From positions 1 through 40,684 of the IMG/VR virus record IMGVR_UViG_3300027985_001840: a stretch of 40,684 nt of DNA; one strand, given 5' to 3'. The notes beneath the pieces were generated by a model that did no database searches, was not told where the DNA came from, and was given only the letters and a program-made list of their open reading frames with translations. This document shows positions 1 to 40,684 of this stretch, piece after piece. The position numbers and the translations under genes are program-made. The stretch comes from a virus. Within the stretch, counting starts at the first letter, position 1, and each line of letters starts with the position of its first letter.

Positions 1-27
1 GAAAACGGGCGTGTCTTAACCAAAACT

Positions 28-59
28 GTAAGCAAGTTGTGTAAGCAACTTGCCCTTAC
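28..59 (+). promoter_or_regulatory. Hairpin just upstream of the integrase ribosome-binding site
   Basis: GTAAG plus CAAGTTG at 28-39 pairs with CAACTTG and CTTAC at 46-59, with a two-base CC bulge and a 6-nt loop. The structure ends one base before the GGAGG Shine-Dalgarno of the integrase. It could attenuate integrase translation, bind a regulator as DNA, or belong to the attachment region. The sequence does not decide between these. Confidence 0.35.
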
Positions 60-70
60 GGAGGTACAAG

Positions 71-1408
71 ATGCGCCGTTTTTATTTGTATCGACGGGGT
101 AAGTACTGGTATGCGCAGCTGGGGAACCCTGAAACCGGCAGGCGCTTAACGGGAAAATCGACTCATCAGACGCTTCGCGATGAAGCGGTCGCCGTTGTGG
201 TCAGTTGGCTTGAGCATGGTATTCCTCAAACCAAAGATTCATCATCAAAGAACCTGCCCGACCTGTTATCTCTCGATTCCATTTTGTCTATCATCAAGAA
301 ATCAAATCTCAATTCTGCGGACGTTTCCAAGATAGGGACGGCATTAACGGAGAAGGGCTTGGTGTCCTCGGTCGTTCTCAAAGACGCCGGGGGAGCCGAG
401 CTCTTCGACTCGTTCATGTCGCGTTTCTGGGATTTTGACGTTTCGCCCTACGTGAAGGAAAAGCACGCGCACGGTCTCCGGATGGGCAAGACTCACATGA
501 AGCAAAGTTTAGGTCGCGCTGAGAAATATTGGATTCCGTATTTCAAGGGAAAGCGGCTTGGTGAAATCACGCGACAGGACGTAAAGGCATTCTCGGTGCA
601 TCTCGCGACGGCTAACCCCGGTCTCAATCCGGTTACGCTGAATCGTATCATGACCGTCGGGACGACGGCGCTTAAATGGGCGTTCGTCAATGACCTGGTG
701 GGACACGATCCGACCCAAGGCCTGGCCGGGTATTCGAACAAAACGAAGAAACGTGGAGTACTCTCTCCTGACGAAGCGAAACGGCTTTTCGATCTTCATT
801 GGGATGATCGCCGCGCGATGCTCTCGAATCTGACCGCGATGACGACGGGCTTGCGGATCGGCGAGGTTTTGGCGCTCAAGGCTTCCGACATCGGTGAGAC
901 GTTCTTGTCGATCAATCATTCATGGTCTCGGAAAGATAAACTCAAGGGCACGAAGACGGACGAGGCTCGACGCGTGCCGATCATGCCGCAGGTACGCGAC
1001 GCGCTTCGCGCGCTCGCGAAGGATAATCCTCACGGTTCTGACGGTTTCGTTTTCTGGTGCTCGAAGAAGGATGAGCCCTGGGATCAGCAAATGAGTTTAT
1101 ATGCCTTGCAGGATATGCTTGTCGTGCTTTCCGTGGGTACCGGCGCGACTGATGATGAGAAACGCGAAGCCCGCGCATACTGGAAGGAGCGGAATATCGT
1201 GTTTCATTCCTGGCGACATTTTTACGCATCGAGGATGGCTGACCGACTCGAGGCGCGAAAGGTCATGCTCGTTACCGGTCACAAGACGCGCGCGGTGTTC
1301 GACGGTTACGCGGATCATGCGCTCGATAGTGATCTTTCAGAAGTCGCTCAGGCAAGTGAGGATACTTTCAAGGGTATCATCCCGGATAACTTGGGAAATG
1401 CGGTATAG
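71..1408 (+). CDS. int: Tyrosine recombinase / phage integrase
   Basis: Site-specific recombinase that would integrate and excise the element through a covalent 3'-phosphotyrosyl intermediate. The 445-residue product has the family catalytic set: R262 in TGLRIGE, H379 and R382 in HSWRHF, H404 in TGHKT and the nucleophile Y413 in FDGYADH. The N-terminal half contains the SAM-like core-binding domain (about residues 120-220). I start at ATG 71 because GGAGG lies 6 nt upstream at 60-64; a longer reading from TTG 50 has no such site. It lies at the left edge of the element, next to an excisionase-like gene, as in temperate phages and satellites. No att core could be identified because neither empty site is in the window. 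Confidence 0.95.
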   Translation: MRRFYLYRRGKYWYAQLGNPETGRRLTGKSTHQTLRDEAVAVVVSWLEHGIPQTKDSSSKNLPDLLSLDSILSIIKKSNLNSADVSKIGTALTEKGLVSSVVLKDAGGAELFDSFMSRFWDFDVSPYVKEKHAHGLRMGKTHMKQSLGRAEKYWIPYFKGKRLGEITRQDVKAFSVHLATANPGLNPVTLNRIMTVGTTALKWAFVNDLVGHDPTQGLAGYSNKTKKRGVLSPDEAKRLFDLHWDDRRAMLSNLTAMTTGLRIGEVLALKASDIGETFLSINHSWSRKDKLKGTKTDEARRVPIMPQVRDALRALAKDNPHGSDGFVFWCSKKDEPWDQQMSLYALQDMLVVLSVGTGATDDEKREARAYWKERNIVFHSWRHFYASRMADRLEARKVMLVTGHKTRAVFDGYADHALDSDLSEVAQASEDTFKGIIPDNLGNAV

Positions 1409-1433
1409 GTTATTCGTCACTTTCTTTTTAGTT

Positions 1434-1476
1434 TTTCGACAAGGTATCTCGACTTGTCGAAAAACTAGACCATCCG
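1434..1476 (+). promoter_or_regulatory. 43-bp dyad operator-like repeat, copy 1
   Basis: TTTCGACAA (1434-1442), an 11-bp spacer and TTGTCGAAA (1454-1462), followed by AACTAGACCATCCG. In this copy the palindrome extends to 13 perfect base pairs per arm (1431-1443 and 1453-1465). The same architecture and spacing recur at 2653 and 27880. It sits between int and the excisionase-type gene, about 55 nt before the latter's start. Half-site centres are 20 bp apart, about two helical turns, which suits a dimeric DNA-binding protein. As RNA it could also act as a terminator-like hairpin behind int. Confidence 0.6.
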
Positions 1477-1530
1477 TTTCACGAAATGCTCTGGTACTTT
1501 CTGATTCATGACGGATCAAGGAGGTACTTG

Positions 1531-1758
1531 TTGATCGACGAAAGGGAAGATTGTAACCGGATGATGGATATGCGCGAGTTCATGACGCTGATGCACTGCA
1601 AGCGGCTGACCGTGTATCGCTGGCGAAAGCAAGGGAAGATCCCGAGCGTCGTCGTCGGTAGGAAGGTCCTCTTCAAGCGGAGCGACGTCGAGCATTTCCT
1701 GAACGAGAATACACTCGACAAAGTTGCCCGCGCGGAAGCGGAGCTTGTATGCCGTTGA
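1531..1758 (+). CDS. Excisionase-family helix-turn-helix DNA-binding protein
   Basis: Small (75-residue) HTH_17/MerR-like protein: a helix-turn-helix at about residues 12-30 followed by the wing GRKVLFKRSDVEHFL, typical of excisionases and AlpA-like regulators that bend DNA at attachment sites or control int. The start is taken as TTG 1531 because AAGGAGGT lies at 1518-1525, 6 nt before it. The in-frame ATG at 1486 has no ribosome-binding site and lies inside the leader. It directly follows int and the dyad repeat, so control of recombination direction is the natural inference, though this is not proven. Confidence 0.75.
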   Translation: MIDEREDCNRMMDMREFMTLMHCKRLTVYRWRKQGKIPSVVVGRKVLFKRSDVEHFLNENTLDKVARAEAELVCR

Positions 1759-1916
1759 CTCCCGAGCAGGTCCGCGCCGAGGTTCTTTCATGGATTGACG
1801 CGCAGCTCAAGGAAAAACGATTCGGCTCTTTCGGGATCGAGATCAGGATGCACGAAGGCGTCCCGGTCTCGGTCGAGAAGCGGGACTGCGTGTCGATCAA
1901 GTATCATGAGGGGTAG
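1749..1916 (+). CDS. Small protein, DUF2292/YezD-like
   Basis: A 55-residue ORF starting at ATG 1749, inside the last codons of the excisionase-type gene (10-nt overlap), and ending just before a strong terminator. The C-terminal half (GSFGIEIRMHEGVPVSVEK) resembles the short beta-hairpin pattern of DUF2292/YezD proteins (GS-x-EI-x-hydrophobic-x-DG-x-V-x-x-IEK). Function of that family is unknown. Overlap and position support translation coupled to the upstream gene. Family assignment is from pattern memory only. Confidence 0.55.
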   Translation: MPLTPEQVRAEVLSWIDAQLKEKRFGSFGIEIRMHEGVPVSVEKRDCVSIKYHEG

Positions 1917-1920
1917 GCAA

Positions 1921-1954
1921 AGCGGCCGGGATCAATTCCCGGCCGCTGTTGTTT
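1921..1954. terminator. Bidirectional rho-independent terminator
   Basis: Perfect 11-bp stem AGCGGCCGGGA/TCCCGGCCGCT (1921-1931 with 1937-1947), 5-nt loop, followed by GTTGTTT. It lies between the rightward int unit and the leftward gene ending at 1953, so it probably serves both. Confidence 0.8.
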
Positions 1955-2378
1955 ATGGTTCCCAGGACAGGTTTATGACCTTGACCCTGAACCCGTGGAG
2001 CATCGCGGATGCCTTGTATGGCGGCGTACCGTTACCCGGAACGGTGAAGTCAAGAACGCATGAATCTTTCATGTCGCAATCGACCGCGAACAGAAACGCG
2101 TGACAAAGCGTTTCGACGTTCTTGACTGGATTCCTGATACCGTTCGCTATCCACTTGTGGTAAAGCCCGCTTGAGATATGCACGGGCGTTTGTATACCAA
2201 GCTGGCAAGCCGTCTGCGACACGTCGAAGGTGGTTGCGCCCCAATCCTCGAGTACTCGCGGAAACAAGAACAAGTCTTCCGGCCAGTAAAACGACTTTGA
2301 ACCCTTTTGTTCAAACCTGCTTTCCTCGCGCTCGTAAGTTTCGACGCGTTCAATTTCGACTAACGCAAGATCACTCAT
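1953..2378 (-). CDS. Hypothetical phage protein, possible HTH regulator
   Basis: 141-residue product with no family I recognise. AAAGGAG lies 5 nt before the ATG on the minus strand, so the gene is very likely real. The middle part (DVSQTACQLGIQ ... ISSGLYHKWIANG ... PVKNVETLCHAF) has the spacing of a phage repressor-type helix-turn-helix, but no diagnostic residue makes this certain. It is the only leftward gene of the phage part and is divergent from the packaging operon, the usual place for a lysogeny regulator. If it is one, the dyad repeats at 1434, 2653 and 27880 are candidate binding sites; this link is inference. Confidence 0.6.
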   Translation of the reverse strand: MSDLALVEIERVETYEREESRFEQKGSKSFYWPEDLFLFPRVLEDWGATTFDVSQTACQLGIQTPVHISSGLYHKWIANGIRNPVKNVETLCHAFLFAVDCDMKDSCVLDFTVPGNGTPPYKASAMLHGFRVKVINLSWEP

Positions 2379-2431
2379 AAAAACTCCTTTGGTCCGAAAC
2401 GAGATTTCAAAGCTGCAACGACATGACGTGC

Positions 2432-2464
2432 AAAATAAAAAACGCGGACCGCGCCCTTTATTTT
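2432..2464. terminator. Symmetric AT/GC hairpin, terminator-like
   Basis: AAAATAAA (2432-2439) pairs with TTTATTTT (2457-2464) around an inner CGCGG-A-CCGCG stem (2443-2453). With T-rich flanks on both strands it could stop transcription in either direction, insulating the leftward gene from the packaging operon. Confidence 0.5.
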
Positions 2465-2493
2465 TCTTCCGGGGGGCGATTAAAAATTCTTGA

Positions 2494-2581
2494 GGCCAGT
2501 GACGGGTTCACGCAAGGCCGAACGGAGGAGCGAAGCGACGGAGTGAGCTTGCCTTGGCCTTGCGGGGTTCCGGCACTGGCC
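2494..2581. repeat. Long interrupted hairpin with purine-rich loop
   Basis: Nested arms GGCCAGTG (2494-2501)/CACTGGCC (2574-2581), CGG/CCG, and GCAAGGCC (2512-2519)/GGCCTTGC (2556-2563) enclose a purine-rich loop containing CGGAGGAGCGAAGCGACGG. No ORF covers it. Layout and loop composition resemble the fold-back elements at 40000-40130 and 40216-40292. The 420 bp from 2379 to 2800 hold only this, the terminator-like hairpin and dyad copy 2. Confidence 0.55.
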
Positions 2582-2652
2582 GCATAATCGGACCTCCCCC
2601 GGGAGAAAAATGCAGGCGGGAAAGCTAACGCAATGCGTGGGATTTGCGTTTA

Positions 2653-2695
2653 TTTCGACAAGTAGCGTTCGATTGTCGAAAAAATAGACCATTTC
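2653..2695 (+). promoter_or_regulatory. 43-bp dyad operator-like repeat, copy 2
   Basis: TTTCGACAA (2653-2661), 11-bp spacer, TTGTCGAAA (2673-2681), then AAATAGACCATTTCG. Same order and spacing as copies 1 and 3. It lies about 105 nt before the first gene of the packaging/head operon, so it probably contains or controls that operon's promoter. No convincing -10/-35 pair for a housekeeping sigma factor was found. Confidence 0.6.
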
Positions 2696-2800
2696 GGTTT
2701 AATCAAACACGGATACATTGATCTCGATAAACGGCTGAACAGTTTGCGGGCATAAGGCGAGTAGGGACGCCTGAAGCCGCTGACGGGAGGTAACGGAATC

Positions 2801-2986
2801 ATGAAGAAACCGTATCTGACGCTCGAGAGTATCAGCAAGGCGGTTGCGTTTCTCGAGAAGCGAAAAGCGCATGCGGCAGAAACCGGCAATGATGAATGGG
2901 CGGGCGAATACGACAACGCCGTCAGAATCATCCGGGGACTCTGTACCTTGGAGCTTTCCGGGGAAACCAAGAAAACGACGCGGTAG
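2801..2986 (+). CDS. Small hypothetical protein, first gene of the packaging operon
   Basis: 61-residue, charged, probably all-helical protein with no family I recognise. GGGAGG at 2785-2790 provides a ribosome-binding site about 10 nt before ATG 2801. It precedes the terminase genes in the same direction, a position often taken by small DNA-packaging or HNH accessory proteins. No HNH or zinc residues are visible here. Confidence 0.6.
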   Translation: MKKPYLTLESISKAVAFLEKRKAHAAETGNDEWAGEYDNAVRIIRGLCTLELSGETKKTTR

Positions 2987-3015
2987 GACGCGAGGGGAGG
3001 TGATTCATTTCCGAG

Positions 3016-3486
3016 GTGTGGGAGAGACAGGATGATGAGACGAACGCGGCATGGAACGCGTTCTGCCTTTATCGGGATCATGGACGGGACCGGGGAATCC
3101 TGAAGGCGCTTGCGCTCAACGGGATTCCTTCTTCCCGCTACGGGGTGTGGTGTAAGTGGTCGGCAAAGTTCGACTGGGTGAAGCGCTGCGGCGCGTACGA
3201 CTCCTACCTCGATAGCCTGAAGCGCGCGGAACGCGAACGGGAATTCGCCGAGCACGAGAAGATGTACCAGCGGATTACCGAGAAGGTCTTGAGCATCGTG
3301 GAGAAGCGGCTTGAGAAGTTCGACCCCGAGGAGCTGAGCCAGGTTAACGTGATGGATTGGCTCAAGAACTCGATAGACATCGAGCGCGCCTTGTTCGGTA
3401 AGAGCGACTCGGGTGACGGGGAAGAGGGCAAGAATTTCAAGGGACAGCTCGAGATCAATTTCGTGAACGACTTTGAAGGGCTGTGA
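3016..3486 (+). CDS. terS: Phage terminase small subunit
   Basis: 156-residue protein, probably the DNA-recognition subunit of the packaging motor. The N-terminal half (about residues 20-60) looks like the terminase helix-turn-helix, with W/F-rich KWSAKFDWVKRC, and a long charged helix (about 65-110) would oligomerise. It overlaps the large subunit start by one codon, the standard order. The start is uncertain: GTG 3016 is 15 nt from the strong GGAGG at 2996-3000, while an in-frame ATT at 3007 is at the ideal 6 nt, so a rare ATT start is possible. Assignment rests on position plus general pattern. Confidence 0.75.
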   Translation: MWERQDDETNAAWNAFCLYRDHGRDRGILKALALNGIPSSRYGVWCKWSAKFDWVKRCGAYDSYLDSLKRAEREREFAEHEKMYQRITEKVLSIVEKRLEKFDPEELSQVNVMDWLKNSIDIERALFGKSDSGDGEEGKNFKGQLEINFVNDFEGL

Positions 3487-4727
3487 TGATCGCGCTACTT
3501 GAGTCCATCTTCAGGCCGACGCGGGTACAGCGAGTTGCGCTTCGACTCCTGAAAGCGGGCGCGAAGCACATCCTCCTTTTCGGGGGATCGCGCAGCGGAA
3601 AGACGACGATCCTCGTGATCGTCATCATCTACCGCGCGGTTCGGTACTCAGCTTCCCGGCATTTGATATGCCGCCTACGGACAAAGGACGCGCGAAGCTC
3701 CGTCTTGCATGAAACGCTCATTCCCTGGCTCGAGAAGATCGTCGGGAAGAACCGCTTCACGTACGTCGTTCACGATAATTATATAAAGCTTTGGAACGGA
3801 TCGGAAATATGGATCGGCGGGCTCGGCGACAAGGAGCAGGTCGACAAGATCCTGGGACACGAGTACAACACGATCTATTTCAACGAGGTGAGTCAGATTT
3901 CATACGCGGCGGTGAACGTCGCGTATAGCCGTCTTGCGATGAACATACCGGGATGCAGAAACCTGTTTCTGTACGACTGCAATCCCGCGAGCCCGATGCA
4001 TTGGGCATACAAGGTGTTCATCAGGAAGATCGAGCCGCGAACGGATACGCCGCTTCCGAAGCCGGAACTTTACGCCTCGATGCTGCTGAATCCGCAGGAC
4101 AACGCGGAGCATCTGGCCGCGGACTACATCGAGGACATCCTCGATACGATGCCAGAGAAGCAGAAGGCGCGATTCCGGGACGGGCTCTGGGTGAAAGCCG
4201 AGGGCGTCGTCTACGAAAAGTTTACCGAGGACATGATCCTCAGCGTTGAAGATATGCCTAAAAGATATGATTTCGTAACGGCTGGGCAGGACTTCGGGCT
4301 CAACATCACGAACGTGAAGGTCGGATGGATCGGCGACACGGTGTACTTGATCGCCGATCACGGGGCATACAACGTGCCGACGAGAACCTTCAACGAGGAA
4401 TTGACCGAGCTTGGCTGGTATCGGAACGCGGACGGAACGACGGGAGTTTTTCCCAATTTCTGCGATCCGGCGGGCGGGGAGAGAATACAAGAGATAACCG
4501 GCGGCGTGAAGGCGAACAACTCCGTCGAGCCGGGGATCGATTACATAAGCGCGATGATGGAACGAGGGAAGTTCTACGTGAGCGCGGCCTGCACGGGAGT
4601 ATTGCTCGAGATCAGCGATTACGCACGGGACGAGTCGAACCAGATCGTGAAGGTGAATGACCATTACATGGACGCAATGCGATACGCGATTTTCAGCCAT
4701 GTTCAGTACGGTGTCGTGTGCGTGTGA
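3486..4727 (+). CDS. terL: Phage terminase large subunit
   Basis: ATP-driven DNA translocase and nuclease that fills the capsid. Walker A is GGSRSGKT (about residues 33-40), Walker B is TIYFNEVSQ (about 129-137) with catalytic E, and the C-terminal half has the RNase H-like nuclease start TAGQDFGLN and a late acidic YMDAMRYAIF helix. Length of about 413 residues fits the Terminase_3/6-type families. Translation probably starts at ATG 3486; GTG 3483 immediately before is equally possible. It overlaps terS, so the two are translationally coupled. Confidence 0.93.
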   Translation: MIALLESIFRPTRVQRVALRLLKAGAKHILLFGGSRSGKTTILVIVIIYRAVRYSASRHLICRLRTKDARSSVLHETLIPWLEKIVGKNRFTYVVHDNYIKLWNGSEIWIGGLGDKEQVDKILGHEYNTIYFNEVSQISYAAVNVAYSRLAMNIPGCRNLFLYDCNPASPMHWAYKVFIRKIEPRTDTPLPKPELYASMLLNPQDNAEHLAADYIEDILDTMPEKQKARFRDGLWVKAEGVVYEKFTEDMILSVEDMPKRYDFVTAGQDFGLNITNVKVGWIGDTVYLIADHGAYNVPTRTFNEELTELGWYRNADGTTGVFPNFCDPAGGERIQEITGGVKANNSVEPGIDYISAMMERGKFYVSAACTGVLLEISDYARDESNQIVKVNDHYMDAMRYAIFSHVQYGVVCV

Positions 4728-4877
4728 CGCGCGGAAATATAGCGCAAGAATCGCGCAAAAGTGACGAAATAAGAAGGAGAAAACAATTAAAAATGTACTA
4801 AACCACCCTACAGGAGGAGCCTGCCAATTCTCGAAAGCCCGCGTCGGAAACGGTACACAGAAGGAGTGTCGGGCCTG

Positions 4878-6095
4878 ATGCGCGTTGGAAACTTTCTGTC
4901 CGGGATACGAAAAGCGCTCGAAGGTTTTTCTGTTGCGGCCCAAAAAGCGGATGATGCCCCCTGGGGTAACGATCCTCTTTCTGAGGCAATGCAAGGACCC
5001 GGATACCACGATTACTATTTGACCCATGCATGGGTGAATATCGCGATCGGCATTCTCATGCGAAACATTGGACGGACGGAGTTCACTATCGTCAAAAACG
5101 GCAAGCCCGTAGTCGACGGCCCCGTAGTACGGCTCTTCAGCGAGCCGAACCCGCGCTTGAGCGGATTTGATCTCTGGAAGGAAACGGGCGCGTGGTGGTC
5201 TCTCGAAGGCGAGGCCTTTTGGTACTTCGGTAACGACTACGCGGGAGGATTGCCCGAGGCAATCCATATACTGAATCCCCGCCGAGTTACCATGCGTGTC
5301 GAGGATGGGCGGGTCGTCCGCTGGTTTTACTCGAGCGACGCCGACATTGTCCCGATCCTGCCCGACGAGGTGATTCACTTCCGCGACTGGAATCCGTGGA
5401 ATCCCTGGCGGGGCGTTTCTCCGCTCGTCTCCCTCAAGTACGAACTCGATCAGGATTCATGGGCAAACCGATCAAATACCGACCTTCTTAAACATAACGC
5501 GATTCCGCAGGGAATACTCAAGACCGATCAGCTTATCCGGGAGGAAGAGGCCGATCTGATCGAAGCCCGATGGGAGCGGAAGTACGGCAAGGACTCGAAG
5601 AACCGGAAGATTGCGGTGATAGGGAAGGGGACTGAATTCAAGCCCCTGACCTTCTCGCCGGACGTGCTGAAGCTCTTCGACCTGAAGCGATGGAATCTCT
5701 ATACGATTCTCGCGAAGTACGGTATCCCTCCACGAGTGGCGAATATCCAGGACGCGAAGGCGAACCTTTCGGGCACCGATACCGAGAACCAGCACGCGGC
5801 GTTCTGGAAATACACGTTAATTCCCGTACTCAAGAACTTCGAGATGGTAGTGGAAACGCAGTTTTTCAGGCGATTCGCGCTCAATGAGCGCGGAAAGTTC
5901 GATCTTTCTTGCATACCTGAATTGCAACGAAGCGAGGACGAACAGTCGAAACGCGACATTGCCGAAATCAATGCCGGCCTTAAAACTATTAACGACGTCC
6001 TCGCCGAACGCGGCAAACCTCGAAAAAACTGGGGCGATACCTGGTATCGCCCGGGGAACGTCGTTCCCGTCGAAAATACTAATTCGGAACCATGA
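4878..6095 (+). CDS. Phage portal protein, HK97 family
   Basis: 405-residue portal monomer, forming the dodecameric ring at the DNA entry vertex. Typical HK97-family features are the N-terminal helix, a WVNIAIGILMRNIG segment, the PDEVIHFRDWNPWNPWRGVSPL motif region and a C-terminal segment with TENQHAAFWKYTLIPVL. I start at ATG 4878, 11 nt after AAGGAG (4861-4866); GTG 4866 overlaps that site. The 150 bp before it (4728-4877) hold a second GGAGG-like stretch near 4812 but no supportable gene. Confidence 0.9.
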   Translation: MRVGNFLSGIRKALEGFSVAAQKADDAPWGNDPLSEAMQGPGYHDYYLTHAWVNIAIGILMRNIGRTEFTIVKNGKPVVDGPVVRLFSEPNPRLSGFDLWKETGAWWSLEGEAFWYFGNDYAGGLPEAIHILNPRRVTMRVEDGRVVRWFYSSDADIVPILPDEVIHFRDWNPWNPWRGVSPLVSLKYELDQDSWANRSNTDLLKHNAIPQGILKTDQLIREEEADLIEARWERKYGKDSKNRKIAVIGKGTEFKPLTFSPDVLKLFDLKRWNLYTILAKYGIPPRVANIQDAKANLSGTDTENQHAAFWKYTLIPVLKNFEMVVETQFFRRFALNERGKFDLSCIPELQRSEDEQSKRDIAEINAGLKTINDVLAERGKPRKNWGDTWYRPGNVVPVENTNSEP

Positions 6096-6105
6096 GGAAC
6101 CTGAC

Positions 6106-6759
6106 ATGAGAATACAGAAGGTTGTGATGGTTGGTTTCAGCGAGAGAACAAAATTGATCTTTGCACCGTTAGTGAAGCAGCTGTATCGCATAGAAAGCTT
6201 TGTCTGCTGCAGGACAATAGATGAACTTACCGAACATACGGACATGGTTGACTCCCTGTTTATGAGCGCCTCGTATCTCGGGTTTGAGTGCGAGTCCATT
6301 ATTTCCCGGATCAGGACCATGAGACCGCGGGTTCAGATCGTCGTTCTCGCCATGCATTCAATGAGCAACTACATCGGCATGTACCTCATACGATGTGGCG
6401 TCGATATCCTCTTCGCGAACGTCGACGACTCGAATGAGTTCATGAAACTTCAGGACGCCGTCGAGAACAATCTCAAGTACTACCCGCCAAACGTGCGCGA
6501 GGCATTCAATGACTCAAACCTCAATTCCATCGAGAGACGCATCAGAATGCCCGCGCGGGAGACCGAGTGCCTCAATCTTACGATGAAGGGATTGTCGGTA
6601 AAGGAGATCGCCGAGGAGATGAACATCTCGATCGGAAGCGTGGGGAATCTGCGAAAACGGACCATGCAACGCATCGGTGCCCACTCGTTCATCGAGATGG
6701 TTCATCTTGCCTTTATCTACACGTTTTCGACGAAAGGAGGGTGCGAATATGTTGTATAG
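6106..6759 (+). CDS. LuxR/NarL-type regulator with degenerate receiver domain
   Basis: 217-residue protein with a receiver-like alpha/beta domain (about 1-125) and a C-terminal LuxR helix-turn-helix (about 150-205: LTMKGLSVKEIAEEMNISIGSVGNLRKRTMQRIG). The receiver lacks the phospho-accepting signature: the acidic pair after strand 1 is GFSE, the aspartate position in strand 3 reads DSLFMSAS, and no lysine ends strand 5 (GVDILFANV). It is therefore probably a phosphorylation-independent pseudo-receiver. The gene sits between portal and protease and overlaps the protease by 11 nt, so it is expressed with head genes. GAGGAA precedes ATG 6106; an ORF extension upstream to 5884 is only open frame. 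Role unknown; late-gene control is a guess. Confidence 0.85.
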   Translation: MRIQKVVMVGFSERTKLIFAPLVKQLYRIESFVCCRTIDELTEHTDMVDSLFMSASYLGFECESIISRIRTMRPRVQIVVLAMHSMSNYIGMYLIRCGVDILFANVDDSNEFMKLQDAVENNLKYYPPNVREAFNDSNLNSIERRIRMPARETECLNLTMKGLSVKEIAEEMNISIGSVGNLRKRTMQRIGAHSFIEMVHLAFIYTFSTKGGCEYVV

Positions 6760-7402
6760 AATCAAGGGTTTTCCCGGTTTTGTGTCCGCCGATCGAAAGG
6801 CCTTTGCCGAATTCCTGAAGCTTCAAACAAACGAAAGCGGAAAGCTGAAAGAGCCCGTGGAGATCGTGATGGCAGGATATCTCGCCAAGCAAGCAGACCC
6901 TGATGGCGAGTGGCTCCCTTGGGTCTTCTCGACTTACGACAATGACCGCTTCGACGAACGAGTCGATCCCGCAGGGTGGGAGCTTGACCGCTACAAGGAG
7001 AATCCCGTCGTGCTTTGGGCGCACTGCCACTCGATACCGGCGATCGGACTCGCGGACAATTTGACCGCCACGGACAAGCTCGCGGGGAGAATCAAGTTCA
7101 ACGCGAAGGAGATCGACGAGTTCGGCTGGTCGATAGGCGAGCGCGTGAAAGCAGGCGTAATCCGCGCGGGAAGCGTCGGGATGCTCGTAAAAGAAATCGA
7201 GTGGATAGACCACAAGAAGAACCCGGAGGAACCTTGCGACCTCATCATCAGGAAGCAGGAGTTACTCGAGTTTTCAATCTGTAATGTTCCGGCGAATCCC
7301 TTCGCCTTGCGTGATGAGGACTCGCAGAAACAGAAACGAACCGGCGCCCCTACCGCCCGTTCAGTTCAAGGCGGCCATTGGCCGCTTCCTATCATTAACT
7401 GA
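6749..7402 (+). CDS. Prohead (HK97-type) maturation protease
   Basis: 217-residue serine protease of the S63/U35 type that trims scaffold and capsid delta domains during prohead maturation. Visible motifs: H92 in LWAHCHSIPAIG, S142 in IRAGSVGM, and the ELLEFSICNVPANPFAL segment that ends the fold in this family. AAAGGAGGG at 6734-6742 precedes ATG 6749. It overlaps the LuxR-type gene and lies directly before the capsid gene, the canonical place. Confidence 0.9.
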   Translation: MLYRIKGFPGFVSADRKAFAEFLKLQTNESGKLKEPVEIVMAGYLAKQADPDGEWLPWVFSTYDNDRFDERVDPAGWELDRYKENPVVLWAHCHSIPAIGLADNLTATDKLAGRIKFNAKEIDEFGWSIGERVKAGVIRAGSVGMLVKEIEWIDHKKNPEEPCDLIIRKQELLEFSICNVPANPFALRDEDSQKQKRTGAPTARSVQGGHWPLPIIN

Positions 7403-7415
7403 AACGGAGGACGAC

Positions 7416-8729
7416 ATGGGAGACGTGATGCTTCAAACCCTCACGGACAAACTGAAGGGAATGAAGCGCGTGGAAAAGACCGGCTTTACGACCGAGGAAG
7501 CGGCGGCCGACTACTTCGCCGAGAAAGAAGGCATTCTCGACGAGGTAGGAAAGAGCCTCGCCGAAGTGAAAAGCGCGACGACGACCGAGCTTGAAGCCCT
7601 GAAAGGGACACTCAAAGAGATGCGGCTCAACCTCAAGGGCGAGGCTGCGAACCCGAAGGAACTGACCCGGACGGAGCTTTGCTACCAGCTCGGGAAGGCG
7701 ATCGCCGCCGCCTGGACGGGCAACCTTCAGACTCTCGGCGAACTCAAGTGCAGCCCGAACCTCAAGAGCGACAACTGGAACAACCCGCGGGACTTCAACT
7801 GGACTGCGGACAAGGGCTTCCAGCTTTCGAACAACAAGGCCGCCCTCGGCGAGCCAATGGGTAACATGGCGACGAACGAGCAGTACCTCATCAACCCGAT
7901 CTACGAGACCGCGATCATGCAGGACGCGGCCAAGCAGTCGGTGATGATGAGCCTCGTGAAGCATCGCCCGATGACGGGCCCGAGCATCTTCCTTCCCCAG
8001 CGCGAGCGGGGCGGCGTCGAGCTCAAGTGGCTCACCGCCTACGGCCAGAAGATTGACGGCTCGAAGCCTCAAGGAGCCACGAGAGTCGAGCTCAAAGCTT
8101 ACACCCTCGCGGGCTTCATCCCGTGGTTCGACGAGTTCGAGGAAGACGTGTTCGTCGACCTCGGCTCGATGTTCATCGACGAGTTCACCGAGACCTACGC
8201 GCTTGAGTTCGACAAGCAGTGCCTCCTCGCGAACGCCGCGCCCTTCACGGGCGCCTTCAACGCGGCCGACATCAAGACGAAGACGATCGGCGGGGCGGCC
8301 GCGACGGCGCTCTCCTACAAGGATCTCCGCGAGGCGGTCCTCATGGTTCCCGCCGAGGAACGCAAAGACTGCCGCTGGTTCTTTCACGAGTCGGTCCTCG
8401 CGCACGTGACCGGGATCGTCGACGCGAACGGCCGCCCCGTCTGGCGCGGCCCGATGGACGGGAAGCCCGGCACGGTGGACGGCTACGCCTATACGGAAAG
8501 CCATATTCTCCCGCAGATGGGCGACATCGGGACGAATCAAGCCTTCGCCATCTTCATGAACCCGAAACGCATCATCCACGGGAACCGGAAGGGCGTCGAG
8601 ATCAAGCGTTTCGACGCGACGACCGAGGCGCTCGAATACGGTGAACTCTTCCTCCGGTTCAGGAAACGCGACGGTTTCCTCGTGACACGGGCGAAGGGCA
8701 ACATGGTTACCCTGAAGACGGGGGCTTAA
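7416..8729 (+). CDS. Major capsid protein, HK97 fold
   Basis: 437-residue main head protein. Residues about 1-90 form a charged, coiled-coil delta/scaffold domain (probable substrate of the upstream protease); the rest is HK97-like with the E-loop/spine region (RGGVELKWLTAYGQK, AYTLAGFIPWFDEFEEDV), insertion FIDEFTETYALEFDKQCL and a late GYAYTESHILPQMGD segment typical of the family. The start is ATG 7416 with ACGGAGG 5 nt before it. The gene is among the most GC-rich in the window; its long reverse-strand open frame is a codon-bias shadow. Confidence 0.93.
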   Translation: MGDVMLQTLTDKLKGMKRVEKTGFTTEEAAADYFAEKEGILDEVGKSLAEVKSATTTELEALKGTLKEMRLNLKGEAANPKELTRTELCYQLGKAIAAAWTGNLQTLGELKCSPNLKSDNWNNPRDFNWTADKGFQLSNNKAALGEPMGNMATNEQYLINPIYETAIMQDAAKQSVMMSLVKHRPMTGPSIFLPQRERGGVELKWLTAYGQKIDGSKPQGATRVELKAYTLAGFIPWFDEFEEDVFVDLGSMFIDEFTETYALEFDKQCLLANAAPFTGAFNAADIKTKTIGGAAATALSYKDLREAVLMVPAEERKDCRWFFHESVLAHVTGIVDANGRPVWRGPMDGKPGTVDGYAYTESHILPQMGDIGTNQAFAIFMNPKRIIHGNRKGVEIKRFDATTEALEYGELFLRFRKRDGFLVTRAKGNMVTLKTGA

Positions 8730-8732
8730 GGT

Positions 8733-9293
8733 ATGGGATATAACGCAAATCTCTTGAGAGTGAGCAACATCCCGTCCCGCAAGGCGGCTGCCGGTACGGC
8801 TATCTCCTATCCCGTGATCCCGCAGACCGACCAGAGGGTAACGATTCCCGCGATCAGGCTTCGTGCGGGCGCGGGCGGGGGGAATCTCATCGTTCTCCAA
8901 ACCGAGGCGGTATACCGGTTCAGCTTGGCCGCCAAAGGCGCGGTACTGACAATACCGGGCATCACTGCGGGGCTCTCCGGGCGACAGGCTATCATCCGCT
9001 ATGCAAGCGGCGAAACCATCGTTTCGGAGATAACCGCTCAGACCGGCACCGCGATCACGCTCGGTACCCAGGTGGAAGCCTCCCAATCGGCAATGCTCTA
9101 CCTCCTCGGAACCGAGACGAGCAATCATGCGAGCGTTTTCCCGCTCACCGCCTCGGGCAGGACGACACTCGAAAGCGCCTGTCCCGGCGTGGTGGCTGGA
9201 AAGGAACTCGGCTGGCCGGTGATCCTCCACCTCGAAAACACCGACGGGAACGAGCAGATCGAGGGAGGGACAGTTGCCTTCATCGGGGTGTAG
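8733..9293 (+). CDS. Phage structural protein of unknown function
   Basis: 186-residue protein rich in G, A, T, V and I with alternating short beta segments and no charged helices, four bases after the capsid gene. Position and composition suggest a head decoration or minor head protein, but I do not recognise the family. A terminator follows it, so capsid and this protein could be made at higher level than the connector genes downstream. Confidence 0.65.
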   Translation: MGYNANLLRVSNIPSRKAAAGTAISYPVIPQTDQRVTIPAIRLRAGAGGGNLIVLQTEAVYRFSLAAKGAVLTIPGITAGLSGRQAIIRYASGETIVSEITAQTGTAITLGTQVEASQSAMLYLLGTETSNHASVFPLTASGRTTLESACPGVVAGKELGWPVILHLENTDGNEQIEGGTVAFIGV

Positions 9294-9301
9294 AATCGCC
9301 T

Positions 9302-9381
9302 GAATTCAGGCGAAACATGGTTGAATTCAGGCAGAAATTCAGGAATTCAACCGGTTGAATTCAGGTATTCAGGAATTCAGG
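9302..9381. repeat. Cluster of AATTCAGG repeats with a 20-bp palindrome
   Basis: Five copies or near copies of GAATTCAGG in 80 bp (near 9302, 9323, 9336, 9357 and 9374). Copies in inverse orientation make a perfect 20-bp palindrome centred on ACCGGT at 9343-9362. It lies between the capsid unit and its terminator and encodes nothing. It may be a protein-binding array or a slippage-grown repeat. Confidence 0.6.
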
Positions 9382-9389
9382 TTTTTGGA

Positions 9390-9423
9390 GGGGATGAGGG
9401 CCATAAGGACTCATCCCCTTTTT
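9390..9423 (+). terminator. Rho-independent terminator behind the capsid genes
   Basis: GGGGATGAG (9390-9398) pairs with CTCATCCCC (9410-9418) and is followed by TTTTT. An attenuating terminator here would give high capsid and lower connector expression. Confidence 0.8.
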
Positions 9424-9437
9424 GATAAGGAGGATGT

Positions 9438-9950
9438 ATGCAGGATTTAATGGATTTCGAGGTGGTTTCCGAACTACTGGGTCTCGACGCGCGGGACGAA
9501 AAGCGCAACCGGCTGATACTGAGCGCGGTGTCGGAGGAGATAAGCCTCTTCCTTAACCGCAACTTGCTAACGGGAACGCTTACCGAGCGGCAACAGACTA
9601 ATCTGGGCGAGTTCATACCGGAACAATACCCGGTCCGTGAGTTCACCGAGATCGTGGACGACCGAACAGGAACGCACCTGGAACTGGTCCCTGAAAGCGC
9701 TATCAGGGCAATTTCGCGCCCCGACGCCCATACCAACCGATCCTACCGGTTGCAGGGCGAGCATGACCGGATGATCCGGTATACCTACCGGTACGGGTAT
9801 GAATTCGCTGAGATCCCCGCCCTGATTCAAGCCTGCGTCCTCGACCTGATGCGCGACCGCCTTGAAGGCTTTGGCTCGAAGACCGAGGAGGACGAGAAGA
9901 AAGCCGACCGTCTTAAGGACATCAACGTGTACAGGAGGCTCTACCTCTAA
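9438..9950 (+). CDS. Head-tail connector (gp6-like) protein
   Basis: 170-residue, mostly helical protein. The start (LMDFEVVSELLGLDARDEKRNRLI) and the late helix (IPALIQACVLDLMRDRL) follow the gp6-like/Phage_connect family whose members form a ring beneath the portal. AAGGAGGATGT precedes ATG 9438. It overlaps the next gene by one base. Family assignment is by pattern and position. Confidence 0.75.
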   Translation: MQDLMDFEVVSELLGLDARDEKRNRLILSAVSEEISLFLNRNLLTGTLTERQQTNLGEFIPEQYPVREFTEIVDDRTGTHLELVPESAIRAISRPDAHTNRSYRLQGEHDRMIRYTYRYGYEFAEIPALIQACVLDLMRDRLEGFGSKTEEDEKKADRLKDINVYRRLYL

Positions 9951-10327
9951 TGATAGACATACCGGAAGAGCGAATCCTGAAAGAGATCACGGATATCCTG
10001 ATGAACGACCTCCCGAAGGTCCTTCTGGAGCTTGAGGAACAGTCAGAAGACAGTATCCGCCTGCCGCCCTTCCGGTATGTGGGTCTGGAAGAGAACCTGC
10101 CGCCGGGAACGGGCTTGCCGTATGCATTTGTAGAGATTGAGGAGGGGGAGTATACGGAGAAGGACAGGATTGTGAAGAATGTCAGGTATAGGGTAAAAAT
10201 CACAGAGAAAATTGGAGAGCCGCAGCTCTGTTGGTGGTATTTAGGAGGGGTAAAAGCTTGTCTTGAAAGATTCAAGGTAGTTAAAAGTGATAAAGAGACA
10301 GTGATAATTCTCGTCAGTAAAAACTGA
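9950..10327 (+). CDS. Probable tail-completion/neck protein, last gene before the cargo
   Basis: 125-residue protein of unrecognised family. Its place directly after the connector suggests a neck or tail-terminator protein. Base composition drops from GC-rich to AT-rich inside the gene (from about 10130), just before the cargo begins, so its 3' part may be newly acquired or altered by the insertion. No further morphogenesis gene follows until 27967. Confidence 0.55.
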   Translation: MIDIPEERILKEITDILMNDLPKVLLELEEQSEDSIRLPPFRYVGLEENLPPGTGLPYAFVEIEEGEYTEKDRIVKNVRYRVKITEKIGEPQLCWWYLGGVKACLERFKVVKSDKETVIILVSKN

Positions 10328-10342
10328 TTATAATAATATTCC

Positions 10343-10369
10343 TTTCTGTGGTGAAATTAGTGATATAAT
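10343..10369 (+). promoter_or_regulatory. Possible hsd operon promoter
   Basis: A TATAAT at 10364-10369 in a very AT-rich 118-bp gap before hsdM. The best upstream partner (TTTCTG, 10343-10348) is poor, so only the -10 is convincing. The long leader from here to ATG 10446 is AT-rich and shows no stable hairpin. Confidence 0.3.
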
Positions 10370-10445
10370 ATAGCATTAAACAAGAGTCTTCTTTTGTAGT
10401 AAAATAGCAAGAATTTTTATTAATAATCAGCCAGGAGTCACATAC

Positions 10446-11987
10446 ATGTCAAGCATCCAGCAACGAGCCGAACTACAGTCACAAATATGGAAGATAGCTA
10501 ACGATGTCCGTGGATCTGTCGACGGCTGGGATTTCAAGCAATTCGTCCTTGGTACGCTTTTTTATCGATTTATCAGCGAGAACTTCTCTGCCTACTTTGA
10601 AGAGGGCGATGAAACCGTAGTATATGCCGATCTACCCGACTCCGTTATTACCCCGGACCTTAAGGCAGACGCCATCAGGACTAAGGGCTATTTCATTTAT
10701 CCAAGTCAGCTTTTTGTCAATGTGGCGAAAACCGCCAATACCAATGAGAAACTCAACACCGATCTGGCCGGAATATTCACCGCGATCGAAAGCAGCGCCA
10801 ATGGATACCCGTCCGAACTGGACATAAAAGGCCTCTTTGCAGACTTCGACACCACCAGCAATCGCTTGGGGAATACGGTCAAAGAGAAAAGCTCACGGTT
10901 GGCAGCAGTATTGAAAGGGGTGGCAGGGCTTTCGTTCGGTGACTTTCACGATAACCAAATCGATCTTTTCGGCGATGCCTATGAGTTTCTTATTTCCAAC
11001 TACGCGGCCAATGCCGGAAAATCAGGAGGCGAGTTTTTTACCCCGCAGCATGTATCCAAGCTGATCGCGCAGCTTGCCATGCACAACCAAACGTCGGTCA
11101 ACAAAATCTATGACCCCGCATGCGGTTCCGGCTCCCTCCTATTGCAGGCAAAGAAACACTTTGACGCGCATATCATCGAAGACGGTTTTTGGGGGCAGGA
11201 AATTAACCACACAACCTACAACCTGGCCCGCATGAATATGTTTTTGCATAACGTGAATTACGACAAGTTCAATATCGCCTTAGGGAACACCCTTTTGGAT
11301 CCCCATTTCATCAGCGATAAGCCCTTTGATGCGATTGTCTCAAATCCTCCATATTCTGTGAACTGGATCGGAAGCGATGACCCGACGCTTATCAATGATG
11401 ATCGCTTTGCCCCCGCCGGAGTACTGGCGCCCAAGTCGAAAGCGGACTTTGCATTTGTGCTTCACGCCCTGAGTTATCTTTCCGCCAAAGGGCGTGCCGC
11501 GATCGTCTGCTTTCCCGGTATCTTTTACCGAGGTGGTGCCGAACAAAAAATCCGACAATACCTTATCGACAATAACTTTGTCGAGACTGTCATATCTCTT
11601 GCTCCGAACCTTTTTTACGGTACGACCATTGCGGTAAATATTCTGGTATTGTCCAGACACAAGACCGTCAACACTACGCAATTTATCGACGCGAGCGAGC
11701 TTTTCAAGAAAGAAACGAATAACAACATCCTCACCGACGAGCATATTGCCAAAATCATGAAGGCGTTCGACGCCAAGGTAGATATTGAGTGTTTCACCAA
11801 ATGCGTTGATAACGATACCATCGCAAAAAATGATTACAACCTTTCGGTCAGCTCCTATGTCGAGGCAAAAGACACCCGAGAAGTAATTGATATAACCCAG
11901 CTCAATGCCGAGATCAAAACCACCGTATCCAAGATAGACCGCCTCCGTGCAGATATCGATACCATCATCGCGGAGATCGAAGCATGA
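10446..11987 (+). CDS. hsdM: Type IC restriction-modification methyltransferase subunit HsdM
   Basis: N6-adenine DNA methyltransferase subunit of a type I complex (M2S for modification, R2M2S for restriction). 513 residues, N-terminal HsdM_N domain (about 8-150), SAM-binding motif DPACGSGS (223-230) and catalytic NPPY (300-303). Long stretches match what I remember of E. coli EcoR124I HsdM, placing it in the IC family. It shares ATGA with hsdS. GC and codon use differ from the flanking phage genes, consistent with horizontal acquisition of the whole operon. Confidence 0.97.
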
Positions 11988-13186
11988 GTAGTTTACAGTT
12001 TATGGATAAGCTACTGGATGGCGCAGAGGTTGAATTATTGCCACTAGGAGAAGTAACGCAATATGAACAGCCTACTAATTATCTAGTTAATTCTACAAAT
12101 TATAGTGATGAATTCAAAACACCTGTCTTAACTGCTGGTAAAACATTTATTCTTGGATATACAAATGAGGAATACGGTATATATAAGGCATCAGTTAGGC
12201 CAGTTATAATATTTGACGACTTTACAACTGCAAATAAATGGGTTGATTTCGATTTTAAAGCAAAATCATCTGCTATGAAAATGATTTCTTCAAGTAATTT
12301 AAATCGTTACTTAGATAAGTATATATTTTATTGGTTGAATTCTTTACCAAGTGAGTTGGTAGAAGGTGATCATAAGCGTCAGTGGATTGGTAACTATTCA
12401 AATAAGCAGATCCCCATCCCTTGTCCTGATAATCCGAAAAAGTCTCTCGCAATCCAGGCCGAGATTGTCCGCATTCTGGATACTTTCACCGAGCTTACAA
12501 CCGAGCTTACAACCGAGCTTACAGCTCGCAAAAAGCAATACAACTATTACCGGGATCAATTGCTCACCTTCCAAGAGGGGGAGGTGGAATGGAAGCCGCT
12601 GGGGGAGGTGGCAATATTTCGGCGGGGTTCATTTCCTCAACCTTACGGAAAGGATGAATGGTACGATGGAGATGGCGCAAAACCATTTGTCCAGGTGGTA
12701 GATGTTGGTGAAGATATGAGACTCGTACAGAATACGAAGAATAAAATATCGATAAAAGCGCAACCTAAAAGCGTTTTCGTACCTAGTGATACAGTAATCG
12801 TTACTCTTCAGGGTAGTATCGGTCGTGTAGCGATAACTCAATACGACTGCTTTGTAGATCGAACCATAGCGATTTTTGAAAGTTATCAAGTTGACATTAA
12901 CAAGAGATATTTCGCATATCAACTACAAGCAAAATTTGCCATAGAAAAAGAAACTGCTCGTGGAAGCACGATTAAGACAATTACCAAGGAAGAATTCACC
13001 AAGTTTACTATCCCGATTCCATCCCTCGCTGAGCAAGCTCGTATCGTCTCCATCCTCGACAAGTTCGACGTGCTTACTACTTCCATCACCGATGGTTTAC
13101 CCCGTGAAATCGCATTGCGCCAAAAGCAATATGAGTATTACCGCAATATTCTGTTAACCTTCCCGAAGCCAAAGGGGGTAGAATGA
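11984..13186 (+). CDS. hsdS: Type IC specificity subunit HsdS
   Basis: 400-residue subunit that reads the bipartite DNA target. Two target-recognition domains (about 15-150 and 205-345) are separated by a conserved central helix with repeated TTEL units (169-180) and [16 protein letters not shown], matched by a distal copy [16 protein letters not shown] near the C-terminus. This is the circular EcoR124-type design. The TRDs are AT-rich compared with the conserved regions, a usual sign of domain exchange. The target sequence cannot be read from the protein. It overlaps the next gene by ATGA. Confidence 0.95.
12491..12523 (+). repeat. 12-bp tandem repeat in the hsdS central spacer
   Basis: GAGCTTACAACC at 12491-12502 and 12503-12514 and a third partial unit from 12515. 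It encodes TEL-T repeats in the spacer between the two recognition domains. In EcoR124I versus EcoR124/3, two versus three 12-bp units change the spacer length in the DNA target; the same slippage could operate here. Confidence 0.85.
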
Positions 13187-15765
13187 GTGATTCAGATTTA
13201 TATTCACTCAACAAGTGGTTTTTAGAGCGGCCCTATTGGATACAAATTGCAACTACTCGGTTAATGCAGCAGTCTGAACTTACTGATAAAGACATTGCTG
13301 AGTTAACAGTTCTGTGCCAACAGGAAGTTGCCGGTAAGCTGCCGGAAACGACATGGTTGTTTCCTTCAACAACATTCTCTCTGGGTACTGCAGGTACCTT
13401 GCGTTTGTGTTCAATCAGCGATGTTAAAGGTGTAAACGCCCTTGCGCCTAAAAAGCCGCTTGAGTTTGGCAAGGGGAATATAACCATTGTTTATGGCTAC
13501 AATGGGTCAGGAAAATCTGGATACGTCAGACTTTTAAAACACGTATGTGGAGCCCGTGAAATGGGAACCCTTCACCGTAATGTTTATAAGCCAAGTTCCT
13601 CTGTACAAAAAGCCTGTATTTCCTATGAGCGGGACGGTATATCGAAGACACTAACCTGGAACGGACAGGGTGTCTGTGATGACTTGAAAAGTGTTGATAT
13701 TTTCGATACATCGTTTGGCAAGATTTTTGTTAGCAGCGAAGATGAGGTAAGCTATGAGCCGCCGATATTATCACTTTTCAGCTCGCTTATCATTGTATGT
13801 GAAAAGGTTGCTTTAGCCCTGGATAATGAAGCAAATAGGTACCAATCAAAAAAGCCGAATATTCCAGCAGACAAGAAAGAAGTTCCTGAAGGTGTTTGGT
13901 ACGAGAATGTCAGCGCCAGGACCACCACCCAAGATATCGAAAAGTTTTGCAAATTTAGCAACAACGACGAAACTGAGTTACAGACACTACAGAAGCGTCT
14001 TGCTGAAGAGTCACCAGCAGATAAAGCAAAACAACTGAGAAGCCAGAAGCACCATATCGATACTTTGGTTCGGGATACTCAAAAGTATCTGGAACAATTA
14101 TCAGACGAGAATTGCCGGAGGATTATTGCTGCTAAGAAAAAGTTGATCTTAAAGAAAACAGTGGCAGATGTAGCCGCCGAAAAGGTATTTTCCGACAGCG
14201 AGTTGGATGGTATCGGATCCGATATATGGAAAGAGCTTTGGGATGCTGCTCGGAACTATTCCGTATCAGTTGCATATAAAGAAGTCGAGTACCCTAATAT
14301 CACTGATGGTTCTCGTTGTGTCCTGTGCCATCAGGTCTTGTCACAAGAGGCAAAAGAGCGGCTAACATCTTTCGAAAACTTCGTGAAGGGAGAATTGCAA
14401 AAGTCATCAGCTGAAGCAGCCAATGAATACAAAACCGTCAGTGAAACTATTGAATCGCTCCCATCATCGGAGACGCTGAAGACACGAATTGATGCGGCGG
14501 GAATTACACAGGATGACTTTTCGACTCAGGTGATGGATTTCTTTGTTCAACTACAGGCAAGAATAGATCTGCTACCTGATATTAATTCTGAAGAAACAAT
14601 CCCGAGTCCTTTGTCAGTGCCAAGATGGATCGAAGAAGCCAACATCCAGTCGGGAAAACTCGGTGTACTCGCAGTAAAATATGACGAAGATGCCAAAAGT
14701 GACAATCGCGAAGAGATCAAGAAAAAAATCAACAGCTTACAGGCCAGAAAGTGGTTATCTGAAAACCGGGCTGCTATTGATGAAGAAATATCACGTTTGA
14801 AACTACTTGACCAAATTCAGGAAGCCAAGAAATCGACAAACACCAAAGCTTTATCACAAAAGAAAGGGGAGATGGCAGAGGCCTTGATCACAGATGCATT
14901 CGTGCAACGATTCAACATGGAGCTAAAAGCACTCGGTGCGGCTCAAGTAAAGGTCGAAATGGTGAAATCAAAGGTTTCTAAGGGACGTGTTCTTCATAAG
15001 CTCCAGCTTCAAGGGGCCTCGCAGAATGGACTTGCTGATGTCCTGAGTGAAGGGGAAAACAGAATCGTGTCCATTGCGGCGTTCTTGGCCGATGTTACGG
15101 GTAAGTGCTACCATGCGCCGTTTGTCTTTGACGATCCAATATCTTCGCTTGACCAAAGCTATGAGGAATCTGTGGTTCAAAGGTTGATCGAGTTGTCTCA
15201 GGATAAACAGGTTATTGTTTTTACTCACCGCCTGTCATTGCTGGGGACTGTCAGACATTATGCTGAGAAGAAGTCCATTAAGCCGGAAATAGTGAGCATT
15301 CGTGCAACAGACTGGGGGACAGGAGAACCAGCTCCCATTCCAGTATCGCAGAGTGATATCAAAACAGCATTGAACGTACTAATAAATCAGCGGGCTCAGG
15401 ATGTAAATAAGGCAGACGAGAACGGCAATTTTGAATATTCAGAAATCCTGATAAAGTCGATATGTAGCGACTTCAGGACGCTGATAGAGCGCTCTATCGA
15501 AAATGATCTCCTATGCGGTGTTGTTCAGAGATTTCAACGACCGGTCTGCACACTAAAACTCAAGGATCTGGCTAAATTAAAAGCGGATGATTGCTCTGTT
15601 CTTGATTCGCTCATGACCAAGTACTCCGGGTTTGAACACTCGCAACCACTTGAAGCGCCGGTGGAACTGCCGAAATCGGAAGAACTTCTTGCTGATATGA
15701 TAAAGCTAAGAGATTGGCGTGAAGAATACCTTAAGAGGACTCCAGAAAAATGTTTGGTGTTATGA
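13183..15765 (+). CDS. RloC-like ABC ATPase with zinc hook, putative anticodon nuclease
   Basis: 860-residue SMC/Rad50-like ATPase. Walker A is GYNGSGKS (105-112), a central coiled coil carries the zinc-hook CVLC (C379, C382), the ABC signature is LSEGEN (621-626), Walker B is FDDPISSLD (about 649-657) and an H-loop follows (FTHRLS). RloC proteins have this layout plus a C-terminal anticodon nuclease. Here the C-terminus has R765-x3-E769 and H819 in a VVQRF ... FEHSQ context, matching the R/E/H type of PrrC/RloC, though the spacing to H is longer than in PrrC. Known RloC excises the wobble nucleotide and is linked to DNA damage. It is inserted between hsdS and prrC with ATGA overlaps on both sides. 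Nuclease function is inferred. Confidence 0.8.
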   Translation: MSDSDLYSLNKWFLERPYWIQIATTRLMQQSELTDKDIAELTVLCQQEVAGKLPETTWLFPSTTFSLGTAGTLRLCSISDVKGVNALAPKKPLEFGKGNITIVYGYNGSGKSGYVRLLKHVCGAREMGTLHRNVYKPSSSVQKACISYERDGISKTLTWNGQGVCDDLKSVDIFDTSFGKIFVSSEDEVSYEPPILSLFSSLIIVCEKVALALDNEANRYQSKKPNIPADKKEVPEGVWYENVSARTTTQDIEKFCKFSNNDETELQTLQKRLAEESPADKAKQLRSQKHHIDTLVRDTQKYLEQLSDENCRRIIAAKKKLILKKTVADVAAEKVFSDSELDGIGSDIWKELWDAARNYSVSVAYKEVEYPNITDGSRCVLCHQVLSQEAKERLTSFENFVKGELQKSSAEAANEYKTVSETIESLPSSETLKTRIDAAGITQDDFSTQVMDFFVQLQARIDLLPDINSEETIPSPLSVPRWIEEANIQSGKLGVLAVKYDEDAKSDNREEIKKKINSLQARKWLSENRAAIDEEISRLKLLDQIQEAKKSTNTKALSQKKGEMAEALITDAFVQRFNMELKALGAAQVKVEMVKSKVSKGRVLHKLQLQGASQNGLADVLSEGENRIVSIAAFLADVTGKCYHAPFVFDDPISSLDQSYEESVVQRLIELSQDKQVIVFTHRLSLLGTVRHYAEKKSIKPEIVSIRATDWGTGEPAPIPVSQSDIKTALNVLINQRAQDVNKADENGNFEYSEILIKSICSDFRTLIERSIENDLLCGVVQRFQRPVCTLKLKDLAKLKADDCSVLDSLMTKYSGFEHSQPLEAPVELPKSEELLADMIKLRDWREEYLKRTPEKCLVL

Positions 15766-15932
15766 ATAAACTTAATAAACAAGTTCGTAAAGTCATTATC
15801 TTGGATATGATGAATCACATTATTGTAATCATGTATGAAACCTTGTTGCATAAAATCAAAATACTGCTGAAACAATATTTGGGCCGCCACAATCTGCTTG
15901 TTGCTTTCTCCAGAAATGAGGGAACAGTTTAA
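15762..15932 (+). CDS. Small basic ORF coupled between the RloC-like gene and prrC
   Basis: 56-residue ORF whose ATG overlaps the RloC-like stop codon (ATGA) and whose TAA ends one base before the ATG of prrC. The product is basic and amphipathic (N-terminal NKLNKQVRK, then long I/L/V/M stretches), with no family I know. The tight fit copies the ATGA coupling used by the other genes of this operon, which supports translation. The ORF could also be chance open frame in AT-rich spacer DNA; it contains the prrC ribosome-binding site (GAGGGAA, 15918-15924). Confidence 0.4.
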   Translation: MNKLNKQVRKVIILDMMNHIIVIMYETLLHKIKILLKQYLGRHNLLVAFSRNEGTV

Positions 15933-15933
15933 T

Positions 15934-17058
15934 ATGGGAAAAACTTTACAGGAAATTTCACAACAACTCAAAGAGTCCAATAACAAAGTTCAGTTAATCT
16001 ATGCCTTCAATGGTATAGGTAAAACCCGTTTGTCTCGAGAGTTCAGGCTCCTGGTTGCACCAAAACATACCGATGAGTTACCTGATTCGGAGGAAGAAGC
16101 CGGAGTAAAAGTAATATACTATAACGCATTTACTGAAGACTTATTTTATTGGGATAATGACTTAGATAATGATATAGAACCAAAGCTAAAAATCCAGCCT
16201 AATAGTTTCACGGAATGGGTACTAAACAGGCAAGGTCAAGATCAAAAAATAATAGCTAACTTTCAGCATTATACCAATTCACATATAACACCGAAATTTA
16301 GTCCGGATTTTTCAGAGGTAACTTTTTCATTAACACGTGGTAATGATGAAAGTATCGAAAATATTAAACTCTCCAAAGGTGAAGAAAGTAACTTAATTTG
16401 GTGCGTTTTCTATTCCTTGATGGAACAAATCATTTACGAATTGAATATTGATGAAATCGCTGATCGTTCAACAAGTGATTTTAATCAATTAAAATACATT
16501 TTTATTGATGACCCTGTCAGCTCATTGGACGAAAACCACCTAATAGAGTTAGCAGTAAATATTGCAGGGTTGATAAAAACAAGTAAATCGCAAAAACTGA
16601 ATTTCATTATCTCAACTCATAACCCATTATTTTATAATGTATTATACAATGAAACCGGAGTAAGATCGGGGTGTTTGCTAAGCCGGAATGATGATGGAAC
16701 TTTTGCACTTGAGGAAAAGCAAGGAGACTCGAATAAAAGCTTTTCATATCATTTATATTTATTAGAAACTCTTGAAAATGCAATAAAACACAACCAAATT
16801 CAAAAATACCATTTCACTCTTTTGCGGAATTTATATGAAAAAACAGCACAATTTTTAGGCTATCCCAGATGGTCCGAACTATTGCCCGATGACAAGAAGA
16901 CCTACATGAATCGTATTATACAATTCACAAGTCATTCTACTTTATCCAACGAAGTAGCTGCGGTGCCTACAGAACCGGAGAAGCAAATCGTAAAATTCTT
17001 ACTGAATCATCTGAAAACAAAATATAGCTTTTGGCAGGAGGCAATAATAAATGAGTGA
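15934..17058 (+). CDS. prrC: PrrC anticodon nuclease
   Basis: 374-residue tRNA-Lys anticodon nuclease kept silent by the type IC R-M complex and released when a phage inhibitor (Stp in T4) or DNA degradation products disturb it. Near-continuous resemblance to E. coli PrrC: P-loop FNGIGKT (25-31), [12 protein letters not shown], signature LSKGEES, Walker [13 protein letters not shown], and the nuclease triad R298, E302, H334, whose spacings (4 and 32) equal R320/E324/H356 of PrrC. I start at ATG 15934 (9 nt after GAGGGAA) because it gives the MGKTL start expected for PrrC. It overlaps hsdR by 8 nt. Gene order hsdM-hsdS-prrC-hsdR equals the E. coli prr locus apart from the inserted RloC-like gene. 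Confidence 0.95.
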
Positions 17059-20000
17059 TTATAAAACCATAGCCGAATCAAAAAACTTTATCGTGCTTGA
17101 CAAGTACGTCAAGGAATCACAGGCTTGCGACAGCTATCAAACAGAAGGTGATCTTGAACGCGAACTAATTGAAGATCTACAAAACCAGGGTTACGAATTT
17201 GTACCTACTATAAACAATCCCGAAGCGATGTTGTCCAATATCCGCATACAGCTTCAAACCCTTAACAATATGAGTTTTTCCAATAGTGAATGGTCCCGAT
17301 TTGTCGAAAGCTATCTGGATAAACCCAGCGATACCATCATAGATAAAACCCGAAAAATACACGATGACTATATCTATGATTTTGTTTTTGACGATGGACA
17401 TATACAGAACATTTACCTGGTGGACAAGAAAAACCTCTCCCGTAACAAAGTACAGGTCATTAAACAGTTTGAGCAAACCGGCAATCAGGTCAACCGCTAT
17501 GACGTCACGATTTTGGTAAATGGCTTGCCCTTGGTACAGATAGAGCTCAAAAAACGCGGAGTCGCCATTCGTGAAGCCTTCAATCAAGTACATCGCTATA
17601 GCAAGGAGAGTTTTAACTCCGAGCAATCCCTGTATAAGTATCTCCAGCTTTTTGTAATATCCAACGGAACCGACAGTCGCTACTTTGCCAATACTACCAA
17701 ACGTGACAAGAACAGCTTTGACTTCACCATGAACTGGGCGAAGTCGGATAACAGCCTCATAAAAGACCTGAAAGATTTTACCGCTACCTTTTTTCAGAAG
17801 AAAACGCTTCTGGAAGTCCTGATCCGCTATTCGGTCTTTGATACAAACAACACCCTTCTCGTCATGCGACCCTATCAAATCGCGGCAACTGAGCGATTGT
17901 ATTGGAAAATTATCAGCTCGTATCAGGCAAAAAACTGGTCAAAGCCCGAAAGCGGCGGGTATGTATGGCATACGACTGGATCGGGGAAGACGCTTACGAG
18001 CTTCAAGGCGGCTCGCCTTGCGACCGAACTCGATTTCATTGATAAGGTTTTTTTCGTCGTCGATCGCAAGGATCTCGACTTCCAGACCATGAAAGAGTAT
18101 CAACGGTTTTCCCCTGATAGCGTCAATGGTTCCGACAACACAGCCGGACTGAAACGCAATATCGAGAAGGACGATAACCGGATCATCGTTACCACCATTC
18201 AGAAACTCAATAACCTGATGAAGACCGAAGACAGCCTACCGATTTACCAAAAACAGGTCGTGTTTATCTTTGATGAATGTCATCGGTCGCAATTCGGCGA
18301 AGCGCAAAAGAACCTTAAAAAGAAATTCAAGTATTTCTATCAGTTCGGTTTTACCGGCACACCCATATTCACCGAGAATGCCGTGGGCGCGGAAACCACG
18401 CAGTCCGTCTTTGGAACCGAACTGCACTCTTATGTAATAACCGACGCGATCCGCGACGAAAAGGTATTGAAATTTAAGGTTGACTATAACGATGTCCGCC
18501 CGCATTTTAAAGCGCTGGAATGTGAGCAAGACGAGCAAAAACTCAATGCAGCCGAAGCAAAGCAGGCGTTCTTGCATCCCGAGCGCATCCGTGAAATTTC
18601 GCAGTATATCCTGGACAAGTACAAGCAAAAGACCCATCGACTCCTTGCCAACGGGACCGGATTTAACGCGATGTTCGCGGTAAGCAGCGTAGACGCTGCT
18701 AAAGTATATTATGAGACCTTCCGCTCTTTGCAAAAAAGCAAGGACAACCCGCTTCGAATCGCCACCATTTTCTCCTTTGCCGCGAACGAAGACCAAAACG
18801 CCATCGGGGAAATAACCGATGAAAGCCTTGAAACGTCGGCAATGGACTCCAGCGCGAAAGAGTTCTTGAATTCCGCGATAAACGATTATAATGCCCTGTT
18901 CAAGACCAACTTCAGCACCGAGAGCAATGGTTTTCAGAATTACTACCGTGATCTTTCCTCACGCGTTAAGAAACAGGAAATTGACTTGCTTATCGTCGTG
19001 GGAATGTTCCTTACGGGTTTTGACGCGCCTACGCTGAACACGCTTTTTGTCGATAAAAACCTTCGTTTTCATGGCCTGATTCAGGCGTATTCCCGGACCA
19101 ACCGCATATATGACGCAACGAAAACATTCGGTAACATCGTCACATTCAGGGACCTGGAACAGGCTACCATTGACGCCATTACGCTCTTTGGCGATAAAAA
19201 CACGCGTAATGTCGTTCTGGAAAAGAGCTATGAAGAGTACATGAAAGGCTTTACCGATATCGCAAGCGGCGAAGCCCGGCGTGGATACCTGGAGGTGGTG
19301 AAAGAACTACAAACCAGATTCCCCAATCCCGATGAAATCGTAACGGAAAAAGACAAAAAAGCTTTTACCAAACTGTTTGGCGAATATCTGCGCGTGGAAA
19401 GCATACTTCAGAATTATGATGAGTTCGCGGGATTACAGGCATTGCAGCACCTTGATACGACGAATCCCGAGGCAGTTGAGGAGTTCAAGGCTAAGTACTA
19501 CTTGAACGACGAAGATATTGCCGCAATGCGGGAAATCAAAGTACCCCCAGCTCGAATGATTCAGGATTACCGGTCGACCTATAATGATATTCGAGATTGG
19601 CTCCGGAGAGAGAGTAACGCGAAACAGAGAGACGAGTCCACGATTGATTGGTCTGATGTCGTTTTCGAAGTTGATCTCTTAAAATCGCAAGAAATCAATC
19701 TCGATTATATCCTCGAGTTGATTTTCGAGAATAACAAAAAGCGCAAAGACAAGACCGCCTTGGTTGAGGATGTTCGGAGACTGATCCGTTCGAGCATCGG
19801 CAACCGCGCAAAGGAAAGTTTGCTCGTCGATTTCATCAATCATACGAATCTTGACGCCATTCAAGATAAAGCGCATGTCATTGACGCCTTTTTTGCATAT
19901 GCCCAGGCGGAACAACAACGCGAAGTCAACGAGTTAATTACCGAAGAAAAACTGAATGAGGAAGCTGCAAGGCGGTATATTACCGTTTCATTGAAACGGG

Positions 20001-20149
20001 AGTACGCCAGTGAAAACGGAACCGAACTCAATGCGATCCTGCCAAAAATGAGTCGGCTGAATCCTCAATATTTAACTATGAAACATACTATTTTCCAGAA
20101 AATTGCAAATTTTGTTGAGAAGTTTAAGGGCGTTGGCGGGAAGATATAA
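17051..20149 (+). CDS. hsdR: Type IC restriction subunit HsdR
   Basis: 1032-residue translocase-endonuclease subunit. PD-(D/E)XK nuclease residues D151, E165 and K167 are at the same numbers as in EcoR124I. The SF2 helicase core has Walker A GSGKT (310-314) and DECH (408-411), then FTGTPIF and the [10 protein letters not shown] motif VI. The C-terminal helical domain ending KFKGVGGKI, which binds HsdM, is intact. Very close match to EcoR124I over the whole length as I recall it. All catalytic residues are present, so restriction should be active. Confidence 0.97.
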
Positions 20150-20258
20150 TGAAATTTTGTCGTCAATAGTGTTGATTCAGATTTCTGAATTAATTCTTAT
20201 CTATACATTCTCAAGTATAACTGAGATTGCGTGGGTGATAGTTATTTATGTATATATG

Positions 20259-22552
20259 TTAGGATTCCCAATGTGCCTGAATATAACTTACCGTTTCTTC
20301 AGGATCGAGGCTTTGTATTGAAGCCGCTGCTCTGATAAAAAATAACTTCTCATTATCCTTTGAAACAAATATTGGTTTCTTAGCTCTTTCGACAGATACA
20401 ATGCAAATTTCGATATCAGATATTTTCTCGACTGATGACTTGATATATGAGAATCCAAATTTCTGGAAATATTTTATTAATAAACTATTAAGATAAAGAA
20501 TGAAACCGTCCTTGTTCTTTTTAGATAATGTTTGGTAATCATTGCTTAATCCAAGTAATCCAGAGTCATCATCTACGCCAATATATAGTATACCACCATC
20601 TGTGTTAAGAAAGCCTGCTATTGATTTTATTACCATAAACTCAAGTTCTTTGTTTAATTGTTTTGTTTTATAATCGTAACGAAGACTTGATTTGAATTCT
20701 GTTTTACCGGATTCTCCATCCTGGATAATTTGACCGTGATCAATCTTGTCTTCTTTGCTTGATGTATTTGTGTCCTTTTCGAGTAATTGTAGGTATACTA
20801 TTTTGTTCTTTTCGATTTTCTTAAAAAGTGTACTCCTGTCAGAAATAATGCTGTAGACGCTTGCCTTAACTTCACCTTCAGATGCTAATTGATTAACAAT
20901 ATCACTTAATTTTAAAATACGAGTGTCCTGATTCGATAACATTTCTATGATTCTATTAACTGTTTTAACTTGCTTTGACTGACCTGAATTTGATGGCAAC
21001 TTCTTTTCTGGATCAATGAGATAGTAGACACGGTTATTCTCTTTTTTCTTAACAAGCATAGTAATTGAAGTAAATCGATTATAGCAGTTGCCTTCTTTCC
21101 AATTAATTCCAGAAGTGATGAGCTCTTGCTGGAGTTCCTTACTAGTATATTGTTTGTTTGGATTCTTCTCCGCAATATGCAATAATATATCTTCAAGTTT
21201 TTCACGTGAGACACATTCACGAGTATGTTCAACAGGTATGGTATAATGCCGGTTCCATTCTTTTAATGCGAATACTCCGCGGTCGACATTGATAAACTTA
21301 TCGCGATGTTGGTTTATTATTGAACTGATTGAAGATTCTTTAACGTCATGTCTAAAACCTGAAATATATGAAAAAAGGTCTCTAACAGTACATTCATGAT
21401 TATAGTGATAAAAGGCTTTCTCAATTAATTCTACGATTGATGAAGAATCATTATTCCAGACAGTTAAACCCCATTTACCTGTCTTTCCAATTGAGGAGAA
21501 TAGCGGGGATGAAACAAGTTGATTTTTCATCGATGTACACGTTGCCTGACTATCCATATCTGACTTTGTCAAGCGATGACGTATTTCTCTCCAAATATCA
21601 GTTGCATGCATTACTTCGTTTTTTTCATACAGAACTCGATAAGCACAATCTTTTAATGATCGTAATTTATGAAAAGAAATCTGAAAAAAAACTTTTTCAG
21701 CATTTTCTATTTGTTCAACATAGGGTAGGATTCCAATTACTATTTCTATTAACTCTTTTGTAATTTTCTTTTTCTTGCGCAGCGCAATCACTATCTCAAT
21801 AAAGGGGACAGGAATTACCATGTCTTGTAAATACGTTATTAATGTATTACAAGTTAGTACAAAATCCTGATATGTATATGAGTTGTTAACAATGAAGACT
21901 TGAGTACCATTAAAATCATAATCACTTACATTTCCTACTGCTAAAAGTAACAAAATTATACCATTCTGTGTATCAACATTAGGCATGCCATTTGCAGTAA
22001 AAACAGATGATATATAATCACTCGTTATGATTTTCTGATTCTGAATATTGGCTTTGATTTCAGTAAAGGTATCAATAAGTTTCTTATCCAGTCTACAATA
22101 TGGGTTCTTTATTACTGAGCCCTCTAGTAAAGATGATAGTTTTTGAAGGTGTTTGGTTTCAATTTGTTGTACTCTTTGACGACTTATATCATAGAACAAG
22201 CCAATATCTTCGAATGTATATCGTTTATTTCCATTTAATGAGAAACGTTTTTCGATAATGTCTTTTGCCTTTCGATCGTTTAATAAAAGAAAATAGTCGG
22301 TAACAAATTGGTTAAAGTCATTGATTAGTAAATCGTGTTTTGTTATCGGCAAGATGGGTTCGCATTCCTTAAGATATGCTTCTTTTACATTTTGAGGGGT
22401 TGATACAATTTGCTTTCGAAATTGAAGGAGATCCTCCTCCGAGGCCTGCCCTACCGATTCTATCTTCTTGAAATCAGAAACTTTTATTCGTAAAACATCG
22501 TCTACAGTTCTACATTCTGCTAAATTCAGTTTCTTAAACAACCTACTAGGAA
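20259..22552 (-). pseudogene. C-terminal 88% of an IS-split alphaCTD/sigma4/HTH/AlbA_2 protein
   Basis: The coding frame continues from 22552 down to 20259 and encodes, in order: an RNA polymerase alpha-CTD-like helix-hairpin-helix (LNLAECRTVDDVLRI ... IESVG), a sigma-70 region-4-like helix-turn-helix (YTFEDIGLFYDISRQRVQQI), several winged-helix/HARE-like segments (e.g. ATDIWREIRHRL; YTSKELQQELITSG), and a C-terminal AlbA_2/Schlafen-type domain (SGKTEFKSSLRYD, FLNTDGGILYIGVDDDSGLLG). AlbA_2 modules occur in many defence proteins. Joined to 24991-25294 and without the IS, the frame gives about 865 residues. An ORF reading into the IS end could make a truncated 773-residue form. It is convergent to hsdR. 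Confidence 0.85.
22544..22552. repeat. Left copy of the IS target-site duplication
   Basis: TACTAGGAA, identical to 24982-24990 on the other side of the element. Confidence 0.85.
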
Positions 22553-22601
22553 TGTATTCCGTCAAGTGAAAATACCCCAAAAAAGCGTGTAAAAATACCC
22601 A

Positions 22602-23381
22602 TCAGGCGACGGGTACTTTTACCCGGTTTTTTTGTCGCATGAGCGCATGCTTCATGCGGTAACTCTCTCCTTCGAACAACACGATATAACCATGGTGAGC
22701 AAGCCGGTCGATCATGGCGGCAGCCATCTGGTCGTCGGTCATGATCGATCCCCACTTCGAGAACTCAAGATTCGTCGTAAGGATCAAGCTCCGCTGCTCA
22801 TAACAATCGGAGATGACTCTGAATAGCAATTGTGCTCCTTCGCGGCTAACAGGGACATAGCCCCATTCGTCTATGACGAGCAACTCCGCCTTTAAAATAC
22901 TCCGAAGTAGTTTCTCAAGCGTACCTGCGGCGAGCGCCTCGGAAAGAAGGACGACGAGCTGGGCTGCCGTGAAGAACTTGACCCGAAAACCGAGCTCGCA
23001 GGATCGCACGCCCAACGCAATCGCGAGATGGGTCTTGCCGGTTCCGACCGGTCCGTACAGGACGAGGTTTTTCTTCTCGGTAACGAACGAGCATGATTCA
23101 AGGTCTTTCCTGCTCACCAGAGGCGGAAACGTGCAGGATCCATCCTCGTATGTCTCAAGCGTTTTATAGACGGGGAACGCGGCCTCCCGAAGAAGCCGTG
23201 CCCGTCGAGTCTCCTCACGGTTTGCAATCTCGGCCTCAAGCACGCGAAGCAGAAATTTCTCGTTTATCGCGTTCGCTTCTTCCTCGCAGATACCGATTGC
23301 CGTTTGACTGAACGTCACCTTTTTCAGCATGAGCGAAATCGCCTTTCGCGTATCGGAACGGTTGGTTCGTTGCTGTCTCAT
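22602..23381 (-). CDS. istB: IS21 transposition helper ATPase IstB
   Basis: 259-residue AAA+ DnaC/DnaA-like ATPase that assists IstA and selects target DNA. Walker A is GPVGTGKT, Walker B is LLVIDEWGY, and sensor-type LILTTNLEFSKW follows. Length is normal for IstB. It overlaps istA by ATGA (23378-23381), so the two are translationally coupled. Confidence 0.95.
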   Translation of the reverse strand: MRQQRTNRSDTRKAISLMLKKVTFSQTAIGICEEEANAINEKFLLRVLEAEIANREETRRARLLREAAFPVYKTLETYEDGSCTFPPLVSRKDLESCSFVTEKKNLVLYGPVGTGKTHLAIALGVRSCELGFRVKFFTAAQLVVLLSEALAAGTLEKLLRSILKAELLVIDEWGYVPVSREGAQLLFRVISDCYEQRSLILTTNLEFSKWGSIMTDDQMAAAMIDRLAHHGYIVLFEGESYRMKHALMRQKNRVKVPVA

Positions 23382-24847
23382 AGTACGCTCCCTTCGCCAT
23401 GAATGAGAGCCGAGTCGTATACGGCGAGATTCGGACCCGAGTCGGGAATCTCGCCGAAGATATCGTACGCCTTCCGGGCGGCGAGCGCCTGCAGGCTGAA
23501 CTCATCGTCGGTTCCGCGCTTCACAGCTTCCTCAAGAGCCGACAGCGCTGCGTCAAAACCATAGTGCTCGGCGTTTTTGCCGAGAGACCGCAACAGTTCG
23601 CTTCGTCGGGACTGGGGCATTTCGTCGATGATGGACCGGCTATCGCCGTCCAGTTTGTTCCTGAGTTCGCAGTTTTTCCACGCGCCGCTTTTCTTGACGA
23701 GCATGTCGATACTCGTCAGGTAATCGGTCGAGTCCGACCGGCATGAGCCGTAAACCCTTGCGTGGCATGCGATTGTCTCTCCCGACTCGGAATAGACGGT
23801 TATTGCGTGGGCGCCGAGCCCGACGACAATGTTCGCGTATGCGTTTTCCGGTCGCGTCGAATACCAGTGATTCGAGTCGGTACAGAATTTGCCATACCCG
23901 TCTGTCCTGTATTTGACCAAGCGCTCGACCCGAAACGGTTTCGCGGGAAGCGGCGCGAGAGCCGCCTTGTCCTGCTTGAAAAGCTCGGCGATCGGTTTGC
24001 CCTTCTTGTAATGTTCCCGTTCAAAGTCCCGTTCGCATGTCGACAGTAATTCGTTGTTCCACGAAATCATATCCGTTACCGCAGGGATCGGAACGAACAG
24101 ATTCCGGCGAATATAGCCGACCTTGTTTTCCACGTTCCCTTTTTCCTGTCCGCTTTCCGGATTGCAGAAGGTTACTGAAAAACCATAATGGCACTTGAAC
24201 CGGAGAAACAGTTCGGAATACAGAACCTGATCGCGAACGCGTCGACCCACGCCCGTCGCGTTGTCGAAGACGATCCGCAGGGGAACGCCGCCGATGTGAT
24301 TGAATATGTCGAGCAGTCCCTGACAGACGCATTCCGCGGTCTCTCCGCCAAAGCATTGCGTGTACGCCGCGTTGCTGAACGGAAAGCTCAAAACAAAGTA
24401 TTTCCGGCTTTTCTTCTCGCCGTTTTCGAGTACGTCGGCTTCCCCAAAATCGGCTTGAGCCTCTCCTGGGAACCAGACGAGTTCGAGCGCTCCATCGGCG
24501 GCGACGCGGGCTTTTCTGGCCGTTTTCAGATACCGCTGAACGATGGAGTACGAGCAGTCAAAGTCGGGATGCAGTTCCGTGAGCCGGACGAATACCCGTT
24601 GCGCGGTATGCCTTTGCTTGTATCTCATGCGGCGATCTTCGTCGAGCCAGAGGTCTATCTCGCTTTTCCAGCGATCGAGTTTTGAGCCTCGCTGTGTTCG
24701 TTCAGAAAGTTCGTCGTTGAAGCTTTCCTTTTGCATGTAAGCGGACACCGTTTTTCGGTTGATTCCGAGTCGTCGTGAGATCTCTACTGGTCCGTACCCC
24801 TGGCGTTGCAGTTCCTTCACTTCGTCAATCTGGTTCATGGTCAGCAT
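23378..24847 (-). CDS. istA: IS21 transposase IstA
   Basis: 489-residue DDE transposase. An N-terminal helix-turn-helix (VKELQRQGYGPVEISRRLGINRKTV, about 7-31) binds the terminal repeats, and an RNase H-like core carries the first Asp in QADFGEAD, the second in IVFDNATG and the Glu in GQEKGNVENKVGY. The C-terminal Mu-type beta region is present. Full length for the family, with no frameshift seen. Confidence 0.95.
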   Translation of the reverse strand: MLTMNQIDEVKELQRQGYGPVEISRRLGINRKTVSAYMQKESFNDELSERTQRGSKLDRWKSEIDLWLDEDRRMRYKQRHTAQRVFVRLTELHPDFDCSYSIVQRYLKTARKARVAADGALELVWFPGEAQADFGEADVLENGEKKSRKYFVLSFPFSNAAYTQCFGGETAECVCQGLLDIFNHIGGVPLRIVFDNATGVGRRVRDQVLYSELFLRFKCHYGFSVTFCNPESGQEKGNVENKVGYIRRNLFVPIPAVTDMISWNNELLSTCERDFEREHYKKGKPIAELFKQDKAALAPLPAKPFRVERLVKYRTDGYGKFCTDSNHWYSTRPENAYANIVVGLGAHAITVYSESGETIACHARVYGSCRSDSTDYLTSIDMLVKKSGAWKNCELRNKLDGDSRSIIDEMPQSRRSELLRSLGKNAEHYGFDAALSALEEAVKRGTDDEFSLQALAARKAYDIFGEIPDSGPNLAVYDSALIHGEGSVL

Positions 24848-24981
24848 TCCTTTCCTCCCCGTAGAACGATTCTACAGGGAGGTAAACCGCCAAAATACCC
24901 ACGCTTTTTCGGGGTATTTTTGACGCTTTTTTGGTCCATTCCAGTTTGCTTTTTCTGGGTACTTTCAGGTTACGCTAAACA

Positions 24982-24990
24982 TACTAGGAA
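24982..24990. repeat. Right copy of the IS target-site duplication
   Basis: TACTAGGAA, matching 22544-22552. Deleting one copy and the IS joins codons ATT CCT AGT to AGG TTG TTT and restores the AlbA_2 gene frame. Confidence 0.85.
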
Positions 24991-25294
24991 TAAGGGATGT
25001 CAGATATTTTATTTCGATTGACCTGATTTCGTGGGGAATAGCAGAATACTCTTCATGAACATGATTGTTATTATACAGCAGCTTTTCGGGTTCATTATCA
25101 ATCATGAATTTTAAGTTTCGGTATAACTCAATTGTTTTTGCTCCGATTGATTTAACCTTTGAGAAATCTTCGATACTAAATGCTTTGATGTCCTGTATAT
25201 TTCGTAAACCCAACATGTTGAGTTTATTCATTAAAATATTGGGTATCTGTGTTTTGATCTCTGACAGTTCAATCTGGCTTAGTTCTTTATCCAT
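24982..25294 (-). pseudogene. N-terminal part of the IS-split AlbA_2 protein
   Basis: First 104 codons of the interrupted gene, from ATG 25294. It contains an alpha-CTD-like helix-hairpin-helix (LGLRNIQDIKAFSIEDFSKVKSIGAKTIELYRNLK, given here only as the span of about residues 27-61), which resembles the second copy behind the IS. The frame then runs five codons (MFSVT) into the IS and stops, giving a 109-residue fragment. No clear Shine-Dalgarno is seen before the ATG. A HhH domain alone might still bind DNA or polymerase, but loss of function is likelier. Confidence 0.8.
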
Positions 25295-25436
25295 GTTTTT
25301 CTGCTTATAAATATGTGATACCGATTGCGAATATATAAAGCTTCATAATGGTCGCCATTTTGCGCCCAAGAAAATGGTATCGCCGTTTTCCTAAAAGAGA
25401 TAAAGAAGCTGTATTTTACGTTTTTTATATGATTTT

Positions 25437-25545
25437 CTAGCATATATGCTAGTTTATCTCAGATTGGATAGTTGGACAAGAATTTTTCTGGTGTAATACA
25501 TAGTGGATAACTAACTATCCTGCGGTATATATAGCGGTATGTTGC
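25437..25545. promoter_or_regulatory. Cluster of palindromes in the divergent promoter region
   Basis: The AT-rich gap between the leftward AlbA_2 gene and the rightward cargo genes holds a perfect 16-bp palindrome CTAGCATATATGCTAG (25437-25452), an inverted pair GGATAGTT (25467)/AACTATCC (25513), and a direct repeat GCGGTAT (25522 and 25534). These are operator-like and could control both directions. Confidence 0.45.
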
Positions 25546-25597
25546 AATGAAAGGTTGATAAAACACCATAAATAGCGTAATTAATACCAAAAACGTC

Positions 25598-25625
25598 TTG
25601 ACATGTTTAATGAGAATGCTATAAT
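25598..25625 (+). promoter_or_regulatory. Strong sigma70-type promoter
   Basis: TTGACA (25598-25603), 16-bp spacer, TATAAT (25620-25625), with TGC before the -10 (extended -10). Transcription would start near 25632 and read the four cargo genes to the right. It is the best housekeeping promoter in the window. Confidence 0.85.
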
Positions 25626-25879
25626 GACGATTGGGTTTTTGGAACTTGCAGAAGCGGAACTAAGAATCTGACTATTTACTTTGGAGGAAGGAAATAGCCT
25701 GACGAAACCACCGCTGTTGGAATGCATTTGAAAAAGGACGAATCAGTTAACGTAAAGTACATTACCATGCATCGTTTCAAAAAGTCAACAGGTATATCCC
25801 GACTTTTTCCTTCCACACTTTTTCTTAACCGATTTGAAATGCAGAATCCAGTCAAGCGGCAATGCAGGAGGTGTTAACT
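25626..25879 (+). other. Long untranslated leader, possible small RNA
   Basis: About 245 nt between the promoter and the first start codon, with no ORF of note. AAAAAGTC (25779-25786) pairs with GACTTTTT (25801-25808), followed by CC and T-rich sequence, which could end a roughly 180-nt small RNA or attenuate the operon. An isolated GGAGGAAGG at 25684-25692 leads to no clear start. Nothing here matches an RNA family I know. Confidence 0.35.
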
Positions 25880-26104
25880 ATGCCCAATAGTTACACCAAA
25901 TTTGAACTGGAGGCATTGCGAGAAATCGCAATGTCTCAACCTGACGGGTGCCTCACGTATCAACGACCAGTTGATCTTGAGACACGATTCTATTCCCTTA
26001 CTGGTTCCACCAGGCGGCATGGACCGCTTTACATGGCTTGGTGGCGCATGACAAACGGGTATTACGACGGTGTTCTCGGGGTAAACCGGGAACCGGCGGC
26101 GTAA
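25880..26104 (+). CDS. Hypothetical 74-residue protein
   Basis: Starts at ATG 25880, 7 nt after AGGAGGTG (25866-25873), so translation is well supported. The product has a leucine-rich N-terminal helix and a C-terminal stretch rich in W, Y and G (YMAWWRMTNGYYDGVLGV). No family recognised. First gene of the cargo operon driven by the promoter at 25598. Confidence 0.6.
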   Translation: MPNSYTKFELEALREIAMSQPDGCLTYQRPVDLETRFYSLTGSTRRHGPLYMAWWRMTNGYYDGVLGVNREPAA

Positions 26105-26112
26105 TTCAGTGT

Positions 26113-26143
26113 TTCCGCATGGCTCTTTTGAAGCCATGCGGAA
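26113..26143 (+). terminator. Intergenic hairpin, terminator-like
   Basis: Perfect 12-bp stem TTCCGCATGGCT/AGCCATGCGGAA with a 7-nt loop, followed by TTATTATG. The T-run is weak, so it may reduce rather than stop transcription into the next genes, or stabilise the upstream mRNA. Confidence 0.55.
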
Positions 26144-26165
26144 TTATTATGACAGGAGATATACA

Positions 26166-26357
26166 ATGACTTATAGATTCAAAACCGGTGATACTTCACC
26201 AATCAAGGCTTCATACGACTGGGACGGGTATACCGATGGTACATACTCGCCACAACCGACCGCAAACGAAAAGAAGATCCCCATGGATAGGGGAGACACT
26301 TTTCCTCCCGTGCGATCCTGTAATAAAGGGGCGTACTGGAAGACTGTAACGTATTAA
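26166..26357 (+). CDS. YjzC-like small protein
   Basis: 63 residues from ATG 26166, preceded by AGGAG at 26155-26159. The pattern F-K-x-G (RFKTGDTSP), a G-x-Y segment, and late DRGDTFPPVRSC with a W near the end follows the YjzC family of small proteins (function unknown). An in-frame extension upstream to 26109 runs through the hairpin and has no start signal. Confidence 0.6.
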   Translation: MTYRFKTGDTSPIKASYDWDGYTDGTYSPQPTANEKKIPMDRGDTFPPVRSCNKGAYWKTVTY

Positions 26358-26460
26358 ATCCATTTCCCTGTGTCCGTGTGGCACAGGGAAACTTGATACT
26401 GTTTGTAATTACAAATGGTTCATCTTGTGGTAGTCTTGAAATTAAAGGGAGTAAAAAAAC

Positions 26461-27183
26461 TTGGAGCACGAAATAAAACCGATTCTTAATGTGTATTGTG
26501 ATGAAAGCTGTCATATCTTGAATGACCATCAGAAGTATATGGGTTTTGGTTCGGTTTCTGCACCCGTTGAAACAGTTCGTTCTCATTCGCTGGCAATACG
26601 ACACATAAAAGAGCAATTTCATTGTACTAGTGAAATGAAATGGACGAAAGTATCACCTAAAAATATCCCATTCTATACTGCAATCATTGAGTATTTTTTT
26701 AATAATACAGATTTGAGCTTTCGTGCTGTCGTTGTGCATGACAAGGATGAATTACGACATGAAACCTTCAATCAGGGGAGTCACGATCTTTTTTATTACA
26801 AAATGTACTATTACTTAATCCGTGGGCTTACGTATATCCACGATTCTGATACTTTTCATGTATATCTGGACATCAAGGATACCAAAGGTTCTCTAAAGGT
26901 AAAAAAGCTGAAGGAAGTAATTTCAAATTCGCTTCATGATTTTGAACAGCGCCGAGTTCCCCGTATACAAGTGATCCGGTCTGATGAAGCGGAACTGATG
27001 CAATTGACTGATTTCCTTCTAGGTTCGATTATGTATGCAACAAGAGGGTTGGATACTAGTTCTGCAAAGCAGGAGATAACCCGGTTGGTTCAAGAACGTG
27101 CAGGATATGCCCTGACAAAATCTACAGAACCATGGGCTGAAAAATTCAATCTTTTTCATTTCTGGCCAAGAAAGGAGGCCTGA
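26461..27183 (+). CDS. DUF3800 family protein
   Basis: 240-residue putative RNase H-fold nuclease. The N-terminal VYCDESCH (D-E motif), the central VYLDIKDTKG and the late QLTDFLLGSIMYA segment are the hallmark positions of DUF3800, a family common in mobile elements and defence islands with no settled function. Start is TTG 26461, 9 nt after GGGAG (26447-26451). It lies one base before the next gene, suggesting joint work of the two products. Confidence 0.8.
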   Translation: MEHEIKPILNVYCDESCHILNDHQKYMGFGSVSAPVETVRSHSLAIRHIKEQFHCTSEMKWTKVSPKNIPFYTAIIEYFFNNTDLSFRAVVVHDKDELRHETFNQGSHDLFYYKMYYYLIRGLTYIHDSDTFHVYLDIKDTKGSLKVKKLKEVISNSLHDFEQRRVPRIQVIRSDEAELMQLTDFLLGSIMYATRGLDTSSAKQEITRLVQERAGYALTKSTEPWAEKFNLFHFWPRKEA

Positions 27184-27184
27184 A

Positions 27185-27721
27185 ATGGAGAGCTCTGACC
27201 AATCCGAAGAAGCATTAACAATCAGTTTGCCAGAAAAACTCTATCTTGATGACGCAATATCATTTGATGAGCTTGTGAAGCAACTTTTCCAGATCTTTTT
27301 CAAAGATTTTATAGAAACGAAGCCTTATTTCCGGGCAAAACCGGTTGTTTTTGATAACAGCCACAGGGAAAGTTCCTATCCAGAGGGTTTTTGGCATATT
27401 ATTACTCGCACTGATTATATACGGAATGGTGAGCGACTTTTGGATTACAAGAGAGCCAAAAGGCTTCCCTGGCTTAAGTCGATGATTCAACAATGGAATC
27501 ATCCAGCACTTCTTTGTTGGTGTTCACTTGAATTTGACAAGAGTGCAGGGCATGAAATCGAAAAATATTATATCTGGTATGTTGAAGGTAAGTATCTTAT
27601 TGTTCTGAAAGAAAAACCCGGGAAATACTTCCTGGCAACGGCATTTTACGTTACTACCGAACGGGATGAAGCACGGTATCGGGAAAAATATGATAAAGGT
27701 AGGAAAGACTTTAAAAAATAA
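27185..27721 (+). CDS. Possible BECR-fold nuclease/toxin-like protein
   Basis: 178-residue protein. The central region (GFWHIITRTDYIRNGERLLDY ... LPWLKSMIQ) and the later GKYLIVLKEKPGKYFLATAFYVT have the H/R-then-beta-strand look of phage barnase-EndoU-colicinE5/D-RelE-like (BECR) nucleases, with a charged C-terminal tail. This is pattern recall, not a firm match. It could equally be an unrelated DUF. It follows DUF3800 with one base between them. Confidence 0.45.
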   Translation: MESSDQSEEALTISLPEKLYLDDAISFDELVKQLFQIFFKDFIETKPYFRAKPVVFDNSHRESSYPEGFWHIITRTDYIRNGERLLDYKRAKRLPWLKSMIQQWNHPALLCWCSLEFDKSAGHEIEKYYIWYVEGKYLIVLKEKPGKYFLATAFYVTTERDEARYREKYDKGRKDFKK

Positions 27722-27879
27722 AGGGAATCGGTTGTTACCCGACCCCTCAGCTCCTTCTACACTAGGTAGATGAGTATCACTACAATAAATATAGGGCAAC
27801 CTATGTTTACTGTCAAGTAAACAATCGGACAGAACCCTTCATAAATACAGTAAAATTATAGGGATATGTTTTTTCACTT

Positions 27880-27922
27880 TTTCTACAAATTATTCATTTC
27901 TGTCGAAAAAATAGACCATCCG
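27880..27922 (+). promoter_or_regulatory. 43-bp dyad operator-like repeat, copy 3
   Basis: Left half TTTCTACAA (27880-27888, one mismatch to copies 1 and 2), 11-bp spacer, then CTGTCGAAA (27900-27908) and AAATAGACCATCCG. The right 22 bp are almost identical to copies 1 and 2. It stands 45 bp before the first tail gene and marks the return to phage DNA after the cargo. The gap before it (27722-27879) is AT-rich with no gene. Confidence 0.6.
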
Positions 27923-27966
27923 CCCACTAATCCCCTCTGATACCGTATGTCACATGGAGGCCTGCC

Positions 27967-28737
27967 ATGTACATACTCGGCTCAGAATGCACGATAACCC
28001 TCTATCGGAACGACGAACTTACTGCCATCCCCTATACCCTTGAGACCCTCCGAGAGGAACCCCAATGGGCCGAACTCGACCCACTCGTCGGATACATCAT
28101 GCCGATCGGCCTCGTCCGCGGCGGATTTGCCGTCCTGGGCTGCGTCGTAACCCGCGTATGCGGAACATCTCTCTTGGCAATAGCCGGACTCCTCCGAACC
28201 GGACCTGATCAGACCTTCATCCTGTACCTCAATAGAATCGTTGAAAAACGTATCTACCGGAACCTCATCATGACCGGTTGGGAAGTCCGTGCAGACCGCG
28301 ACGAAGCCCTCTACGTCAGACTCGACATGGAAGGCGAGGAAGCCGCCGACTGGGATTACCAGACCCCCGACCTTCCCTGGGAACAGAACGAAACCCTATC
28401 TTTCTTCGACAACGACATCGTCCTTGACGGCAAAGCATCAACCAACATATACCGCTTCTCCTTGACCCGTCTCTTCGGCGACGCCATCTCAACCGTCCTC
28501 CAGCTCCATTACCCCCTGAAAGACGGAGACGAACTCAACGACTGCCGAAGTATTACCCTCGTCACTTTGACCTTCGGCGACCGTCTCCGCATTAGCCTGA
28601 CGAGCCTTATCCTACTTTCCTTCAACGCAAACACCGACAACGCCGAGGAAATCCTCGTCGTGAGGCGCTTCCGCGTTGACGGAGAATGCCTCATAACCGT
28701 GCGAAATGCCAAGGGCGAGTGGGTAACCCCTGAATGA
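27967..28737 (+). CDS. Phage tail-module protein, unknown function
   Basis: 256-residue protein with repeated beta-strand-rich segments and no motif I recognise. GGAGG precedes ATG 27967, and it overlaps the next gene by ATGA. Position directly before the hub-like protein suggests a distal tail or tail-tip component. GC and codon use return to the phage pattern. Confidence 0.6.
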   Translation: MYILGSECTITLYRNDELTAIPYTLETLREEPQWAELDPLVGYIMPIGLVRGGFAVLGCVVTRVCGTSLLAIAGLLRTGPDQTFILYLNRIVEKRIYRNLIMTGWEVRADRDEALYVRLDMEGEEAADWDYQTPDLPWEQNETLSFFDNDIVLDGKASTNIYRFSLTRLFGDAISTVLQLHYPLKDGDELNDCRSITLVTLTFGDRLRISLTSLILLSFNANTDNAEEILVVRRFRVDGECLITVRNAKGEWVTPE

Positions 28738-30272
28738 CGTTTTACTCAGTCGAGGACCGGCTTCGGGAGGCCATAGCCGAAGGACATACCAAAGTCCGCG
28801 TACAGGTCGCCTTTGACTTTACCGCCATGGGCGAATACGTGAGCGTCCCCGAAAGCGACATCCTTGAACTGGTCGTGACGAGCCTGAAAGAGAAAACAGG
28901 CGGAACGGTGACGCGGGGAACCCTTGTCCTTGACAATACAACTGGCTCTTACTGCCCCCGTTTTTTTGACGCATACCTGCCGGCATACAACAAGTACAAC
29001 GGAAGCGAACAGGCGGACGGACTAGGAAACCTCCGGCCGGGACGTATGGTACGGATCTCGTATACCACCGGGACCGACATCCCGTACGTTAATCGCTTCC
29101 TCCTCTATGTGGACGATAATGGCTTTCAGCAAACCGCGACCGGCTACAAAGGTCGCGTTTGCACTGTCGGTCTCGTCGACCTCGCCGCTCGGCTCAAGGA
29201 AACGGACAAGGAAAAAGACTGGACGAATCCTGAGGTGCTCGTCCATGCACGGATCTGTGACAAGGAATTCCCGGATCGATCCATCGTGCACCTGATCGCC
29301 GGACGGGCAGGGCTCTCCGTGGGAGACATAGATTGCTCGACCATTGCCGAATACCTCCCGTACGTGAACCTGACTCGATCGGTCTGGGACGAGCTTTCGG
29401 ACGTTGCGACCATCTACGGGGCGCACCTTGAGACTGCGATGGAAAAGCCGCTCGTCTTCGTAAACACCGAGGATGAAGCTCAATACGTTTTTGATTCATC
29501 GAACGTAACTCACGTTCGTATGCATGACTTGCGCAGCCAATACCGGAATACCATCAGACTCCGCTGGACCAGGTACCGTGAGTTCGTACAAACCGAACTC
29601 TGGCGATATTCCGACCCGCCGGTTATCTACACCAGCGGCCTTGTACCGACGTTTCCCTTCGTCGTTGACGGGGAAAAGCGGGCAATCGAAAACGGCGGAT
29701 ACGATGCACACTACACCGTGAAAACGACAGAAGGGAACAGCCTTGCTGTTGTCTACGCGGAGAATCTTGATTCGCAAGATGAGTTCGCGGCGAACATCGA
29801 CACCGCAGGGCCGCCCCTACAGGTCCTTGCATACGACGTGACTACGCGCCGCGATCGTGCTTCGGTACGTCTTGGAACGGAAACGGATACCGTCTTGCTT
29901 TCGGCAACGATATCAGGCGACGCGATCGCGGGAGAGACGAGCTTTTCGCATTACATCGACAATCCACTCGAAGTCTCTATGAACGGAACGGTCGCGGAGA
30001 ACATCACGACACCCTACCTGTCGGAGAGCCTCCGCGACGGCGTTCCGTATTACCGGACTTTCGCGGCGGGACTGCTCGATAAGTTCTCTCGCGCGCGGAA
30101 GGGATTCTTCCTGAAGACCAATCGTGGCGTCTTTCATGCGCGGGTAGGCGCAGCCGTGAGCGTGAACTTACCCGACGGACTCGTCTGCGAACGCGCGGAG
30201 ATCGTCGAGATGGAACTCAGGTACAAAGCGCGCGAGGCGTTCCATGCCACGTTCTTCCTTGAGGAGGCTTGA
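28734..30272 (+). CDS. Putative tail hub/baseplate-type protein
   Basis: 512 residues. An N-terminal beta domain (VRVQVAFDFTAMGEYVSV ... TRGTLVLDNTTGSY) is followed by a region with LVDLAARLKET ... SIVHLIAGRAGLSVGDID ... WDELSDVATIYGAHLE and a long beta-rich C-terminal half. The pattern of a spike-fold start with a helical 'LIAGRAGL' segment resembles tail hub proteins that link the tube to the fibres. Not firmly assigned. Confidence 0.5.
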   Translation: MTFYSVEDRLREAIAEGHTKVRVQVAFDFTAMGEYVSVPESDILELVVTSLKEKTGGTVTRGTLVLDNTTGSYCPRFFDAYLPAYNKYNGSEQADGLGNLRPGRMVRISYTTGTDIPYVNRFLLYVDDNGFQQTATGYKGRVCTVGLVDLAARLKETDKEKDWTNPEVLVHARICDKEFPDRSIVHLIAGRAGLSVGDIDCSTIAEYLPYVNLTRSVWDELSDVATIYGAHLETAMEKPLVFVNTEDEAQYVFDSSNVTHVRMHDLRSQYRNTIRLRWTRYREFVQTELWRYSDPPVIYTSGLVPTFPFVVDGEKRAIENGGYDAHYTVKTTEGNSLAVVYAENLDSQDEFAANIDTAGPPLQVLAYDVTTRRDRASVRLGTETDTVLLSATISGDAIAGETSFSHYIDNPLEVSMNGTVAENITTPYLSESLRDGVPYYRTFAAGLLDKFSRARKGFFLKTNRGVFHARVGAAVSVNLPDGLVCERAEIVEMELRYKAREAFHATFFLEEA

Positions 30273-30273
30273 A

Positions 30274-30585
30274 GTGAACGAAGATGACCGGAAACTGATC
30301 GCCGAGACGGTCTCCGTAATGAACGGGCTCCGATCCGACATGCAGGAATTCAGGGGAGAGATGCGTGAGTTCAAGCAGAATACGCTTTTGCGGATTACCG
30401 CGCTCGAAAGCGACCAGGTGGAATGTCAGAAGAACCCTACCGTCTGCGCGACCGCCCGGCTCGTCGAAGGGCACCTCTCGGGGCACAAGGGCGGGAAAAG
30501 CTTCGCCGTCTCGATTTGGGCGGTATGCGTTTCAACCGTGATGTGCGTGTTCACGATCGTGATGGCGTTCACGAAAAGGAGTTAA
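30274..30585 (+). CDS. XhlA-like membrane protein of the lysis module
   Basis: 103 residues starting at GTG 30274, 6 nt after GAGGAGG (30261-30267). An N-terminal coiled-coil region (about 5-50) leads to a C-terminal transmembrane helix (VSIWAVCVSTVMCVFTIVMAF) and a positive tail. This is the topology of XhlA-type haemolysin/holin-associated proteins. It opens the lysis cassette. Confidence 0.65.
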   Translation: MNEDDRKLIAETVSVMNGLRSDMQEFRGEMREFKQNTLLRITALESDQVECQKNPTVCATARLVEGHLSGHKGGKSFAVSIWAVCVSTVMCVFTIVMAFTKRS

Positions 30586-30591
30586 GTAAGC

Positions 30592-31170
30592 GTGATCAAC
30601 TGGAAAAAGATATTCGAGATCGAAGAAAAACAATTCGGTGAAATGGGAGAACGCGAGAAGTACGTGTACTTTCTCCTCCTTCAGTACCGAAGCCCGTATC
30701 TCTGGGGAAAAGAGTTGCCATCCGGCGCCGATTGCTCGGGAGCCGTGTGCCTCGCGATCGCCGCCGCTACGGGCAAGATTATCAGGACAACCGCGGACGG
30801 CCTTTACAAAAAATACTTCACGGTGAAAAACCCGGAGATCGATGACATCCAAGCGGTGTTCTTCGTGACGCAGTATGACCGGCAACACGGTGATCGTCTG
30901 GCGAAGCGCGGCGAGGTCGTCCACGTCGCCGGGGTGATCCATGAAGGCGTCGTAATGAACGTCGTGGAACCGAAGGCAGACATAAGGCTCACGAGTTCGA
31001 TGCGCCATTCGTACTCGCTTATGGGATGCGAGATGGTGATTCGGGGACTGGACCGGAAGGCGCTCGACGAGGGAGAGAAAGCGGGTGAGGACCTTTTCGG
31101 GCTCGATCCCGAGTTCGGGGCGTTCGTAGTGGCCGCGAATGCGGTGAAGGAGAAACCGGAGATATGGTAA
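30592..31170 (+). CDS. NlpC/P60 family endolysin-type peptidase
   Basis: 192-residue cysteine peptidase predicted to cut peptidoglycan stem peptides at lysis. Catalytic C48 lies in PSGADCSGAVC, and the catalytic His is in VVHVAGVIHEG (H111 or H117), in the usual order. No signal peptide, as expected for a holin-dependent endolysin. GTG start at 30592 with AAGGAG 9 nt upstream. It overlaps the holin-like gene by 7 nt. Confidence 0.85.
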   Translation: MINWKKIFEIEEKQFGEMGEREKYVYFLLLQYRSPYLWGKELPSGADCSGAVCLAIAAATGKIIRTTADGLYKKYFTVKNPEIDDIQAVFFVTQYDRQHGDRLAKRGEVVHVAGVIHEGVVMNVVEPKADIRLTSSMRHSYSLMGCEMVIRGLDRKALDEGEKAGEDLFGLDPEFGAFVVAANAVKEKPEIW

Positions 31171-31445
31171 ACGAACAGACTGAAGAAACTGGGTATCGGG
31201 AAGTGTGCGATTACACCTTTCGCGAGCACTTCGCGATCCTTGCAAAGCGAATACTCGCTTTGCCCTCGAAGATGATCGGCTTCAAGCCCTTCTGCCTCTA
31301 TCTTGCGACCTGGCTCCTCGTAACCGGCAAGATCGGCGAGGGCGTTTGGTTCGCGGTAATGGTTTCGGTTCTCTTCGGGATCGTCGGGCTGAAGGTTCTC
31401 GCGCAGATGAGGGGCGGTCGCCCTTCCGGAGGGGAGATTGAGTGA
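31164..31445 (+). CDS. Putative holin, two transmembrane segments
   Basis: 93 residues with two hydrophobic segments (about 40-56, CLYLATWLLVTG, and 60-78, WFAVMVSVLFGIVGLKVL) and a charged tail. Size, topology and place between endolysin and spanin-like genes fit a class II-type holin. The gene overlaps both neighbours by a few bases. Confidence 0.7.
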   Translation: MVNEQTEETGYREVCDYTFREHFAILAKRILALPSKMIGFKPFCLYLATWLLVTGKIGEGVWFAVMVSVLFGIVGLKVLAQMRGGRPSGGEIE

Positions 31446-31777
31446 ATGAGTTCATGAAAAAGGCAAAGACGTTCCTGGCAGGAATTGCCGTAGGCGCCGG
31501 GGCGATCCTTCTCCTCGCGCTAACCGTCTTATCGAAGAAAGGACGATCAGGAGAAATCCGGGGAGACAAAAAAAACGATGAGTTTACCGCACTGGCCGAA
31601 TCAAAACGGCAGGAAGCTGTGGACGCTGTGCGCGCTACTCCTTCTCGTACAATTGCCGAACGCTACGAGGGCGTGGGCGACACCGTTGACGCAGGCAGAA
31701 ATCGATTCGCTTCTCGGGTCAAAAACCGAATTCTCGCGGCAGGAGGTCGCAGAATTGATGAGCAACATACTGACTGA
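31442..31777 (+). CDS. Inner-membrane spanin-like protein
   Basis: 111 residues from GTG 31442 (GTGA overlap with the holin stop). A single N-terminal transmembrane helix (FLAGIAVGAGAILLLALTVL, 11-30) is followed by a charged, partly helical region. This is the arrangement of an i-spanin, though it is short. Its 3' 200 bp are read in a second frame by the next gene. Confidence 0.5.
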   Translation: MNEFMKKAKTFLAGIAVGAGAILLLALTVLSKKGRSGEIRGDKKNDEFTALAESKRQEAVDAVRATPSRTIAERYEGVGDTVDAGRNRFASRVKNRILAAGGRRIDEQHTD

Positions 31778-31991
31778 CGCCGACGAGGAGATCGAGCGGA
31801 CGGCGCAGGAAGCCGCTCGCGAGGTCGCGGCCGAGGATTCAGGCGAGATCGCGGTACAGAAAAGCATCGCCGAGAGCTGGAGGAAGGAAGCCGCGCGCAT
31901 CGACGGAGAACGTGTCGTATGGCGTAGCTGCGCGATCGTGGAAACCGTCGTGATACTCGGCGGGATGCTTATCTACGGATTGGCACGATAA
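31578..31991 (+). CDS. Overlapping lysis-module protein, possible spanin partner
   Basis: 137 residues from ATG 31578, in a different frame from 31442-31777 and overlapping it by 200 bp. A hydrophobic signal-like segment (about 14-32, LWTLCALLLLVQLPNATRAWA), a long acidic/charged helical middle with DEEIERTAQEAAREV and a C-terminal transmembrane helix (IVETVVILGGMLIYGLA) are seen. No lipobox cysteine is visible, so it is not a standard o-spanin lipoprotein. GGGGAGA lies 11 nt upstream. The embedded arrangement imitates Rz/Rz1. Confidence 0.55.
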   Translation: MSLPHWPNQNGRKLWTLCALLLLVQLPNATRAWATPLTQAEIDSLLGSKTEFSRQEVAELMSNILTDADEEIERTAQEAAREVAAEDSGEIAVQKSIAESWRKEAARIDGERVVWRSCAIVETVVILGGMLIYGLAR

Positions 31992-32001
31992 GGAGACCGG
32001 T

Positions 32002-32553
32002 GTGAAAGCGAAATACAAATTGAAGGGGAAGGTGCGGGTATGCGTCATCGCGCCGGACGGATCGGTGAAACGGCATGAACCGGGCTTAATCAGAAGGATT
32101 CTCGGTATTCCCGGCAAGCCGATGATCTCGCGGCACCACAACACGATTACGAGGCAGGGGGAGGGCTTGATCGCCGATCTCCTTCTCGGTACCCCGACGC
32201 AGACCAAGATTACCTCGGCGACGGGATTTATCCAGGTCGGGACGGGGTGGACGGGAAGCAGCCCGAAAACGAACACCCGGTGCAATACCGCAACCGGCTC
32301 GATGGAAGCCCTCGATGCGGGGTATCCCACGCGGAGTGCCGCGTTCGGTTCGACCGGGGACAATGTGCTCACCTATCGGACGAGTTTCGAGGCAGGAAAG
32401 ATTAACGCGAACGGAATAAACGAGGCTTGCCTCCTGAACGGGAATACCGCCGGGGCGATATCCCTCGCGTACGCACAGATTACCCCTGCGGCGAACGTGA
32501 CGAGCGTCGACACCCTTCAGGTGGACTGGCAGATTACCTTTACAGGTTCCTGA
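32002..32553 (+). CDS. Phage tail fibre/adhesin-associated protein
   Basis: 183 residues rich in T, G, N and A. The C-terminal two-thirds (FIQVGTGWTGSSPKTNT ... TSFEAGKINANGINEACLL ... VDWQITFTG) has the look of phage fibre-tip beta proteins that report temperature- or structure-stable T/G repeats. GTG 32002 is 6 nt from GGAG. It overlaps the next gene by one base. Exact role unknown. Confidence 0.55.
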   Translation: MKAKYKLKGKVRVCVIAPDGSVKRHEPGLIRRILGIPGKPMISRHHNTITRQGEGLIADLLLGTPTQTKITSATGFIQVGTGWTGSSPKTNTRCNTATGSMEALDAGYPTRSAAFGSTGDNVLTYRTSFEAGKINANGINEACLLNGNTAGAISLAYAQITPAANVTSVDTLQVDWQITFTGS

Positions 32554-34076
32554 TGGTCAGATTCCAGCAAGAGCGATCATCTCTATACCTCGACCAATCG
32601 GTCCTGGACTCACCCTGTCGCGTCCGGCTTACGGGAAAGGATACTCTTTTCTCGCTTTCCCGGTGGAATGACTCGGTGTCGCTTTCGTTCGGCACGGAGG
32701 GAGACTATCGGGGAAAAACGATTGTTCGGGGGAATGAAGTTCTCTTGAAACCTGATGAGACTCCGAAGACGCACCACGTTTTTAGGCGACTCGACGGCGA
32801 CCGCTTTGAATACGACGTAGTGCTTCTCCGGGAGCCCGAAACGAATGTCGTCTCGATCGACCTCTCGGTTCCCGACGGGCTTGAGTTCTTCAGGCAACCG
32901 TCCGAAGAGGATGCCCGAAAACATGGTATTCGGTGCGCTCCCGAGGTTCTCGATAGCTACGCCGTGTACTGGAAGGAGCGAAACGGCAGATTCAAGACGG
33001 GGAAGTTCTGCCATATCTTTCGGCCCAGAATCCGGGACGCGCGGGGACGCGGGGTTTGGGGAAGGCTTGAGATAACCGGTCGGGTGATGGCCGTGACGAT
33101 ACCGGAGAAATGGCTTGCCGATGCCGCGTATCCCGTCGTCGTCGATCCTGTGATCGGTACCCAAACGCGGGGCGCGCTTAATACGATTGACTGGTATGGG
33201 GAGGGTGATCCCCAACCGTTCTATCTCGATTGCCAAATGGGCTTAAGCAAGTTCACCGCTGCAAGCGCGATAGCGGGACTCTGCACATCCTATATCTACT
33301 CGTACATGTCCGATGACTGTAACGGACAGGCGGTTCTTTTCTCCGATGCATCCAATTTTCCGGGGACAAGGCTTTCGAGGAATGAGGCGATCGTCGATCT
33401 AGATCGGACGACGGGTGGATGGGTGCCTTCGACGTTTACGCTGTCGCGGACGATCGCGGCCGGGGAGACTTTCTGGTACGGCTATAACGCGAAATACGGC
33501 GTCAACACATACTACGACGTCGCCGGGACGTTCCGGAAAATGTGGACCGATACCTTTACCGATGTGCCGGAGACTTTCAGCGATTACGGCGAGGTGTGGA
33601 ACGTCATCATGAGCGCGTACTTCTCGTATACGAGCGCCGTGAACTATACGAGAACGTGTATGGGTAACGCGGGGATTACTGAAAGTGCGGCAAGGCGCGC
33701 GGGAGTCGCGCGGACTTCTTCCGGTTCGGTTGGCGCCGAACTTGCGATAAACCGATGTGTCGGTATCAACCGGATGGGTATCGGTTCCGTCTCGGTAGAC
33801 GAGATTAAACGGACAGTCTCTTCGTTTTTTCGAACATTGGAGGATGTGCTTGATGTTACAAGGTCTTCGGGAATCGTTCAGCGATTGATCCGGCTCTGTG
33901 TTTCTGCGGCCTTACCGCAAGGCGAAATCGTTCGGAGGATCTGGTTCTCACGTTTTGTCGAAAGCGCGCTTGAGTTTCTCGAGCGAATGCTTCCTCGGAT
34001 GATCCTGAAGAAAGAGGAGCTTGTCTTCGTTTCGAGGATTACGAGGGAGATCGAAATAAGGAGTACGTTGGTATGA
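32553..34076 (+). CDS. Large phage tail/adhesin protein
   Basis: 507-residue, beta-rich protein from ATG 32553. The first half (to about 200) has regular beta pairs ending in PEKWLADAAYPVVVDPVIG, a sequence shape common to phage and secreted surface proteins that precede variable adhesin domains. The middle is aromatic and glycine rich; the C-terminal about 110 residues are helical. It is a candidate receptor-binding protein. It overlaps the next gene by ATGA. Confidence 0.55.
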   Translation: MVRFQQERSSLYLDQSVLDSPCRVRLTGKDTLFSLSRWNDSVSLSFGTEGDYRGKTIVRGNEVLLKPDETPKTHHVFRRLDGDRFEYDVVLLREPETNVVSIDLSVPDGLEFFRQPSEEDARKHGIRCAPEVLDSYAVYWKERNGRFKTGKFCHIFRPRIRDARGRGVWGRLEITGRVMAVTIPEKWLADAAYPVVVDPVIGTQTRGALNTIDWYGEGDPQPFYLDCQMGLSKFTAASAIAGLCTSYIYSYMSDDCNGQAVLFSDASNFPGTRLSRNEAIVDLDRTTGGWVPSTFTLSRTIAAGETFWYGYNAKYGVNTYYDVAGTFRKMWTDTFTDVPETFSDYGEVWNVIMSAYFSYTSAVNYTRTCMGNAGITESAARRAGVARTSSGSVGAELAINRCVGINRMGIGSVSVDEIKRTVSSFFRTLEDVLDVTRSSGIVQRLIRLCVSAALPQGEIVRRIWFSRFVESALEFLERMLPRMILKKEELVFVSRITREIEIRSTLV

Positions 34077-34363
34077 CGTCGATTTTCGCCGGACAGACCG
34101 CGCTGCGAATCAGTGCCCGCACCGGGACCGCCCTCTCGGACGTCTCTTCCTGCGAGATCCGGTACGAGAAGCCCGACGGAACGCGGGGGCACTTTCCCGC
34201 GTTCGTGAGCGATCAGGGAAGAGGAGTCGTGTCGCATGACCTTACGGGGAATGAGTTCGATCAGGCGGGATGGTGGCGTTTCTGGGTTTTCGTGACCTTC
34301 GTTGACGACCGGTCTGCCTGTGGGGATGCGGTACGGGTGTTCGTACGAGAGGAAGGGACATGA
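34073..34363 (+). CDS. Small beta-rich phage protein
   Basis: 96 residues with an N-terminal segment (FAGQTALRISARTGTAL ... CEIRYEKPDGTRGHFPA) similar in shape to the BppU/adhesin-capping domains found beside tail fibres. Overlaps both neighbours by 4 nt. Function not established. Confidence 0.5.
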   Translation: MTSIFAGQTALRISARTGTALSDVSSCEIRYEKPDGTRGHFPAFVSDQGRGVVSHDLTGNEFDQAGWWRFWVFVTFVDDRSACGDAVRVFVREEGT

Positions 34364-34662
34364 GCGCTCGAAGAAGAAGGATAAATCACTATAGTTGGCA
34401 GGTGTCACGGCTCAAAGATTTTATCCAAAAGGAACAGGCTGATTGCCTCCTCTATGAGATGTGCTATGAAAAACTGGGGAAGACGTTCTCATTCCAGGTT
34501 CTCTCGGTCATGGTGTTCATCCTCAAGGACGGATACGCGAGAAAGCCGGGGTCGCTCGTGACGCTCTATCGTGTGGCACATGCCGCCGATGGGCCTTGCG
34601 TTGATTTCGAGAAGCGGTACGAAAAATACTATTACGCACTCAGGGAACAGGGGTATCTGTGA
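34360..34662 (+). CDS. Hypothetical protein between tail and replication genes
   Basis: 100 residues, basic, mostly helical, no family recognised. It overlaps the preceding and following genes by 4 nt each, so it belongs to the same transcription unit as the helicase. A replication accessory role is possible by position only. Confidence 0.5.
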   Translation: MSARRRRINHYSWQVSRLKDFIQKEQADCLLYEMCYEKLGKTFSFQVLSVMVFILKDGYARKPGSLVTLYRVAHAADGPCVDFEKRYEKYYYALREQGYL

Positions 34663-36065
34663 CTGACGAAGAGAAAGAACTCGCGACGATGTATGACGCG
34701 CTACAGCTCAAGTTGGACGATCTGATCGCGGGTAAGGAGCAATTTACCGATCTCACCAACGCGGAACTCTTCGTGCAGGAATTCCGCGAGAAGATTAAAT
34801 ACTGCATGCCCTGGAAGAAATGGATCATCTGGGACGGGAATACCTGGCGTCCCGACGACTGCGGCGAGATATTCGCGCTCGCGAAGGAGTTTCTACGCGG
34901 CATGTTCCTCCGCGTTACCCGGATCAGCGATCATCAGCGGGCGGTGGAACTGGTGAAACATCTCGTGAAGTGCGAATCCTTGCGGAGAAGGCAGGCTCTC
35001 GTCGAGAGCGCGAGTCTTGAGCGTTCCGTGCGGATACTCCCCGCGCAGGTAGACCGCGAACCGTTCCTTCTTAACGTCAGGAACGGAACGCTTGATCTTC
35101 GGACGGGTGAACTGAATCCCCCAATGCGGGACAAGTTCATTACCAAATGCGCGTCGGTCTCGTTTGACCGGGGCGAACAGTGCCCGGAATGGTATAACTT
35201 CCTCCTCCGTATCATGAACGGTAACGCCCCGTTGATCTACTTTCTTCAGAAGGCCGTCGGCTGGGCGATGACCGGGGACATGAGCGAGCAGGTGATGTTC
35301 ATTCTGTATGGATCGGGCGCGAACGGAAAAAGCACCTTTATCAATACCATCATGGAGATTATGGGTGAGTACTCGATGGCGACGCCGACCGAGACCTTCA
35401 TGAAGAAGCATGGGGACGGGATCTCGAACGATATCGCGCGGCTTCGGGGGACTCGGTTCGTGACGACGGTCGAGGCCGAGGAAGGGAAGCGGATGAGCGA
35501 GCCGCTCATCAAGCAGGTGACCGGACAGGACATGATGACCGCGCGTTTCCTCTACGGCGAGTACTTCGACTTCCTCCCGACGTTCAAGATTTTCATGGCG
35601 ACCAACCATAAGCCTGTGATCCGGGGAAACGATCATGGTATATGGCGTCGAATAAAGCTTATCCCGTTTACCGTGACCATTCCCTACGAGGAGCGTGACC
35701 CTGATCTCATGGAGAAGCTTAGGAAGGAGCACAAGGGGATTCTCAACTGGATGGTCGAAGGCTGTATTCGATGGCAGAAGGAACGTCTCGGGGAACCGGA
35801 GGAAGTAAAGCGAGCGACGAACGAATACCAGGACGAGATGGACTTGATCGGTTCGTTCCTGCAGGAATGCTGCATTGTCGATCCGACGGGGTATCTGCGT
35901 ATTTCGTCGGGCGATCTTTTCCGCTCATACATCGCATGGTGCGAGCGGAACTCGGAGCGTCCGTACTCGCAGCGGATGTTCGGGATTCATCTGCAGAACA
36001 TGGGAATACAGAAGGACCGGACGAACAAGGCGCGGTATTGGGTGGGGATCGCGGTGAGGGAGTGA
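34659..36065 (+). CDS. D5/P4-type SF3 replicative helicase
   Basis: 468 residues. D5_N-type region (about 60-190), then Walker A GSGANGKST (218-226), Walker B VTTVEAEEG, sensor MATNHKPVIRGNDHGIWRR and the following LIPF strand, and a C-terminal winged helix (about 400-460). This is the helicase half of phage/plasmid primases such as P4 alpha and vaccinia D5; no primase zinc or AEP domain is present, so priming must come from elsewhere. Position at the right end, away from int, is unusual for siphophages but common in satellites and small temperate elements. Confidence 0.9.
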   Translation: MTDEEKELATMYDALQLKLDDLIAGKEQFTDLTNAELFVQEFREKIKYCMPWKKWIIWDGNTWRPDDCGEIFALAKEFLRGMFLRVTRISDHQRAVELVKHLVKCESLRRRQALVESASLERSVRILPAQVDREPFLLNVRNGTLDLRTGELNPPMRDKFITKCASVSFDRGEQCPEWYNFLLRIMNGNAPLIYFLQKAVGWAMTGDMSEQVMFILYGSGANGKSTFINTIMEIMGEYSMATPTETFMKKHGDGISNDIARLRGTRFVTTVEAEEGKRMSEPLIKQVTGQDMMTARFLYGEYFDFLPTFKIFMATNHKPVIRGNDHGIWRRIKLIPFTVTIPYEERDPDLMEKLRKEHKGILNWMVEGCIRWQKERLGEPEEVKRATNEYQDEMDLIGSFLQECCIVDPTGYLRISSGDLFRSYIAWCERNSERPYSQRMFGIHLQNMGIQKDRTNKARYWVGIAVRE

Positions 36066-36189
36066 ATAATCTTGACGTATGGTGTGGTGTGCTTTATTGT
36101 TAAGTTAGATTTACTTGAAAATGCATCATCTTTGATAATATCTAAGGAAGCATATTTGAGTAGAAATTAGCTCCGAATCAGGAGAACCG
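36066..36189. other. Probable right boundary of the element, no gene
   Basis: 124 bp of AT-rich sequence between the helicase and a chromosomal-type signalling gene with different codon use. The attachment site, if the element ends here, should lie in this stretch, but I found no convincing direct repeat with positions 1-70. Confidence 0.35.
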
Positions 36190-37917
36190 ATGAACTCTCA
36201 AATCAAAGACATAATACTTAAGAACTCCACCTTTGGCTACTCATATGATCAGATTATACTTGATGAGGCCGGTATGCCTTGCGACTATATTTTTCTTGAT
36301 ACAAATCAGGTTTTTTTGACGATGCTTGGGTTGGATCAGGATAAGGTGGAAGGCAAGCGTATTTCGGAGATTGTTCCGACGGTTCTTGAAGATTCTTTTG
36401 ATTGGGTAGGATGCTTTGGAAAGGTTGCGCTTACCGGTGAGAGTACTGAAATTGAGGCCTTTTCATCCGCGTTGAATAAATGGTTTCATTTGTCGGTATT
36501 TTCTCCGATGAGAGAATATTTTGTGGTTATCTCATTCGATATTACGGATCAGAAAATCATGGAACAAGAGTTGGTGAAAAGCAAAGAAGAGCTCCGTGAG
36601 TATATCGATAATGCGCCGGACGGTGTTTTTATTACGGACAATACATTTCATTACATTTATGCCAATTCCGCTGCGTGTCAGATGGTCGGATACAGTATGG
36701 AAGAAATGCGCTCCTTACAGATTAAGGATCTTTTAGCGCCTGAAGACACCGCTGGCCACAAAAAGTCTTTGGATGAGCTACGAGACACTAAAAAATCCGG
36801 ACGTGTATCCCATATCATAACAAAAAATGGATCAAAAATTACCGTAGACGTGAACATCGTAAGCCTTGACAGCGGAAAATTGATGGCATTTTGTAAAGAT
36901 ATTACGAAGCTCGAACAAATCGAAAACGAGAAAAACCAGTATTATTCCGCTTTCCAAAATACTTCGCAGCCAATAGTAATAACGGATCCGGATGGCATCA
37001 TTATATCAGTAAATAATTCATTCTCAGAAATGTACGGTTTCTCACGAAATGAAGTCGTTGGAAAAAACCCCAACATCCTTAATCCTGGACGGGAAGTATA
37101 TGAAAATCTTGGAATAGGTAATTTCGAGTACGAGGCGATGTTCCGCGATCTTTGGTCTGCCGTTCGAGATCCAATGATACGCACATGGAAAGGGGAAGTA
37201 ATTAATCGGCGAAAAGACAACACGTTGGTATGGATCAGCCTTCTTGTAAACGCGGTATATAACGAAACGGGTACGCTTAAAAGTATTATCGGATTTCCGG
37301 TTGACATGACAGTATCGCATGAGATAGCGCAAAAAAACCGCATCCAACTATATAAAACAATTGCCGATCTTGCCGAATTACGCGATGACGATACAGGTAA
37401 TCATATGAAACGCGTAGGTCTCTTTGCGAAGCTTGTAGCCAGAGAGATGGGAAAGAACGTGAAATATTGCGACGATATCGAAATCTTTGCGCCCATGCAT
37501 GATATCGGAAAAGTCGGTATTTTAGATTCGATCTTGATGGCACCAAGAAAGTTAACACCCGAAGAATTTCAAATCATGAAAACGCACACGACACTTGGTC
37601 ATAACATTATTAAGGGTAAGGATGAATTCGAGATGGCTGCGGCGATAACCTTGTGCCATCACGAGAAATTTGACGGATCGGGCTACCCTCATGGAATCGG
37701 GGGCAAGCATATTCCGCTATCCGCCCATATTACGGCTCTGTGTGATGTCTACGATGCCCTTCGAAGCAAGCGACCTTATAAGGAACCCTGGACGCATGAA
37801 GAAGCCGTAAAATACATTATGGGAAGCTCTGGGTCGCATTTTGATCCCGATCTCATTGCTGTCTTCGCGCGGTTAAGTAACAGATTTCAGACTGTATTCC
37901 AGGAACTGACGGACTAA
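36190..37917 (+). CDS. PAS-PAS-PAS-HD-GYP signalling protein
   Basis: 575-residue cytoplasmic sensor and probable cyclic-di-GMP phosphodiesterase. Three PAS domains (about 10-125, 130-245 and 250-375; the second and third show clear YIYANSAACQMVGYS and GIIISVNNSFSEMYGFS motifs) precede an HD-GYP domain (about 395-565) with the HD pair at 437-438 (PMHDIGK), HHEKFDGSGYP and the GYP residues at 498-500. The catalytic motifs are intact. No transmembrane helix, so the input is internal. AGGAGA precedes ATG 36190. Probably resident chromosome. Confidence 0.92.
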   Translation: MNSQIKDIILKNSTFGYSYDQIILDEAGMPCDYIFLDTNQVFLTMLGLDQDKVEGKRISEIVPTVLEDSFDWVGCFGKVALTGESTEIEAFSSALNKWFHLSVFSPMREYFVVISFDITDQKIMEQELVKSKEELREYIDNAPDGVFITDNTFHYIYANSAACQMVGYSMEEMRSLQIKDLLAPEDTAGHKKSLDELRDTKKSGRVSHIITKNGSKITVDVNIVSLDSGKLMAFCKDITKLEQIENEKNQYYSAFQNTSQPIVITDPDGIIISVNNSFSEMYGFSRNEVVGKNPNILNPGREVYENLGIGNFEYEAMFRDLWSAVRDPMIRTWKGEVINRRKDNTLVWISLLVNAVYNETGTLKSIIGFPVDMTVSHEIAQKNRIQLYKTIADLAELRDDDTGNHMKRVGLFAKLVAREMGKNVKYCDDIEIFAPMHDIGKVGILDSILMAPRKLTPEEFQIMKTHTTLGHNIIKGKDEFEMAAAITLCHHEKFDGSGYPHGIGGKHIPLSAHITALCDVYDALRSKRPYKEPWTHEEAVKYIMGSSGSHFDPDLIAVFARLSNRFQTVFQELTD

Positions 37918-37929
37918 AGGTTTTCTTTT

Positions 37930-38781
37930 TTATAGCAAATCGCGTAGGCGTTCAATTGATTTCGGTGCTGAGCCCTCATAGTGATTATTTAGATACACTT
38001 TGACCAATCTGCTCCCGTTCGCGAGTGATCTGATCATACCGGCTATCTCTCCAAGGTCTTCCTTTGGCTCGACGATTTCGTTCCAGTTGCCCTTCGTCTT
38101 ATCCTCGATTTCTTTCCGGTCTCCGCCGAGAAGCCTAATCGCAACGCGATCGCCGATCAGATCACCGAATTTCGCGAAGAGTTCATACACATGCGGGAGG
38201 TATTGCTTTTCAGAAAAAACGTGCGCAATGTCATGATCCTTGAGGAAGTGAAAGTACTCGCGGGTCAGATAGTTCGCGTTTCTCGACTCGATGGCGAGGG
38301 GTAGCGTATTCCTTGTCCCTGACTTTTCAAGGGCAGTAACAAAGCCGTCGAGGGTCTTCAAAAAGGCGTCAAGACCGGCCATTTTCTGTTTGTTGAGGTA
38401 TTCGAATTCCAGCTCGGCGAGGAAAATCCGGTCATGCAGTTCTCGGGTTGCCTCAAGGTATTGAGAGTAGACCGTAGCCGATAGAAAGTCCGGGTTCGCG
38501 ATGAGCGGCGCCGTTTTATCCCGATTCCGCTCATGGGTCAGTGAGAGGGATTCGGTCAACTTGCAGGAAAAGGTAAAGCCCTCGGGGGTGAGCTCGCGGT
38601 ATTCTTTCGCGTCATCGGTCGAGGGTAGCTTGTAGAACCAGCTATCGACCTCGACCGTGGGATACCTCTCCGAATACTCCCGGAGATAGGCTGCCGAGTG
38701 CGATGCTTTACGGCTATAGACCAATCCGATCCATGAATCATAATTCCATGAACACGTGCCGAATTCAATGCTTCCCGCCAT
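37930..38781 (-). CDS. DUF72 (YecE-like) family protein
   Basis: 283-residue TIM-barrel-like protein. It opens with the family signature FGTCSWNYDSWIGLVY, then VEVDSWFYKLPS and FTFSCKLTESLSLTH, and has ESRNANYL and a late VKVYLNNHYEGSAPKS. The biochemical activity of DUF72 is not established. It is convergent with the HD-GYP gene, 12 bp between stop codons. No ribosome-binding site is visible before ATG 38781. Confidence 0.9.
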   Translation of the reverse strand: MAGSIEFGTCSWNYDSWIGLVYSRKASHSAAYLREYSERYPTVEVDSWFYKLPSTDDAKEYRELTPEGFTFSCKLTESLSLTHERNRDKTAPLIANPDFLSATVYSQYLEATRELHDRIFLAELEFEYLNKQKMAGLDAFLKTLDGFVTALEKSGTRNTLPLAIESRNANYLTREYFHFLKDHDIAHVFSEKQYLPHVYELFAKFGDLIGDRVAIRLLGGDRKEIEDKTKGNWNEIVEPKEDLGEIAGMIRSLANGSRLVKVYLNNHYEGSAPKSIERLRDLL

Positions 38782-39128
38782 GCCTATAGTGTCGTGGAAT
38801 TATCGGATACCGTCAAAGCTTTTTTCGCTCCCCCGTGCTCCCCTGTAGGGTGTCGCGAAAAGGTGACTCTTAGGAACAGTTTTCTCGCCAGAAAGTGATC
38901 GATTGTGATACTTCATGGTACCGAAAGATAAACCGTTCTTACTCTTTTTCTTATATTTCTTTCAGTGACACAAAAAAAGATAAAAAAAAGATATAAAGAG
39001 AAATAAAGAATAAAAGGTTGTAATTCGCGACAAATTCGCGTCTTTGCGACACTAGTAAAGCGAGTAAAGGCAAGCGCTGCGCGCACTCCCCGACGGAAAA
39101 AAATTGGAAGCGAAAAAAATCTGGAATC
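38782..39128. other. AT-rich intergenic region with a 9-bp inverted pair
   Basis: About 350 bp with no gene. A/T-rich purine runs lie at 38970-39015. TGTCGCGAA (38851-38859) is matched in inverse by TTCGCGACA (39024-39032). This is the natural place for the promoter of the structured region to the right, but no clear -35/-10 pair was found. Confidence 0.4.
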
Positions 39129-39493
39129 CCCGCCCGCGAAGCGGGCGGGCTCAGCGGGTAATCAGAATCATAGCCACACCAAACTTCAGGACGGAATCAT
39201 CACGGGAGCGGCCTGAAGGCAACCTTCGGGAACGCAGTACTGCCCGGTCTGTGGACGACGGTTCGGAAGGACGATAGTCCTGGAGGACCGCCGGACGCTG
39301 TCCGGGCAGTTGGGTCAAGCCGTTGCCGGAAGGTCGCGTGCTGACAGTACGGGGATAGATCACGGAATCGGTTCAAGGCAGAAGATGTCGAGGAATCAGC
39401 GTTTACGATGCGCTTGAGCAACCTCAGAAGAAAGCATGAAGAGCAAACACGATGAGTCTTCCTGACGGTTGAGCTTAACGCCTGGAATAAGCT

Positions 39494-39654
39494 GCTCCAA
39501 AAAACGCCGGGCAAGTGCAACGCGCCGGAGCCCCTAAGAGGCCCCCCTCTCCCCAAGTTCAATAGCGGTACCTTATTGTGGGGTATGCGGGGGGTGAGGG
39601 GTTTGGGGAGAGGGGGGCCGGCAGGGGCGGAGGGGACCCGGCGCTTTTTGGAGC
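39494..39654. repeat. Large nested inverted repeat
   Basis: Outer arms 39494-39511 and 39637-39654 pair over 18 positions with one G-U type exception (GCTCCAAAAA.CGCCGGG); inner arms 39540-39556 and 39603-39619 (GGCCCCCCTCTCCCCAA) pair perfectly over 17; GCCCCT/AGGGGC links them and CAATA/TATTG (39560/39574) caps the loop. Two stacked long stems form one of the strongest structures in the window. Confidence 0.75.
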
Positions 39655-39999
39655 CACGAGTTACCAGCTAACACTTCCGGGAAAAAGGGGAACCAAGCTT
39701 TCAGCGACGAAAGGTTGCGTGCTGACGGTATGCCTGAAATCTGACGAGAAGCGAATTGGCAGACAGATTTGAAAAGTGGTGCAATGGAAACGCGATTAAG
39801 GCGCCCTTGTACGGAGTGCGGGAAACCGCGGAATGAGGGCACGGGAGCACGAGGCCAGGAGGGCCGAAGTGCGGAGTGCCCGAGTGAAGGTGAAGCCGCG
39901 CAGGGACGCGCGGCGGAACTGGTTTGAGCCAAGAGCTGATGGCGTGCGGGAGAGCTGCCGAGATTGGTTCTTCGGTGCCGGTGACGATAGATTCCTGGG

Positions 40000-40130
40000 A
40001 ACAAAAATAATGTGTCGATCGGAGGAACGAGGGAGCGAGGAGCAAGCCCGACCGGAGCGACTGACAAGGAGCTCAAGGGAGGGTATGCGACGAGTGACCG
40101 AGTGACGGAGAGAGACACGTTATTTTTGTT
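40000..40130. repeat. Long fold-back with purine-rich interior, copy A
   Basis: Arms 40000-40016 and 40114-40130 (AACAAAAATAATGTGTC) pair over 17 positions with one G-U. The 97-nt interior is purine-rich (GGAGGAACGAGGGAGCGAGG). The left arm follows TGGGAACAA, as in copy B. Confidence 0.7.
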
Positions 40131-40215
40131 TTCTTTCGAGAGAGAACTGGGGAAGCGGAGGGCGAGAAACGCAGAAAGAGGAACATTGCAGAAGTGGGGG
40201 AGGTAGAATCTTGGG

Positions 40216-40292
40216 AACAATACCGCGCCGTGAACGGAGGAGTGGAGGCCCTGAAGGGGACGGAACGACGGAGAGAACGAGGCGGTATTGTT
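40216..40292. repeat. Long fold-back with purine-rich interior, copy B
   Basis: Arms AACAATACCGC (40216-40226) and GCGGTATTGTT (40282-40292) pair perfectly over 11 bp around a purine-rich interior with CGGAGGAGTGG. The same TGGGAACAA precedes it. Confidence 0.65.
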
Positions 40293-40320
40293 GACTTTTC
40301 CAGATTTAAACTGAGTGTAT

Positions 40321-40365
40321 GACCCGAATTACCAGTATGCTTTCAGCATACTGGTAATTCGGGTC
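40321..40365. repeat. Perfect 20-bp inverted repeat
   Basis: Arms 40321-40340 and 40346-40365 (starting GACCCGAATTACCAG) are exact complements with a TTTCA loop. No proper T-run follows, so a classical terminator is doubtful. It may end the structured RNA, or be a recombination or binding site. Confidence 0.75.
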
Positions 40366-40412
40366 GATCGGCAAGTTTTTCAGGCAATTTACTTGGATGG
40401 AGACTAGGGCTG

Positions 40413-40455
40413 TACAAATACACGTAATATGCTGGTGATTTTACGTGTCTTTGTA
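40413..40455. promoter_or_regulatory. 15-bp inverted repeat before the AbiEi-like gene
   Basis: TACAAATACACGTAA (40413-40427) and TTACGTGTCTTTGTA (40441-40455), one mismatch, 13-bp spacer. Second of three inverted repeats stacked in front of the antitoxin-like gene. Confidence 0.55.
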
Positions 40456-40485
40456 TACATCTCTTTTCGGAGTTTTTCTGGGTTG

Positions 40486-40537
40486 TGTTGCGAAATGTCG
40501 GTAAATATTGACAAATACCGACATTTCGCAACATACT
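40486..40537 (+). promoter_or_regulatory. Promoter inside a perfect 18-bp inverted repeat (putative AbiEi operator)
   Basis: Arms 40486-40503 and 40516-40533 (TGTTGCGAAATGTCGGTA and its complement) are perfect. TTGACA (40508-40513) lies in the 12-bp spacer, and CATACT (40532-40537) forms a -10 with 18-bp spacing. Binding to the arms would cover the promoter. Transcription would begin close to ATG 40544, so the mRNA may be leaderless. AbiEi antitoxins are known to repress their own operon through inverted repeats. Confidence 0.7.
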
Positions 40538-40543
40538 GGAATC

Positions 40544-40684
40544 ATGGAAACCAGTACCGACCAAATCCTGTCTCTCGTACGCACGCAAGGGATGATCCGG
40601 CCCCGGGATCTTGTTGCGCGGAATATCGCCACTGTTGTGCTTACTCGGATGGTTAAAAACGGTAGTCTTGTTCGCGTTGCGCGG
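40544..40684 (+). CDS. AbiEi-type antitoxin, N-terminal fragment at window edge
   Basis: 47 codons from ATG 40544, open to the window end. The reading (LSLVRTQGMIRPRDLVARNI, then TRMVKNGSLVRVAR) is the winged-helix start of the AbiEi/type IV antitoxin family, in which LRxLVxxGxLxRVxRGxY is typical. A type IV toxin (AbiEii-like nucleotidyltransferase) should lie just downstream. No Shine-Dalgarno is seen; TACTGG (40534-40539)/CCAGTA (40551-40556) places the start codon in a hairpin loop. The gene is too short here for certainty. Confidence 0.7.
   Translation, partial: METSTDQILSLVRTQGMIRPRDLVARNIATVVLTRMVKNGSLVRVAR

What the first reader, a model, noticed from the sequence alone, without database searches (positions are those of the whole stretch)
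20259..25294. Unusual protein: alpha-CTD-like, sigma4-like, winged helix and AlbA_2 in one chain
The restored protein joins two RpoA-CTD-like helix-hairpin-helix units and a region resembling sigma-70 region 4 (YTFEDIGLFYDISRQRVQQI) to HARE-like winged helices and a C-terminal AlbA_2 domain. It sits beside a tRNA-targeting R-M operon. A protein built from transcription-machinery parts could sense or block phage promoters or RNA polymerase. I do not know a described system with this order.
Basis: partly seen in the sequence, partly recalled or inferred. Interest (0 to 1): 0.75.

Follow-up and report, generated by a model that had tools for sequence, protein, structure and literature searches.

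The report
DNA-reading Schlafen-type protein, broken by transposon
Next to a bacterial restriction system lies a gene, cut in two by a transposon, for a protein that joins DNA- and promoter-reading modules to a Schlafen-type RNA-cutting domain; an intact relative also sits beside a restriction system, and the same RNA-cutting domain is fused directly to restriction enzymes in other microbes, which suggests a back-up weapon against phages.

Summary
On the minus strand, 25294-20259 encodes HHH-HHH-sigma4-HARE/winged helices-AlbA_2, split by a 2.4-kb IS21 element (22553-24981) with a perfect 9-bp target duplication. Sigma4, HARE and AlbA_2 all pass Pfam cut-offs. The HHH units are real, but calling them alpha-CTD specifically is not secure: by profile comparison they lie closer to NusA-type HHH. 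An intact full-length orthologue (884 aa, 38% identity) exists in a Spirochaetales MAG and lies 255 bp downstream of a different hsdM-hsdS-hsdR; its AlphaFold model has six winged helices. No other full-length relative was found.

The AlbA_2 keeps the three carboxylates of the SLFN13 RNase site. In 80 homologues it always ends the protein and swaps partners: GmrSD (15), HsdR (4), Eco57I-type methylase (2), membrane segments and others. Distant HHH-sigma4 proteins without AlbA_2 lie in Dnd and CxC-ATPase operons. The best reading is a restriction-linked DNA/promoter reader with a Schlafen-type RNase output, inactive in this copy. RNA polymerase sensing is possible but untested. New variant of a known kind; mechanism confidence about 0.45.

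The parts
24991..25294 (-). N-terminal piece of the split gene (ATG at 25294); the ORF runs on into the IS to 24965
   Evidence: 36% identity over 96 aa (E 7e-17) to residues 21-116 of the intact orthologue P0002
25106..25249 (-). HHH unit 1 (alpha-CTD / NusA-AR type helix-hairpin-helix)
   Evidence: (orthologue model, pLDDT about 85; Foldseek to alpha-CTD 3gfk_B)
22553..24981 (.). IS21-family element, 2429 bp, inserted in the gene; imperfect terminal inverted repeats TGT...ACA
23378..24847 (-). istA transposase
22602..23381 (-). istB ATPase
   Evidence: PF01695 E 1.5e-65
22544..22552 (.). target-site duplication TACTAGGAA, left copy
24982..24990 (.). target-site duplication TACTAGGAA, right copy
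20259..22553 (-). C-terminal piece of the split gene (P0001, 764 aa)
22404..22553 (-). HHH unit 2
22137..22271 (-). sigma-70 region 4 (4.1 plus the 4.2 HTH)
22158..22184 (-). sigma 4.2 recognition helix SRQRVQQIE (TRERIRQIE in the orthologue and in sigma70)
20784..22085 (-). region matching six predicted winged helices of the orthologue
   Evidence: (orthologue residues 272-709), alignment
21456..21662 (-). HARE-HTH winged helix
   Evidence: PF05066 E 9.7e-7
20259..20714 (-). AlbA_2 (Schlafen) domain; E614, E619, D662 of P0001 match the SLFN13 catalytic E205/E210/D248
   Evidence: SLFN13 residues from PMC5862951
10446..11987 (+). hsdM of the neighbouring type I R-M operon
11984..13186 (+). hsdS
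13183..15765 (+). 860-aa AAA_13/SMC-like ATPase (PADLOC PDC-S06) inside the R-M operon
15898..17058 (+). prrC anticodon nuclease
17051..20149 (+). hsdR (converges with the finding's gene, 109 bp between stops)

Best explanation
The locus holds an accessory gene of a type I restriction-modification system whose product is a long DNA reader with a Schlafen-type RNase at its end. Two HHH domains, a sigma region-4 helix-turn-helix and about six winged helices (one HARE) would lie along DNA, reading promoter-like (-35) and possibly base-modified sequence. The C-terminal single-lobe AlbA_2 domain would be the output: when the sensor meets foreign or unprotected DNA, or when the restriction enzyme is inhibited, it cuts RNA (tRNA or RNA near the bound site) and stops the infection. 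It would thus be a second RNA-targeting back-up beside PrrC. In this copy an IS21 insertion between HHH1 and HHH2 has broken the gene. Shown: domain order, IS insertion, intact orthologue beside another type I system, conserved catalytic residues, AlbA_2 fused to restriction proteins elsewhere. Inferred: RNase activity, DNA target, trigger, defence role.
For: AlbA_2 matches Schlafen RNases by profile (SLFN14 2.6e-10, SLFN13 4.1e-10, SLFN11 1.5e-9) and by fold (SAMD9 DBD 3.9e-5, SLFN11/SLFN13 probability 1.0), with both catalytic glutamates invariant in 80 homologues and the aspartate kept in at least 90%. The intact orthologue follows hsdM-hsdS-hsdR, and its HsdM/HsdR belong to a different subfamily from the window's (HsdM 29%, HsdR 26% identity), so the pairing recurs on unrelated systems. 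The same AlbA_2 ends HsdR proteins in 4 loci, GmrSD in 15 and Eco57I-type methylases in 2; HsdR fusions fall in two separate places of the tree. Relatives with HHH-sigma4 but no AlbA_2 sit in Dnd operons (2) and CxC-ATPase operons (3).
Against: No experiment. Only two full-length members, so neighbourhood statistics are thin. About half of the C-terminal AlbA_2 homologues sit behind membrane segments and a few behind response-regulator or solute-binding domains, so the module is not only a defence effector. It is single-lobed, whereas SLFN13 cleaves tRNA with a two-lobe core. In L009 a 255-bp gap separates the gene from hsdR, and in the window it is convergent, so co-transcription is not shown. 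The sigma4 model is low confidence.
Confidence: 0.45

Rival explanations
1. A transcriptional regulator: HHH, sigma4 and winged helices bind the promoter of the restriction operon (or of phage genes) and control it; AlbA_2 only helps nucleic-acid binding.
Against: The AlbA_2 carboxylates are kept in all or nearly all homologues, which pure binding would not need; the same AlbA_2 is joined to HsdR and GmrSD nucleases.
Confidence: 0.25
2. One reading: an RNA polymerase sensor or blocker that uses alpha-CTD and sigma4 mimicry to detect or stop phage transcription.
For: Sigma4 is close to primary sigma region 4.2 (1tlh_B E 2.2e-6), including TRERIRQIE in the orthologue; HARE is related to the RNA polymerase delta subunit (TIGR04567, 29 bits, below cut-off); Foldseek links HHH1 to alpha-CTD.
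Against: No sigma region 2 or 3; HHH units score nearer NusA-type HHH than true alpha-CTD; DNA binding alone explains the same parts; no RNA polymerase contact is shown.
Confidence: 0.15
3. A modification-dependent sensor or restriction factor: winged helices/HARE read modified bases (type IV-like) and AlbA_2 works with the nearby nuclease on DNA.
For: HARE domains are proposed readers of modified DNA (PMC11037411, PMC10853773); among soluble partners AlbA_2 is most often fused to GmrSD, the type IV restriction family (15 of 80); relatives lie beside Dnd and methylase genes.
Against: No DNA nuclease domain in the chain; AlbA_2 belongs with RNases.
Confidence: 0.1

Closest known systems
Schlafen/SLFN13-type RNases (Pfam SLFN_AlbA_2; SLFN11, SLFN13, SLFN14, SAMD9 AlbA_2)
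   Same: AlbA_2 fold and E...E...D catalytic residues
   Different: Single lobe at the C-terminus instead of the two-lobe N-terminal core; joined to DNA-reading modules
HsdR-AlbA_2, GmrSD-AlbA_2 and Eco57I-AlbA_2 proteins found here (L041, L056, L063, L068; L053, L069, L084; L062, L078)
   Same: Same C-terminal AlbA_2 subfamily, linked to restriction systems
   Different: AlbA_2 sits on the restriction enzyme itself rather than on an HHH-sigma4-winged-helix protein; AlbA_2 lineages are separate in the tree
HHH-sigma4 'sigma factor-like HTH DNA-binding proteins' of Dnd and CxC-ATPase operons (WP_166195114.1, WP_245362195.1, WP_063612567.1)
   Same: HHH unit(s) directly before sigma4; in the Dnd type weak hints of further winged helices; beside DNA-modification genes
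   Different: No AlbA_2; detectable similarity confined to the HHH-sigma4 stretch
HARE-HTH proteins combining RNA polymerase alpha and sigma features (Aravind and Iyer 2012, from memory, not readable here)
   Same: HARE joined to alpha/sigma-like modules
   Different: AlbA_2 end not remembered for them
PrrC, the anticodon nuclease of type I R-M operons
   Same: RNA-targeting back-up linked to hsd genes (by inference here)
   Different: Unrelated protein; both occur side by side in this window
MzaA (MZA anti-phage system sigma-like protein)
   Same: C-terminal sigma4 helix-turn-helix in a defence protein
   Different: 36.9 bits against a cut-off of 800; only sigma4 is shared

Membership tests
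SLFN_AlbA_2 (PF04326) | profile match above curated cut-off | tested here: met
   56 bits against 25.3
Schlafen RNase | three catalytic carboxylates (SLFN13 E205, E210, D248) | tested here: met
   E614, E619, D662 of P0001 align (PMC5862951)
Schlafen RNase | two-lobe SLFN core in one chain | tested here: not met
   one AlbA_2 stretch only, 155 aa
Schlafen RNase | RNA cleavage | not testable with these tools
   needs biochemistry
Sigma-70 factor | region 4 | tested here: met
   30 bits against 24.1
Sigma-70 factor | region 2 (-10 recognition, core binding) | tested here: not met
   no Sigma70_r2 match in window pieces or orthologue
RNA polymerase alpha-CTD (PF03118) | profile match above cut-off | tested here: not met
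   orthologue 13.4 bits against 23.8; window pieces no match; met only in relatives such as P0006, 41.2 bits
RNA polymerase alpha-CTD (PF03118) | alpha-CTD fold | tested here: inconclusive
   Foldseek 3gfk_B probability 1.00, TM 0.66 but E 0.13; hhalign prefers NusA-type HHH; HHH2 model matches generic HHH
HARE-HTH (PF05066) | profile match above cut-off | tested here: met
   29.5 bits against 25.9; orthologue 20.3, below
MzaA / MZA system | NCBIfam equivalog cut-off | tested here: not met
   36.9 of 800 bits
Type I R-M accessory effector (PrrC-like role) | linkage to hsd genes in more than one genome | tested here: met
   window and L009, different hsd subfamilies; n = 2
Type I R-M accessory effector (PrrC-like role) | activation by failure or inhibition of restriction | not testable with these tools
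   needs phage experiments

The most novel reading that the evidence does not exclude
A class of anti-phage effectors in which a Schlafen-type RNase is addressed by transcription-machinery modules: the protein sits on promoters or RNA polymerase of incoming DNA and cuts RNA there when restriction has failed, coupling DNA self/non-self recognition to RNA destruction.
Probability: 0.15. Interest if true: 0.85.

Novelty: new variant of a known kind. Interest (0 to 1): 0.55.

Why it matters
If right, it gives the transcription-like HHH-sigma4 proteins seen beside DNA-modification systems a testable role. It also shows one Schlafen-type RNase module plugged into type I, IIG-like and type IV restriction proteins, so the RNA-cutting arm seen in PrrC would be a recurrent partner of restriction rather than an oddity. 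The intact orthologue makes this directly testable.

Tried and rejected
Five IMG/VR scans with the protein, its parts or alignments, the phage collection and samples of 393 Spirochaetota, 395 Bacteroidota and 398 Pseudomonadota genomes (the last two had no positive control) gave no further full-length relative; the Spirochaetota hits other than L009 were ordinary sigma factors. HARE-bearing proteins in 388 Pseudomonadota had no match to this family. The E. faecium plasmid hit downstream of hsdR looked like a third linkage but is a true sigma factor with regions 2-4. A Brasilonema plasmid hit is also a true sigma fused to an ATPase. 'Alpha-CTD' as a specific label was rejected after the control comparison. 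The window's HHH2-sigma4 model was too poor to use (mean pLDDT 59). Rfam and tRNA scans of the window were empty.

Full report
What is there. The window is a linear 40.7-kb IMG/VR record. Its phage part (integrase, terminase, portal, protease, major head protein, head-tail adaptor, primase) has GC near 0.55, while the stretch from about 10.4 to 27 kb falls to 0.33-0.47 apart from the IS and holds hsdM, hsdS, an 860-aa AAA ATPase, prrC and hsdR on the plus strand, then the finding's gene on the minus strand. The gene is one reading frame cut by an IS21 element (istA, istB) of 2429 bp with inverted ends and a perfect 9-bp duplication. No other stop or frameshift interrupts the two pieces, so the break looks recent. 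In this copy no full protein can be made.

Is the architecture real? Sigma70_r4, HARE-HTH and SLFN_AlbA_2 all exceed Pfam's curated cut-offs in the large piece. A degenerate-pattern genome scan returned one relative that matches residues 4-764 at 38% identity (E 5e-161), an unbroken 884-aa protein in Spirochaetales MAG SZUA-475. The small piece aligns to its N-terminus (E 7e-17). The order therefore exists as one natural protein and is not an artefact of joining.

The HHH units. Two copies are seen, alike to each other. Pfam's alpha-CTD model gives only 13 bits on the orthologue. Foldseek on the orthologue model (HHH1 pLDDT about 85) finds B. subtilis alpha-CTD at probability 1.00. As a control I took true RpoA-CTD, NusA-type and ligase-type HHH sequences from genomes and compared profiles: family against NusA-type 95.7%, alpha-CTD 73.6%, ligase 62.4% (small uncalibrated profiles; the NusA and ligase labels are mine, from sequence). 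The safe statement is an HHH of the alpha-CTD/NusA-repeat class.

Sigma4. It is nearest to region 4 of primary sigma factors (1tlh_B, E 2.2e-6). The -35 reading helix TRERIRQIE of E. coli sigma70 is identical in the orthologue and in the Rhizobium and Dnd relatives; the window has SRQRVQQIE. By established sigma70 knowledge these positions contact the -35 element, so the window copy has changed two of them (E585Q, R588Q in E. coli numbering). Regions 2 and 3 are absent, so it is not a sigma factor.

Middle. The AlphaFold model of the orthologue (mean pLDDT 69, 29-row alignment) shows six winged-helix units between 272 and 709; the third is HARE. Relative placement is not reliable (pTM 0.34).

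AlbA_2. A profile of 33 homologues hits SLFN14, SLFN13 and SLFN11 structures at 2.6e-10 to 1.5e-9, aligning to the lobe with the active site. The SLFN13 catalytic residues E205, E210, D248 (PMC5862951) match E614, E619, D662. In 80 homologues the two glutamates are invariant and the aspartate at least 90% conserved. The domain always lies at the extreme C-terminus (0-17 residues left), and what precedes it varies: GmrSD_N in 15, HsdR in 4, Eco57I-type methylase in 2, and one each with HsdS-like and sigma4, four each with receiver, solute-binding and bPH_2 domains, and about 44 with predicted membrane segments (crude hydropathy, which overlaps some of the named classes). HsdR-AlbA_2 in L041, L056 and L063 belongs to hsd systems related to the one beside the orthologue (L056: HsdR 41%, HsdM 57% identity). 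In the tree, window and L009 are sisters (100/98) and HsdR fusions fall in two separate places, so recruitment to restriction looks repeated.

Surroundings of relatives. L009: hsdM 2227-3942, hsdS 3939-5312, hsdR 5309-8383, then the gene at 8638, same strand. Its HsdM and HsdR are only 29% and 26% identical to the window's, so this is not one inherited cluster. Searching plasmids with the part before AlbA_2 gave non-sigma HHH-sigma4 proteins in Rhizobium (two, CxC-ATPase system), Pontibrevibacter and Ruegeria (dnd operon with restriction enzyme); a further step gave Aurantiacibacter (methylase, helicase, CxC-type ATPase; here alpha-CTD is clear, 1.3e-10) and Acidiphilium (no modification genes nearby). 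Five of six such loci lie in DNA-modification operons; some are near-duplicates, so about three of four independent cases.

Mechanism. I favour a restriction-linked DNA reader with an RNase output. The shown steps are anatomy, catalytic residues, recurrent link to restriction. The inferred steps are RNA cleavage, the DNA it reads and the trigger. The RNA polymerase idea cannot be excluded: sigma4 and HHH could touch polymerase, and HARE is related to the delta subunit. But DNA reading explains the same parts with fewer assumptions. A regulator without RNase activity is the main rival.

Novelty. Searches of the open library found no paper with Schlafen and HsdR together and none for AlbA_2 with sigma4 or HARE; the Dnd and BREX surveys mention HARE, sigma-like HTH and Schlafen separately. 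Aravind and Iyer 2012 (not held) described, as I remember, HARE proteins with alpha and sigma features. A 2025 preprint on bacterial Schlafens in phage defence is cited in PMC12839542. Hence a new variant of a known kind.

Noticed in passing
L041:1528-4995, L056:6022-9483, L063:6022-9483, L068:5620-9504: Type I HsdR subunits with a Schlafen AlbA_2 domain fused at the C-terminus, in Patescibacteria and an Acidimicrobiia MAG; found in no paper searched.
   Followed up: partly
L062:5386-9483, L078:5308-9486: Eco57I/MmeI-type methylases of about 1380 aa ending in the same AlbA_2 domain.
   Followed up: partly
L053, L069, L084, L003 and others: GmrSD (DUF262) type IV restriction proteins ending in AlbA_2 are common: 15 of 80 homologues.
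   Followed up: partly
L063:3020-4687: Between hsdM and hsdS of an hsd operon lies a 553-aa ORF that combines methylase and specificity remnants with AlbA_2.
   Followed up: no
L112:3080-10658 (E. faecium plasmid pW142): hsdR is followed at once by a gene for a true sigma factor (regions 2-4) and a helicase gene, an odd partner for a type I system.
   Followed up: partly
L107:5068-11937 (Brasilonema plasmid): A 2289-aa protein begins as a complete sigma-70 factor and continues into an AAA ATPase.
   Followed up: no
window 13183-15765: 860-aa AAA_13 ATPase (PADLOC candidate PDC-S06, 1054 bits) between hsdS and prrC, so the operon carries two ATPase add-ons.
   Followed up: no
window 25598-25625 (+): Perfect sigma-70 promoter match (TTGACA-16-TATAAT, 12 of 12, TG before the second hexamer) facing a 250-bp stretch without a long ORF; no Rfam match.
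   Followed up: partly
window 50-10327 and 27185-36065: Head and packaging genes with only one weak tail hit, primase, and a defence cargo inserted after the head-tail adaptor; could be a prophage fragment or a capsid-forming satellite. TerL is nearest to Leptospira phages (33%), hinting at a spirochaete host.
   Followed up: partly
window 26461-27183: DUF3800 protein next to the broken gene.
   Followed up: no

Follow-up and report, generated by a model that had tools for sequence, protein, structure and literature searches.

The window analysed here is the whole of a virus record of 40,684 bases (G000), and close to its right end lies a conserved noncoding module of a spirochaete temperate phage lineage, the folded part of which is termed the element below. 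The folded + strand, about 1.1–1.2 kb in length, forms hairpins that stack around a core containing two C-tracts and four G-tracts, and comparison with its relatives supports a large, conserved, covarying single-strand fold carried by a mobile element. The best explanation, to which a probability of roughly 0.45 is given, is that the element is one strand of DNA, folded at the phage origin; a large ornate RNA, as suggested by an earlier sequence-only reading of the region, is a close rival. A more specific form of the DNA explanation, in which a kilobase-scale single-stranded DNA fold of GNA-capped hairpins and a purine-motif triple-helix core is displayed when the origin opens and is used in replication, is possible, if doubtful.

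Phage setting, probable origin and ends of the module

The window phage encodes an integrase (50-1408), a terminase (3483-4727), a capsid protein (7284-8729) and, on the + strand, a D5-family primase-helicase (34659-36065; Pfam D5_N, DUF5906 and Pox_D5). From the primase-helicase gene onward the order is cargo, C-rich box, AT-rich repeat region, C-rich box, folded element and prophage end. A D5_N/Pox_D5 protein of 465-490 aa is also encoded upstream of the element in L095, L115, L117, L119 and L147, five loci picked for carrying an ORF of that size, and a D5_N/Pox_D5 gene again lies upstream in the Treponema-type locus L253, with about 10 kb of cargo in between. In the window, the cargo between primase and element (36190-38781) consists of a PAS-HD signalling protein and a DUF72 protein, the PAS-HD gene being common to the window, L116 and L008; other cargo (10446-24847) includes type I restriction-modification and AAA-type ATPase genes, a Schlafen AlbA_2 protein and an IS21-type pair. 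Cargo by the element in the Treponema prophage of L253 (13221-15502) includes a UmuC-like polymerase and an S24 (UmuD/CI-like) protein, L254 has ankyrin-repeat genes, and a small ORF just upstream of the element in L146 (5080-5274) has a double-glycine-type leader and looks bacteriocin-like by eye. Judged by sequence kinship, the host of the window phage is a spirochaete, since the best-matching relatives of the DUF72 protein adjoining the element come from Spirochaetales genomes (at most 80% identity, on genome contigs) and blocks of the window match the MAGs of Spiro_09 and Treponema sp. MAG11. The same DUF72 protein, when used as a query for related loci among viral contigs, returned no relative.

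The AT-rich region with phage-specific repeats (38850-39052) is a probable replication origin, so called because its AT-rich core between inverted iteron-like repeats resembles the primase-ori modules described in the excerpt of PMC6092414. The inverted arms lie at 38850-38866 and 39036-39052, with GCGACA present three times, and in 11 loci a 6-mer recurs in 3 to 7 copies (raw counts); the motif varies from phage to phage, and the layout is constant in window-type phages. Two C-rich boxes on the + strand flank this region: the upstream one, of TCCCCCGTGCTCCCCT type (38828-38844; alignment A4), is found as a pattern in 28 of 41 loci, and the downstream one, GCGCGCACTCCCCG (39079-39092), in 31 of 41, both counts including loci with short flanks. 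A possible long pairing of the upstream box with 39840-39854 is, judged by eye, missing from some relatives. The arrangement is like that of SaPI/PICI and P4-type primase-ori replicons, in which a primase gene is followed by two repeat sets flanking an AT-rich region; unlike these, cargo genes may separate the primase from the repeats, a large folded element follows, and the window phage has its own capsid and terminase.

The earlier reading took the region to be free of genes and to span 39129-40365. ORFs of 215, 120 and 114 aa (minus strand) and 90 aa (plus strand) do overlap the element; however, when set against four relatives they show substitutions spread evenly over the codon positions and indels mostly of 1-2 nt, so the region is noncoding as claimed and a coding explanation is ruled out. 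The bounds have to be moved, as the unit starts earlier, with the C-rich box near 38828, and its folded part ends near 40300. The perfect inverted repeat said to close the arrangement is real (21 bp arms, 40321-40365) but does not belong to the element: in MAG11, the counterpart of window 40313 onward lies about 2.9 kb away from the element (L096 1-577 and 3496-3872), and as the match resumes at 40313 the prophage end is placed near there, leaving the palindrome outside. A second perfect palindrome (40486-40533), also outside the element, precedes an ORF starting near 40543, which may resemble an AbiEi-type antitoxin. A T-arm motif of a tRNA 3' end is found within 1.5 kb downstream in 18 of 41 loci and upstream in 1 of 41, and ARAGORN detected no complete tRNA in 22 loci; tRNA 3' fragments without a complete tRNA are as expected of prophage attachment sites. 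No such fragment was seen in the window itself.

Fold, homologues and covariation

When folded as RNA, the + strand of 39129-40070 has a minimum free energy of -402 kcal/mol vs -352 in shuffles (z -6.83), and the opposite strand has -343 (z -4.30), each against 20 shuffles; z-scores in three members are -6.8, -6.4 and -6.9. The nested stems reported earlier for 39129-40365 are indeed there, as are the three long fold-backs (39494-39511 with 39637-39654, 40000-40016 with 40114-40130, and 40216-40231 with 40277-40292) and the purine-rich strand, the + strand of 39001-40000 having a GC skew of 0.193 and an AT skew of 0.224. All parts named here are on the + strand. The first hairpin (39129-39149) has a triloop closed by C and G, C-GAA-G, whose loop is GAA, GTA, GCA or GGA among relatives, and is followed by a 5' domain (39218-39336, including the 39239-39310 stem) with compensatory changes in its helices. 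The core is enclosed by an outer helix, the first of the fold-backs (5' arm 39494-39511, 3' arm 39637-39654), which shows compensatory changes in both arms; in its Treponema-type counterpart, helix 1, both sides have changed in 9 of 13 pairs. Downstream, alignment and compensatory changes define a conserved hairpin group (39838-39923, including 39895-39914 with an ANGGAY hexaloop), 3' stem 1, a long helix around a purine-rich interior (39985-40130), and 3' stem 2 (40204-40292), which repeats the stem 1 module and is single in SZUA-475. Conserved loop motifs of the element are ANGGAY and GG-CAA-UG-AA. In MAG11 (L009 1-560), hairpin units of about 125-140 nt are repeated in tandem over the 5' part of the element, and the contig ends inside the array.

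The element has ten close relatives, the window included, in Spirochaetota genomes. With the window element as query, blastn reached E <0.001 in 3 of 10 spirochaete genomes (MAG11, Spiro_09 and SZUA-475), the MAG11 match being 88% across query positions 497-1077; the SZUA-475 copy matched 9 of 291 genomes of its order at E <=0.001, two of them weakly (G008 and G285, E 9e-4), and the G274 copy matched 5 of 274 genomes of its family. Genomes G199 and G274 carry two copies each. A covariance model of the core built from nine sequences (R1), run over 392 genomes of the phylum, matched 10 at E <=0.01, among them a Treponema type, and a second model (R2), built from five Treponema-type copies and no window-type sequence, matched 23 of 195 Treponema-family genomes at E <=0.001, with 28 copies at E <=7e-20. 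R2 also matches the window core on the + strand (E 6e-6), such that the two models, each built without the other group, recover each other's members. Further covariance-model matches lie in G115 and G075. No match to R1 was obtained in four genomes of other phyla, nor any blastn match to the element in phages and plasmids, and pattern scans of viral contigs gave matches inside genes or in unrelated phages and otherwise none, leaving the window as the sole viral record found with the element in those scans. A 17-mer of the core, CAGGGGCGGAGGGRACC, also occurs in apparent intergenic hairpins of unrelated phages (L124, L125/L127, L126 and L128).

Covariation was evaluated on 28 Treponema-type cores (alignment A7), in which 95.1% of cells pair vs 88.3 in shuffles and 21 pairs have changed on both sides vs 10.4. 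The covariation score is 0.211 vs 0.093 in shuffles, a value reached by 0 of 500, and slid partners score at most 0.067; the alignment was fitted to the covariance model, which favours this score. In window-type helices, picked by Watson-Crick pairs alone, 45 of 205 pairs show at least two Watson-Crick types. The compensatory changes thus exceed every shuffle, and the conserved, covarying fold stands as the part of the ornate RNA proposal that was upheld; membership of GOLLD, ROOL, OLE, HEARO or group II introns was not.

The core as a triplex-like arrangement

The core runs from a C strand (CCCCCCTCTCCCC, 39542-39554) through a small hairpin to a G-rich third strand (GGGGGGTGAGGGG, 39589-39601) and on, past a short turn, to a central G strand (GGGGAGAGGGGGG, 39605-39617), all on the + strand; the central strand is the Watson-Crick partner of the C strand, and the third strand is its mirror. 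Almost every member has the two C-tracts and four G-tracts. The core copy in L185 (1314-1446) is without the inner hairpin and two G-tracts, perhaps through a deletion between repeated G-tracts. In 13 members the mirror fit of third to central strand is 0.784 vs 0.447 with permuted partners (0 of 20,000), a result weakened by the strands having been cut by hand and by shared ancestry; a parallel alignment does at least as well in 7 of the 13, being better in G199b and equal in G251, Spiro09, G139, G145, G155 and G067. By analogy, the tracts are arranged in a way that resembles a purine-motif triplex, a form described as intrastrand in bacterial DNA and said to be unable to form in RNA in the excerpt of PMC4666352. 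The likeness to PIT/BoxC/TMECO repeats lies in a C-rich strand and two G-rich strands with a 3-nt turn, with ..TGA.. in the third and ..AGA.. in the central strand. The strand order differs, however, the window core having C, third, central where the described class II has C, central, third; an additional hairpin of some 34 nt separates the strands, and unlike those dispersed repeats the core belongs to a 1.2-kb fold. Compared by eye, the window core therefore has the three stems and 3-nt turn of the PIT/TMECO pattern (CCCTCNCCC N3-6 GGGNGAGGG N3 GGGNGAGGG), but its first loop is longer and its strands follow a different order, and it does not fit that pattern. Whatever the chemistry of the strand, the core might instead be a four-tract G-quadruplex, for which the two C-tracts and four G-tracts in nearly all members can be cited; such a structure does not need the mirrored third and central strands seen in the hand-cut comparison, and it is considered unlikely, a judgement made separately from the choice between DNA and RNA.

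Strand chemistry and rival explanations

We infer the AT-rich region to be an origin, the folded molecule to be DNA and its role to lie in priming or pausing. In the proposed mechanism, the phage primase-helicase would open the origin, upon which the + strand would fold as single-stranded DNA; the fold could then act in phage replication either as a platform for loading or priming or by pausing the fork. The position beside iteron-like repeats, in phages with a D5 primase, is counted in favour of this explanation; counted against it are the calling of the origin from repeats alone and a DNA fold z-score of -4.0, weaker than the RNA value of -6.8. To our knowledge, no folded single-stranded DNA element of such size has been described. 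The attC sites of integrons are folded single DNA strands with a function, although they are far smaller and are recombination sites. We know of no sequence relation between them and the element.

In an RNA of the folded strand, G-U pairs are allowed and A-C pairs are not. A strand-symmetric count was therefore made in which helices were picked by Watson-Crick pairs only and G-U was then compared with A-C. In helices that contain three or more covarying pairs, the G-U:A-C ratio was 71:5 for RNase P RNA from 25 Treponema-family genomes and 48:10 for tmRNA from 27 such genomes, whereas the element gave 3:3 in its strongest Treponema helix (helix 1, 58 doubly changed cells) and 20:14 in window-type helices. 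Pooled, this is 23:17 vs 119:15 (Fisher P 3e-5), or P = 0.011 against tmRNA alone, with counts that are small and taken over homologous loci, so that the P-values overstate independence. The Treponema core with the 3' part in a MAFFT alignment gave 22:17, and looser settings gave 43:23 (window-type), 13:6 (Treponema core) and 58:45; misaligned helices would drive the ratio toward 1:1. An initial whole-fold count of 334:302 was too noisy for use. The loops described earlier as GNRA-like are mostly GNA triloops: over 37 loci, hairpins of the element with stems of at least 6 pairs have 25 GNA, 0 of the complement TNC and 5 GNRA loops, giving the loops a + strand polarity. RNase P hairpins (stems of at least 5 pairs) have 1 GNA and 32 GNRA, and tmRNA hairpins, with 3 of each, did not discriminate. 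In these small numbers, the RNA-type pattern of G-U well above A-C with GNRA loops is not seen in the element. GNA loops and tandem G-A pairs also occur in RNA. According to the title of Yoshizawa 1997, cited in PMC7432603, GNA loops give very stable DNA minihairpins, and for the STAXI motif DNA vs RNA was weighed by its loops according to the excerpt of PMC2864571. Taken together, the little G-U excess, the GNA loops and the triplex-like core lean to folded single-stranded DNA, and the size, setting and RNA fold score lean to RNA.

The RNA explanation holds that the element is a new large ornate phage RNA working like GOLLD or ROOL, one whose transcription would run rightward out of the AT-rich region and which would be abundant during the lytic phase and perhaps self-assemble. 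It is a serious contender, drawing on the size, the multi-stem fold with its z-scores in three members, the purine-rich loops, the motifs ANGGAY and GG-CAA-UG-AA, the position at a prophage end marked by tRNA 3' fragments, and the elaborate conserved secondary structure with compensatory changes. The excerpt of PMC12286853 presents GOLLD and ROOL as nanocage-forming RNAs whose function is unknown, encoded by prophages and phages and often located near tRNA islands, and abundant noncoding transcripts are produced by phage ICP1 and its satellites (excerpt of PMC7567579). The element shares with GOLLD and ROOL its size class, ornate fold, phage or prophage setting and closeness to tRNA sequence; it differs in that it matches neither by sequence nor by model, has GNA loops in place of GNRA and a small G-U excess, and lies beside a probable origin, and it is known from sequence alone. 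Weighing against the RNA explanation, besides the near parity of G-U and A-C and the loop type, are scans of the element for promoters and terminators, which found none above chance, and the lack of an Rfam match. Rfam covariance models gave 0 gathering-score matches in the window or seven relatives, and a search of 38800-40684 at E up to 5 returned 27 matches, nearly all to miRNA or snoRNA, with no GOLLD, ROOL, OLE, HEARO or group II intron among them. A degenerate copy of one of these five, too diverged for Rfam, is hardly credible on these results, having nothing in its favour beyond size and setting. The element thus belongs to no described RNA family, and a literature search, judged largely by titles and abstract openings, returned no paper describing it.

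The parity of G-U and A-C would also suit a palindrome-rich region kept by mutation, through arm-to-arm copying or REP-/PIT-like repeat spread, with no function of its own; the tandem hairpin array in MAG11 fits this as well, as does the link of the PIT/TMECO motif to instability in the excerpt of PMC4666352. The position and order of the parts are nevertheless constant in distant phages, the unpaired motifs are invariant and the GNA loops vary at the middle base only, which makes such an explanation very improbable.

The folded single DNA strand remains the preferred explanation. Few very large structured noncoding elements are known from phages, and the element brings to them a widespread family not described before, with a signature that separates two testable hypotheses, RNA or folded DNA. 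Should the element be RNA, it would be of a kind with GOLLD and ROOL, which form cages, and would have a core disallowed for RNA by current triplex rules; should it be DNA, selection can shape single-stranded DNA into structures as complex as ribosomal RNA.
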